Source: Rosa chinensis
Lineage: Eukaryota > Streptophyta > Magnoliopsida > Rosales > Rosaceae
DNA: 64,000 nt
Assembly: GCF_002994745.2 (NCBI RefSeq)
Contig: NW_020126835.1
Location: 62,001 to 126,000 of the forward strand
Reading direction: 5' to 3'
The translations under genes were made by a program, and so were the position numbers. Shown one piece after another: positions 1-64,000 of the stretch. The notes under the pieces are model-generated. The model was given only the letters and a program-made list of their open reading frames with translations. It had not been told where the DNA came from and did not search any database. Position 1 is the first letter of the stretch. Each line of letters starts with the position of its first letter.

Positions 1-605
1 AGTAACTGGTAAGAGCATTGTCAGACGAAGAACGCTGCATAATATGTTTTCCAGCTGAGAGAAACAAGTCTATTTACCATTCACTTTAGGAATGGTTTTC
101 AAACACTGCATGAAATCCATTTGCCTTATATTAGTATTCACTTTCCTTTTGGTTCTTGCTAACACTACAATTGATGATATACTCTCCACATTCCTAGAGT
201 TCCAGCACCAGATGGATTCCAAGGTCCACAATTGTCATATACCACAGAACTACATGTAGGGTCGTTAACTAAATAAACTAATGTATGCCACAGAACTTCA
301 GTGACTTGATCAATAGAAGACATTCAGATTTCTTTCAACCTCGATAGAAAATCATTAATTCGGTCGCATTTAGCCTTTTTATTCCCTACTCACTTTAGCA
401 CATTCTCTATTGATTATTAACTTCCATTTCATTCCCACTCCAATTGGCCAAGAATTAGGAATGACAGATGGGTTGGTAAGCTCATGCCCTTTTTTCCGCC
501 CACTTTACTATGCCTAGTGCCTACCATGTATTTTGGGATTATATTGAAGCAGTATACAGGAGGAATTGCATAGTGTTTCTTATAAATCCAATGAAATCTA
601 AGTTC
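1..605. other. Host flank, partial third copy of a local segment
   Basis: No convincing gene is present. The first ~195 bases closely match 45850-46035 (shared words such as gagaaacaagtctatttacc). After the copia-1 insertion the similarity resumes at ~8095-8290 against ~46035-46220. About 400 bases between these matches (about 200-605 and 8069-8095) are absent from the other copy. The segment lies next to the RLCK pseudogene in the other copy, so kinase-related sequence may lie just left of the window; that is inference. Confidence 0.6.
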
Positions 606-811
606 TGTTGTAAATAATTATGGCTAATATCATGTAAATAGATGGAGAGTCATATATGCCTTTCCTTTCACTATAGATTAGTGATTGATAGGATTGTGAA
701 TAAGAGTAATTGACGTTGCTATTAAACATTGCCTATTTGTATACATCATGTACTCCTATATAAACCCCCTCATGGTGAGATGAATACACACACAATCTGA
801 TTATCTGTGTC

Positions 812-860
<49 letters not shown>

Positions 861-881
861 AAATTTTTCTGTTTTACAACA
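606..881 (+). repeat. 5' LTR of copia-1
   Basis: 276 bp, starting TGTTGTAA and ending TTACAACA. A TATA-like tatataaa lies at 757-764, followed ~50 bp later by a long CT run (816-858), a plausible transcription start region. Compared with the 3' LTR, the CT run is 20 bp longer and there are about three substitutions. Confidence 0.95.
816..858. repeat. (CT)n microsatellite in copia-1 5' LTR
   Basis: Uninterrupted CT dinucleotides just downstream of the LTR TATA-like box. The 3' LTR copy is about 20 bp shorter, so this tract accounts for nearly all the length difference between the LTRs. Confidence 0.95.
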
Positions 882-882
882 A

Positions 883-895
883 GTTATCAGCACGA
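883..895 (+). other. Primer binding site of copia-1
   Basis: GTTATCAGCACGA begins two bases after the LTR end. It matches the 3' end of initiator tRNA-Met only in a short core. It is a closer complement of the anticodon arm of nuclear tRNA-Ile (positions ~27-39) if inosine 34 pairs with C. The tRNA sequence is recalled rather than looked up, so the assignment is inference. Confidence 0.6.
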
Positions 896-1530
896 AGCTC
901 TAACCCAAACCCTAACCAGAAAAAAAAAACCCCTGCTGCAGCCTGTTTGCACGCCCCGAAACCTCTTGATCGGGACCTCAGATCAAAATCTTTCCTTCAT
1001 CAAAGTTGTTCGTCTCTGCCTCTTCTCTCTGACCTCCAAATTTCAGCCATATTGGAGTCGTTTTGAGACCTGTACACCATTTGAAGTGGCAGCTGTTCAG
1101 AAGAGAATCTGCTCCGTGTTCACAACTAGCTCTAAGATTTGGATCGAATAGCTTTGAGATTCGGGATTTCCTACCAGAAGAGGCGAATAGTTCTTGGATT
1201 GGCTGAGAAGACAACCTTCTCAGTTCTGCACACATAAGCTGAAGATTTATCCGTCCTTCATCAAGTAACGTTTTCCAAAACCTATTGATTGACCTATTGA
1301 TTGAATATGAAAAATCACCATAATGCATGAACCCTAGCAAATCCTACATGATTTATTTATTTGGTATACGTATTTGTATATATTTGTTCATGTGTTTGGG
1401 ATTGTTTGATTGGAAAAGAAAAGAGAAAAATTTATGGACTGCAACTATATATCTGTAGTACTTGGTCCAGTAGTACCAAATCAATATCAGTAACATCAAT
1501 TCAACAAGAAAGAAAAAAAAACAGATTATG

Positions 1531-1607
1531 CAGTTGCTGGGATTCGAACCCAGCTAAAATAGGTACCAACTCAACATGTTGTCCACTGTACCACTATGGC
1601 AAGTTAA
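1531..1607 (-). other. tRNA-like sequence with Pol III A and B boxes in copia-1 leader
   Basis: Read on the minus strand, a perfect B box GGTTCGAATCC sits in a T-arm hairpin. About 40 bases upstream is TGGTACAGTGG, which fits the A-box consensus. Between them a 4-bp stem carries a 7-base loop ATGTTGA, which would give anticodon GTT. The acceptor ends do not pair, so this is not a functional tRNA. It may be a tRNA pseudogene, a SINE head or a structured leader element. Confidence 0.5.
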
Positions 1608-1637
1608 TATGTGTTAACATTATTTAGTATTAATTCT

Positions 1638-2628
1638 GCCAGAAGCAGATTTGAGGCAAATTAATTGGTGATTGATCAACCCGTGATTTGATTTTGATTG
1701 ATTTTATCTAAAGCAATTACCATTGTAATTTATGCTCATTACCACTGTAATTTATGCTCATTACCACAATCACTTCATTATCACATTGAGACAATTCTGA
1801 ATTATTGCGTGAATTATGATAGAAGAATTATGGGCTTAATTTTTGGTTACACAAATTTGAATCTGCCATTATAATTCTTTATGCTAGAAGCATTATGGGC
1901 TAAATTATTACGTGATTATTACATAAACATTGTGCCAGAAGCATTTGCCAAATTTATTACCTGTACATAATGCCAGAAGCTTTAATGGGATTTGAACCCA
2001 TTTCCCTAGGTATATAACCGCTGCATTAATATATTTATGTTACGATTTAATAACATATATTGAATTTGGTTATGTTATAATTGTGAATATTAAATGAGGC
2101 TGAGTCAGAAGCTCAAATCAAGCCCAAAGTCATAGCAACAAATTTGAGCCAGAAGCTCAGGCCCAAGTTGCAAGGCCAGAATAGAAGCTCACTACATGTT
2201 ATCATGACAAAAGTTATGAATCTTCTCAAACTAGGCTCATCCAGTTGGATGCGATGTCTAGGAAAGGCTCAGATGAGGCTGTGTACTTAAGCGAGCCTCG
2301 CTCCACCTAAACCTCATCTTTCCTTACCTGGTCGTATTCAATTGGAGTTACCGAAATGGTTGAGTAATAACTTTTCATTCCTTGGCAGACTAGCCTGAGC
2401 CCAGCAGGCCCACTCTCCCTCTGCAGGACCTAGCAGCCCAGCAGGCCTCACATACTTTTTGACTAAGCGCATGAAAGCGTAGGTCACGAGCCCGCAGACT
2501 AAGCTCGATAGGCTTCACTATCAAGCCCACTCCTTCTTTGGTCCAGCAGAATCAAAAATAAAGGAAAAATGATTTCATATTGTAAATAGATTCACCATAT
2601 TTAATATGTGTAATTAATTGCCAGAAGC
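1638..2628 (+). repeat. Iterated GCCAGAAGC motif in copia-1 leader
   Basis: Exact GCCAGAAGC occurs at 1638, 1934, 1972, 2148 and 2620. Near matches occur at 1883 (gctagaagc) and 2104 (gtcagaagc), with a broken form at 2175-2188. The surrounding sequence is AT-rich and noncoding. Repetition in an untranslated leader could reflect RNA packaging or protein binding, or duplicated filler; the sequence does not decide. Confidence 0.6.
1987..1999 (-). other. Second B-box-like tRNA T-arm motif in copia-1 leader
   Basis: On the minus strand, GGTTCAAATCC fits the Pol III B-box consensus and lies in a short hairpin. No matching A box is evident. It lies next to a GCCAGAAGC motif, as does the first tRNA-like site to within ~35 bases. 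Confidence 0.35.
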
Positions 2629-3025
2629 ATTTATTCACATAATTGTGTGATAATTAATCTGTTAAATTAGTAGCATGCAATTAATATCTCAATTGATTTG
2701 TGATTTTTATTTATCCAAATTTGTGAGATTGTTTCAATTTGCTCAATTCAATATTATTGTGTTACTTGTCCAAATTTTCGCATTAGAATATATGTGTAGA
2801 AAATGCAGGTATCTGATGAACCAGTAGTTCATACATAAATCGAACTTGTAGTTTCGATAATGCCATTTAAGAAACTTGAAGTTTCCTTCATAAATTCACC
2901 ACACATGATAAACCAGTAGATTTTACATGTCTAATCCGCATGTTATAGAACCTGAAGTTCTTATTACTTGCTTATGGATGATATTACCCAAAGCACTAAT
3001 ATTATTTGTTCCTTTCCTGTAAGAA

Positions 3026-3619
3026 ATGCCAAATCTCAACATGTTTGACTTTGTTGCTTTGGAGGTCTCCAGAAGAAACTATCTAAAGTGAACTCAAGAT
3101 GTGAAAATTCATCTGACTGCAAAGAAGATAAGATCGACAATCAATGCTAACAATGTCATCATTGAGGTTTTTAATATGAGTGCCATAATTTTCAAAAAGG
3201 AAACATATGGAGTAAACACTCCAAGTTGAGTCTCCGATGAAGAGGATATACAGACTCTTTGGGTAGCTCTGGAAGAGCACTTTCACCATCAGATGACCAT
3301 TTCTTGCTTGAAGCAAGACATGATTGGCAGAACGAAATTAGCCCATATAACCGTCTGCCACTTGGCCAAAGTCCAAGAGGCCATGTAATCAAGCTCCATG
3401 TGGCCAAGGCCCATGTGGTAGGAACCATGATGCCATAACTCAGCAAGCCCGAGTTCAAAGGAACACTGGTCCGGCCCGCTGCCATCAGAATCAGCATGAT
3501 CTTTGTTATCGATGTGGAGGAATTGACTGCTGGTCCCGCACCTGTTGTGCGATAGCCGAAGCAGTAGATGAGTATTACGCCGGTCGCGGAACTCGAAATA
3601 CCAACTTTATTGAAGAGTA
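3026..3619 (+). pseudogene. Copia-1 gag remnant
   Basis: Starts at an ATG giving MPNLNMFDFVALEVSRRNYL, a typical copia Gag N-terminus, followed by a stop where a Trp is usual. A zinc-knuckle remnant (CYRCGGIDCW, about 3507-3540) lacks the normal histidine. The total is about 600 bp where ~1 kb is usual, so an internal deletion is likely. Several frames and stops are needed to follow it. Gag would form the virus-like particle. Confidence 0.75.
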
Positions 3620-4267
3620 ATTTTCTATCGATTCCACACTAGAGATCATGGATTTTCAGGCAGTTACTGAACATACCGAGGATTGAACGCGAAGACATGG
3701 GTATAATTGGTCCCTTGTGTCATATCTATTTCATCTTAATGAATGAAACATCTTCGGATTATTTTTGGTGATTTATGTTTTCAATCATTTTGGATTATGA
3801 AAATGTGGTTATGTTCGAATGTATTTAATTCAATAAACTTATTTATACGTGTGATCCATTGAATTAAATAAATGAATAGACATATTCTGTGGGGAAGTTT
3901 GTTGTCTGGTTAAAAGTGTTATTACACACACCATACTCCCAGATTGGAGATGTTTTTCAAACTTATTGTCTATTCATACCTCTGTGACAACCGTATCAGG
4001 GCAATCCAACCTGATAGTGGGCTATGGCAAAACCCACCATATGTTGTCCAATGGTACTGAACCTACCATTAATGAGGCCTTATAATCTCCACGTTCCAAA
4101 GAACGTTATTGAGTATTAAGGACATTCGAACCAACAGTTACCACGTTGAAACCACTGAGAAAATGCGTGGAATATCTTTGCATAACCTTTGAGTGTGCGG
4201 CCAGAAGGTGCGTACATTGGAGAAATTGAAATCTGTTAGCTAGAAGCTAACTAATTCAAGCAACTAC

Positions 4268-7200
4268 TTGCTATGGCATGACCTTTTGGGACACCCAGGT
4301 CAAAGTATGATGCACCGTATCCTCAATTCATCGTAGGTGCACCCCCTTCTGAATAAGGGTCTTGTATATAATGACACGCTATGCCATACTAGACCATCAT
4401 ATGCAAAGACTAGTACATACACCACCATTTTTCTGCACAGAATGCAAGGGAAATTTGTGGACATATCCAACCACCATGTGGACCAGTTAAATATTAATGG
4501 TTTTGGTTGATGTATCGACAAAGTGATCACATGTTACACTATTGTCCATAAGAAAACGTTGCTTTTGCTAAACTCTCACCCAAATCATGAAATTGAGGGT
4601 TCACCACTCGGATTATCCCATAAAGTCTATAAGACTTGATAATACCGGAGAGTTTACATCGAAGTCTTTCGATGATTATTGCATATCCCCTGAGATTGAT
4701 GCTGAACATATAGTTCCCTATGTTCACACCCAAGATGGTCTCGCAAATAGAATCTTGGTAATGCGCACCAAGCTCCTAGTTTTTGTGTGGGGCTATGCAA
4801 TCTTGCATGCAGCTATGTTGGTCCCGTTGAGGCCCACTACTACCCAACCTTACTCCGCATTACAGTTGGTGACTGGTACGAACCTGATGTTTCGCACTTA
4901 CGGCATTTGGGTATGCAGTCCTCGTGCCAATTGTGCCGTCACAACGTACAAAATTGGGTCCTCAACAAAGGATGGGCATACATGTCGATTATGAATCTCA
5001 TCCATTATGTGCTCTTTTGAGCCCTTGACAGGCGATCTCTTTACCGCTAGATTTGCGGAGTGTCACTTTGATGAGACAGTCTTCCCGCCGTTAGGGGGAG
5101 ATAAGAACGTTACCGTTCCTGATGAACGACGTGAATTGACGTGGAATGTCCCCACTATGTCTCATCTTGATCCCCGAACCGCACAATGTGATAATGAAGT
5201 GCGGAGAATTCTAGATCTACAGAGTGTAGCCCAAAATATTCCAGACGCTTTCTCTGATCTAGCTAAAGTGACGAGATCATATATACCTGCTGCAAATGTG
5301 CCTGCAAGGATAGACGTCCCTGTAGGATGTATCGTCCCAGATGGACGAGGTACGACCATGGCGGCTAACCAGTCATATGTCCCTGCCCTGAAGTGAGGTA
5401 GACCATTAGGTTCGAAGGATTCTTATCCCTAGAAGAGGGTAAACTTGGCACAAATGAATCCTCTTAACATCGCAATCACAAACTGATCCATCTCATGAGA
5501 TAAATCCGGATTATGGGTCTGTCCTAGAAGAGACGATGTTGGGGGACGCTCCAACATTTGAACCCACTCCCGGAATAGAGATCTCGGTAAATTTAGTGAG
5601 ATTTGGAATTGGAATGAGATCATCATCGATGATATATTAGTATTTGCGGTGGCCACCGAAACTATAATATGCGATGACCTCGAACCTTGCTTTGTTGATC
5701 AAATTCAACGAAGAGACGACTGGCCAAAAAGGAAATAAGCAATCCAGGTCGAATTAGATTCCTTGATAAAGAGAAAGGTGTTTGAACCTGTTGTTCCTAC
5801 ACCTCCCCATGTTAAACCCGTAGAATTTAAATGGGTATTTGTAAGGAAGCGTAATGAGAAAAAGAGATTGTGATACACAAGACTCGTCTAGTGGCGCAAT
5901 AATTTTCTCAACGCCCTGTGGTTGATTACGAGGAGACGTATTCTCCCGTAATGGAAGTCATAACGTTCCACTACTTTTCAGTTTGGTAGTTTCCAAAAAC
6001 AGAATATGCAGCTTATGAATGTGGTCGTAACTTATCTCTATGGGGATCACGATACAGAGATATACAAAAAAGTTCTTGAAGGACTTAATATACCCGATGC
6101 AAATAGTTCTAGACCACGGAACACGCTCTTCATTAGTTTTGAGGCGTTCACTTTATGGATTGAAACAATCCAGACGGAGGTGGTATAACCGTCTAAGTGA
6201 ATATTTAATCGGGATGTGATAGGTGAATAATAAACTATGCCCATGCATGTTTATTAAGGAAACAAGTTCCTAGTTTGGTATTGTGGTGGTCTATGTCAAT
6301 GACATGAATTTGATCGATACTCCTAAAGAAATCAAGGAAACCGCAAAGCACCTAAGTTGGAATTTGAGATGAAAGGCCTTGGGAGAACAAATTATTGTCT
6401 TGACTGGAGCCCGAGCACAGTGCAGATGAAATTTTGGTCCATTAACCAAATTATATCCAGAAGATGTAAGATGCTTTAATGAGGATAAAAGCAAGCACAG
6501 CCATGGTCGTCTGAAGTCTAGAGAGAACCGTATCATCCTGCAGATGATAACGAAGAGATATTGGTGCTAGAAGTCCCATATCTAAGTGCAATGGGCGCAT
6601 TATTGTACTTGGCTCAATGCCCTAGACAGGACATCTCATTCAATGTGAACTTGTTAGCTAGATATAGCTCTGCGCCAACACGCCGCCACCGGAATGGCAT
6701 AAAAGACATTTTTCGCTACCTTAAAGGTAAGGCGGATATGGGCTTATTCTACCCCTATGCATCAAGGAATGGATCAAACCCCCTTGATCCTCAGAATGAT
6801 GCTTGCCTTGTTGGATATGCTGATATAGAATATCTATCAGACCCGCACAAGGCATGTTCCCAGACTGGTTATGTCTTTACCATTGGGAATACTGCAATTT
6901 CTTAGAGGTCTACAAAATAGACACTTGTTGCTACCTCTTCGAATCATGATGAGATACTAGCTCTTCACGAAGCAGTATGTGAATGTACATGGCTAAAAGT
7001 CGTTACAAAGCATGTTCAAAGCACATGTGGACTGCATTCCACCACTGATGAACCAACCATATCTACGAGGATAATGCTACTTACATAGAGCAGATAAAGA
7101 CGAGTTTTATCAAAGGAGACAACACCAAACATATTGTACAGATGTTCTCCTTCAATTAGCAACAACAGGAGCATCAGAAGATTGAAGTTAAGCATATTTG

Positions 7201-7290
7201 ATTTGAAGACAATCATGCAGACCTCTTTACCAAGTCACTACCAAGTACAATTCCAGAAGCATGTTCAAGATATTGGTCTATGTAAACTAT
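4268..7290 (+). pseudogene. Copia-1 pol remnant (integrase, RT, RNase H)
   Basis: Recognisable blocks in order: GAG_pre-integrase (LLWHDLLGHPGQSMM, ~4268-4325), integrase (SIRLDNTGEF, ~4630-4660), the linker with FDETVFPPLGG (~5070-5100), RT blocks (~5740-6560, including DYEETYSPVM near 5923-5955), and the RT/RNase H end with PYLSAMGALLYL and SQTGYVFTIG (~6575-6900), then RNase H to ~7290. Frame changes and stops occur throughout, so no functional polyprotein can be made. Confidence 0.85.
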
Positions 7291-7803
7291 CTGAATTACC
7301 TAACATGTAATTTTCAGGGGGAGTCGAAATCAGGGGAGTATCCTGAAGCATACCCACTTGACCATCGTGTACTCTTTTTGTCCTTCGTCCAGGGTTATTT
7401 TGTCCCACTGGGTTTTGTTACCTGGCAAGGTTTTAACGAGGCACATCTTTAGCATGGTCACCCAATTATAGTACATCCTGAAGATGCTTTGATTTGACAT
7501 ATCTGCATTTGCTCATCTTTTCCCTTCGACCACGGGTTTCTCCCACTGGGTTTACCGGGCAAGGTTTGGTGTAGCAACTCTAATGCATCCCTCTCGTAGA
7601 CATACTATCTACTTATGATGATGATAAGAAGACTTCACCTATCTCATTGTGATACGACTACTCCACATTCACGCGCGTTGTGCTCTTTTTCTCCTTCGAC
7701 CAAGGTTGTTTTTCTCCCACAGGGTTTTTATTACTTGGCAAGGTTTTTGACGAGGCAACTTAGAAGCGCTAAGCCTAGGAAACACTATTGACATGAAATA
7801 TCC

Positions 7804-7812
7804 AAGGGGGAG
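7804..7812 (+). other. Polypurine tract of copia-1
   Basis: AAGGGGGAG directly abuts the 3' LTR, the expected second-strand priming site. Confidence 0.9.
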
Positions 7813-8068
7813 TGTTGTAAATAATTATGGCTAATATCATGTAAATAGATGGAGAGTCATATATGCCTTTCCTTTCACTATAGATTAGTGATTGATAGGA
7901 TTGTGAATAAGAGTAATTGACGTTGCTATTAAACATTGCCTATTTGTATACATCAGGTACTCCTATATAAACCCCCTCATGGTGAGATGAATACACACAC
8001 AATCTGATTATCTGTGTCCAAACTCTCTCTCTCTCTCTCTCTCTCATAAATTTTTCTGATTTACAACA
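7813..8068 (+). repeat. 3' LTR of copia-1
   Basis: 256 bp, same TGTTGTAA and TTACAACA termini as the 5' LTR, followed by the AGTTC target duplication. The CT run is shorter than in the 5' LTR. Confidence 0.95.
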
Positions 8069-8354
8069 AGTTCAACTGACAAGCTATATTAAGTTATTAA
8101 CATGTAAATAAAATCACAGAGACCCAATAAATCTACTAAACAAACCACACGTACTAATCAATTAAAAACCATATGTTAATTAACAAATGCAGTACAGGGC
8201 CACTACTAGAAGTATAGTCAAAACATGAACATATATATAACTATTCTTTATAGTCAAAACATGAACATATATATAACTATTCTTTAGCACTAGATTAATA
8301 TGTTGTTGAACTTATCTTCAAACATAATATGTTGTTGCTTAGGATTACATTTTT
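8069..8354. other. Host flank between copia-1 and the MULE
   Basis: Continues the segment interrupted by copia-1 and matches the region at 46035-46220. It contains a perfect local duplication of ~36 bases (tagtcaaaacatgaacatat and onward, starting 8214 and 8250) that is absent from the other copy. No gene is seen. The last nine bases (8346-8354, TACATTTTT) are the left target duplication of the next element. Confidence 0.7.
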
Positions 8355-8515
8355 GGGGCTGTGACCACTTACCCAATTTTTGGCTAAAAATTGCCCACTT
8401 ACTCCACCAAGAGTTTTTTAACCCCATTTACCCAATCTAACAGTGTTTGACAGTATTGCCCTCATTTTAATTAACAAATTAAACTCATATCTCTCTCTCC
8501 TCCCCCTCATCTATT

Positions 8516-8517
<2 letters not shown>

Positions 8518-8560
<43 letters not shown>
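8518..8560. repeat. (CT)n microsatellite
   Basis: A CT run inside the MULE, just before a GC-rich, Pro/Thr-coding-like stretch. Confidence 0.9.
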
Positions 8561-8563
<3 letters not shown>

Positions 8564-8973
8564 CCACCACGCCTACCACTCCACCGTCGATGTCGGCCTC
8601 CACCGTCGCCACTCCGTCCCACCGTCGGACCACCAGAGGATGACGCCATCTAACTCCACGATCCCAACCCCTCTGGGCTTCGCCGGTTTTGTTCGTCAGA
8701 TGTCCGGGAAGCTCTCCACGCTGGAATCGGGTATGGGCTTCACCGGTTTTGTTCATCAGATGTCCGGGAAGCTCCGAAGCTCCACGCCGGAATCTGGTGT
8801 GGGCTTCCCTTGCAGGTCTCGGATGACGTCAAAACTGTGGTCTATTGGGGGTAATAGACAGATGATTGCCCCCACTAATTTCTTAATTGTGGTTAATTAA
8901 TCACTGAAATTAGAGTTTTGATAAGTCTTATGTTGTTTTGAGTTTATTAAAGTACAATAATCTGTCAATGATA

Positions 8974-9157
8974 GTTAAGTGAAGGGTTCTGACTTAAAAC
9001 GAAGACATTATTTGGGGGCAGTAATGTGTCTACTGCCCCCCACTAAACCATTTAAACTTGCACCAGTTAAGTGAAGGGTTCTGACTTCGTATGAAGACAT
9101 TATTTGGGGGCAGTAATGTGTCTACTGCCCCCCACTAAACCATTAAAACTTGCACCA
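8974..9157. repeat. 92-bp tandem duplication with perfect hairpins
   Basis: Two adjacent ~92-bp units each contain GGGGGCAGTA, a 7-base spacer and TACTGCCCCC (9014-9040 and 9106-9132), a perfect 10-bp stem. Degenerate relatives occur near 9239-9266, 9370 and 9520. No coding content is seen. Confidence 0.8.
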
Positions 9158-9803
9158 GTTTCAAGGATTCACAGTGTATTGCACTTTATCACAAACAAAT
9201 CAACAAGAGATGATTACTGTCTCCTAAGAAAGACATTACTGGGTGGCACTAATGTGTCTACTGCCCCCAATAGACCATCAAACATTACACCGCTTCCTAT
9301 GTTTCACAGATTATAGAAGTTATTCACACTCAAAACAACAGATAATGTCTAAAAACCCAGATTTTGAGGGTCAATATTCTGTCTACTACCCCCACTAGAT
9401 TGACACAAACCACACAATTTTTTCATTTATCGACTACTGCAATTTAACACTACATTTACTTTGGAATAGCAGTTTTCAGTCCGTCAATAAATAAAGCAGT
9501 CATCATTGGCCCCCAATACAAAGTCTACTGGGAGGCACTAATGTAACAACTTTTATGGTTATGACTGCACAATAGCAGATAGCAGTTTTCAGTCCCAGAT
9601 AGCAGTTTTCAGTCCGTCGTCGATTCCTTCAGAAGGTCAACCCCGGCCTCGCCGAGCTTCTAAGCGACGAGGACCGTTGGCTTAGCGTCGAGCTTGGCCA
9701 TGGAGAGCACGACGACGAGTTTCGGCGCCGCGATGGCGAGAGCAGGTGTCGTGGGCGACCTGCTGGAGGGATGGAGGGAGGGAGAGAGAAATCCGACGTC
9801 GTC

Positions 9804-9805
<2 letters not shown>

Positions 9806-9855
<50 letters not shown>
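9806..9855. repeat. (GA)n microsatellite
   Basis: A GA run near the copia-2 insertion point, inside the MULE. Confidence 0.9.
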
Positions 9856-9858
<3 letters not shown>

Positions 9859-9944
9859 GTGAGGGGGGAGGAGAGAGAAATCGGTGAGGGGGAAGAGGGC
9901 AAAAAGTCCCAAAAATAAATAAAAAGAAGAAAAAAAGAATTAAT

Positions 9945-10159
9945 TGTAAAAGTAAAATGGGAATTGGAATTGGTCTACTCATTTCATTTCATAACCCCTT
10001 TATATAGGGAGAGAATTACAATGGAAAGAACAATTACAATGATGACATTAACTACTGATTGGTTCATAATTCATGCTGATTGATGTTAATCGGTAATTGC
10101 TTGATTCCCTCTCCGTCAATCACTTTGACGAAGGCACATAATATGTTTTTCCTTTAACA
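9945..10159 (-). repeat. 3' LTR of copia-2
   Basis: 215 bp, plus-strand ends tgtaaaag and tttaaca. The adjoining ttccccctt (10160 on) is the complement of the polypurine tract. A TATA-like block lies at about 9997-10004. Confidence 0.95.
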
Positions 10160-10385
10160 TTCCCCCTTGTGCCAAGTCAAAGACGAAATGGTGCATGAGT
10201 TGTTGCCTCACTAAAAACCTTGCCAAGTAACAATAAAAACCCTGTGGGACAAAAATACACCTTGGTCGAAGGAAAAGAGCACAACGCACCTTTTACATTT
10301 GAGTATGACATGTGTGTGTTAGACTCCCCCTGACGTCTACACCTCCCCCTGATACTTACATTAATCTAGGGAGCTTGGAAAGTCT

Positions 10386-11272
10386 TCACATTCCTATGCT
10401 TTTCACATGTTTCTCAAATGTATCCTTAGGTAATGATTTGGTGAACAAATCTGCCACATTCTCCTCAGACCTTACTTGATTCATTTGAATCTTGAGGAGA
10501 GTCTGTTGTTGCTGATTGTAGGACAACTTTGGCGATATGTGTTTTGTGTTATCACCCTTAATATAACCTAGCTTCATCTGTTCGATGCAAGCTGCATTGT
10601 GTTCGTAAATGCAAGTAGGCTCTTCAGTGATAGAACTCAAACCACTAGTCCCTCGAATATGTGCAATGATAGTTCTTAACCATACACACTCAAGAACCGC
10701 CTCATGTAGAACAATGATCTCTGAGTGGTTCGAGGAGGTCGCCACAAAGGTTTGCTTGGTTGATCTCCAAAATATCGCTGTGTTCCCATTGGTAAATACA
10801 TAACCAGTTTGGGAACGATATGTGGGTCAGATATGTATCCAGCGTCAACAAAAACCGACCAAAACGTCATTTGGCATTTTAGTGTAGTGAGTGGCGTTTT
10901 CGCCATCAACATTTCCTTTAGGGATTGCAGTTCCATGTGCAGTCCCTCTTGTCTCTCTATAGGGAAAGAACAGTCTCAAGTCAATGGTTCCTTTTAGGTA
11001 TCGAAAATGTTCTTGATACCATTCCAGTGACGCTGCGTTGGCGCTGAGCTAAATCTAGCTAACAAGTTCACTGAGAATGCAATGTCTGGTCGAGTAAATT
11101 GGACTAAGTACAATAATGCGCCTATTGCACTTAGATAGGGAATTTCAGCTCCCAATACTTGTTCGTCATCTTCCTTTGGACGAAATGGATCTTTCCTTGC
11201 ATCCAAACTTCGACCGATCATGGGAGTGCTAACATAATGTGCTTTGTCCATGTTATATCGCCTGACTTTTGG
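10386..11272 (-). pseudogene. Copia-2 pol, 3' part (RT end and RNase H)
   Basis: Minus-strand blocks: YNMDKAHYVSTPM and PYLSAIGALLYLVQFTRPDI (about 11060-11260), then RNase H with ATSSNHSEIIVLHEAVLECV and NVADLFTKSLPKDTFEKHVK (10745-10386). At least one frame change separates the blocks. The CACTA element at 11276 separates this from the rest of RT. RNase H would degrade template RNA during reverse transcription. Confidence 0.85.
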
Positions 11273-11798
11273 ACACACTACTACAAAAATTGAATCAGAC
11301 GACACATTACAGTTTTCTGCCGTCTGATTGATTTTTTTTTTTTGGACGTCGTTTTTGTAAAACCTGTCGTCTGATATGAAATTATGAATCAAATTCAGAC
11401 AACGTTTCAGGACAGAACTGTTGTATGACCCTAAAAAAATTGAGCGGCAACTTTCCCACCATGTCAGTGGTGCCAAATCCCATCTCAAAGTCTAAAATTT
11501 TGCCCAACAGGTGCTAATCATACAATGAGAAACAATAAAACTGTGGTATGATTTATACGATTAACAGAAAGGAGGGAGATTTCCCACCATGATGTTTCCT
11601 CCAGCTCCCCAAAGAGGGAAGCCAAATTAATAGGAGACTAATCCCAAATTTAGATGGCTGCATTCATACCACACTCTTAGATAAATCTGTTGTGTGAGTC
11701 CTTGTCTAAATTGATAGGGTCTCATCACAAACCCGGTTGAAACCCTACACTTCAGCAAAAAAAAGAACTAAAGTAACTAGACTGACACAAATACCGAA

Positions 11799-11803
<5 letters not shown>

Positions 11804-11881
<78 letters not shown>
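11804..11881. repeat. (CT)39 microsatellite in the CACTA element
   Basis: About 78 bases of uninterrupted CT, the longest such tract in the window, lying ~1 kb upstream of the MADS exon. CT tracts are common in plant 5' UTRs, so it may have been captured with the MADS gene. Confidence 0.95.
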
Positions 11882-11883
<2 letters not shown>

Positions 11884-12784
11884 ACAGACCCGATCGAAAC
11901 AGGCCAAAGCCCTTTCTCGACTCGCTTCACTCTCAACAGACGACCCAAAACCAAAACCCTAGCTAGCTCACTCTCTCGCCAAAATGTCACTCTCCCAAAC
12001 CAATCTCATCTCTTCGAGTGCGATGGTAGACTGCGAACGGGATTTGAGGCGTTGAACTGAGATCGATTTTATTCAGCTCGACCTGATTCCCTTGGAGCGA
12101 AGCTGTTGGAGAAATCTGGTAAGACTCAGAACCTGGAGCGAAAACTCAGAACTCGGAGCTGACTAAGCCAGCCGAGCGTGTTGGTGAAGCGAATACACAT
12201 ATGCAAGACCGAATTGTTCGCGCGCCTCCATTTTTTTCCCACATTGGATGCGATTTCAGGTATTAAAACTTTCTTTCTGTTGATTCTCTCCGATTCTGTA
12301 AATGAGTTTTGATTATTACGTCCTGTTTTCCGTTGGGTTCTCTCAAGTTCTGATCTTTTTCTTGTAATTATCATGGGGTCAACTGCGCCTAGTATTTTAT
12401 CATGAGGACCCAAACTTATGGATGGGTTTCTGGGTTTGTTTCTTCATGTTCTTTGTTTGGTTGTTGGGGATTAGGAAAGGGTATTCTTCATTCTGTTGTT
12501 TGTGTGTTGTGGTGGGGTTTGATAAGTGATGGAGAAGGTAAAGCCAACCCAAGACACATGTAGTTCATCTTTAGGTCTCGTTTTGATCTCCTATTTGAAA
12601 TTCTAACTAAGATACTTTATTGTTGTTCTATTTGTAGATTTTCTCAGGTGCAGCAAGAGTTGGAGGCCCAGAAAGACCACTCCTTTTCTTGATTTTAGAG
12701 AGAGGGAGAGGGAGGCAGAGACACAACCCAGAAAGATTCTTCATTTCTTATGAATTGGGTAGTCTAAAGCTCTGGCCTTTAGGC

Positions 12785-12794
<10 letters not shown>

Positions 12795-12815
<21 letters not shown>
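12795..12815 (+). repeat. G21 homopolymer
   Basis: A run of 21 consecutive G (preceded by about ten T), ~50 bases upstream of the MADS ATG. It is G-quadruplex-prone. Its exact length could be a sequencing artefact. Confidence 0.8.
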
Positions 12816-12866
12816 TTATTAATTGGTTTTGGCTTTCTGGGTTTTTTTGGGGTTATGAAGAAAAAA

Positions 12867-14499
12867 ATGGGTAGGGGGAAGATTGAGAACACCAACAGCA
12901 GACAAGTCACATTCTCAAAAAGGCGTGCTGGATTACTCAAGAAAGCTCAGGAATTGGCTATTCTCTGCGATGCTGAGGTTGTTGTCATCGTCTTCTCTAA
13001 CACTGGCAAGCTTTTTGAGTTTTCCAGTGCTGGGTCAATTTTTCTACTTTTTTTTAATTTTGGGCTAAGTTTTCTGAATTTTTTGAGGTTCATGCATGTG
13101 TTTCTGATCATGTTTACTCTATTTATTATAATTTTCCTTTTGTCTTTGGTTGAAATTATCTGGGGCTTTGATTTAAATTTTTCAATGTCTGCATCACATC
13201 TATAATTTGTTTATATTTTATTGTTTTTATTCTATTAGATGGACTAGTGGGTGCTTCTGTTTCCCATGTTTTCTTTTGGGTTCGTGTGAATGTCAATCCT
13301 ACATTGTTGCTCAATAGTTGTTTAGTACTAATAGTTGTTGAGTTTGGGGGTTTTCCTCTGTGGGTAGTGATGATTAATGAGCAATTTGAAGCTATGTATT
13401 CTGCAAAACAATGTGTTATTTGTGACAAGTTGGATGCGAGTCCAGAATTGAAATCTGGTCACCTTGTTGTTGTTAAATCAATGGCTACCTCTTTTCTATC
13501 TTAATTGAGTCTGAAGTGGACCTTGGTAAGCTAATGTTGATGCGTATCTGTAAAAGGTTTTGTTTACTCTGGAAGGTTCAGTTTCAGTTTCCATTACTGG
13601 TAATCTGGTCACTCTAGCGTTGAAACCTATAGCAGAAAAATAATCTACTCTACTAGACTTTAAAGGAGATTTTTGTTTCGTGAGAACTCCCTTGTTTGGT
13701 TGTTCCTCGTTTGTGCCTTTGGTGAAGTTGGACATGGGTTGATTTTGAGGATTCTTACATGACTTTAAGTCTTCGCCTTATGCTGATGCAATGCCGGTCT
13801 GGCTGGTTCTTGTATTTTATATCCAGACTGTGAATTTTGTTGTTGAGCTCTCTAATGACCTATTAACCAAGTCTCAAATCTCTGCTAACCTATTCACCTT
13901 GCGTAAATAAGTCTACAATCTCTGTTTGAGTGTCTTGACTTGTGTGTAGCCACCTGTTATAGAAGATCAATTAGCACTTGAGTGAGAGTTCATATGTCCT
14001 TAGTCCTCACTGATATTACAATATTTGAATATCCCTACTCTCTTAAGCTATTAGTCTTTCTCTGAAGATGCTGTCTCCTCTTTAGGTAAAGGTGCTTTCT
14101 CCAGTCCCCAGTCTTTATGGGACATTTCATTGGCAACCATACTTTCTTTTCTCCAAGGATTAGTGAAACAAAGTAATGTCTTTAGTTAATTAGTTGGTTC
14201 CATTGGTATCTTTCTACCATATATTTTCGGTTAGAGCATCTCTTGTATGATTGCATTAAGCTTGAGACGAAGCATTAATTCGGTTGCCGATCTAATACTG
14301 ATTTCATATATAATAACTTAGAAATGATGCTGCAATGCAAGTGCTATAGCCACATGAAATTAATTGTACCCTGTTTTATACAAATTATAGCTGCTGATGT
14401 TTATCTGTGCCAATTTTTTACAGTATGAAGTGAACTATTGCAAGATACAGCAAGTGTTATGAGTCTTCAGAGACCGCTCTAGTAGAATCAAAGGCAGAG
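12867..14499 (+). pseudogene. Captured MADS-box gene fragment (AGL15/AGL18-like), two exons
   Basis: Exon 1 (12867-13033) encodes the MADS DNA-binding domain, including [20 protein letters not shown] and [20 protein letters not shown]. It ends in phase 2 before a GT donor. Exon 2 (14424-14499) follows CAG and encodes ARYSKCYESSETALVESKAE (I region), ending before GTATTC. Two lesions are visible: [11 protein letters not shown] lacks the usual five residues of the form IEIKRIEN, and a TGA stop is the third codon of exon 2. No K-box exons follow. MADS proteins bind CArG boxes; this copy cannot make a normal one. The closest class is AGL15/AGL18 by motif memory only. Confidence 0.85.
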
Positions 14500-15322
14500 G
14501 TATTCTTCCATATAATGTAACTTGATAATTTATCTTCTACCTCACAAACTTTAAACATAATTTTGTTAATCAGTTGCCATATGTTTGCTGTTCTTGTTGT
14601 TAATTGTTCTTCTCCTGGTTGCATATTGGTGTTAATTGTATGGGAATTGAGAATCCAGTATAGATGTTAAGGCAAAAGGTCATATGTTCCAATTGTTCTG
14701 TTTTCCCAGGGGTTTGATTCCGTTGTAATTGAGGTAAATGAAGTACCTATGTGTTTCCAGAAATTATTTGGACCTTCCTGGATAGAGTTGGGACTGCAAA
14801 TAATTAACATAAGTTCTGGAGTCTTAGTCTTAACAAAAACATTTTACTTTTAGCCATCAAAGGTAACTACTTAATATACTATATATGGAAGGTTTTAAGA
14901 ATTGTTCTGCTGCTAGAAATGACTTTATTTAGGCTTTATAAGAAGTAGCTACACTCATTGCATCAGATTTAATACACGAACACTGAAAAAAAATAGCTTG
15001 TACTTTTTTTTTTTTTTTGAATTGGCTAGTGAAAATTTTAGTAACCTAGAAGGCTGAACTGTTGAAGTCAATACCCTATTTTCCAGTGGTTGGACAATGT
15101 AGTTATGTACCATATTCAAAAAAGACTATTAACATGCATACCATTTAATTTATAACATTTTGTTTTGCATGATTGTTGTAGACCGGACTTGAGTCTGCGC
15201 AGTCTATAGGTATTTTAATGTATCCTTGAGGCTTTTATCTGTTTGCATACTCTATGCTCTATATATGTGCTATGTGCTTCTTCTCTAACATTTCTTTCAT
15301 TGTTATTTTCAAACTATTACAG

Positions 15323-15409
15323 TGGGCTAGGAGAGCCAACCATGTTTATGGTCAAGTGGAAATTGATGAAGTGCGTAATGAGCTCGCAAGTTATGTGTTG
15401 AAGAAATAG
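15323..15409 (+). other. Exon-like segment of unknown origin in the CACTA element
   Basis: After a good acceptor (ctattacag), 28 codons are open and end in TAG: WARRANHVYGQVEIDEVRNE continuing to LASYVLKK. It does not look like a MADS K domain. A shorter exon-like piece (TGLESAQSI) lies at ~15181-15208 between AG and GT. Either could be a terminal exon captured from another gene, or chance. Confidence 0.3.
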
Positions 15410-16019
15410 GCTAGAAATGTGTTTTTGTGCTCCAAAGTGAATTTAAAGTACATTTATTCACTTATTTTGCTAGTGGAGTAGTATAGATGTGCTCCATATT
15501 TTGGTGTTGGAGTAGTATAGTGCTCCTTTTTGGCAATATTGTCTAATACGTTTCAGTACAATTATGTGGATTATAACAATATTAGATATATATTGGTAAT
15601 TACTGTTCATTTGGTGATTTTTGATTTCATTTTCTGCTGTACGTACACAATGTTCACAACAGCCATGCATACAATAAAAACTGTTGTGTGAGAGTAATAT
15701 AGATCATGGATGCAATCAATGTTTTAGTTGTGTGAATAACAGTCACACAACAGTTTTAACAAAAAAAATGACTTCTGAATCACCATCACACAACGGGTTC
15801 TTCAGTTGCCCGTTGTCTGAGTGACGTTCACACGACAGTTAATGATGTCGACAAGCTATCGACAGTCTGTCGACATGCTGTCGACATGGATGCCGAGTTC
15901 TTCAGATGACAGTTCTCTAAATCATGTTTCATCAGACGGCAGCGAGATATACGACAGTCAGCTCCGCATCAGACGACAGTTTTTAGCCGTCGTCTGATTC
16001 AATTTTTGTAGTAGTGACA

Positions 16020-18800
16020 TATGCAGACTGGTGGATTAATATTCCACAAACTCGGTGTTCTAGTTCAAGACCTAGATAGAATCGAGATTTTCCAAGATCC
16101 TTCATCTCAAATTCGGATTTCAAGTAGCTCGCGGTTTCTCTTATTTCATCAAAAGTACCAGTTATGACATATACTACTACAATTTGCAAATTCGGAACTT
16201 GTTTTCTTTATGAATACGCAGGGGCATAATTCATAGTTCTTATATCCCTTCCCAATCAAGTAGTCACTTAGACGGGTATACCACATCCGTCTGAATTGTT
16301 TCAATCCGTAAAGTGAGCGTTTCAACTTAATTGCAAACGCACTCTGTGGTTTAGAGTCACTTGACTTGGGTAATGTAAGGCCATTAGGCACTTTTCATAT
16401 ATATCTCTGAATCTAGATCCCCATAGAGATATGCAGTAACCACATCCATGAGCTGCATTTCCAGTCCTTCGGAAATTACTAAGCTAACTAAGTAGCGGAA
16501 CGTTATAACGTCCATTACGGGAGAGTATGTCTCCTCGTAGTCAGTTCCAGGGCGTTGTGAGGAACCTTGCGCCACAAGGCGAGCCTTGTACCTCAGGACT
16601 TCATTCTTCTCATTACGCTTTCTGACAAAGACTCATTTATGTCCTACAGGCTTTACACTTGGTGGGGTTAGCACTACCTGACCAAATACCTGTCTCTTTG
16701 TCAGAGAATCTAATTCTACCTGGACTGATTCTTTCCATTTAGGCCAATATGCTCTTTGTTGACATTTTTCAATAGAGCGTGGTTCGATATCATCGTGCTC
16801 TATGATTCCTTGAGCAACAGTATCTATCATCAATGTGTATGGAAGATCTTTCTATCAACTCATACATACTCTCGTAATCCTTTGAGATTCTTTGTTCTCT
16901 GGAATCATTTCAAACATCGGAGCGTCCTCCAGTATTGATTCATGGATATAACTATAATCAGAGACAATCTCATGAGAGGGATTCTATACATTGATGATTG
17001 GTTTGTGCCTTACTCACCCTCTTCTTCCTTGGGTGAGTGTCAATCGAACCAAGTGACCTCCCCCTCTTCCTTGGGGAGCCACGGCCTCAACCACACCTCC
17101 ACTAAGTGCCGTTGCAGTGCCTCTATCTGCGGCACCGTGCCCCTTGTTGGGGACTTCTAACCTTGCAGGCACATTTGCAGCTGGTATATGTGATCTCGTC
17201 ACTTTTACGATATCAGTAAACGCATCAGGCATCGAATCTGCTACGTTCTGAAGATCGATTATTCTTTTCACTTCACTTTCACTTTGTGAAGTGCGGGGAT
17301 CAAGATGAGACAGAGTGGGGACAAACCACAACAATTCCTGTCGTTTCCTTGGAAAATCCTTTTTCCTATCTCCCCCTAACGACGGGAAGACTGTCTCATC
17401 AAAGTAACAATCCGCAAATCTAGCGGTAGAGAGATCGCCTGTCAAGGGTTCCAAATAGAGAATAATTGTTGGGGATTCGTATCCAACATAAATACTTAAT
17501 CGTCTCTGAGGACCCATTTTGGTGCGCTATGGGGGCGCAATAGGCACATATACTGCTCAACCAAATATGCGTAAGTGTGAAGTGTCAGGCTCATATCCAG
17601 TTACCAACTGGTACGCAGAAAATGGTTGGCTATCTGTGGGTCTTAAACAAATAAGTAAAGCTGCGTGCAATATTGCATAACCCCATGCAGATATAGGCAG
17701 GTTGGTGCGCATAACCGATGCCCTAGCCACCATCTGTGGCCTTTTGGTGGTGGCTTCTGCGAGACCATTTTGTGTATTCACATGGGGTACAGGATGCTCT
17801 ACATCGATCCAAATAGATATGCAATAATCATCAAATGCTTTTGATGTAAACTCTCTAGCATTATCAAGCCTTTATAGACTTTATAGGGTGATCAGGGTGG
17901 TGAGCCCTTAAACGTATAATCTGTGCTAGGAGTATTGCAGCATTTCTGGTGGACAATAAAACGACATGTGACCAGATTGTCGAAGTATCCACCAGAACCA
18001 TAAAGTACTTGAATGGTCCGCATTCTGGATGGATAGGTCCACAGACATTTCTTTGTATCCTTTGTAAGAATGGAATGTTTTGTTTTGTATCTTTAGCATA
18101 GGAAGGTCTCGATCATGTTTTTGCTAAAAAGCAGGCTTTGCAAAACGAGTGATGTGCCTTTGAAATAGTTAATGAGGCATAATGGGAGGGAGGTAGTGCT
18201 TCTGGTACTTCATAAAGCAATGACTGCATTTGAGCAATACTAGAACTGACACCTTGCAGTGTGGCGGATTTTTCTCCCATTTTTCACTCGAAAGAAGGGA
18301 TGTCCGTGTGAGTGCTTTTTAAAAATACGGATCATCATGTCATGACCTCGGTGCCATAGGCAGTCATGCAAAAGCCTGTATGAGTCAGGGTCCCACATTT
18401 CATTGTTGGTGACAATATAGGATTCAATGATCCAAATCGTAGTGGGGTACAGTCCACTAGATTGACTCATAAATTTCTCTAAAATGCGTTTCCTTCCACA
18501 TTCATTAGAGTTAATATCAAGGTATTCAGTTCCATTCTCACAGTGTGTTTTTACATGATAACCGTTGGCACAAATTGCTTTGAAACATTAACAAGGTTCG
18601 ATTAGCTCTTGGTGCATATAGAGCGTCTGTGACTTGAAATGTTGCGCCATTAGGCAGCAAAAATTTGGCAGTTCCTTGCCATTTTATTAGTTGTGATAAT
18701 CCAATCATCGTAGTCACAGAGGAATTTATAGGCTATTAGTTCAATGAATAATTTCCAATTTCTTAATATTGTGTGGGTAGTCCCACTATCATCTAAGCAC
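16020..18800 (-). pseudogene. Copia-2 pol, 5' part (integrase and RT)
   Basis: Minus-strand blocks in order: GAG_pre-integrase (RLLHDCLWHRGHDMMIRIFK, near 18390-18310), integrase with WGYAILHAALLICLRP (17781-17557), the linker with FDETVFPSLGG (17517-17014), and RT with GTDYEETYSPVMDVITF, QLMDVVTAYLYGDLDSEIY and SEFEMKDLGKSRFYLGLELE (16833-16020). Blocks lie in different frames with intervening stops. The reading continues across the CACTA insertion at 11275. It is non-functional as it stands. Confidence 0.85.
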
Positions 18801-19193
18801 TCAAGTTCTCCTCCATTCATTCCTACAAATAAATGGGAGGTATTTAGAAAATATAACTCATATTCTTTAGAGTATTTCTATTTGCGTAGAATGGTATTCT
18901 TTTCATTCTAATAATTTTTCTTTTTTCTGGATGTATTGCTTTACATCTTGATAGTGCTATTTCGAACCATGTAAATATGTGTATAGAAATAAATTTGAAT
19001 AGTTTCAGTGCTTCAGAATAAAATTCAAAATTTATTAATAAGCCAACGATAAGCAAATCAAAGGTCTTTGTTCAGAAATCTAATTCATCAATCCATGATT
19101 GAAAATAAATTTTAAGACCAAACAATAGTCTAATTAAAAATGAGGCATTATGCCTTCACAACTGTCTTTGGAAAATAAAATGAATAAAGCAGA

Positions 19194-20168
19194 TCAGTCA
19201 AGATTGAGAGCATCCATTGACTTAGCAAGTTCCTCTTTGCCATTAGAGTCTGCAACTGTAAGGTTGACGTCTAGGTCATGACCTCCTTCTTCCATATAGT
19301 GAGCCACTTGTTCTTTAGACTCTCTATACCTCTTGTAATTCGCTGCTACTCTGTTTTTTGCTTGGCAGTTCTTGTACCAATGCCCAATGAATCCACACCT
19401 ATAGCATGGTTCATTGTCAACTCTTTCCGTTTGCATCTTGTTGCCATGATCCCCATGTCCCTTTCCACGTGGTGCATGGTTGCCACGTGGGTAGGGATCA
19501 ACACGTCTAAACCCCCTTGCATTGGAGTTATTTCCACCTTTCATTTTTCCATAATTAGCCTCGGGAATTTTCTTTGTCCCAGTGGGCCTGGCATTGTTAT
19601 TCAAGAGAATCTTATTTTGTCTCTCAGCCACTTGCAGTAGGCTTATCAACTTATTGAATGTTGTGATTCTTTTGTTGTCATAATCCAACTGATACTGGTT
19701 CGCTAGTATAAAAGCTGAATTAGGAAAGGTGGTAAGAGTCTTGTAGATCATATCATCTTCTGTGATTTCCCTTCCACAGAAATTGAGACGTGCCTTTAAG
19801 CGCAACATGTCCTTGTTGAAGTCATTGACCTTTTTATAGTCAAGCAAGCGGATTCCATTCCACTGAACAGCCAGTCCTGGGAGCAAAGTATCGTGAATGT
19901 TCCCAAAACGTCCTTTAAGGGCATCCCACAGTGCTTTGGGTGTCTTCAACTGAAGGTACTCCCAGCGTAGGCTAGGATCAATATGTCGCCTCAAAAAAAT
20001 TAAGGCATCTGCTTTCACCTTATTAGATAGTTCATCATCTTTGGGATCAGTAATGGTGGCAGTGTAGTCTTTTGCCACAAAGGCAGTTTCCATATCGGAA
20101 ACCCAACGATGGTACTCAAGTCCTTCTGAGTCCAAGATGTCAAACTCAGGTTGAGTTGGATCAGCCAT
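19194..20168 (-). CDS. Copia-2 Gag, intact
   Basis: A 324-residue Gag starting MADPTQPEFDILDSEGLEYH. The UBN2-type Gag core spans about residues 15-180 (WEYLQLKTPKALWDALKGRF, LLDYKKVNDFNKDM). An Arg/Gly-rich basic stretch follows, then a canonical zinc knuckle CYRCGFIGHWYKNC (CX2CX4HX4C) near residue 255. Gag forms particles and binds genomic RNA. It remains fully open although pol is degraded. A separate upstream gag ORF lets Gag be made without Pol. The first ATG after the leader at 20168 is taken as the start. Confidence 0.9.
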   Translation of the reverse strand: MADPTQPEFDILDSEGLEYHRWVSDMETAFVAKDYTATITDPKDDELSNKVKADALIFLRRHIDPSLRWEYLQLKTPKALWDALKGRFGNIHDTLLPGLAVQWNGIRLLDYKKVNDFNKDMLRLKARLNFCGREITEDDMIYKTLTTFPNSAFILANQYQLDYDNKRITTFNKLISLLQVAERQNKILLNNNARPTGTKKIPEANYGKMKGGNNSNARGFRRVDPYPRGNHAPRGKGHGDHGNKMQTERVDNEPCYRCGFIGHWYKNCQAKNRVAANYKRYRESKEQVAHYMEEGGHDLDVNLTVADSNGKEELAKSMDALNLD

Positions 20169-20429
20169 CTACATAAAACAAGAGAGAAGATATAAATTAC
20201 GCAGTCATAAAGACATCCACGTAAATTATTTTCCAAATATATGAATTAGATTTCAAGACCAAGATTCGTAATGGTCACATTTTTTTTTTTTGATGCTATG
20301 TGAAAATACTTTATCACAGTAAGTGTGTGTATAATGCGCATGAATTTTCATTATCATGGCCAAACGGTATTGATATGTTGCATTAAAAATAATCATAGCA
20401 CATTTAAATATAGCATATAAAAATAAACT

Positions 20430-20800
20430 ACATGACATGCTCAAATTGCACAAATATACAACAAATTATATATTACACATAATAATAGCAATAATATAGC
20501 ATGCGTAAAATAAAATGTAAACAATTAGTAAAATACAAAGCATGTGTAGACATAATTTATATAAGCGTAAATAAAATAAAAACATGCTCAAAATTTCATA
20601 AATAATATATAACAATATATATAGATATATATGGCATGCTCAAAAATCAAATATATAATCATGGCTTAAAGATAATTATATAAAGCATAAATGACAAAGC
20701 ATGCGTAAAATAATTAATATAATCTAACTAAGCTTGCTCGAAAAATTTATAATAAAAGCATAAACAATAAAATATATAGCATGCTCAAGAAAATAAATAA
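20430..20800 (-). repeat. Iterated GCATGC-type motif in copia-2 leader
   Basis: In this AT-rich untranslated leader, plus-strand CATGCGTAAAATAA occurs at ~20500 and ~20700, and CATGCTCAA-type words at ~20436, 20583, 20634 and 20780, with looser forms between. It is comparable to the motif repetition in the copia-1 leader, although the motif differs. Confidence 0.5.
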
Positions 20801-20924
20801 TGAGAATTTACCATAGTATGAAAATAAATTAAAAAGAACATACTTGGTTTCGAAAAAGAAAACAATCCTAGCGCACGCGCGTGTTGATGTAGGCGTGCGT
20901 AGCGATGTTTTTGGGCTTATGAAA

Positions 20925-21923
20925 CTAGGCCGCTTCCTCTCCCTTTTCAGCAGTGGGCTTTGTTTTTTTTTTTCTTTTTATTAGCCTGTTTTTTTTTTTC
21001 TTTTTTCTTTCTTTTCTGGGCGCAGGGCCTGTTTCTTTTTTTTCTTTGCTTTTGCTTTTTCTTTTTTTTTTTTTTGGGTTGCAGAGGCCTGCTCTTTTTT
21101 CTTGGGCCGGGTCTTTACTTCGGCCAAGGTCACTTTTGCTCTCTTTTTTTTTTTTTTTTTTTTTAAATTTGGGCCGGGTCACCCTGTTTTTTTTTTTTTT
21201 TTTCTTTGGGCCGGGTCTGATCTTTGAGCCCGGTCACCACTTTTTTTTTCTGTTTCTCTTCTTTTTTTTTTCTCTCTTCCTCCTCCTTCGTGTCTTCGTC
21301 TTTCTGGTTCTCTCTGTTTGTTTTGCTGTTTGCAGGAAGAAGAAACTTCTTGCAGAAGCCGGTCTGGACGAGGGCGCGGGGGCGCTGGGGCTAGGCTAGG
21401 CAGGGGCGCCGGGGCGGAGCAAGAGACGAGCGGATCCCGGCTGGCCAATCCGAGCGTTGGCGGAGGCGCTGCTGCAGATGGGCTGGCGGATTCTGTGCTG
21501 GGATCGGCGCTGTGGGCTGGCCGCATGGGTAGGAGGACGGAGTAGGCTGGAGCAGGGCTGCAGGTTGAGATCGGTGCTGCTGGCCGGTATGGATCAGTGC
21601 AGTGATGGGATTTGATTGAGGCCGGCTGGAATGGCTGGTCAGTCGGTGTTGCAGTCTCAGGGGGCGGTCCCCGATCTGGTCGAAGGCGTGGGTGTGGGCT
21701 GCAGGTGGTGCTGTAGGCCGGAGACTGCAGCGAGCGGCCTGGAGGGCTGGGATCGAGGGGGGAAAGCCGTTGGATTGAGATGGAGGCCGGTGACGTGGGC
21801 TGGCGGTCACCGATCTGCACGGTTTTTTTTTTTTTTTTTTTTTCAATTGGTGCGGCAGAAAGAAAAAAAACTAAGGTTTGGTTTTTTTTCTCTTGGCTAT
21901 TTGCTCTGAGCGTGTTGATAACG
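20925..21923 (-). other. Copia-2 leader with poly(T) tracts and a GC-rich block
   Basis: About ten T-rich tracts (20960-21275 and 21823-21843 on the plus strand) flank a GC-rich block (21350-21820). A long minus-strand frame crosses it (Pro/Ser/Ala-rich, with poly-Lys ends), but it starts inside the LTR and resembles no protein. The primer site at the LTR junction reads CGTTATCAACACG on the minus strand. This looks like untranslated leader, possibly with captured GC-rich sequence. Confidence 0.55.
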
Positions 21924-22138
21924 TGTAAAAGTAAAATGGGAATTGGAATTGGTCTACTCATTTCATTTCATAACCCCTTTATATAGGGAGAGAATTACAA
22001 TGGAAAGAACAATTACAATGATGACATTAACTACTGATTGGTTCATAATTCATGCTGATTGATGTTAATCGGTAATTGCTTGATTCCCTCTCCATCAATC
22101 ACTTTGACGAAGGCACACAATATGTTTTTCCTTTAACA
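21924..22138 (-). repeat. 5' LTR of copia-2
   Basis: 215 bp, starting TGTTAAAGG and ending TTTTACA on the minus strand. A TATA-like box lies near 21978-21985. About two differences from the 3' LTR. Confidence 0.95.
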
Positions 22139-23209
22139 TTAATTGGGTAAAGGGGAAATAATCCCTTAGAGTGTTTTGGGTAAACGGGGTTAAAAAACAG
22201 TTAGTGGAGCAAGTGGGCAAATTTTAAAGTAAATTGGGTAAATGAGCATTTTCCCTACATTTTTCTGTTGGGAAGATTCTTGAAAGGTTTTGCTTTAATT
22301 GGGATGTATCATTTATTGGGGGCAGGGAATGATATGGAGTATTTTGATGGATTAGAGTTTTAGGTAAAGAGAAAGAGAAAAATTCAGTCACCGTCCCCAA
22401 ATTATGCTGCTAAGGTCAATTTGATACCCGAACTCTTCAAAGTATCAATGTGATATCCAAAGACCTATTTTGACATCAACATGATACTTCCGTCTAAAAT
22501 CTCTGACGGTGCTGTCAACTTGATGATGTGGCAAGCATGTAGGTCCCTCAAAAAAATGAAATGACCAATTTATCCAATTTTTTGTTAATTTTTTTTCTTC
22601 TTCTTTTCATTTCTTTTTCTTCTTGTTCTTCTTGTTCTTCTTCTTTTGGGATTTTGTTCTAGCCAAACCGCCGCAAGCTTCACTCCTTTTCCTCCGCTCA
22701 AGAAATCAAAGAAAACGGCTTATGTTTCTTCTTCAACCTCAGTCTCCTTCTTCTTCTCTCTCCTCTCCTTCTCCTTCGCCCAAACCATCACCAACGCTGC
22801 TAAGATCCTCTCCAATTTCTATCTCTTCTTCCTTCTTTCTCATCCAATTTTGCCATTGATGAACACCTCTACATCTCCACCTCAACCAAATCCACTGCAA
22901 TTCGATCTTCAAATCCATAAGGAAATTACAGCAGCTCGTTTCGAGAATCAATAAGAAGGGATGGGTTCTTGGGTTCAACTGTTAACTATATAAATCCAAT
23001 TGGACAACACAACAACATAGTTACTGTACATTGAAACAACAAAAACCACAGGCAACAAACGGTTGGAAGAGGCAAAATGTAATGGGTCACTCAGATTATG
23101 ATCGTTGGACTCACTTATGGGTTTATTTTGGTTTGGGTAGTTGTTATTCTTATGTAAAGGTTGAGTCTTGTAGAAAGCTGTTTTCCCAAATTTTTGGTAC
23201 TCTTCTAAG

Positions 23210-23665
23210 CCGACTATACCTCTGAAATTATTGAACGAAATGTTTTGAGGGGACTAATTGGGGGAAAATCTGAAGGGAAAGAACCGTTCATGGAGTTGTT
23301 TGAGACATCTAAGTAGGTCAATGCGCAAAGAACAGAGATTGGCTTCAAGCTGCCGGAGATTTTGCAGCTCGAAATGTCTAGGTGTTGGACATTAGTGAGG
23401 TTGGCAAGATCAGAAGGGAGAGCACCCAAATTGTTGTGAGAAAGGTTGAGGATTTTGAGGTGTGGGAAACCAGAAAGCAGAATAGAGTTGGTGAACCTGT
23501 TGCTGGAGAGATAGCTTCTGGACTGAGGAAACCGAACCGTTATCAAACCCGAAGCTGCTGCCGAACTTTTTTTTTGAGAGATTGACTTCGACTAAGGTTG
23601 GATGAGACAAGAACCAACCTGGGACAGAGCCTTTGAGAGAATTATTTGACAGATCGAGGTTTTTG
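23210..23665 (-). pseudogene. Captured LRR receptor (kinase) fragment
   Basis: The minus strand gives repeated plant LRR units: [17 protein letters not shown], then after a one-base frame change [40 protein letters not shown] and [20 protein letters not shown]. These match the LxxLxLxxNxLxGxxP consensus of extracellular receptor LRRs. No signal peptide, transmembrane segment or kinase domain is included. It could derive from a calmodulin-binding receptor kinase-like LRR protein, but that is a loose resemblance. The frameshift near 23510 marks it as decayed. Confidence 0.8.
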
Positions 23666-24102
23666 TGGTACTTCTATGAGACTATGCTGCTAAGGTTTCT
23701 AGAATGGAGCTTGATTTCTGTGATGGGTGGATTTGAGCAGTTGGGAGTTTGATTTTGGAACCAAGAAGGATTTGCGTGTTTTGCTTTTAAGAGATGCTGT
23801 TTCTTTCCCAGATTCTAATTCAATACCTGGATCATCACCGCTACTCTCTCCTCCACCGGCTCTGACCAGTAGTTCGTCCACCTCCACCGGCTCTGACCAG
23901 TAGTTCGTCCACCTCCACCTGAGCTCTCTGGACTAGAGTCTCCTCCTTGTCACCGACATCGGCAGCGATTCTCGCTACTCTGATTGTTCTTCATAAGCCA
24001 CAAACACTTTTGATCAAAAAAAATTTCTCCATTTCCGCTGTTCTTCATAAATCCAAAAATCCATTCCCAATGATAGAAAGGAGAGAGGATCAGATTGGGA
24101 AT

Positions 24103-24106
<4 letters not shown>

Positions 24107-24153
<47 letters not shown>
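24107..24153. repeat. (GA)n microsatellite in the Pack-MULE
   Basis: About 47 bases of GA near the right inverted repeat. Confidence 0.9.
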
Positions 24154-24155
<2 letters not shown>

Positions 24156-24645
24156 CGATCTGTTTTGCTTTGTTTTTTTTTTTCCTTTTTTTTATAATTA
24201 ATTAGTAAAGAAAGACAATTTTACCCTTGCCACATAGTTGACGGCACAGTCAGAGATTTTGGATGGAAGTATCACGTTGATGTCAAAATAGGTCTTTGGG
24301 TATCACATTGATACTTTTGAGAGTTCGGGTATCAAATTGGCCTTGGCAGCATAGTTTGGGGACGGTGACTGAATTTTTCTCAAAGAGAAAATGGTGTCGA
24401 AATCATATTCCAATCTGTTGGAGCTTGCCTCAGGCTACTCTCCTCTACTTGTTTAGTCTCCACTGTAGACAGACTCGTAAAGAAGAACAGAGAGGAGAGG
24501 GAGAGAGGAGTGAAGGAAGAGACTAATAAAGAGAGAAGTTGTAGACCGTTGGATTCATTATATCCACGTGTCAACATATAGATAAAAGCTTAGGTAGGTT
24601 AGGCAACTTCATTGCTTAGGAGAGGATCCTTTCCCATTAATATAT

Positions 24646-25442
24646 GATCCGACTACTCTAAAGTTCAAAGACTGTGAAGTTCCTGAAGTTCGTGAAATCT
24701 CCATCTTCCATTTCATTTAACGGTTAGATTTAGAACCACATCACCTAATATCTATGTTGAGGCTTTTTGCTCAAACTGAGACTTGTTTGCTGTTAACTAC
24801 ATCAAAAAAAGAAATCCTCTCTTCTTCAAAGTTATAAAAAGACTAGGATCTGAGCATACGCATACAAAACCAACTAAAAATGCTATAGGGCAATCAGGAC
24901 CTGATGAAACGCCCCTGAACAAGCAATTCTTCACCTCAACCATAACATAGATGACAAGAAACAACTTCCAAAACATGGGAAGCACCCATGACCAATTTTA
25001 TAAACGAAAAACCTTGCAGGTATATTTGAATTTTAAAGGCCCTGTAATAATTACCTAAAACAATTTATTGGAAATATATACAAATCTGATAGCCTTAAGC
25101 CCTTTAGTATGTTTGTGAGAGATCAACTGACAGAGACTAAATGAAAGCAAAACGGAAGAAAAAGTTAGCATTCCTTTTCTTCTTTTAATTTGTTGCAAGG
25201 AGAGGATCCTATATCTGGTAACTAGTATTATCGTGAACGGCTGTACGAGGTTCTGAACGGAAATTTTTTTTTTTGTTTTTGGAGTTAACGGCAGTGTAAC
25301 TCGTATAAAAAGAAAAACACCAATAAACTAGTATTAATTAAGTGATGTGGTTCTAAATCTAATGGTTGAATTATTTGGAAGATTGAGATTTTACGAATTT
25401 TACGAACTTCACTGACTATGCACTTTAGAGAAGCCGGATCCA
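24646..25442. mobile_element. Non-autonomous inverted-repeat element (MITE-like)
   Basis: The ends at 24646-24755 and 25335-25442 are ~110-bp imperfect inverted repeats sharing CTAAAG, GTGAAGTTC and TTAGATTTAGAACCACATCA. The ~580-bp interior has no ORF of note. I could not define a target duplication, so the superfamily is not assigned. Confidence 0.6.
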
Positions 25443-26295
25443 TGACTAAATTTTCTACTATGGGCAACTCCAACAATAAGGGTGCCATACCAGACTTGAG
25501 ACTCAAACATGTTTTGGGTTCTCCAACAATGGGTTTTAGGGGGACTTGGTCTTGGAATTATATAATTTGGACTCAAACCAAGTCCTATATATATATATAT
25601 ATATATATGAGACTTTTTCAAAACCAAGACTTGGCTATAGTGATTGGGGCCACACATGTGGGCTGGGTCAGGCCAACTCCAAACGAAACACCCCGATGGA
25701 GAGGTTGAAAAGGACGCGTTGGGCTGGATGAAGAGGACGACGTGCACGCGCCATAATGCGCTAGAGAGAGAAGACATCCATGAATTTGGACTGCTATGGT
25801 GGGCCTCTCCTGACATACATGTCCCCAGCTGACCAGAGTGAGTTTACAATGGTTATGTTTTGGACGGCTATGATCCATCCATTTTATATGGACGGTTCTA
25901 ATGTCGGTTTTTTTTTAAACAGCAATAGATATATTTTGAATCTGACTGCTCATATTTGAGGGAAAAAAAATATCAATGGCTCCTATTAAATCGAGGCTTA
26001 TTAATTTCAATTTTATCCAAGAAAATTAAGAGAAATTTAAATCAAGGTCTAATTTCGTAGTTCAATAGTGGATGCAATTTGGTCACCATTTTCGAACACC
26101 TTTCAGAAATCTCATAGTCCCATAAATCTCGTTATAAATACTCATATCTCAAAAATAGGCGATGACTAGAAGGAACTGCCAACTAGTCATCTCATGCCAC
26201 CTGGAGGGTACTGCCGACCAAGGACGCATCAGAGGGTACTGCCGACTGGACGAGGAGGTGATGGTTAGAGGGTACTGCCGACTAACCATAGATAG
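25443..26295. other. Intergenic, repeat-like, no gene
   Basis: Contains a TA run (about 25589-25609) and text typical of dispersed plant repeats, but no inverted ends that I can define. At 26200-26285, three copies of GAGGGTACTGCCGAC are spaced ~30-40 bp apart. No coding region is supported. Confidence 0.5.
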
Positions 26296-26650
26296 TTTTT
26301 TTTTTTTTATTCAAGGAAAGTTCTCTATTAAACTCAAACAAGTAATACAGGGAAAGCTAATACAATCTCAGAAACTGAGATCAGCCCCTAACATCATTTG
26401 TTGCCTCAACTAACTCACTAAGCCAAGGAGGACCACGCTCCCATCAAAACATGGACTGGACACTCTTCAAAGCTGATCTAGCCAATTCATGGGCTACTTG
26501 ATTGGCTTTTTTACGAACATGCTTCCAATTCACTAACTCAAACTCCTGCAGCAGTAGACGAACTCCCTCCAAAACAGCCCCAATCTCAGTCAAATCATTT
26601 TCAGTTTGTGAAAGTGAATTCAGCTCAACTTAAATAGCTCGATAATTAAT
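26296..26650 (-). pseudogene. 5'-truncated LINE 3' end with RVT_3 RNase H remnant
   Basis: The left edge is a T run (26297-26309), the poly(A) tail of a minus-strand insertion. Reading inward on the minus strand gives EFELVNWKHVRKKANQVAHE followed by LARSALKSVQ, the C-terminal part of the RNase H-like domain of plant L1-type LINEs, then a stop. Only the terminal ~350 bp remain, as usual for LINE copies. Confidence 0.75.
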
Positions 26651-26950
26651 TGTTAAACTATTGCAAGAAAATTGATTCAGCTCGTTTTGTGACACCAGAT
26701 TTTGGAGACTATACGTGTGTGTTAAAATTGCAATTGACTTGCTTTTGGGTAAGTCTTTGGAAATTGTTCGACTTGACTAAGATATACAAGTAGTTATGGC
26801 TGATCTTGTCCATATTCACAAGTTCTTCATAGACAAAGATGGTCGTGTCACAATCAAACCTATATAAAAGTTACAAGATGACCCAAAATCCCAAATGGAC
26901 TTGTATATATATGGACTGTATTGTTGGAACAATTAATTTGCAGTGCAGTA
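26651..26950. other. Intergenic host sequence
   Basis: AT-rich with no gene, ending in CAGTA (26946-26950), the left target duplication of the gypsy element. Confidence 0.5.
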
Positions 26951-27855
26951 TGTAAACACGAAAATCTGAAAGCAAACAAGATACAGACACGTGTACAAAA
27001 ATAATATATTTATTAATTCAAGTGCGGGTTACAATCTTTGGTAATCCTCTTATTCGATCTCCGACGATGAATTTCACTCAAGGGCTCGACGCTTGATCTT
27101 GAGTTGGAAGATAGTCACGAGAGTCGACACGTGACGAGTGCTTTGGCTTGAGGTTGGTGATGAACCGGCTATTTGGCAGCTTGATGGTTCTTCACACGAG
27201 CTTGGGAGGCTTCAGGAATTTTGAGAGTATTTCCTTCTCTTTTCTGGCTGAAGTCCTTTCTCTTGATTTGAGAGGGGGTATTTATAGTGTCGGCGTCTCT
27301 CAATTTGGAATGCCTTGATGACACGTAATTAATTGTATTTTCCTTAATTACGTAATCAAATCAATCAGTCTTAATTAACTGATTTAATCACAACTATTAA
27401 GGAATTAACCAATTAATTTGATGGCTGATTTTAATTGTATTTCGTTAATATCACAATTAAATCAATCAGTTTTGATTAACCGATTTAATTATGACTATTA
27501 AGAAATTTAGCGAATTAATTGGATGACTGATTGTCGTCTTGATCATCAATTTAAATAAACTGATATCTAATCAGCAGACGAGATTTAATACTTGATTTGA
27601 CTTGGAATCAATTGATTTAATTTGATTGATCCGCTTTAATATCAATTGATTTAGCCGGAACAAATTCATTTATTGTCGTCAGGCCTTTCATGTGTCGCCA
27701 AGTGTCATTCTCTGAGTCTGCGTGATTTTGCTGACTCACATGCCACGTGAACATTTTGTGGGACCCACATGCCAACTAAATTTGTTCGGTCATAATTTTG
27801 AGTGTTGACCGAATTATCTAATAAATTTATTTTCATTAAATTTTTAGTGTCTACA
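26951..27855 (-). repeat. 3' LTR of the gypsy element
   Basis: 905 bp, TGTAGACAC to GTGTTTACA on the minus strand. The adjacent minus-strand GTGGGGGCATT (27856-27866) is the polypurine tract. Confidence 0.95.
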
Positions 27856-28325
27856 AATGCCCCCACTTCAAGGTGCGCTGTAAACATGTTATCACGTGTT
27901 GGAAGTGTGACTTGAAGTTTTGATTTTTTTTTTTTTTTTTTTTTTTTGACTTTGACGGCTTTTCCATTTTAGCTTGTCGCAATGCTTTACTTTAACGGAG
28001 CTAGCTTGTGGAACTCCACAGTTGTAGAGATTCCCCTGGAATCTTGATTTAATTTTGTAGAGATTTTCCCGAAGTGTTGATTTAATTTTGTAAATATGGC
28101 AATGACTCCAAATGAGCAGGTGACAAAGCCCATAATATAAGAGTATTTTTTTTGTTTAAATATTTACGGAATAAATCCCTTGATTTTTCCTGAATAAAAT
28201 ATTTATTCACAAAATTTCAGCAACAATATATTGGTGCCATATATATAGCAGAAAATTTAAGATCCCTGCCATATCTTCTGGTCTCAACTAGGAAGTTAAT
28301 GAAGTGAGAAACCCTAGCCTTTTAA

Positions 28326-28332
28326 TATAAAA
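28326..28332 (+). promoter_or_regulatory. Candidate TATA box for the PMD gene
   Basis: TATAAAA in the context of a plant promoter: a CCTAG-type lead-in, then a CT-rich, GC-containing putative leader (28335-28400). Downstream are several plausible intron borders (GAG|GTACGT at ~28589, TGCAG| at ~28908, AAG|GTATGG at ~29141, TGCAG| at ~29267, GAG|GTATGA at ~29450, TTTCAG| at ~29556), so the leader may be spliced. This is inference from sequence motifs. Confidence 0.5.
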
Positions 28333-29572
28333 GGACGGTCTCCTCACTCTAGACTCGGCCGCCTCTCAACTTCCTTGCTTGCTTCATTGCCTTTTGTCTT
28401 TGGTGTTGCAGAAGACCATCTGACAAACGATTAAGGTTATTTGTCTTCACGCATTTCTTCATTAATCATTGAGATGACCAATGGCCTGTGCTGACTACTC
28501 TGTTTTTTTTACTGACAGATAGGGAGTGCTTACCACTGATTCATTGCCTTAAAGACTCGCGAATTATTAAAGCATTGAGGAAACTGAGGTACGTTTCTCT
28601 GTCCTCTTCTGATGCTTTTTTATTTTATATATTTTCATAATCTGCCTCGATCATCTTTGTTCAATTGTCCACATATTTTATATATTTTGTACATGTTCTG
28701 ACGATATACAAATAGATATGCACGGGCTGACTCAACTACCCAAAGCATGATTTTTTTTTTTTTTTGATAACAACCAGAAGCATGATCCATTCTTTAATCA
28801 CTCCTGTTCACATGAACCCCTCATCCTCTTTTCTCATGACATCACTCTTGTTCAAAGCATGATCCTCTGTTTTCCCTTAATCATACTCATATATATGCAT
28901 GTGCAGCGCTGCTTTTCTGATGATGACGTTCACAACATGGCCAATTCTTTTTATTATTATTTTTTATATATATATATATATTTTTTTTTCATGAACATAT
29001 ATATATGGCTACGTACACGTGCAACCCAATCATAATTTTTTTTTTTTTAAAAACTTTGACAGTAGCAAAGAAAAGGAGATCTTGATTTTATCCGTTCCAC
29101 CCTCTGGCTTCGTGTGTCGCTACCACATAAAGGAGATTAAGGTATGGCTCTCAATCTGACAATATATATATGTATATATATATATATATAAACATGCACG
29201 TACAGATCCAAAGTGAAAGCATGATGATTCATTTCTGCACTTAATCACATATGTATGCATGTGCAGCACTGCAGCTCCTGGAATTTCTCCTCACATCGTA
29301 CAATATATGTGTACTCTAACAATTGCTTTAAATATTGTTTCCTTTGTTCAGAACTGTGGTGACAATGAACCCCTGCTCTGCTTTATTTATTTACTGCCTT
29401 TTGCTGCTAATTCCTTCCTTGTACGTCGCAAACAAATCATCAAGCTGAGGTATGACTTTCTGCCCTTTTTTTTCATGACGTCACCCTTTTTTAACGTCGC
29501 ACAGTTTTATGTATATTTCAACATATATATATATATATATTTTTTTTCTTTTTCAGGGTTTTGGTGATCATT

Positions 29573-30056
29573 GAAGAACGCAAACGACCTAAGCGCTTGG
29601 ATTCCTCCACTTTTGTGCGTGGCAGGGTCCGCCAAAAGCAATTAGGCTTTGCGTGTTTATCGACATCAAGGAGAAGAACGTGGACGTCCTAAACGCTTGG
29701 ATTCCTCCACCTTTGTGCGTGGTAGGGTCCACCAAAGGCGGTTAGGCTTCGCGTATTTGGCGGCTCACGGAGAGAAGAACGCGGACGTCCTAAACGCTTG
29801 GATTCCTCCACTTTTGTACGTGGTAGGGTCCATCAAAAGCGGTTAGGCTTCGCGTATTTGGCGGCTCACGGAGAGAAGAACGCGGACGTCCTAAACGCTT
29901 GGATTCCTCCACTTTTGTGCGTGGTAGGGTCCATCAAAAGCGGTTAGGCTTCGCGTATTTGGCGGCTCACGGAGAGAAGAACGCGGACGTCCTAAACGCT
30001 TGGATTCCTCCACTTTTGTGCGTGGTAGGGTCCATCGAAAGCGGTTAGGCTTTGCG
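29573..30056 (+). repeat. 101-bp tandem repeat array upstream of the PMD gene
   Basis: Units start at 29573, 29673, 29774, 29875 and 29976 (GAAGAACG...), spacing 100-101 bp; the last is ~80 bp. Units 3-5 are nearly identical and the first is more diverged. Each carries CTTGGATTCCTCCAC and GCGTGGTAGGGTCC. The array ends ~46 bp before the PMD ATG, so it would lie in the last leader exon. The arrangement could influence transcription or translation; the function is unknown. Confidence 0.9.
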
Positions 30057-30102
30057 TACACCTTCAGACACTCGCGATCGCGCTTCTCAACCATTTGCGG
30101 CC

Positions 30103-33100
30103 ATGGCTTTCTTCAAGTGCTTCAAGAAAGGAACAATCACCATCCTCGACGATCCAGAGGACGCTCAGAGTGATGGCACTACTCTGCAGGTGTATCCATC
30201 GTTGACTGGGCCTCAAGCAATCGATGTCCCTCCTTATGACCCTTCTGCTCACATCCTTCAGTGGACTCATGTGGTACCTCGCCAGCTAGCTATGTTCCGA
30301 CAACCGAGATCCGGAAGAGACCAACAAAACTCGCATGTACTGTTGCTGAAGTCTTCGCATCATGATCAGAACACTCCTCAGACACCATTCAAGCTTCTCA
30401 GCGATCGTGTACGCAACGGTTCAGTGAAGTGGAGCAATGCATTTCGTGCAAACGGGGGCTTCTCTTACACAGAATTCTACTGGGAATGGGTAGAAGATAT
30501 CTTAAGCAGGAATGGCAAGCTTACTCGGGAGGCCGGTCTCTATCGAGCGATATTCGCCTCACTATTCAGCTGTGACCGTGTTGCTTCTGTCATACGGGCT
30601 TTCTGCGAGTACTGGTGCCCCGCGACGAATACTCTCCACACATCTAGCGGAGAAATGTCCATCTCTCTCTGGGATTTGGACCAACTCGGAGGTTTGCCCA
30701 TTACTGGACGGTTTTATGATGAGGTGGTTCCAGCTGCTGAAGAGCTTACTGTAGCAAGCAAAGGGAGTCAACAAAGCTGCCGCTATTTGTTTCTCGCCTA
30801 CCATAAGCTTTGCAAAGAAGGCCAAGGGCAGAAAGTGAAGATAACTTCATGGATACGATATTGGTATAGAGGAGCTTTGCGCTATAAGAGGCCTCCAAAC
30901 AAAAGCACCAGGAACAAAAGAGATCCGCCCCAGAATGTGTTTAATCCATCTGGCAGGATCCATGAGATCCGACAGCGTACTTCTGCAGACCTTGCAGTAT
31001 TTGATGACTTAGGCATTGAGGGTGAAGATGTAGAGTCCACCTATTTGGCTGCCTTTCTTGCTTGTTGGTTGTGTCTGTTTGTTTTACCCATAGACGACAC
31101 TGGTTTGATTCGTCCAGGAGTATTCAAAGTCGCCAGCAAAATGTCACAGGGTGTACAGTTTTGCCTAGCGGTACCAGTGCTGGCCAGCATCTATCAGGGT
31201 TTGAACGAGCTTTCTGTTTCCAGCGATCCAGGTAATTGCTCGGCTGCTCTTCCTTTTCATTATATTTATGCATGGCTAGCAGAGTACTTCGGCACCCACT
31301 TTCAGTCTCCACTTCCCAACGACCTAAGGCCCCGTATGGTTCGCTTCTCCGGAGAACTTTCAGCTAGGCATTTTGGAGACTCACAGGCTCTTTCTTTGTT
31401 CGACACATGTGATAATGTGAAGATGGGTGTATTTGCCAGGGTATTTTCAGAGAGCAGAGTGATTATCAACCGCAGTAACATCTCCCATTTAGACTTGATA
31501 TATCTTATCAGCCTTCGATCCGGGTACCTTTCTCTAAGGCAGGATAACCGACGAGTCGTTCAGCCATACAGTCCACATCGGTTTAGTCGACAGTTTGGTT
31601 ATGTCCAAGACATTCCTGGCAGCCTTAAGAATGACATTCGCACCAGCGTACTAGCTCTGATTTATTTGCATTGGGATTCTTGCACTAGAATGGACACTAA
31701 CTGTGAGGTAACGTTGCCGATCCAGAGTGCTATCACGGAGTATATGGTTACCCGAGACTATGTTGATTGGTGGTCTAAAGTGTATCATTCTACACCAGTG
31801 AAGACAACGAGAGTAGCGCCTCCTAGTAGAACCCTGCACAAGCCTCTAAAAGCAAAAGAAGACAAGGACGTCAACCGCGCTGCGCCTCGTCGCCAGAATG
31901 TGATTGCTTGTGAAGTCGAATGTAGCACCAACGTCCCTGCGCTTCCTGATAGGGCTTCGCTCCCAGATAAGGACCGTCAGGCTCATCCAGTCGACATTCT
32001 AGAAGATGATGGAGACTCTTTAGATTCTCACATCGCTTTCATCCGTCCATTTAAGCTGAAAAGACCTGTCATCAAAGAAAGAAGGCGTAGTGGAAGCAGC
32101 GGTAGCAATGATAGTGAAGTGCACTTTAAGCGTCGAAAAACTGACACCAGTCTTGGCCCTATTTATTGTGACCCTAATGCTGAGTTCACTCTGAATACTG
32201 ACTTTCTTGGTGACATTTCAACTTCTTCGCAACCGATGCTGCAACGAAATGAGGTAACTTTTTTAGACTTGCGTCAGAGATTTTTTTTTTTTCTTTTTTG
32301 TGGTTTTCTTGGAACTTGAATTGTTCTTTTCCCATCTTTTTAGGGTGCAGAGATTGATGGTCATTCACTTTGGGGAAACGATGACGCCTCTTTAGACCCT
32401 ATACGTGTTCCTTCTGCAGCGGAACTTGAGGCTTACGCTTTACCCACGAAAGGAAAATCCAATGCAAAGAATGACTCACAGCAAGTTGACCCTACAGGTA
32501 CAATTCTTAACTCTTGTGTATTTTCATTGCACTTTAAGCCCCCTTTTTTTTTTAACTAATGATATATGTACAGGTCCACTTACCATGGTGCGTCCTCCTA
32601 AGCCTCTGAACACCATAGCCTTTTCTGAGGCCTCTCTTGGTGGAGCTGCTATTATAGATGCCAGCCAAAGACTTCGTGATATTCGTCAACAAGCTGCTAC
32701 TGCAGTTTGTGAACAAATTGAAGATATGATAATGAAGCACTCCTCCAAGACCATTCTTTCCAGCAAGGGGGAACTTGACAAGCTGATAGCTGAGCTTAGC
32801 CATTATGGGATTGATCCTTCATCCGTAAGGGGAAAAGTTGAAGGATTGTTGAATAGTGCTGACCAATACAACTTGGCAAGACTTTCTTGTTCACGCAAGG
32901 CTACTCCAGGCACACGTATTCAACGTCTGGCTGACACAAAGTCAGAAATTGCGAAGGTCACTTCAATTCGTCAAGCTGACTCTGATCATCGTCAATCTAC
33001 ACTCAAGTCTTTGGAGAAATTAAAGGAGGAGCAACAAAAATTGGAGCAAACAGTGACTTTACTAGACGAGAGACTTCTACTACAGGAGAAGAAGCTTGTC

Positions 33101-33232
33101 GACCTAAAAAAAGAGGAGACTCAAATCCAAGAGACCCCCGAGGTGACCACTGCAGAGCTTGAGACGACAAAATCATTGCGAGATACTTTTGAGAACCACC
33201 GCAATAGCTTCAAGGGTTTGACTTGGGTGTGA
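30103..33232 (+). CDS. Plant mobile domain (PMD) protein, three exons, antisense passenger of the gypsy element
   Basis: Exons are 30103-32253, 32344-32497 and 32574-33232, joined at GT-AG borders in consistent phase; the product is 987 residues. The start ATG has a strong context (GCCATGGCT) and gives MAFFKCFKKGTITILDDPED. Residues ~120-560 form the PMD (aminotransferase-like plant mobile domain), with FYWEWVEDILSRNGKLTREA, ISLWDLDQLGGLPITGRFYD and a central FLACWLCLFVLP. A polar, basic linker follows (KERRRSGSSGSNDSEVHFKR). Exon 3 ends in a coiled coil (LEKLKEEQQKLEQTVTLLDE). PMD proteins of the MAIN/MAIL1 type act in plant nuclei on gene expression and transposon silencing, and PMD genes are known to ride in transposons. 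No internal stop is seen. Its role for this element is unknown. Confidence 0.9.
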
Positions 33233-33577
33233 AGAGCTGTTCTCCATTTGTAACTTCTGATGATTTTTTTTTTCATTTTCCTTTATCATTTGTAATAAGT
33301 CAAACTTTGACAGTCATAACTTATTATAAAAAATAAGTACTTTTCTACTTATTTACTTCTTGAATAGTAAACAAACCCTTTATTTTTATTTGATTTGACT
33401 GAACTCGAGATTGTTATTCCCAAGCTGCCTACGTATCCTTCCAATGAAGGAATCAAGTCATCACGTAGTTCAAGGGTTTATGGATGAAGTGAGTTTTTTT
33501 TTGGTCCTTTTTTTTTTGCTTGAGCCGCCCTTTTGGGTTTTCAACTCAACGGACTCTACCTTTTTTTTTTTTTTTTT
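33233..33577. other. PMD 3' region and T-rich spacer
   Basis: TAATAAG and ATTATAAAAAATAAG stretches (33290-33340) after the PMD stop are plausible polyadenylation context. Three T tracts (33487-33497, 33508-33518, 33561-33577) follow. No coding content. Confidence 0.45.
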
Positions 33578-33955
33578 GGTGCCATGTGCAGTTTAGGCTC
33601 ATGCTGGCTAGGAGCGTCTTCTTATGCGTTTCAAGCATAGTACCTCTTCAAAAACTTTCCATTTATGGGGCCAATCCTCAGGCCATCTTCAGCCACAATT
33701 TTGTAGGCTCCATTGGTGTAGACTTCGCGGACTACATAAGGTCCATCCCACTTTGACTGAAACTTTGGTGCCATGTGCAGTTTAGGCTCATGCTGGCTAG
33801 GAGCGTCTTCTTATGCGTTTCAAGCATAGTACCTCTTCAAAAACTTTCCATTTATAGGGCCAATCCTCAGGCCATCTTCAGGCACAATTTTGTAGGCTCC
33901 ATTGGTGTAGACTTCGCGGACTACATAAGGTCCATCCCACTTTGACTGAAACTTT
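33578..33955 (-). repeat. 189-bp tandem duplication of the pol 3' end
   Basis: 33578-33766 and 33767-33955 are adjacent copies with about two mismatches. The right copy contains the pol stop (33820-33822) and the last ~45 codons. The left copy is a downstream duplicate of the same coding sequence, beyond the stop. The unit length equals 63 codons. Confidence 0.93.
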
Positions 33956-36900
33956 GGACCAGTCTTGTGTGTCATAATGATAGGTCTGCGCACGGCAAGC
34001 ACTAGATCACCAACTTGAAAGGATCTGGGTCGAACCCCTTTGTTGAAAGCTCGTGACATTCGAGCTTGATAGCATTCCAAGTGCTGTTGCGCGTCAAGTC
34101 TTTTTTCATCTAAGGCTTCCAACTCCTGAAGGCGTAACTTAACGTTCTCTTCATCAGTCAGTCCCTCTTGCAAAGCAATCCTCAGAGATGGAATCTGTTT
34201 CTCCAAGGGTAAGACAGCTTCAACACCATATACAAGGGAGTAAGGTGTAGCTTTCGTGGGAGTTCGATATGTCGTTCTATAGGCCCAGAGCGCCTCGCCC
34301 ATTCTCTCATGCCAATCCCTTTTTGTTTTGCTGACAACTTTCTTCAAAATGTTGCACAATGTCTTGTTGAATGCTTCAGCCAACCCATTTGCCGGGGCGT
34401 TGTACATAGAAGAAAAGTGTAACTTGAAGTGAAATTTCTCACAGAGTTTCTCCATGGCACTATTGGAAAAGTACTTGGCATTGTCTGTGATGATGCAGCA
34501 GGGAACACCATATCGTTGAATGATATTCCCTTTGATGAAGTCTACAACATTTTCTTTCTTTATTTCTTTAAGCGGTACCGCCTCTGCCCATTTTGAAAAG
34601 GAATCCGTAGCCGCTAGAATGTATGAGTGACTGGAGGAGGATTTCGGAGTTATGGGCCCAACAGCATCAAGTCCCCACACATCGAAGGGGTAGGAAGCAA
34701 TCGTTGGATGCAGTGGCTCTGGTGGTTGATGGATGAAGTTTGCATGAAACTGGCAAGCCTGACACCTTTGTGCATACTCCATGCAATCTTTAACCATAGT
34801 GGGCCAATAGTAACCCATCCTCTTCACTTGAAAATGGAGTTTAGGACCTGACTGGTGAGCTCCGCATACTCCTGAATGAGCTTCCTCCATAGCCTTAGCA
34901 GCTTCTTCTTTCCCCAGACATCTAAGAAGCAATCCATCAAATGATCGTCGATAAAGAGTCTCCTTATAGTAGAAGAAGCGTGATACTCTTCGTCTTATGT
35001 CCAAGCGTTGCTTTGGGTCATCAAACAACTTATTTCGCTCAAGGTAATCAATCAACGGGTACCTCCAGTCATCCGCATCAATCACGTAAACAGAGACAAC
35101 ATTGGAGTATTCATGCCAAAACTCAGAGATTGTAGGTACGACCCACCGTTGGCAGATTGGAAGGTGTATGATTTCATCCTCTGATAATGCCAAAGTTGCT
35201 GCTAAGTTGGCCAAAGAGTCTGCCACTTGATTTTCTTTCCTTGGCACATGCGTTAGTGTAACAACATCAAAACCCTTTAAGAGTTGTGTGGCGAGCCGAA
35301 AGTAAGGAACTAAATCCTCTTTCTTCACTTCATAGACAGTTAATAATTGATCAACTACTAACTTCGAGTCTCCATACACCTCTAGATTTGAGATTTTCAT
35401 TTCAGCTGCGGTTTGTAGTCCCATAATTAGCGCTTGGTACTCAGCAACATTATTGGAACATAGTTCACCAAGAGTAAAGGCGTAAGGCAATATCTGTTTG
35501 TACGGAGAAATGAAGACCACACCAGCTCCTGCCCCATCTGCTCGTGAAGACCCATCGAAGAACATTTGCCAAGCAGGGAGGACCTCTGTATTAAAGACTT
35601 CTTCATCTGGCAACGCATCTGAAATCTCCCAATCCGCAGGAATAGGATGATCCGCTAGGAAGTCAGCCAATGCTTGTCCTTTAACCGCTTTGGCCGATAT
35701 ATAGATGATCTCATACTGATTGAGGAGTAGTGCCCATTTTGCCATTCGCCCTGTCAAGACGGGTTGTGACATAACAAACTTGACTGGGTCAGCTCGCGCC
35801 ACTAGATGCACTGTGTAAGCTTGCATGTAATGTCTTAACTTTTGGATGGCGAAGACGAGTGCGAGACAGATTTTCTCTATCGGTGGATAGTTCAGTTCCG
35901 GTCCTGTGAGAGTTCGACTCAAGTAATACAACGCCCTCTCCTTCTTTGCTTCATTTTCTTGAGCTAGAAGTGCCCCGAGTGATCGCTCTTGAGCAGCAAT
36001 GTAGAGTATAAGCGGCTTCCCAGGAATGGGTGCACCTAACACTGGAGGGTTTGCCAAGTACTTCTTTATGCTTTCAAAGGCGTTATGGCAAGCTTCATCC
36101 CATACAAAAGGCACATCCTTCTTCAGAAGTCGACTAAATGGCTGACACCGGCCTGCAAGGTTTGATATAAACCGTCTAATAAAGGCAAGCCGACCTTGGA
36201 GACTTTTTAACTCGCGTAGATTTCTTGGCTCAGGCATGTCTTGAATGGCCTTAATCTTTGACTGGTCCACTTCAATGCCACGATGTTTCACAATGAATCC
36301 AAGAAACTTGCCTGAACTAACTCCAAAAGCACATTTGAGGGGGTTCATCTTGAGCTGGTACTTGCGTAGTCTGTCAAACACCCTTCTTAGGTCTTGGAAG
36401 TGATCCGTCCTCCTTTTTGACTTGACCACTAAATCGTCGACATAACATTCCACGTACTTGTGAAGCATGTCTCCGAAGATGTTTTGCATAGCACGTTGAT
36501 ATGTTGCACCAGCATTTTTCAACCCGAATGGCATGACTTTGTAGCAATAAATGCCTTTGGGAGTACGGAACGCAGTAAGCTCTTCATCCTCTAAGGCCAT
36601 CCTGATTTGATTGTACCCAGATGACCCATCCATGAAGGAAAAAGCTTCATGCCCTGTTGTTGCATCCACCATGAGTTCAATGATGGGCAAAGGGAAGTCA
36701 TCTTTCGGACACGCATCATTTAAGTCGCGGAAGTCCACGCACACACGGAGTTGTCCGTTCTTCTTCTTGACAGGAACAATGTTTGCAATCCACTTAGGAT
36801 ATTGAACCTCTCTAATGAAACCTGCAGCAATCAACTTATCAACTTCAGCTTCAATTTGAGGCAGGAGTTCTGTCCGAAAGCGTCGTTGCGTTTGCTTGAT

Positions 36901-39363
36901 CGGTCGAGCCTCAGGTTTAACTGCGAGACGATGAACCGCTACCTTTGGGTCAAGACCAGGCATTTCTTTGTACGTCCATGCAAAGACGTCTTTATATTCA
37001 AGCAGCAGATCATAGTATTTCTTTTCTTCTTCGGGACTCAGCGAAGCACTCACGAAGACAGGTCTTGGATCTTCCTTAGTCCCCAAATTGAGCTCTTTAA
37101 GCTCGTCGACAGTAGCTTGCCCCCCGTCTTCAAGTTCTGGAGGAGCTTCATCTACTTCATCCTCAAAATGATCATAGTCATCTTCTTCAAAAGCCTCTGC
37201 TTCTGCTACCGTGATATGATAGGCAGATTGTACAATCTCATCTTCGCTATTGCCATCAACTTGGCCAGTGAGTATGATGGTGTGCTCCTTCACTTTGAGT
37301 TGTTCACTTGAGCTCACCTCTAACACAGAGCGTCGCTTCATGCGTGACGGGATGAGACTTCGGATCTCTTTGTCGTTTCCTTGGTCGTCGATCATCTTTC
37401 TCTTTTGCTTTTGTTGCTCTTTGGGTGCTTGTATCCTCTCAAGTGCCGACTTTCGAGGGGCTGACTCAGATTTCTTATTTCCTTCATCGGAAGATGACAA
37501 CCTATTGAACACGGAAGCTCGAGTGGTCGTTTGGGTGATGCGGTTGAAAACTGAGACTCGGCTTGTTGAAGTATCGACACGATCAAATACAGAGACTCGA
37601 TGTGCCAGCTCATCAACTTGTTCAGGCATCGCAACTTGAGAATTTGGACGAATGCGATCAAGTGCAGAAACGCGAGGGGCAGTTTCAGATCCTTGAGTCT
37701 CTTCTTCTACTACCTCAACACTAATGTGTTGCGTGCTTGCCTTTGCAACTTTTCTTCTTCCTGAAATTTTAATTGGTTTGCTTGGTACAAAACCAAGACC
37801 TGCTTTAGCAGGGTCAGCTATGCGTCCTTGCTCTCTTAACCTCCTTTGAGATTCATTAAGCTCATGCACCTTTTTACCAGGGATGACTTGGCCACCTTCC
37901 TTGCTTAACGAACCGAAGTCATATCCAGCCTTTGCTAGCAGCTTGTAAGCGTTAGGGTCAAATCCTTCCTTTGTCCTTTTGCCAGGAAGGGTACCATGTT
38001 CTGTCTTGCCTTGAATCGATTTGACAAATCCCTTTAGCGGCTGCTTGGTAGGTGTATCGTTGCTCAACTTCGTCAACGGTATGGTTGATGTTTCTTTTAG
38101 CAATTCTATGTCCTTCTCATCTAGCTTTCGCGGACATTCTTGCTCATTTGCCTCTACAAAAGGGGATTCCCCTTCTTTTCTCCTAGACCTTGGCACGTAA
38201 CGAAGAACTGGAGTAGAGGAGCTGATTTTGTTCTTTGAAGCTGTTACTTTAGTTTCTGACGAAACTTTATGTGGTTCCTCATTGCAATTTCTTGCCATGC
38301 TGGGTTCCACTTCTTTATTACGCACTTCTATAGTCTTCCTTGTAGAAGGTACTCCAACTGGGAGAACTTCTTTTATTGTTTCATCCTCCACATAGAACTT
38401 GGAATCCGCAAAGTAAGATTCTGCTTCAGTGAATGGTTTAGTATCACCTGCTACTGTTTTTACTCCGCCATCGTAGAACTTGAAGCATTGATGAAGAGTA
38501 GAGGGGACGACACCATTTTCGTGAACCCACGGTCGTCCTAACAATAAATTGTAGGAGGTCTTTGCTTCGATCACATGGAACAAAGTGTTCGACTTCATTT
38601 CTCCAATTGTCATGTCTACTCTGATCATGCCTATGGCTCTTTGCCCCCCTTGGTTGAAGCCTTGAATCATGAGACGGCTTCGGGACAACTCCTCCACATT
38701 GATGCCAAGCTGCTTCATGGTCGACCTAGGCATAATGTTTACAGCAGACCCTCCGTCTACAAGCATGCGGTTTATCTTTTGATCTCGCACATACCCTGAC
38801 ACGAAGAGAGGTCTATTATGCGGCTTAGAGCCTAACTGAAGGTCTTCATCCGTAAAGTGAATGGCATCACAATCTGCAACACACGTGACGCATTCCTTCT
38901 GTTTCACCTTGTTAATGCCTGTGGAGTTCTTGCCCATGTCAATCAACACCTGTACCAAAGCACATCTTGTCGATTTTGGTAGTTGTAGTAGATCAGGGAT
39001 GCTAAAGTGAAGTGGTAGGTCTTCTAGCTGCTTCAACACCTCATTCTCCTTTGACGTTTGGTTAGTATTGACTGTGCTTGACTCAGCCTTGGCAGAATCC
39101 TTCGAACCAGATTCGTAGCTTGTGGTCATGTGGGCAGTTCTCACCTTTTCTTGTTTGTTGCCTTTCTTGGGAAAGGCTCTTGTTGACGAAGCCACACCGT
39201 GGGGTCTTTGAACAAAAGGATTGCCCCTTTCCTTGACAAATCTTGTCTTACCTTTCTCGAGACATTGACGATTTTCTTGTGACTGCTTATATTTTGCTCG
39301 AGTGATAGGTACATATGGTCCATCCCTCGTCATCAACGACTGAGTCAATTTTAGGGGTTGCAA
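33820..39363 (-). CDS. Gypsy Pol polyprotein (protease, RT, RNase H x2, integrase)
   Basis: 1847 codons without a stop. The protease core is MLVDGGSAVNIM near residue 200 (DGG instead of the usual DS/TG). RT spans about 830-1060, with CYVDDLVVKSK near 974. The first RNase H (~1110-1240) lacks the first catalytic Asp (LYIAAQERSLGALLAQ). The second RNase H (~1265-1390) has FFDGSSRADGAGAGVVF and an intact-looking core. Integrase starts with an H2C2 finger (~1494-1540), then a DDE core with WGLDAVGP, ITDNAKYF and ANGLAEAFN (~1560-1680), and ends without a chromodomain. Pol replicates and inserts the element. It lies in the +1 frame relative to gag with a 77-bp overlap. Confidence 0.93.
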   Translation of the reverse strand: MQPLKLTQSLMTRDGPYVPITRAKYKQSQENRQCLEKGKTRFVKERGNPFVQRPHGVASSTRAFPKKGNKQEKVRTAHMTTSYESGSKDSAKAESSTVNTNQTSKENEVLKQLEDLPLHFSIPDLLQLPKSTRCALVQVLIDMGKNSTGINKVKQKECVTCVADCDAIHFTDEDLQLGSKPHNRPLFVSGYVRDQKINRMLVDGGSAVNIMPRSTMKQLGINVEELSRSRLMIQGFNQGGQRAIGMIRVDMTIGEMKSNTLFHVIEAKTSYNLLLGRPWVHENGVVPSTLHQCFKFYDGGVKTVAGDTKPFTEAESYFADSKFYVEDETIKEVLPVGVPSTRKTIEVRNKEVEPSMARNCNEEPHKVSSETKVTASKNKISSSTPVLRYVPRSRRKEGESPFVEANEQECPRKLDEKDIELLKETSTIPLTKLSNDTPTKQPLKGFVKSIQGKTEHGTLPGKRTKEGFDPNAYKLLAKAGYDFGSLSKEGGQVIPGKKVHELNESQRRLREQGRIADPAKAGLGFVPSKPIKISGRRKVAKASTQHISVEVVEEETQGSETAPRVSALDRIRPNSQVAMPEQVDELAHRVSVFDRVDTSTSRVSVFNRITQTTTRASVFNRLSSSDEGNKKSESAPRKSALERIQAPKEQQKQKRKMIDDQGNDKEIRSLIPSRMKRRSVLEVSSSEQLKVKEHTIILTGQVDGNSEDEIVQSAYHITVAEAEAFEEDDYDHFEDEVDEAPPELEDGGQATVDELKELNLGTKEDPRPVFVSASLSPEEEKKYYDLLLEYKDVFAWTYKEMPGLDPKVAVHRLAVKPEARPIKQTQRRFRTELLPQIEAEVDKLIAAGFIREVQYPKWIANIVPVKKKNGQLRVCVDFRDLNDACPKDDFPLPIIELMVDATTGHEAFSFMDGSSGYNQIRMALEDEELTAFRTPKGIYCYKVMPFGLKNAGATYQRAMQNIFGDMLHKYVECYVDDLVVKSKRRTDHFQDLRRVFDRLRKYQLKMNPLKCAFGVSSGKFLGFIVKHRGIEVDQSKIKAIQDMPEPRNLRELKSLQGRLAFIRRFISNLAGRCQPFSRLLKKDVPFVWDEACHNAFESIKKYLANPPVLGAPIPGKPLILYIAAQERSLGALLAQENEAKKERALYYLSRTLTGPELNYPPIEKICLALVFAIQKLRHYMQAYTVHLVARADPVKFVMSQPVLTGRMAKWALLLNQYEIIYISAKAVKGQALADFLADHPIPADWEISDALPDEEVFNTEVLPAWQMFFDGSSRADGAGAGVVFISPYKQILPYAFTLGELCSNNVAEYQALIMGLQTAAEMKISNLEVYGDSKLVVDQLLTVYEVKKEDLVPYFRLATQLLKGFDVVTLTHVPRKENQVADSLANLAATLALSEDEIIHLPICQRWVVPTISEFWHEYSNVVSVYVIDADDWRYPLIDYLERNKLFDDPKQRLDIRRRVSRFFYYKETLYRRSFDGLLLRCLGKEEAAKAMEEAHSGVCGAHQSGPKLHFQVKRMGYYWPTMVKDCMEYAQRCQACQFHANFIHQPPEPLHPTIASYPFDVWGLDAVGPITPKSSSSHSYILAATDSFSKWAEAVPLKEIKKENVVDFIKGNIIQRYGVPCCIITDNAKYFSNSAMEKLCEKFHFKLHFSSMYNAPANGLAEAFNKTLCNILKKVVSKTKRDWHERMGEALWAYRTTYRTPTKATPYSLVYGVEAVLPLEKQIPSLRIALQEGLTDEENVKLRLQELEALDEKRLDAQQHLECYQARMSRAFNKGVRPRSFQVGDLVLAVRRPIIMTHKTGPKFQSKWDGPYVVREVYTNGAYKIVPEDGLRIGPINGKFLKRYYA

Positions 39364-41176
39364 CAGGCGCGAGGCTCGCTTGCTGGGTTGGCTTGGCTTC
39401 CTCCAACTTTGACTTCATGCATGGCTTTCTCGAAAGCTGATATGGTGCTTTCATTGGAAGAGGAGGCAACGGGGCTGGCTCGAATGAACCAAAGACGATG
39501 GTAGTGCAGTTTACCTCAACAACATCGTCGACATCCAACTCGATCCTTCCTTGCTTGGCAAGATTCATTATTAAATCTTTCAGAACAAAGCATTTCTCCA
39601 CTGGGTGACTAACGAGCCGATGGTACTTGCAGTATTTCGGATCCTTAACACGATGCATTTCCTCGGGCCGCTTGCATTCTGGGAGCTCTATCACCTTCTT
39701 CTCAAGTAGATCCTCCAACATGCCTGCCACGTCAGAATCTGGGAAAGGATATGTCTTTTGTTGCCATTCCTTCAACGAACGCTTTGTTCTGTCGTAGGTG
39801 CGAGTTGGCTCTGCTTTCATAACCTCCTTATCTCGTGTAGAGATTTTGACTGGGGCAATGTTGACAGCCATTGATTCTTTTGTAGGTTTCTTCGGTGCCT
39901 TATCAAACTTGCTTCCGAAGACCTTGTCTTTTCTTTGGTCAACAATTGACTCCTTCTTCCCTTTATGGCTAGCTATACTCAACTCCATGTCGTGTGCTCG
40001 CGTAGCCAGCTCTTCAAACGTACGGGGCTTGATTCCCTGTAAAATATATAGCAAATCAAAGTGCATACCTTGGATGCACATTTCCACCGCAGATATTTCT
40101 GACAGTCGATCTTTGCAATCGAGACTCAACGAACGCCACCTGTTGATGTAATCAATTGCGCGTTCATCCTTCCATTGCTTGGCGCTAGTAAGTTCCATCA
40201 TGCTCACTGTACGTCTCGTGCTATAGAAACGATTCAGGAACTCACGCTCCATCTGATCCCAACTGTCGATTGATTCAGGTTCCAGATCAGTGTACCATTC
40301 GAAGGCGTTACCTTTTAATGAACGTACAAACTGCTTAACAAGATGATCTCCCTCCGTTCCTGCATTGTTGCAAGTCTCGATGAAATGAGCAATATGTTGT
40401 TTTGGATTGCCCTTCCCCTCGAATTGCTGAAACTTGGGCGGCTGGTACCCATAGGGCATCCTCAGGCTATCCACCCTTTTTGTGTATGGCTTGGAATATG
40501 TGAGGGAATCACGAGAGGTACCTCCATATTGAGCTCTAATGGAGTTGTTGATCATGTCTTGCAGCTGCTGAATGGACAAAGAACCAAGTTGGCCATCACT
40601 GTCCTTGTCATTTGCCTTTGACGTTTCTTCTTGTTTGTCTTTGTCATCCTTGTACGGAATCCAAGCAGAATCCTCATCATTTTGCTTCTCAAGCCTGCTC
40701 CAAAGTTGAGCAATCTGCATATCTTTTTCTTCGACGGTGTTGGTGAGCTTTTGAACCGCCTCCATCAGATTAGCTACCTGCTCTTCGAGCGTGGTTGCCC
40801 CAGTCATCATGACTTGCATTGCTGAGGGGTGAGACGCACCGTCTGACTGCATCTCAGAAGTGTTCTTTTCTTCAGCATTAGGACTTCCATGGTATGATCC
40901 GGTGCTTGAGTGATCATCTGAGGCAGGTGAGAATGATCGTTCCCTTGGTTTTGTGTTTGGAGCTTGTCTCTCTTCACTTCGAGGGACATGCTTCCCTGCC
41001 CCTAGACTTTCTAGGGTGATGATTGGTTGGCGAGGCTTAGATGGCAAAGCCACAAATGTTGTAGGCTGAATCTTTGCCATGCTTCGAGTGACGTGACCAG
41101 ATGAGCTGCTGCTCGATTTCGAGGTCGTTGTCTTGGATTTGTTCTTCGAGATGACTTGAATGTTCTTGGAAGCCAT
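39287..41176 (-). CDS. Gypsy Gag
   Basis: 629 residues from MASKNIQVISKNKSKT. An in-frame upstream extension reaches into the LTR, so the ATG at 41176, just inside the primer site, is chosen. A Ser-rich N-terminus and a coiled-coil-like stretch (MEAVQKLTNTVEEKDMQIAQ) precede the retrotransposon Gag domain (FEWYTDLEPESIDSWDQMER, then FYSTRRTVSMMELTSAKQW). A Tat-type C/H finger, YCKYHRLVSHPVEKCFVLKD, lies near the C-terminus. Gag forms the particle and packages RNA. Confidence 0.92.
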   Translation of the reverse strand: MASKNIQVISKNKSKTTTSKSSSSSSGHVTRSMAKIQPTTFVALPSKPRQPIITLESLGAGKHVPRSEERQAPNTKPRERSFSPASDDHSSTGSYHGSPNAEEKNTSEMQSDGASHPSAMQVMMTGATTLEEQVANLMEAVQKLTNTVEEKDMQIAQLWSRLEKQNDEDSAWIPYKDDKDKQEETSKANDKDSDGQLGSLSIQQLQDMINNSIRAQYGGTSRDSLTYSKPYTKRVDSLRMPYGYQPPKFQQFEGKGNPKQHIAHFIETCNNAGTEGDHLVKQFVRSLKGNAFEWYTDLEPESIDSWDQMEREFLNRFYSTRRTVSMMELTSAKQWKDERAIDYINRWRSLSLDCKDRLSEISAVEMCIQGMHFDLLYILQGIKPRTFEELATRAHDMELSIASHKGKKESIVDQRKDKVFGSKFDKAPKKPTKESMAVNIAPVKISTRDKEVMKAEPTRTYDRTKRSLKEWQQKTYPFPDSDVAGMLEDLLEKKVIELPECKRPEEMHRVKDPKYCKYHRLVSHPVEKCFVLKDLIMNLAKQGRIELDVDDVVEVNCTTIVFGSFEPAPLPPLPMKAPYQLSRKPCMKSKLEEAKPTQQASLAPVATPKIDSVVDDEGWTICTYHSSKI

Positions 41177-41233
41177 TGCTCGAACGGATTTGTTTGGAAT
41201 CGTCTTACGGAGAAGGAGATGAGAGGCAAAGAG

Positions 41234-41251
41234 GTCCCACTGGGCGTGCCA
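41234..41251 (-). other. Primer binding site of the gypsy element
   Basis: TGGCACGCCCAGTGGGAC on the minus strand, three bases inside the 5' LTR end. The TGG start fits the CCA end of a tRNA. I cannot assign the tRNA from memory. Confidence 0.75.
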
Positions 41252-41254
41252 ATT

Positions 41255-42159
41255 TGTAAACACGAAAATCTGAAAGCAAACAAGATACAGACACGTGTAC
41301 AAAAATAATATATTTATTAATTCAAGTGCGGGTTACAATCTTTGGTAATCCTCTGATTCGATCTCCGACGATGAATTTCACTCAAGGGCTCGACGCTTGA
41401 TCTTGAGTTGGAAGATAGTCACGAGAGTCGACACGTGACGAGTGCTTTGGCTTGAGGTTGGTGATGAACCGGCTATTTGGCAGCTTGATGGTTCTTCACA
41501 CGAGCTTGGGAGGCTTCAGGAATTTTGAGAGTATTTCCTTCTCTTTTCTGGCTGAAGTCCTTTCTCTTGATTTGAGAGGGGGTATTTATAGTGTTGGCGT
41601 CTCTCAATTTGGAATGCCTTGATGACACGTAATTAATTGTATTTTCCTTAATTACGTAATCAAATCAATCAGTCTTAATTAACTGATTTAATCACGACTA
41701 TTAAGGAATTAACCAATTAATTTGATGGCTGATTTTAATTGTATTTCGTTAATATCACAATTAAATCAATCAGTTTTGATTAACCGATTTAATTATGACT
41801 ATTAAGAAATTTAGCGAATTAATTGGATGACTGATTGTCGTCTTGATCATCAATTTAAATAAACTGATATCTAATCAGCAGACGAGATTTAATACTTGAT
41901 TTGACTTGGAATCAATTGATTTAATTTGATTGATCCGCTTTAATATCAATTGATTTAGCCGGAACAAATTCATTTATTGCCGTCGGGCCTTTCATGTGTC
42001 GCCAAGTGTCATTCTCTGAGTCTGCGTGATTTTGCTGACTCACATGCCACGTGAACATTTTGTGGGACCCACATGCCAACTAAATTTGTTCGGTCATAAT
42101 TTTGAGTGTTGACCAAATTATCTAATAAATTTATTTTCATTAAATTTTTAGTGTCTACA
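41255..42159 (-). repeat. 5' LTR of the gypsy element
   Basis: 905 bp. A TATA box (TATAAATA on the minus strand, 41583-41590) lies ~330 bp from the LTR end. Followed on the right by CAGTA. Confidence 0.95.
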
Positions 42160-43677
42160 CAGTATATTGTAATTTTTTTTGTGTTTTTAAGAGTGTGTAG
42201 TACTCTTTTTCTTTCATAAGGAGTATCGTCTCTCTCGGATTATACCCTTATACATATGGTTTAATGAGACCACTTTTGATTAAGTATTCTTAGTGTTTCT
42301 AATGTTTTTATTTTTATTTTTTTTTCTAATTAGATGGATTCAGTTTTTCAATGGATCCCAAAGCTGAATGAAAATAACACGAAAGTTTGATCAAGACTTT
42401 GATGTGGATTAATTCCGATCGACTTGCTTGACCTTGACTCTAACCAAAATAAGTTGGACGTTTGTATGGAAGTATGTACAAATCAAAAGAAAACATGTCT
42501 GGATATTGCAAAATGGGACTAGTAGAAAAAAAAAAAAAATCTAAATCACTGGATAACAATAAGGTGATTGAAATTTATTTACTTTCCATCAGTATCCTCC
42601 ACCATTGGATTTAGATCTAACGGCAGTTGAGTACAACTGATCATGAAAATAACTGAGTAGGTGAACAAGATTGTACTGACATATCCCCTATAGTGCTCTT
42701 GCCTTGTACTCGGCCGTTTTGATATGAATCCGATCTTATGCTGGAGCTCCCAACTCTTGAACAACCAATTGCAGTGGTAACGATCAAGCACAGAAGCCCA
42801 ACCAACATTTACCACTCATAATGTAAATATAGCCTGTGCGTTTAGTAATGAATAAAGCGAAAGAAAGATCTCTATAATCTGGCTATAAATAGCTACATTG
42901 TCTGCTTTGTGGACTTGAATGCTGAAAAGTTACAAATACTAAAGCAAATGTACAAAATCAATAAAATAGATTCATCATTGACCCTGCAAGCTCGGACGGG
43001 TAACTGTAGAAAACTAAGCAGAGACTAAACAAGGCTTGCTTGCACAAGCAAAATCTCAAATAGTTGGTGTGCATTTTTACTATTGAACTTCAAATCTGTT
43101 TCTGCCATCAGAATAAAAGTTCTGCCACAGAAAACGAACACAAAATTCAAACAGAAACTTTTTCAATGAAAACAATTTGTGCATCTTTACTGCGTTTCAC
43201 CCCTAATTGAGCTTTGGGATTGATTAAGAAACACGAGAATATACATCTTCATGTCAAGGACTCAAAAGAATATACATCTTCGGCCAAGTTTGTCCCATCC
43301 TAGATTCCTAGTTTCTTACTTAAATCTTCCGTATACAATACGTATTCAATCAATAATTGGAAACAATTAAATCTCCAAACATATTTAATAATTTTAATTA
43401 AACAATCAAACAAGCAAGTATAGAAGCATATCATACAGAAGTCCATATATCACTCACGCATAAAAGAGCCAAGAATCTGGCAGGTGCTATCACAGACTTT
43501 GAAGTAATACAATACAGCAAGAGCCAATTGCACTTGACCCTATATGAAACCTGTTTATGAACTTATCTTCTTTGTATGTTTTGCATTTGATCAAACACAT
43601 CAGAGGATGAACAACCATTCTCCTTTTTCAAAACTTTTGTTATATTTATAATAAAATCAAGAACTCATTTATGCAGA
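42160..43677. other. Intergenic, no gene
   Basis: AT-rich. 42326-42512 is ~75% similar, in inverted orientation, to 48605-48784 (shared TTGACCTTGACT and AGTTGGACGTTTGT). The rest, including the stretch directly 3' of the kinase pseudogene, shows nothing I can support. Confidence 0.5.
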
Positions 43678-45552
43678 TCAATAATTGTTATTTACAGAGT
43701 TGGTACCCTTTTGTGAATCTTGTATAGCTTGCTTCAATATCTCTACTACCCGATTCATTGTTGGCCGGTCTTTTGCATTCTTGTTCAGGCAGCTATCTGC
43801 CAGCTTGGCGATTTTCCGAGCTGCATTAATAGAATACTGGTCTCTCAGGAGCAGATCTATTATCATGCTGAACTTCTTACTGTCTGCAGGGTACTGTCTA
43901 ACCCAATAAAGAAGCTTCTGCTCCGCTGTTGGCCGGTGTCTTTCTAAGACACGCCTCCCAGTGAGGATCTCATATAGCACCACACCAAAACTCCATAAGT
44001 CACTATGGATGGAAAGATGGCCTGTTTCAACATACTCTGGGGCAGCATATCCATGAGTCCCTACCACCCGATAACAAAAGCAAATACAATATGAACCAGG
44101 GAAAATGTTAAATAGAAGCAAAGAATCAGAAAGGCGAATAATAACTAATACCAATTGTCCTCTCAATATTGCAATTTAAACAAGATTCTGCCAACCTCCA
44201 AATGAAGTTGACATTGATTTCTAAAAGAACTTGGGGTAGTAATAAAATAAGTCATCTATTATCTATTTACTGCTGTCGATACATGAGTACGGTCACCCTT
44301 TGGCCCTTATCTAGCAAGCCCAAAGTCTGAGTGCTTCGGCTTAAAGTCCTCATCCAAGAGCACGTTGGAGGATTTGAAATCTCGATATATCACCTATTCA
44401 AACAATGCAACAAAAAAGGTTCAACAAAGTACATAAAAATTCTTGTCTTCAAACAAATAAAGAGCTACCATGCGAGGTAAGCCATTATCTACCATCCTTA
44501 AATACACGCTTTAGCATTTGGATATTGATGGGCAGAAGCAAAAATAGAAGACAGCTTTTGTTTCAGGCTCACAAGCAGAGCTGAACCAAATCTATGATGT
44601 AGTATTATAACATTAACATTAAAGCACAGAGAGCATTTTTAAGTAGCGAGAATTTAAATTTTTCCCCTTAATTGACTTTCAGCTACAGCAATGGAAGAAC
44701 AAGATCAGGGGACTAGTGTGTTGAAGTAAACAGTGGGTACCAATTAACGCGCAGAAATTACATAATGACAATTTAGTTCATGCTTCTTTTATATTACTCC
44801 CAAGTTTTATGTCCAATTTCGATTTGTACTAGACAGCAAAGAAGAGTGCATTGTCATTTGAAGGTTTTGAACTCAAGAACTCTTATACTATGTGACACAA
44901 CCACAGGGTCCCAACAGCTAAAGCTTTTAGAGAACAGAATACATCAAGATAATGGACAGTTACTGAAGTGACAGTGTCCAACAATGTATGTAACTGAAGG
45001 CAATAATATTATTAGCAGATACAATTTAAGTTCCAAAACCAGAGATGCCACTATAAATGCAGCAAACAAGTAAAAGATGTATGACGTAATAAGTAGTTGC
45101 TACATTCCTAGTCCTACTTCTAATACTTCACTAGCTTAAGCAGGTCATTATATTGATTTGGTATTCCATTGGTCAAATTCACATGGATGAGTCACATGTT
45201 CACATGATATGGTAGTTCTACATTCCAAACAAACTCAAAGGAAATGCAAGGTCACACATAGGTCAAATAAATGAAAACTATATTCACCTGGACTTCCAGT
45301 CCCTCGTGTAGATAAGCCAATCCGAGCTTGAGCAGCACCAAGCATTATTTGTAACCTCGTGATCCAAGGAAGAGGGTTCAAAACCCTGTTGAAAAGATGA
45401 TCTTCTAAGCTCCTATTAGGCATATATTCACATACCAATAGCCGTTGGATCCCTCTTTCTCCATCTATAGAGCAATATCCTAGAAGCTTTGCTAGATTTG
45501 GGTGACTTACCACACCAAGAAATTGAACCTCTGCAAGCCATTCTTTATGACC
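43678..45552 (-). pseudogene. RLCK-VII kinase pseudogene, copy A (PBL19/PCRK-like)
   Basis: Three exons on the minus strand. Exon a (45552-45288): [20 protein letters not shown] and [15 protein letters not shown], ending in a scrambled [13 protein letters not shown] where [10 protein letters not shown] is usual (frameshift). Exon b (44393-44271): VIYRDFKSSNVLLDEDF, then SDFGLAR followed by TAA. Exon c (44067-43678): [18 protein letters not shown] through kinase subdomains IX-XI to a normal stop. The acceptor before exon c is CGG where copy B has CAG. The P-loop exon was not found. Intact relatives are cytoplasmic immune-signalling kinases. Stop, frameshift and splice-site loss together make this copy dead. 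Confidence 0.88.
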
Positions 45553-45849
45553 CTAAATGAAAAGTTGAAAACAGCAACGAACCATAAGCTTGACAACTAA
45601 ATAGATAAAATGACAGAGAGGCACAAAATGTCACAATGTCTCCAAAATGGGCGTTTAAAAAAGGATAACTTTGAACTTAGAGTTCAGTTGAATGTGCGAG
45701 TCATTCTCAACTGTTTAAAAGAGTAATGAGATGTATCCTTTACACAGCCCAATATCATCTCAAGGGCTTAATCAATACTTTTATCCATCCACAAAATTTG
45801 ACGATCTGTTCCAATTCAAGTTCTTGAGAGAAAAAATCTCTTTCTTTAG

Positions 45850-46183
45850 TAACAGGTAAGAGCATTATCAGACAAAAGAACGCTGCATGATATGTTTTCC
45901 AGCTGAGAGAAACAAGTCTATTTACCATTAACTTTAGGAATGCTTTTGAAACACTACATGAAATCCATTTGCCTAATTCTATTCACTTTCCTTTTGGTTC
46001 TTGCTAACACTACAAATGATGATATTCTCTCCACATGTATATAAAATCCCAGACCCAATAAATCTACTAAACAGAACACATGTACTAATCATTTAAAAAC
46101 CATATGTTTATTAGCAAATGCAGAACAGGGCCACTACTAGAAGTATAGTCAAAACATGAAGATATATATATATATATATATAT

Positions 46184-46217
<34 letters not shown>

Positions 46218-46230
46218 CTATTCTTTAGGA
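45850..46230. repeat. Segment shared with the window start
   Basis: Matches 1-195 and 8095-8290 at high identity, apart from indels and a long TA run (46163-46217). It lies in or upstream of kinase copy A. No coding content is recognised. Confidence 0.75.
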
Positions 46231-47053
46231 ATAATTCAACCCCAAAAACAAGGTAATATAATTCACTATCTAATAATAACAACTCTTTCGGATCAGATTA
46301 TAAGACCATTCAATGCTACCATCACAATCATTCAACATCCAAGACTAAGAAAACCAATCAGCCAAGCAGTAATGGAGAAAAACCAAGTGGAATAAAACAG
46401 ACAGAAAAAATGGAAAAATTAACCAAACAGTTAAAGTTCCTCAATGGAATGAAACTATGAAAGACTGTCAGAGTGCAACTCCACTGGAACGGCCTTTTTG
46501 TCCGTTTTATCAAAGAGAAGAATGTCCAGGAACAAAAGGAAACTGTTCTTGTGTAGAAAATTTGTTTTAAGTGCATCTTTATGTACAAACTGAGTATCCG
46601 AGTATATAGTTAATTACTATTATATAGTGGGAAAAAAGCAAAGGGAAAGAGTGAGGGATAAAAGGAGTAATTAATTATAAGCAAGCCATACTTGGCATCA
46701 GATGCTGAGGCTTAAGATGGTTAAACTATTCCCTGTATATTTCTTCATTACCTGAATGGTCAGTTGATGTTCATTCAAACCAAGTTGTCTTCTAGTTTAG
46801 GGGATGTTCAGACGACTCTTGAGAATAGTTGTCAACCTAGTCCAGTGTGTCAAGTAATATGCGTTCATGCTTCTTAGTGAAAGCATCTGCAACTTCCAAT
46901 ATATCAGCTCTAATTTCTATTTTCTTTGCTTATTGTTTTAATATAGCCACCCTGCGGGAAATGGAAAACTCATACTAACCCTTTCTGATATACTTAATGT
47001 TGGAAACAAACAATATCATGTCTACATATGTGAAAGAAAAAAAAAAAAAAGAG
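46231..47053. other. Intergenic or kinase upstream sequence, no gene seen
   Basis: AT-rich with no recognisable exon. The missing N-terminal kinase exons would be expected here or nearby, but no P-loop (GxGxxG) coding stretch is visible. Confidence 0.4.
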
Positions 47054-47620
47054 GGTGCAGGCAGGTGGAGTTTAGAGACGTATAAATATTTTGCAGCTCA
47101 TAGAAATGCACAAAAACTAAAGATCTATATCAAACTGGTTTCTTTACTTCACTTATCTCTTTCTTGAATTGAGTTTTAACAGCCACCAGTTCATCCCTGT
47201 TGAGCTCAAACCTCCCTAATTTCAAGACTTTAGAATGCTTCTTGTTTTTGCTGATGAACAAGAAAGTAGTTCTTGTAGGAAAGTTCAATGTCCCTTCAAA
47301 ATTACCATCTTTTCCATGAAGAAGAAAAAGGGCTTCATGCAAATATTAACGTAGCTTAATTTAACAAACTAATACCGTTTTGAGTGTTTTAGCAAATTAG
47401 TTGACAACTTCTGATAAAGCAACCAAAGTAAATGTCAAAAGGCCAAATCATCAACCACTTATTAGCCACTAGGTTTGCATATTTCTGTACAATAGAGTAG
47501 GTCAGAGCAGAAACATAACACTAGCCTTTCAGAAAAATAAAGATAACATTGCATGGAAAATCTGAGATAAATTTATTATTTCATCATCATGACAGGCAGA
47601 AGCGTTGGACTAATCATAAA
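47054..47620 (-). repeat. Duplicated segment, copy A (mate at 52106-52678)
   Basis: High similarity to 52106-52678 throughout, for example AGGGCTTCATGC and CACTAGCCTTTCAGAAAAAT. A 70-codon minus-strand frame here (47342-47130, with FELNRDELVAVKTQFKKEIS) is shifted by indels in the mate, so I do not call it a gene. It could be a remnant exon. Confidence 0.75.
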
Positions 47621-48005
47621 ATAATTGTCAGGAAGAATTCTAACTTCATAGTTTTAGTTCCTCTGCATAAATAGAAATTTGAACTTTCCGGACCACTGCT
47701 AACACTGAAATCCCCCAAAGATGGGACTACTCAAGTCTCAAGATCCTGGTATCTCCAATTCTCCAGTGACAAAGAAAGTGAGAAAACTAATGGTATCAGA
47801 AACCTAGAATTTTATTATGTTAGTATGGCAACCTAAAATTATCGGATGGTACAAAGATAGAATTTATATCACAATGACGGTGTACATGGCAAAAAGGAAC
47901 AGCAAACCCCATGGATGATTGGTAAAGCTAATACTGTTCTAGTTCTTTTCTAATTCTGTTATGTTTATTCAACTATATTTTAGAGTCTTTCAAGTTAATT
48001 ATACT

Positions 48006-48075
48006 AGCAGAGTATAATTTGTTGAAGGACGCCCACAAGACGTTTGATGAAATGCCGAAGAGAGTTTTTGGTGTC
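48006..48075 (+). pseudogene. Possible PPR-repeat scrap
   Basis: AEYNLLKDAHKTFDEMPKRV resembles one plant PPR unit (…DAxxxFDEMPxR). It is a single unit with no flanking repeats, so at best a relic. Confidence 0.35.
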
Positions 48076-48604
48076 ATACTTTCGTACCTCATCCACTTCA
48101 GTTTACTTATTTTTATTTATAACCCCTTCTGTTGGCTATAGAATTTAGCTGAAAATAGTCAGTAAATTCAAGTTGGTTCTTCTACAAATGACATGCCGAT
48201 GCACTTTTCTTCATATCCCAATTCAACAGTATGATTGTACAAATGGGAAGTCGATCAAGATAAAAACATAAATGGAATGTTTACCTTGCTCTTTACTCAA
48301 AAGCAAATCATCACGTCTAATATCATAAATGGAATGTCCATGCATTCTGTCAAGGTTGAAATAACTTTTTTAAGTACATACCAAACAGGTCGTATCATCA
48401 TGGTGTGACCGGCCCTTGACTACTTGAATTGTAACATCTACATTATTTGAGCCTCTGTTTTAATTATTTTGATGGATTGAATCCCTAGTTCACCGGTTCT
48501 TAATTTGAGTTGATTGAATACGCAAATTTTAGTGGACTAAAATCTTTCTAATTAATACTCGATCTTGATCTTGAAGGCAGCTGTGTTCCTTTCTACAAGT
48601 TTGG

Positions 48605-48784
48605 CTTTGCAATATCTATATATGTTTGCTTTTAACTTGTACAAAATTTCCACAAACGTCCAACTCATTTTGGTTATAGTCAAGGTCAACCAAGTGGAAT
48701 TGATGTGCATCAAAGCCATCAAGCTTTTGGTGTATTTTCTTTCAGCTTTGACGTTCATGGAAAAGACTGAATTCATCTAATTAG
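48605..48784 (-). repeat. Dispersed repeat, inverted mate of 42326-42512
   Basis: Its reverse complement aligns along ~180 bp with several small gaps. It may be an old transposon relic present on both sides of kinase copy A. Confidence 0.6.
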
Positions 48785-49205
48785 TTAGAACCAAATTAAA
48801 ATCATTGGAAAACAATAAGCTTTTCGTGGATTTGGCTTCTATTCCGGTTTCTTTTTGGCGTTCTTTGAACTTGGTTCTAATCTGTCAAATGGCAGAGGGG
48901 TGCCTAGGCCTGATATCCTTCCACTTAAATTCTTTCAATCACAGATCAACTGGTTTCATTTCAAACTGTTTTCGATTCGGTTGGTAGTGTTGTTACTGCT
49001 GTTTATGCCAAGTCTTCGATGGTGGAGCATCGTGGATTGGCAGGTGGACAGAACAGTTTTAACAATTTGTTCATAAAATAGGAGAAACATACAAGAGTCA
49101 GAGCGGCCTTACTAAAACCGGATAGGGGTAAAACTCAAAGCCAGGCAAAACACCAAATCAAAGAAAAATAAGAGTGAAATCTACACCCCATTTTATAATC
49201 GATAC

Positions 49206-50960
49206 TGATAGGAGCAAAAAGTGTGACGATATTATTGAATATGTGCCACATTTTAGCCTTGTTTCTCCCTTAGTTTAGTGTTTTGAGTCATTAAGTCATT
49301 TTGAGAGTCTTGTTGAAATAGGCAGAAAAAGTAAAATTCATGAAAAATCCTAGTTGGATCAGGATTCCTCACTGTCGACTGTTTCTGCGGTCTTTACATT
49401 TTAATTCCCTTTATTTTCTCTAGAAATTTCTGATATTCTCCTGCTTGTTGTAGGAAACCTTGCCTGGTGGAACTCTTGGAAACAGCAATGATGGAGTCAT
49501 AAAATAAAGCATTTAAGATATTTGACCAAGCAATGAAGAAGGGAAATAAAGGAGAAAGACGTTTTCAGTTGGGGAATAAAGGAGAAAGACGTTTTCAGTT
49601 GGGGAATAAAGGAGAAAGATGTTTCAACTGGAAAATAAATAAGAGAAAGACGTTTCAGCTTGGAAATTAAAGGAATTGCCCCATTATGAGAGGAGTTAAG
49701 GCCATAAAGGAGATGTTTCAGTTGGGAAATTAAAGGAATTATGATGCAATCCCATCCGTCCAATGATGAAGGGTATGATCGACAAAAGCCAACTAATGCT
49801 CCCCTATAAATAGGCAACGTCCAGAACAGAATTTGCATCACTTCCCAGCCAAGATCACTTCCTGGCCGATCACTTCTTGGCCTATCACTTCCTGGCCAAA
49901 AACCATTCCAAGACTGCCCAATTCACTCCTTAAACTTCCATCACCTACAAGACCGTGACCACCATCCATCCATCAATCTACGAAGCTCTTAGGCGCTGAG
50001 TCAAGGATGCTCCACCACCATAGCAGAGACAAGTTCATCACCGTGTTGCTAAGCCGCTGAGGAAAGCTTCAAAGTGTAACTATGACTCTATTTACAATTT
50101 TTATTTCGGTTTTGTGTGTTTGGATTTACGAGTTGTGTAATTGGAGACATGAAATTTTCAGAATATTTTTATTAATATTTTTGAGATTTTCAGTTTATTA
50201 TTGAGTTAATTTCGAGAATTCTTTTATAATGCATGTTACAATCTTGTGCCCTTCTACGTGTTTAGGTAATTTTCAGAGTTAGATTAATAAGTTTGCATGC
50301 TAGAATAACGGTGAGAGTTCTTGTGTGTTTTCTTAATTTGCCAAGAGTAATTGTTATTTGTTAAGACGCTAAGTTAAACAAGTAGTAATTAGTTCTAACG
50401 AGTGGTAAAAATCATGCTTTAATGATTAAACAATTCTGGAAATTACGTGTTAAATTCTATGTGTAATGGTTAATTTGCACGTGTGAGTTGATTCGAGGGT
50501 TAGATAATACTACTAGTTAAGAGAATTACGCTGAGTGTTTTCGAAAATTAGTAGTATTAGGCTTGGTAAGGACTTTTCCGATCCAAGCCTACATTAGAAC
50601 AAATCAGATAAATGGATTGATCCGCTGAGGCTTTTCATTTGGGCTCTTATCTAGGCATTTAAGATGGGCACATTTTTGTAGCATGTTGAAATGAATTTTC
50701 TGTTTTTACACTTAGTAATTTTCGAGTGGTATTGGTCTAGGTTAGGGAAGTCGATCATTGTATATTGTTTTATTTGTTTTGTTTTTATTTTAAGTAGATT
50801 AGGAACCAAATTTGAAAACCCCCATTTTATTCTTTTATTTGTTAATTGACCTTTTTGTGTAGGTGTACCCTACAATCCACGGACTGAACGATCCCTGCTT
50901 ATCCTATACTGACAACTACATTTTGCAAGGTTAAATTGTGAGGCTATTTCAGCCGCATCA
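49206..50960 (+). mobile_element. Probable solo LTR (gypsy-type)
   Basis: Begins TGATAGGAGC and ends GCCGCATCA (TGAT/ATCA ends). An internal TATAAATAGG lies at 49804-49813, followed by a leader-like region with three CACTTCYTGGCC-type repeats (49847-49890). A perfect 30-bp tandem duplication lies at 49561-49620. There is no primer site or coding region on either side, and I could not match a target duplication, so the ends are approximate. Confidence 0.5.
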
Positions 50961-51454
50961 AATAGTCCATGTTTTCTTTTCTGGTAACTTAAATTTTGTC
51001 TAAAGAAGGAAAAAGAGAGTGAAGAACAAATTAGGGAGTGTGGAATTCACTCCTCAAGAAAAAGTATCACACACTGTCAAAAAAAGCACAAAACAATAGC
51101 AACCTATCAAACTACTTGATAAGTATCCCAACAATATAGCCCACAAATCCATTCGGGTCATCTTGTAACACTGACTACCTTCATCATTAGATATCCGAAC
51201 GAGATCAGCCATGACTACCTTTACAAAATCAATCAAGTCGGCCAATTTCTAAAGACTTGACTTGGAACTAAAAGCAAGTCAATTGTGATTTTCACATTTA
51301 TACCTCTAATCTCCAAAATCTTTTTGCTTCAACTATATGGTGTGGATTACCTTCAAAAACTATTTATTTGTGGCAGAAAACGAGCTAAAATAACTTCTTC
51401 AAATAATTAACGTACACCCATTTTGGACAGAATACTAGTCTCTTGAATACTGGT
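50961..51454. other. Intergenic, no gene
   Basis: No recognisable coding or repeat structure. Confidence 0.4.
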
Positions 51455-51900
51455 CTCAAGTACTGTCTAATCCAATAAAGAAGATTCTGCTCCGCAGTTG
51501 GTCGGTGTCTTTCTATGACACGTCTCCCAGTGAGGATCTCATAAGTCACTATGGATTAAAAGGTGGTGTGTTTCAACATACTTTGGGGAAGCATATCCAT
51601 GAGTCCCTACTCTCTACCACCTGATAACAAAAGCAAATACAATATGAACCATTATTCCAGGGAATTAGTAAAATAGAAGGAAAGAACCAAAAAGGCTAAT
51701 AAATAACTAATCCAATTTGTCCTCTCAATATTACATTTCAAAAAAGATTATGCCAACCTCCAAATGAAGTTGACACGGAGTCCTTAAAGAACTTATGCCT
51801 ACCCCTTTGGCCCTTCTCTAGCAAGCCCAAAGTCTGAGAGCTTCGGCTTAAAGTTCTCATTCAAGAGCACGTTAGAGGATTTCAAATCTCAATATATCAC
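51455..51900 (-). pseudogene. RLCK-VII kinase pseudogene, copy B
   Basis: Corresponds to exons b and c of copy A. Exon b reads VIY, then TGA in place of the Arg codon of the YRD catalytic loop, then DLKSSNVLL and an intact LAREGP. The intron acceptor before exon c is the normal CAG, but a 7-bp insertion follows GTGGTAG. About 23 bp are deleted in the LYEILTG region between short CATA repeats. The C-terminal ~80 codons are missing. A ~2.5-kb deletion relative to copy A joins this fragment almost directly to 52106. Confidence 0.85.
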
Positions 51901-52105
51901 ATATTCAAACAATGCAAGAAAAAAGGTTCAACAAAGTATATAACAAATTATTGTCTTCAAAGAAATAAAGAGTTACCATGTGAGGTAAGCCAGTCTCTAC
52001 CATCCTTAAATACACTCTTCAGCATATGGATATCAATGGCTAGAACCAAAAATAGAAGATGGCTTTTGTTTCAAGCTCACAAGCATATCATTGACTATGA
52101 AAATG

Positions 52106-52678
52106 GGTGCAGGCAGATGGAGTTTGGAGATGTATAAATATCTTGCAGCTCATAGAAACACACAAAAACTCACTAAAGATCTATATCAAACTGGTTTCTT
52201 TGACTTCACTCATCTCTTTCTTGAATTGAGTTTTAACAGCCACCAGTTCATCCCGTTCTTTACGCTAAGCTCAAACCTCCCTAATTTCTAGACATTAGAA
52301 TACTTCTAGATTTTGCTGATGAACAAGAAACTAACTTGTAGTAATGTTCAATATACCTCCATTATTTCTATTTTTACCATGAAGAAAAAGGGCTTCATGC
52401 ATATACATATGTAGCTTAATTAAACTAACTTATACCTTTCTCAGTGTTTTAACATATTAGTTCCCGACTACTGATAAAACAACCAAAGTAAATGACAACC
52501 GGCCATAGGCAGATACAAATCATCATGCACTTAGCCACTAGGTTTACATATTTCTGTACAAGAGAGTTGGTTAGAGGCCAGAGCAGAAACATAACACTAG
52601 CCTTTCAGAAAAATAAAGAGAACATTGCATGGAAAATCCGAGATATACTTTTTATTTCATCATCATGACAGGCAGGGC
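52106..52678 (-). repeat. Duplicated segment, copy B (mate at 47054-47620)
   Basis: See the mate. Indels disrupt the reading frame of copy A. Similarity ends at about GACAGGCAG in both copies. Confidence 0.75.
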
Positions 52679-53216
52679 AAAGCCTCTATGATCCACAACA
52701 AGTAATATTGACACATTAATTCACAGAATGCACTCCGTTAATTTGAAACACCAAAGAGTATGATCAACACCAAATACAGTATCTAATTCATTCATCTTGA
52801 ATAACAACTACGTCACAACAGAAAGCTGTATCTCCAATGCAAGTCAGCATATAAAGGTTTTAAAGTTAATATCTAAACTCCTCAGGAACACATATTCTAC
52901 TGTCAAGGATAGGTAAGATGACCTGAAAACAGCCAAAGATGGCCAAAGGAGTTTTCCAGGAAAGCCTTAAGACAATGTTTTCTCAAGCTTTAACAAATGA
53001 AGGGACTTCCACACTGCCCACCTGATGCCATCAACCTGCACCCATACACCTGAATAAGTCACAATCTAGAAAGGGAACCCTACTTAATACATGAATCAAA
53101 ATTCAAACTTGAACAAGAATTCACATTCTGAATTGACATTTCATGCAACTATTTCAATTGCACAAACATAGAGAACAGGCTTTAGAGCCAGCTGTTGTCA
53201 TTTGAATGGCTAGTGA
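52679..53216. other. Intergenic, no gene
   Basis: AT-rich, no coding signature. The start of the LINE insertion lies somewhere near 53150-53217. Confidence 0.4.
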
Positions 53217-53871
53217 ATGGCAGGTGGAATGGGAGAAGAAGGGGGAGAAAGGCAGGTTCATGGCACTTCTTCGATACAAAGGCAAGTTAATTGGAGGCCT
53301 CCTTCTGTGGGTTGTTTAAAAATGAATTTTGATGGGGCTTGCGATGCTAAAAATAATGTCTGTGGCCTGGGTATGGTCTTTAGAGATAACGTGGGTTTGC
53401 TAAAAGGGGCTATGGCAGTGCCACAGGTTGGAAACCTCCCCCCAAGATCGGTGGAAGCTCTAGCTCTTCTACATGGTTTACGCTTCGCCTTGCATGTGGG
53501 ATTTACGAGTCTAGAAGTTGAAGGTGATGCCCTTTCCGTGGTTAATGCGCTGGAGGATAGTTCTAATGATTTGAGTGTTGAGGGTAATATTATTGAGGAA
53601 TTTAAGTCTTTAGCTCAATTATTTCATGTTCGTAGTGGTCACTTTGTAAAGCGGGAAGGCAACAATATTGCTCACCAGTTAGCAAAGGAGGCTTTGAAAG
53701 TTAGTCAACCTTTTCTTTGTTTAGAGTCGGGGCCTCATTGGCTCCATCAGTGTGTCAGCATGGACTTATAGTGTGAAGTCTAGTGTGGGATACTCATGGT
53801 CCCATAACCCATTGTAATCGTTTCATTATTTAATGAAGTTCTTCTTTTGATAAAAATAAAATAAAAATTTA
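53217..53871 (+). pseudogene. 5'-truncated LINE end with complete RVT_3 RNase H domain
   Basis: An open frame to 53771 (184 codons) encodes an RNase H-like RVT_3 domain: WRPPSVGCLKMNFDGACDAK, GLGMVFRDNVGLLKGA, EALALLHGLRFALHVGF, VEGDALSVVNAL and REGNNIAHQLAKEAL, including the expected acidic residues (D of NFDGA, E of EALA, D of EGDA). After the stop, a ~60-bp 3' UTR and an A-rich tail (ATAAAAATAAAATAAAAAT) are typical of plant L1-type LINEs. It could also be a domesticated RNase H gene, but the tail and missing upstream ORF favour a LINE fragment. Confidence 0.75.
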
Positions 53872-54335
53872 AAGTACGTGGAGAAGAGTGCCAAATACAT
53901 AAAAGCAGTAAAAGACTAATTAACACACCCCCAAATGGAGGGATAGTAGAGCATCTACTGTCCAAGTTCAAACACCACATCATTCCACCAAAGAATGATT
54001 CAGAGAATAAAAGTTAAAAGAAAAAATAATTAAAAAAAGAGTTAAAACTAATCATTATCAACTGTAAGAATACTATGATTTCAATTTCATGTTGAGCCTG
54101 TAATGTGAGCTCAAAACTTCAATAATGAGGGAAAAAGAAGAAGCATGTCCTTACGTTTACAGCAGAACACCATCTTGATGAGTAAAATTCAACTGAATTA
54201 GAATTACATCTTAGAGTTACAACATTGGGATTTTACTCAAGTCTTGTAATTTTACCCAAGTCCTCTGCTTTTGGCATTAACAGTGAAACCGTGTTAGTTT
54301 TGGATTAATTTTACATTCACTCGTAAACAATAGTA
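53872..54335. other. Intergenic, no gene
   Basis: AT-rich spacer, nothing recognised. Confidence 0.4.
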
Positions 54336-55036
54336 TAGTGGCGGAGCCAGTTAAGGACGAGTGGAGGCCATTGCCCCCATTGAGATCATGACATTTGTCA
54401 ATTGGAGGGAGATTTTGAATATATGCCCCCACTAGAAAAATATGTTTACAATATATTTATGTGTTCCCACATCCCACAAACCGTAAACATATTATATGTG
54501 TTCCCACATTCCACAACCCACAAACCTTTTAAGTGGTGGCTGGATTAAACATATCAGCACTACAGCACGCGCATAATTCCACAAATCACAGTCAAACACA
54601 AACACAAGTACCCAACCGATAGTGTGATGAGCTCGATCTTCAGGAGTTCAGGTGATCTATTGTCCTCTTATAGTCTTATTGTGAATTTGTGATTCAGGTT
54701 GATTAATTTGTTTTTTTTTTTTTACTGTTTTTCTTCTCCTCTGTTCTCGTATATATCCAATTGAGAAAGTTGTGTATTGATTATTGAATTCATTATTTGG
54801 GCAGCATATTGTCTCTATTTTGTTGGGAAATATTGATTGCGTTATGTGCTAGGAAATAGCTAGTCTTTTTTTGTATAATGGGAATCAATTTTATGTAGTA
54901 TATGCATTGATTGCAAATGCAGGGGATGAAATGAATTGAAAATATTGTTAATATTTAGAAACCGTAATGTTGTGATCATGTGGTGTTTGGTTATTTTTTT
55001 GGCCCCCATACATTTTCATTTCTCCCTCCGCCACTA
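54336..55036. mobile_element. hAT (Tip100-like) non-autonomous element
   Basis: Ends TAGTGGCGGAGCCAG and CTCCCTCCGCCACTA share an 11-bp perfect inverted core (TAGTGGCGGAG) like Tip100-group hAT transposons. Flanking bases AACAATAGTA and AACAATACTA match at 9 of 10, near the 8-bp duplication typical of hAT. The ~700-bp interior has no transposase. Confidence 0.7.
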
Positions 55037-55142
55037 AACAATACTAAACCCAACCGACCAAACCCAATTAGAATTCTTTAGTAAACAAATAACTATGTGG
55101 GTAGCGAGTGAGTGAGGGAGAGAATGGAAGTACCCAATGAAG

Positions 55143-55365
55143 TCAGGAATGAGGATCGGAATCGATTAAGCTTCCGAGGTCTCTGCGAGCAGATTCTCTT
55201 CCAAACATGAAGCCGTACCTGATTCACAAAATTATTTGTTAAAACTTGAAAGGAATGGAATTCCGGGAAGTGAGAGAGAGAAAGTAAGTACCAGCGGGAA
55301 ACGGCAGAGAAGACTGTTGCCACTGCAACTGTCTGAACCAGACCGAAAGCTTTCTCCATTTTCAT
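55143..55365 (-). CDS. Small two-exon host gene, 47-49 aa, function unknown
   Basis: Exon 1 (55365-55292, or from the second ATG at 55359) and exon 2 (55218-55143) join at a GT-AG intron of 73 bp, in phase. The product reads MEKAFGLVQTVAVATVFSAV, then SRWYGFMFGRESARRDLGSL, then IDSDPHS and a stop. The N-terminal ~25 residues are hydrophobic and could be one membrane span or an organelle signal, followed by a short polar tail rich in Arg and Asp. There is no stop or frame break. It resembles small conserved plant proteins of unknown function, by impression only. It appears to be the only undamaged non-transposon gene here. Confidence 0.7.
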
Positions 55366-55641
55366 GAATAAACAAGGGAAGAGGTTTTACAAAACAAATA
55401 CGGTAAGCGAGTATTCTCAATTTTAGAAGAGAACTTAAGGGCTTTGGGCTCCAGTTGAGAGCCCAGTCTTGTACGACATCATGTACTTTGTTTTTGTTTT
55501 TTTTTTTTTAAATGATTGTACAAAACTGAAACTAGTCATATACGCATCCTCAGCAATAGTCATATAAGTTGTGCTGGGTCATCTTCTATTATAATGTAAG
55601 ACAGAGACTAGTAATCAATCAAGAAAAAAACCATTTTCTGT
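55366..55641. other. Upstream region of the small gene
   Basis: Contains the putative promoter of the minus-strand gene at 55143-55365, with no clear TATA box. A T run lies at 55498-55509. Confidence 0.4.
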
Positions 55642-55836
55642 TGTAGTAAAAAGGAATTGCAGGGAGAATTATCTCGTATTATTGATAATAGGAGCCCTTT
55701 ATATAGGGAGTTATAGAATACATGAAATGTAATAGAATCCGAACATAACTAGGAAATCTAGAACCTCCTCCTATTACAACTCTACGACTAAAACCCTAGT
55801 TTGAAAAAGCACACATGATGTCGACTTCCTTCAACA
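55642..55836 (-). repeat. 3' LTR of copia-3
   Basis: 195 bp, starting TGTTGAAGGAAG and ending TTTTACTACA on the minus strand. TTTATATAGG lies in the plus text. The 5' LTR is not in the window. Confidence 0.85.
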
Positions 55837-56040
55837 CTCCCCCTTGTGCCGCTCAAACTTGGTGATGACGCTTTGATCGTTGCCTCACTAAAAACCTTGC
55901 CAGTTAACAAAAACTCTGTGGGACAAAAATAACCCTGGTCGAAGGACAAAAAGAGCACAACACGTCCTTCACTCTTCGAGATCGAACATGTAGACATCAT
56001 ACCTCCCCCTGATGTCAATATCTCCCCATGATTGCTACAA

Positions 56041-59000
56041 TCATGGGAGTTCGGATAACTTTCTCAATCTGATGTTCTTCACATGTTTCTCGAAGGTGGA
56101 TTTAGGTAACGACTTAGTAAATAAGTCCGCTACATTATCCTCAGGTCGGATTTGATTCACTTCAATATTTAGAAGTGCTTGTTGTTGCTGATTGTAAAAC
56201 AACTTAGGCGATATATGCTTGGTGTTGTCGCCCTTGATGAAACCTAATTTCATTTGCTCAAGTAGCTTCATCTGTGGTAGACTTCAAACCACAAGTTCCT
56301 CGAATATGTCTAATTACAGACCTTAGCCATATGCATTCTCGCACGGTTTTATGTAGAGCAATAATCTCTGCATGATTTGAAGAAGTAGCAACAAGGGTCT
56401 GCTTTGTAGACCTCCAAGATATCGCAGTGCTTCCCATGGTAAAGACATAACCTGTTTGGGAGCAACCTTTGTGAGGGTCAGAGAGATACCCTACATCAGC
56501 AAAATCCATCAAAACATCATTATCGTTTTGATGTAAGGGAGGAGGATGGGTGGCCGGCGGCTTTGCTGATCACGGCATCTTGGACGGTGCCACTTGGGCT
56601 ACTGAGATCCGTTCTCATTCTTCCGTCATTCTTTTCTCTCTACAGGAATAGAACAAGCTCATATCTATCGTACATTTTAAGTAACGAAAGATTGTCATTA
56701 TATCAGTCTAATGGCATTGCGTTGGCACAAGGCTACATCTAGCCAACAAGTTCATAACAAATGAGGTGTCCGGTCTTGTATTGTGTTAAGTACAATAATG
56801 CGCCTATTGCACTTAGGTAAGACACTTCTGCCAATTAACACGTCTTCGTCATCATCCCTAGGACAAAACGTATCTCTCTTAGGGTCAAGACTACGGACGA
56901 CCATGGGAGTGCATCTTTGACTTTATCAAAATGCAAAGCATTTATTGACACGGTATAGAAGTTCTAAATCTACACAAAACCGTGTTCTCCCAAGATCCTT
57001 CATCTCAAACTCGGATTTCAAGTGTTCAACGGTTTCCCTTAACTCTCAAGGGTTCCAATTATGTTTATCAACATAAACCGTGACAATTGCAAATCCAGAA
57101 CTTGTCATGAAAACGCAGGGGCATAGTTCATCATATATATCCCTTCCCAATCAAGTAGTCACTTTAGTGAGCGTTTCACCCTCATTGCAAATGCGCTCCG
57201 TGGTCAAGAGCCACTTGATTTGGGTAAATGAAGTCCACAAGAACCTTCATTATATTCCGTATCTAGATCCCATAGAGATATGTAGTGACCACATTCGTAA
57301 GCTGCATGTTCAGTTATTTGGAAACTACCAAATTGACAAAGTAGTGGAGTGCAATGACATCCATTATGAGAGAATATATCTTCTCGTAGTCGATTCCTGG
57401 GCGTTTTGTGAGAAGCCTTGCGCCATAAGGCGAGATTATCATCTCTTTTTCTCATCACGCTATCTAACGAAGACCTATTAATGTCAATAGGTTTTATGTT
57501 AAGAGGTGTTGGCATCTCAGGCCCGAAATCCTTCTTCTTCGTTAGTGAATCTAATTCAACCTGGATCACATCTTTCCATTTAGGCCAATTTTCTCTACGT
57601 TAGCATTCTTCAATGGAGTAAGGTTCGATGTCATTGGTCTCAATAATTCTACGTCCTCATGTACACTAGTGTAGTTCGTAGAGATCTCTATATTCTCGAG
57701 AATTGGCTCTAACATTGAGGCGTCCCCCAATAATGTCTCTTAGACATAACCACAATCCAGAATATTCTCATGAGATGGATTTTAAGTATCAATGATCAAT
57801 GGATCAAGTTGTGCCAAACTCGTTTTCTTCCTAGGGCGAGAATCCATTGGACCTATGGGTCTCCTACGCTCTCTAGCGGAACCCATGGCCTATGAAGCCA
57901 TTATGCCACCTTGTGGTGTCACCATACCACCATCCATAGTAGTGGTGCCGTATCCATCTCCTCTGGGTGGCACCATGTCCTCCTGTGGGGACATGTTTGC
58001 AGCAAGTATATGTGATCTCGTCACTTTTAGGGGATCAAGATGAGACATAGTAGGGACATACCACGACAATTCCTATTGTTCCTGTTGAACGTTGACGTTC
58101 TAATCTCCCCCTAATGACAGGAAGACTGTCTCATCAAAGTGACAATCCGCAAATCTAGCGAAAAAAGAGATCGTCTGTCAAGGGTTCTACATAGCGGACT
58201 TTTAGTTGGAGACTCATGTCCAACACAAATATATATATATATATATATATATATGCATTCGTTGCAATGACTCATGTTGATGCGCTGTGGCGACGCAATT
58301 AGCACATGAACCGCACACTCAAATATGCATAAGTACGAGATATTAGACTCGAACCCATTCACTAGCTGTAACGCAAATAAAACTTGAGTGGCTGCTATGA
58401 GTCGTAGACGAATTAACATAGTTGGATGCGATATTGCATAACCCAAGCGGAAATATTGGTGCGCATTACCAATATCCAGGCTACCATCGTAGTCGTTTAA
58501 TGGTGGCTTTTCCGCAAGACCAATTAGGTGTGTGCATGGGAATATGATACTTGATATCAATACCCAATGATATGCAATAGTCATCGAAAATTTTCGATGT
58601 AAACTCTCTAGCATTTTCAAGTCGAATTGACTGAACGGGATAATCCGGGTAGTGAGCCCGTAGCCATATGATTTAGGTTAGGAGTTCATTTTAAGCAGCA
58701 TTACGAGTGGACGATAGTGCGACACATGACTAGCGTGTCCGCATATCAACCAACAGCATAAAACATCTAAGCAGTCCGCAAGTTGGTTGAGTCGATCCAC
58801 AGAATCCCCTTGGATTCTATGTAAGAATGGAATTATTTTTTTAGTGTCCTTTGCATAGAATGATCTTGATCCTAAAAAAAACAGGCTTTATAGAATGAAA
58901 GATTGGCCTTATAATCAACCAATGAAGGTTTTGGTTGAGCCAGAATGTCACAATTTACTTTGAGAAGTAGATAGAGGAGCCAGGTCTCCATACATGGCGT

Positions 59001-59340
59001 CAATGCCATGTATTGGCCGCAGGGGTAGGCGGTACCGACCATGTGTGGCTAGTCTTGCACAATCATGGCGCCATGAGGCGCATGTCTAGCTCCTAGAACC
59101 AATTCTTGGTTCTTACTTCTTTTCGTTCTGAAAAATGGATGTCCGTGTGAAGAATACATGGATCATCATGTCATGACTTGGGTATCCCAAACGGTCATGC
59201 CAAAGTCTATATGTGTCAGAATCCCATAAATCATCTCCCATGACATGGTTGGATTCAATGACTCAAATAGTGGTTGCATACAACCCAATAGAGCGACAAA
59301 TAAGTTTCCCTGATACTCGTTTATGTCCGTAGTCATTAGA
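56041..59340 (-). pseudogene. Copia-3 pol remnant
   Basis: Minus-strand blocks from right to left: GAG_pre-integrase region (59340-59100), integrase (~58800-58150), the linker (~58140-57600), RT (~57570-56700), RNase H with DVGYLSDPHKGCSQTGYVFT and ATSSNHAEIIALHKTVRECI (56512-56258), and NVADLFTKSLPKSTFEKHVK (to 56041). Frames change repeatedly, and a short TA-rich insertion (58220-58252) interrupts the integrase/linker. RNase H is the best preserved part. Confidence 0.85.
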
Positions 59341-59347
59341 GGTGATG

Positions 59348-61234
59348 TGATTACATGCATTTATATGCATGTAATTATATCTAAAATACTAGAATTAAGC
59401 TAATCCTCAAACTAATTATTATGTAATTAATCCATTTTTATTTATGTTGTAGTAAATAAGTGGAGTTATGGATTTCGGAAGAAGTTGTGCAAAATTGGAG
59501 CAGAATGGGGTTTTCGACAAAAAGACGAAAAGTCAACTGATTAACCATCGGGTCAACCAAGTCAACTTTGCCCAATAGCAAGAAGTCCGAGACCCAAGAC
59601 CAAAGAAGCACACAAGTGAAGACCCAAGCTCATTAGTGTTACATCATTGTATTCAAATTTCAAATTCAAAATTGATGTAATAATAATAATAATTAGTGGA
59701 CCACACACCTTACACGCACACATCACACATGTGGATGAAGAAATTTATTTGTGTTCACACTAGGCACACACTCACTTACACTTTTGCCCTCCTATTTTCT
59801 TGATATTTTCCAAAATGTTTTCTACACTTCTAATTCTCTACATTTTTATTAGGTTATTTTAGTCTTTTCATTTTACCTATTTTCTACTTGTTTTGAGTCT
59901 TTGGATCTAGAGTATAAGTCCAATCTTGACCCTAGAACCCAAGGGGGTATTTAAACACCTTTGCACACACATTGCACAAGCTTAAGACCCATTTTTCTAC
60001 ACTCTAGGCTTTTTGGCCGAATTTAGAGACCTCTCCTCCATTTTCCATCTACTCTCTCATTCTTTCTCTTTCCAATTTATCATTCTCTACCATTTTTCAA
60101 GGGAAAATCAAGGAGCTTTCACTTCACATCATCAAGGTTTCATCACCACAAGGGATTTTGGCTTTGGTAAAGAGTGGGGACTTAATATCAAGTTTGGTTC
60201 ATATTTGCCTATAGCAAATTGTGAGCTTAATTTGTGTTCCCTCTCTCCTCTATCATTTCTCTAAATTTCTTATATATTGGATGATGTATTTGAGTATGGG
60301 TAGTGAGTAGTTCAATTTTGGGAGATAGGTTGTGAAGCCCTAACTCATCTTGTGTAAATATTGATGCTTTAAATGAAATAAATGCAATTTCCATTGTGTA
60401 TGCTTTAAATCCGAATTTATTGGTCCTTAGAAGCATGTTTCTAGGTTTTGTCACCCTTTGAAATTATGTTGTGGGCAATTGTGATGAATAGATTGATAAA
60501 TTGACAACTTATTAGTCTTGTGGTATCTAGGATTTGAGTGTGGTGACCATTAGCTAGCTTAATTGTAGCTAAGCTTGCTTGAGTCTCTATTATCTTGCTC
60601 TCTAGGCCTCTAATTTTGGATATTGCGGCCTTGACCGGCGTAATGCCCAAATTAGAGAGTTGATTGTGGCCTTAACCGGCATAATCAATACACCGAAAGG
60701 AAAATTGGTTTAGTAGCCTTAACCGGTACTAGATACGAGACTCAACACATATAGGAAATGCATGCATTTGTGAAATTGGCATCGATATTTGCAAGAGAGT
60801 TAGTGTGAATCACCCGACACTCCCATGTTTCCATTAATTTGAAATCCGAATTTAATTTCTTGCTTGATAATTAGTTGTTTGCCTTTATTTTAGTTTGCAT
60901 TTAATTTAGTTAATTCTCAATTCAAAAATCCCAAACAAAATTCTACCTTCCATTGTGCATAACTCAATGGGCTACAAGTTAGTGGCTTTGATTAGGCTTA
61001 ATGTGAGCTAAGGCGAGCATTGCCGAGGCTTGGTGCCTTGTGAATATTATTTTACTTTATTTTATTTTTATTTTTCTTTATTTTATTTTTATTTTTCATT
61101 GTATGCATTTGAGTGATTCTAGCGCTAATTACCTCGGTTAGGTTCAACACCTAATCCCCGAGGTACGATAATCAAGGTTTTAATACTTCCCTTACTTGAC
61201 AACGATTCGTACGCTTGCGAGAGCATATGCATCA
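59348..61234 (+). repeat. 5' LTR of an Athila-like gypsy element
   Basis: 1887 bp with TGATTAC and GCATCA ends, followed six bases later by a tRNA-Asp primer site. Internal GCCTTRACCGG repeats occur (60629, 60670, 60707). The five bases before it (TGATG) are the predicted target duplication. It interrupts copia-3. Confidence 0.8.
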
Positions 61235-61240
61235 AGTCAA

Positions 61241-61258
61241 TGGCGCCGTTGCCGGGGA
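61241..61258 (+). other. Primer binding site, tRNA-Asp type
   Basis: TGGCGCCGTTGCCGGGGA is the exact 18-base complement of the CCA-tailed 3' end of plant nuclear tRNA-Asp (recalled). This primer is characteristic of Athila-type elements. Confidence 0.85.
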
Positions 61259-61491
61259 TTAGGGTCTTTGGATCTTAATCCCTTGGTAATTGGCATTTAG
61301 GGTCACTTATAGCATACTTTTATTTTTATTTCTTGTTTCTTTATTTATTTGTTTACCTTTTTTTTATTATTATTATTATTAATTTTTTTTTTTTTTTCAC
61401 TTCTTGCTTGTTAATTTACTCATTTTAATAATACTTTTTATTTTTCATTCTCTTCTCACCCCTCTAGTTTATTGTCAATTTTGTAGTAGAT

Positions 61492-63496
61492 ATGGCTAAC
61501 GAGCGTCAAGAACCACAAGATGAGGAGGAGCTTCCCTTGAGCCATTATTCATGTCCTAGTATTGTGAATGCTCCATCTTGCATTGTGCTTCCTCCGACAA
61601 ATGCCAACTTTGAGATCAAGCCTAACATGTTGTCTATTCTACCTACTTTCCATGGCATGGCTAGTGAGAGGCCATATGATCATATAATTGAGTTTGATGC
61701 CATATGTTCCACTATGCACTTGGGAGGATTAACTTTGGAAGGTTTGAAGCTTCGATTATTCCCATTTTCTTTGAAAGATCAAGCACGCACAAGGTTTCAT
61801 AAGTTTAAGCCAAGATCCATTCTCTCTTGGGCTGATATGCAAAGTGTCTTCTTGAATGCATATTATCCACATCATCGGACTACTTATATGCGGGATAGCT
61901 TGACCAAGTTCTTTCAAGAGGATAATGAGACTTTTTATGATGCATGGGAACGCTTCAAGGATATTGAGTTAGGTTGCCATCATCATGGACTCACCAAGTG
62001 GCTTCTTTGTGAATCTTTCTACAATGGGTTGATTATTGATGATAGAAGGAGATTGGATAATGCATCGGGTGGAAATTTTCTAAAAAAAGGTCCTAATGCC
62101 GCTTGGGATATCTGTGAGGAAGTGGCTACACAATCCGGTCAATGGGATAATCATCAAAGGAGAAGAGGAGGTAGAGATGACCACACCACATCTAGAGGCC
62201 GAGTTGATATGGAGCCTCATGGTAGAGGTGTATGTGATGTTTCTCATGTTTCTAGAGATGATAGAGTTATGAGTTCTACGCTTGAAAGGCTTGAAGCAAA
62301 GATTGACAAGAAATTTGAGATGCTTCTTCAAGCACAAAAGGGTAATATTACTTCTTCTTCACATGTCAAGAGTGTTAGTTCTTCATATCTTTGCTTGATT
62401 TGTGAGTCCCCTCATCATTCTACTCATGATTGTCACTTGGCTTCACAATTTCTGGAATTTGTTGAGGAGCAAGTTAAAGCGGTTAGTTCTTATCAAAGGC
62501 CACCAAGAAATGATCCTTACTCTACTACATATAATCCAGGTTGGCGAAACCACCCAAATTTCTCATGGAGAGATGGTGGAGGGTCCTCTAATGCACACCA
62601 AGTTGGTTCTCATTCATATGGAGGGAATTAAGGCCCTAATTCTTCATCTTTTAGTCCCCACGGTCATGGGATCATGCAATTTGGTGGACAAAAACATTAT
62701 GGGCAGCAAGCATCTAGTTACAATTCTCAAGGCCAAGGGCCATCTTTTGGTGCCACACATACTTATGGAGGAGCCCCACATGATACTCAAGGGTTTGGTC
62801 AAAGTTCCCATTCATTTGGAGTTGCCAATTCTACACAAAATGCTCCTCCCGGATTTCAAAATAGACAAGCACCACAACTACTGGAACCAAAGAAGTCTCA
62901 TATGGATGATATATTGACCACCCTAGCTCAAAGTCATACTTCTCTTACACAAAGCCAAGCAAAGACCGATCAAACTCTTAGTATTCTTGCTCAAGGTCAA
63001 AGTTCACTTGCACAATGTGTGGGAAAGTTGGAGGTTCAATTGGGTCAAATGGAAAAAGAGCTTGGAGCACGTCCACAAGGAGCCCTACCTTCACAACCGG
63101 AGCCAAATCCAAGAGGAAAAGTCCATGAATGCAATGCCGTCACCACTTTACGTTCGGGAAAGCTATATGATAATCATGTATACATGCCCACATCTTCTAG
63201 TTTCCATACAAATCCTTTATTTGTGCATGATGACGATTTTCATTTATATGGGGTCAAGAGGGAAGAATATGTACATCTTCGCCGTGTTGTTGATGATCAA
63301 TTGCATACATATCATGATTCTTTTTATTATAAGGAGGATGGGACCGGAAGGGAAGAAAATGTACCTTCCGGTAAATATGGAGTGGGTGATGTGACTTTGA
63401 ATGCAAAAGGAAGAAATAAGGGGGTGGATAAGGTAGCCGGAAGGGAAGAAAATGTACCTTCCGGAAGAGCTATTCTTGATAGTGGTTATGGTTTCT
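61492..63496 (+). pseudogene. Athila-like gag with one in-frame stop
   Basis: Starts MANERQEPQDEEELPLSHYS. The Gag domain at ~50-190 includes RLFPFSLKDQARTRFHKFKP and AYYPHHRTTYMRDSLTKFFQ. A CLICESPHHSTHDC zinc-finger-like motif lies at ~302. A single TAA (62629-62631) interrupts the frame, which then continues open in the same frame for another ~290 codons with Gly/Gln-rich text and a coiled-coil-like stretch. A 26-base inverted-end motif (CCGGAAGGGAAG, later CCTTCCGG) is repeated at 63344 and 63438. Pol is absent before 63497. Confidence 0.8.
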
Positions 63497-64000
63497 TGAT
63501 TACAAGCATTTTTATGCGTGTAATTATATCTAAAACACTAGAATTAAGTTAATCCCCATGTCAATTATTATGTAATTAATCTATTTTTTATTTATTTGTA
63601 GGTAACAAGCGGAGTTGCGGAAACCGAGAGAAATAGTGCAAAATTGAACCAACTTAGAATTTCCGACAAAAAGATGAGAAAAGTTAACGGTCGATCAATG
63701 GGTTGACTAAGGTCAACGTCATCAGGGTGTGAAGTTCATGTATTGGTATTTGGTGGAAGAGAAGAAAAATGAAATAATAAAAGAAAATGAAAATGAAAGA
63801 AGAAAATGGATGCTGCACGTGTTGACCATTTAATTAAGCAAACCTTTGCTTAATTAATCCTTAGTGACCAATCCTCCTCCTTTTGTTATTATCACGTACG
63901 TGCAGCACATTTTGTTTGATTAGATTGAGCCAATTAATGGCTAACACATGGCAGACTACCAACCCATTCTTTCTCCTCTTCCGCACAGCCACACATCCTT
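63497..64000 (+). repeat. Second, diverged Athila-like LTR, truncated by window end
   Basis: Begins TGATTACAAGC and aligns with the first LTR for ~200 bases but at clearly lower identity (roughly 70-75%), then departs. There is no polypurine tract before it, and it starts abruptly inside gag/protease-coding sequence. This fits a second related element inserted here, with its other end outside the window. The alternative is an old recombinant. Confidence 0.6.

Follow-up and report, generated by a model that had tools for sequence, protein, structure and literature searches.

How can a gene interrupted by introns be inherited inside an element that is copied through RNA, and what use might the element make of it? 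Both questions are raised by an intact, spliced gene for a plant mobile domain (PMD) protein that lies antisense in a young retrotransposon of Rosa chinensis, within the 64-kb stretch of DNA analysed here (the window). Gypsy-encoded PMD genes were reportedly described in Ogre/Tat elements by Steinbauerova et al. in 2011. Ikeda et al. (2017) reported two clades, PMD-A1 and PMD-A2, encoded only by Gypsy elements and left the direction of transfer open (PMC5418596), and PMD proved the most frequent non-canonical domain when 25,565 LTR-element consensuses from 121 genomes were surveyed, occurring in ten species, or 40 without filtering (PMC9289625). PMD is still termed a domain of unknown function (PMC8616336, PMC9289625). 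The gene-in-element described here is therefore of a type already published, and what the window provides is an intact, spliced, antisense PMD copy in a young rose element.

The window contains a single young LTR element, 15,209 bp long and on the minus strand (Table 1). Its LTRs, both with TG..CA ends, align without gaps at 99.34% identity, and CAGTA stands at both flanks of the element, bearing out the single LTR pair and single target duplication proposed in an earlier sequence-only reading. The proposed youth of the insertion also held: if 1.3e-8 substitutions accrue per site each year, the six LTR differences place it about a quarter of a million years in the past. RT, RNase H, RVT_3 and integrase domains in the pol ORF all exceed their Pfam cut-offs, and the protease match is weak, falling below its own. 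RVT_3 (pol residues 1269-1388) lies between RT_RNaseH (1114-1217) and H2C2/rve (1485-1655), and an additional RNase H (aRH) between RH and integrase is the reported hallmark of angiosperm Tat elements (PMC6317226); this domain order is thus the Tat arrangement, and the element belongs to the Tat branch of Ty3/gypsy, as the sequence-only reading had it. The intron-like gap that separates gag-protease from RT-RH-INT in Ogre elements is not seen. Because the protease match, weak as it is, shares an ORF with RT, and the gag and pol ORFs overlap, we file the element as Tat only and not as Ogre. Transposase_28 (PF04195), the Retand extra-ORF domain, had no match in the three scanned proteins and is not a diagnostic feature; an extra ORF with this domain is reported in only 23% of Retand elements.

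Table 1. Features of the rose retrotransposon and its antisense PMD gene (positions within the window)
Feature	Position	Strand	Remarks
Whole Tat-type Ty3/gypsy element	26951..42159	-	LTR pair, TSD, gag/pol domains
Target site duplication (TSD) CAGTA, one side	26946..26950	.	
TSD CAGTA, other side	42160..42164	.	
5' LTR, 905 bp, with 2-copy 101-bp tandem at 41633-41836	41255..42159	-	
3' LTR, 905 bp, 6 mismatches against 5' LTR; 2-copy 101-bp internal tandem at 27329-27532	26951..27855	-	
Presumed primer binding site with initial TGG, 3 nt off LTR	41234..41251	-	read from sequence
Presumed polypurine tract adjoining 3' LTR	27856..27868	-	read from sequence
gag ORF as listed, Retrotrans_gag E 2e-12	39287..41302	-	
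Protease-RT-RH-aRH-integrase (pol) ORF	33820..39363	-	overlaps gag ORF by 77 nt, other frame
PMD exon 1 of 717 codons, covering the N-terminal part, the plant mobile domain (residues 145-558) and the beginning of the disordered linker	30103..32253	+	
Intron 1, 90 nt, GT..AG	32254..32343	+	break in relative P0021 at same residue
PMD exon 2, linker	32344..32497	+	
Intron 2, 76 nt, GT..AG	32498..32573	+	
PMD exon 3: linker end, C-terminal coiled coil (residues ~798-979), stop	32574..33232	+	
Candidate TATA box of antisense PMD promoter; one among many TATA-like sites in A+T-rich leader	28326..28332	+	pattern only
101-bp tandem array, 4.8 copies, directly upstream of PMD start codon; candidate target array/leader element	29573..30058	+	
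Two copies of a 189-bp tandem, separating PMD stop from pol end	33575..33957	.	

The listed start of gag is a TTG inside the LTR that was set mechanically, and the true start therefore lies further in. The use of different frames for gag and pol (overlap at 39287-39363) sets the rose copy apart from several relatives in which a single protein of 2163-2607 aa comprises both (P0128, P0131, P0132, P0148); either a frame-changing mutation in the rose copy or a programmed shift could account for the difference, and the rose copy may be non-autonomous. The closest pol among the relatives listed is that of Rosa rugosa (94% over 841 residues). Further remnants in the window comprise an ORF resembling copia gag, with a match that stays under the Pfam cut-off (19194-20168, minus strand), an RNase H ORF (53217-53771, plus), a gypsy-type gag ORF (61492-62631, plus) and a protein kinase fragment (43678-44166, minus). 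Repeat blocks of about 66-74% identity, in both orientations, occupy 4436-18114 and 55826-58871 and are probably older elements around the insertion. Ogre elements are characterised by a primer site complementary to tRNA-Arg; no tRNA gene was found in the 64-kb window.

Between pol and the 3' LTR, opposite to gag-pol, three exons join into a frame of 987 codons (988 including the stop), with GT..AG introns whose borders fall exactly where the sequence-only reading had drawn them. The longest stop-free plus-strand run in 30103-33232 comprises 738 codons, against a maximum of 230 and a mean of 105 in 1000 base shuffles, and the long frame is not a product of chance. Both introns (71% A+T) contain stops in two of the three frames. 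Start and length are identical in a Rosa chinensis record, LOC121051359 (P0001), which aligns without gaps, differs at 40 of 987 residues and reads through both exon junctions as splicing predicts; its annotation was made by others and hence supports the splice model. The leader of the gene (28300-30102) also holds strong-looking GT (28589, 29142, 29450) and AG sites (29266, 29556), read by eye, which could delimit 5'-UTR introns.

This layout has precedents. Antisense genes between pol and the 3' LTR are reported in maize Grande (gene23), rice RIRE2, Silene Retand and bean PvRetro13, and the coiled-coil C-terminus of the rose protein recalls the SMC-like domain of PvRetro13 (PMC7264820). The rose gene differs from all four in having a PMD and two introns; these ORFs are described as lacking clear similarity to other proteins, except that Retand has Transposase_28 and PvRetro13 the SMC domain. 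Gypsy-encoded PMD genes (Ogre/Tat; PMD-A1/A2) likewise hold PF10536 in an extra ORF of an angiosperm Tat-branch element, and introns are not mentioned in the passages that describe them (PMC5418596, PMC6317226, PMC9289625). Lying inside one LTR pair with one target duplication, the rose gene shares with PMD-A1/A2 the feature of being encoded by a Gypsy element.

The antisense orientation answers the first question. Genomic RNA reads both introns as their reverse complement, CT..AC and not GT..AG, and because it carries them in reverse, unremovable as such, the spliced gene would be kept at reverse transcription, as the sequence-only reading had argued. The rose element shows how an intron-bearing gene can survive this step. 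Comparison with relatives further suggests that intron 1 is old. The rose gene reads ..RNE|GAEI.. when spliced and ..NEVTFLD.. when unspliced; Prunus P0004 and P0009, full-length and presumably spliced models, read ..LMNEGEVV.., and P0021, a Prunus-like record from a presumably unspliced source, has ..LMNEVCILF.. at this point and ends shortly afterwards. Intron 1 seems to occupy the same residue in P0021, a relative of about 50% identity. A shared position was also considered for the Malus-like P0006-P0008 and rejected: their break falls at 'EKDV', which aligns some 30 residues ahead of intron 1, and the claim is accordingly confined to P0021. Records P0017, P0018 and P0054 continue with no sign of an intron. 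Among the best 120 of 258 relatives, 17 from ena, jgi and lgn were taken, by inference, as unspliced calls; 7 of these end in hydrophobic tails at the linker (P0006, P0007, P0008, P0021, P0055, P0058, P0064), one (P0063) apparently reads through an intron nearby and nine give no clear sign, in a classification made partly by eye from tail-fraction sets that nearly touch (lowest 0.56, highest 0.52).

The second question concerns the protein. Its assignment to the PMD family was substantiated by a profile search, in which PF10536 matched residues 145-558 along its entire length (1-347 of 347) with an E-value of 2.7e-32 and 112.7 bits, against a curated cut-off of 34.9. Relatives at E 0.001 or better number 258 among 7988 scored candidates, and all of the best 120 carry PF10536 (120/120), as do the 27 members of alignment A4 (27/27), the rose module among them; none of the 120, whose names were available in shortened form, bears a MAIN/MAIL name. 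Scanned at E up to 10, with HMMER filters dropping most weak matches, the rose module matched PF10536 alone (25 of 33 families shown for the whole set), with no match seen to DUF1985 or DUF287, the sequence domains of VANC, and NCBIfam gave nothing above cut-off. The predicted architecture consists of a compact N-terminal/PMD module (residues 1-568), a disordered linker (569-796), into which both intron positions fall, and a coiled coil (798-979).

A full-length profile (A2) yielded 229 matches to PDB sequences, the best 60 of which all lie at profile positions 701-929, that is, in the linker and coiled coil. The full-length model returned no row at E 0.001 or better in Foldseek searches of PDB and BFVD, the best 50 of 143 PDB rows being mostly coiled coils and helical bundles, without VANC21. 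A model of the domain alone was therefore used, and its predicted fold resembles the portion of VANC21 seen in a crystal structure with target DNA bound, at 7-10% identity, a likeness that relies on a predicted model and a single structural neighbour. VIA-align of the full-length model also ranks VANC21 first, with rows 2-50 falling on the coiled coil.

VANC21 belongs to VANDAL21, an Arabidopsis MULE; it is reported to bind a nine-base motif, and VANC proteins, whose targets are often tandem repeats in noncoding VANDAL DNA, remove methylation from whole elements (PMC5735166, PMC10398659). In both cases the gene is carried by a transposon whose noncoding DNA holds tandem repeats; the rose element differs in being a retrotransposon and not a MULE, and the likeness of its protein to VANC21 is one of predicted fold. 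The PMD domain is also common to MAIN and MAIL1, which differ in being host genes that act in silencing and in the expression of motif-bearing genes. A promoter motif is shared by 25 of 26 genes jointly lowered in main, mail1 and pp7l mutants, and direct recognition of this motif by the PMD complex is one option named by the authors (PMC7156037, PMC9899485). The simplest joint reading of fold match and promoter motif is that PMD may be a DNA-binding module.

When a gene of this kind stays intact in a transposon, the transposon itself is most likely the one it serves. Tentatively, and relying on the modelled fold, we favour the reading that the rose gene has long resided in a Tat-branch lineage as an accessory gene with an anti-silencing role: the PMD module (1-568) would bind element DNA in the manner of VANC21, with the CpG-rich 101-bp array beside the PMD start codon and the LTRs as candidate sites, and the protein would counter silencing of its own element. 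The sequence-only reading had proposed a host-derived regulator modulating silencing; the fold match makes the silencing-related part more plausible. A wider version, possible though in our view doubtful, would take PMD as a VANC-type, sequence-specific DNA-binding module, with Tat elements and MULEs using one anti-silencing family, each tuned to its own fast-changing tandem repeats, MAIN and MAIL1 being host versions put to the opposite use, and the rose factor, made antisense from a spliced gene, acting on the 101-bp array.

The fold match turns a domain of unknown function into a directly checkable idea, the binding of a short DNA motif. If true, this idea would account for the 'DOWN' motif of genes that depend on MAIN/MAIL1, provide one arms-race tool common to DNA transposons and retrotransposons, and give a molecular footing to the suggestion of a 2021 review, which treats VANC21, and elements perhaps making PMD proteins against silencing, in one paragraph as parallel strategies (PMC8616336); elsewhere the two are named in separate talks (PMC6419827). 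A structural link between PMD and VANC was not found in the open-licence papers searched, and the study behind structure 9LNJ may contain one.

MAIN and MAIL1 silence transposons (PMC5418596, PMC7156037), and the rose gene might instead serve self-restraint, its protein condensing or silencing copies as they do, or its antisense RNA pairing with genomic RNA to yield small RNAs that limit copy number. In tea, 175 phased small-RNA loci are reported at PMD genes (PMC10673657), for which overlapping sense and antisense transcription, as in the layout of the rose element, could be the source, and double-stranded RNA from antisense genes is discussed by Vicient and Casacuberta (PMC7264820). We nevertheless consider self-restraint unlikely: a pure antisense-RNA role leaves the intact 987-codon frame and the full-length relatives unexplained, and MAIN and MAIL1 fall in clade PMD-C, reported as distinct from Gypsy clades A1 and A2 (PMC5418596). 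Similarly improbable is a part in replication, in which the protein, like the accessory proteins of retroviruses, would act on the cDNA or integration complex inside the nucleus, for instance in import or the choice of targets. The antisense protein of maize Grande is reported as nuclear, and a role resembling that of retroviral accessory proteins has been proposed (PMC7264820); a predicted DNA-binding-like fold with a coiled coil would suit a tether; PMD is, however, present in 57% of Ogre elements (Neumann et al., PMC6317226), and seemingly not needed for replication as such.

How long the gene has resided in such elements is addressed by its relatives, which include the same-length protein in Rosa chinensis and diverged proteins in other eudicots. 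In a tree of 53 rows (the rose protein and 52 picked from the list), built by a quick method with SH-aLRT support only and with long-branch warnings, the rose gene joins Rosa chinensis (100), followed by Fragaria and Argentina (100); Prunus groups with Malus (95), and a single Rosaceae set holds 14 rows (99), including three further rows that group with Malus. The order Rosa, Fragaria/Argentina, Prunus with Malus is the species order of the Rosaceae, which argues that the gene was most likely handed down inside elements within the family. The Rosaceae part of the tree speaks against recent capture of a host gene, which we rejected for the rose gene; with PMD-A1/A2 reported only from Gypsy elements and the direction of transfer left open (PMC5418596), the 'host-derived' part of the sequence-only proposal was not supported. 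Outside the Rosaceae the tree departs from the species, the nearest set being Ericaceae (100; Rhododendron, Vaccinium) and not Fagaceae or Salicaceae; several old parallel lineages, horizontal transfer and tree or long-branch error are possible explanations. Viral and genome contigs searched with the 86-row alignment A2, in collections not meant for plant DNA, gave 464 and 69 candidate stretches, none of which held a relative. Locus L001, the sole viral-contig match to P0001, was dropped because short ORFs are dense on both its strands and the match spans just 22 residues; it looks like an unrelated phage contig.

The PMD protein changes fast. Identity, partly over fragments, is 32-39% with the compared Malus proteins (closest 38-39% at full length) and 39-54% with those of Prunus (39% at full length, 54% across a 474-residue stretch). 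The closest Malus and Prunus pol records reach 80% and 81% (range of compared pol 64-81%), the closest pol and PMD records being not necessarily from the same elements. Such divergence would suit a passenger, a once captured or ancestral frame riding along without function in the family of the rose element. We hold this to be very unlikely, since full-length architecture, open frame and apparently one intron are retained in other genera, and the two Rosa copies differ by gapless replacements alone. Nineteen of the 40 Rosa-Rosa differences fall within 190 residues of exon 1 (144-332; P 0.0018, 5000 permutations), a scan length picked after seeing the data (P = 0.022 with 100 residues), and the longest gap, at residues 371-514 (145; P 0.065), contains none. 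The difference-rich stretch sits within the module matching VANC21, and the clustering could stem from rapid evolution of one portion of the module or from template switching among variants of the element.

The candidate target array is the most CpG-dense such stretch in the window, with 44 CpG and 2 CHG in 486 bp. CpG observed/expected ratios are 1.28 for the array, 1.11 for the LTR, 0.67 for PMD and gag-pol, 0.63 for the leader and 0.39 for the 189-bp repeat; the high value of the array may hint at long-term escape from methylation and deamination, or may reflect chance make-up. Eight-mers common to array, LTR and leader (3, against 3.3 in shuffles) give no link beyond chance. The DOWN motif, allowing one mismatch, occurs 5 times against 6.8 expected, and the VANC21 motif 3 times against 2.0, none of them inside the element. 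The one 101-bp unit that was folded gives a hairpin with imperfect pairing (z -2.0 for the DNA fold, with 6 of 200 shuffles doing as well), and the tandem inside each LTR also has a 101-bp period, with a consensus that differs from that of the array.

A published orthogroup table lists 48 PMD genes for R. chinensis and none for Rosa rugosa, described as lost (PMC8213826 Table 3); because a Rosa PMD gene sits in the rose retrotransposon, this 'loss' may reflect a difference in repeat masking rather than gene loss.
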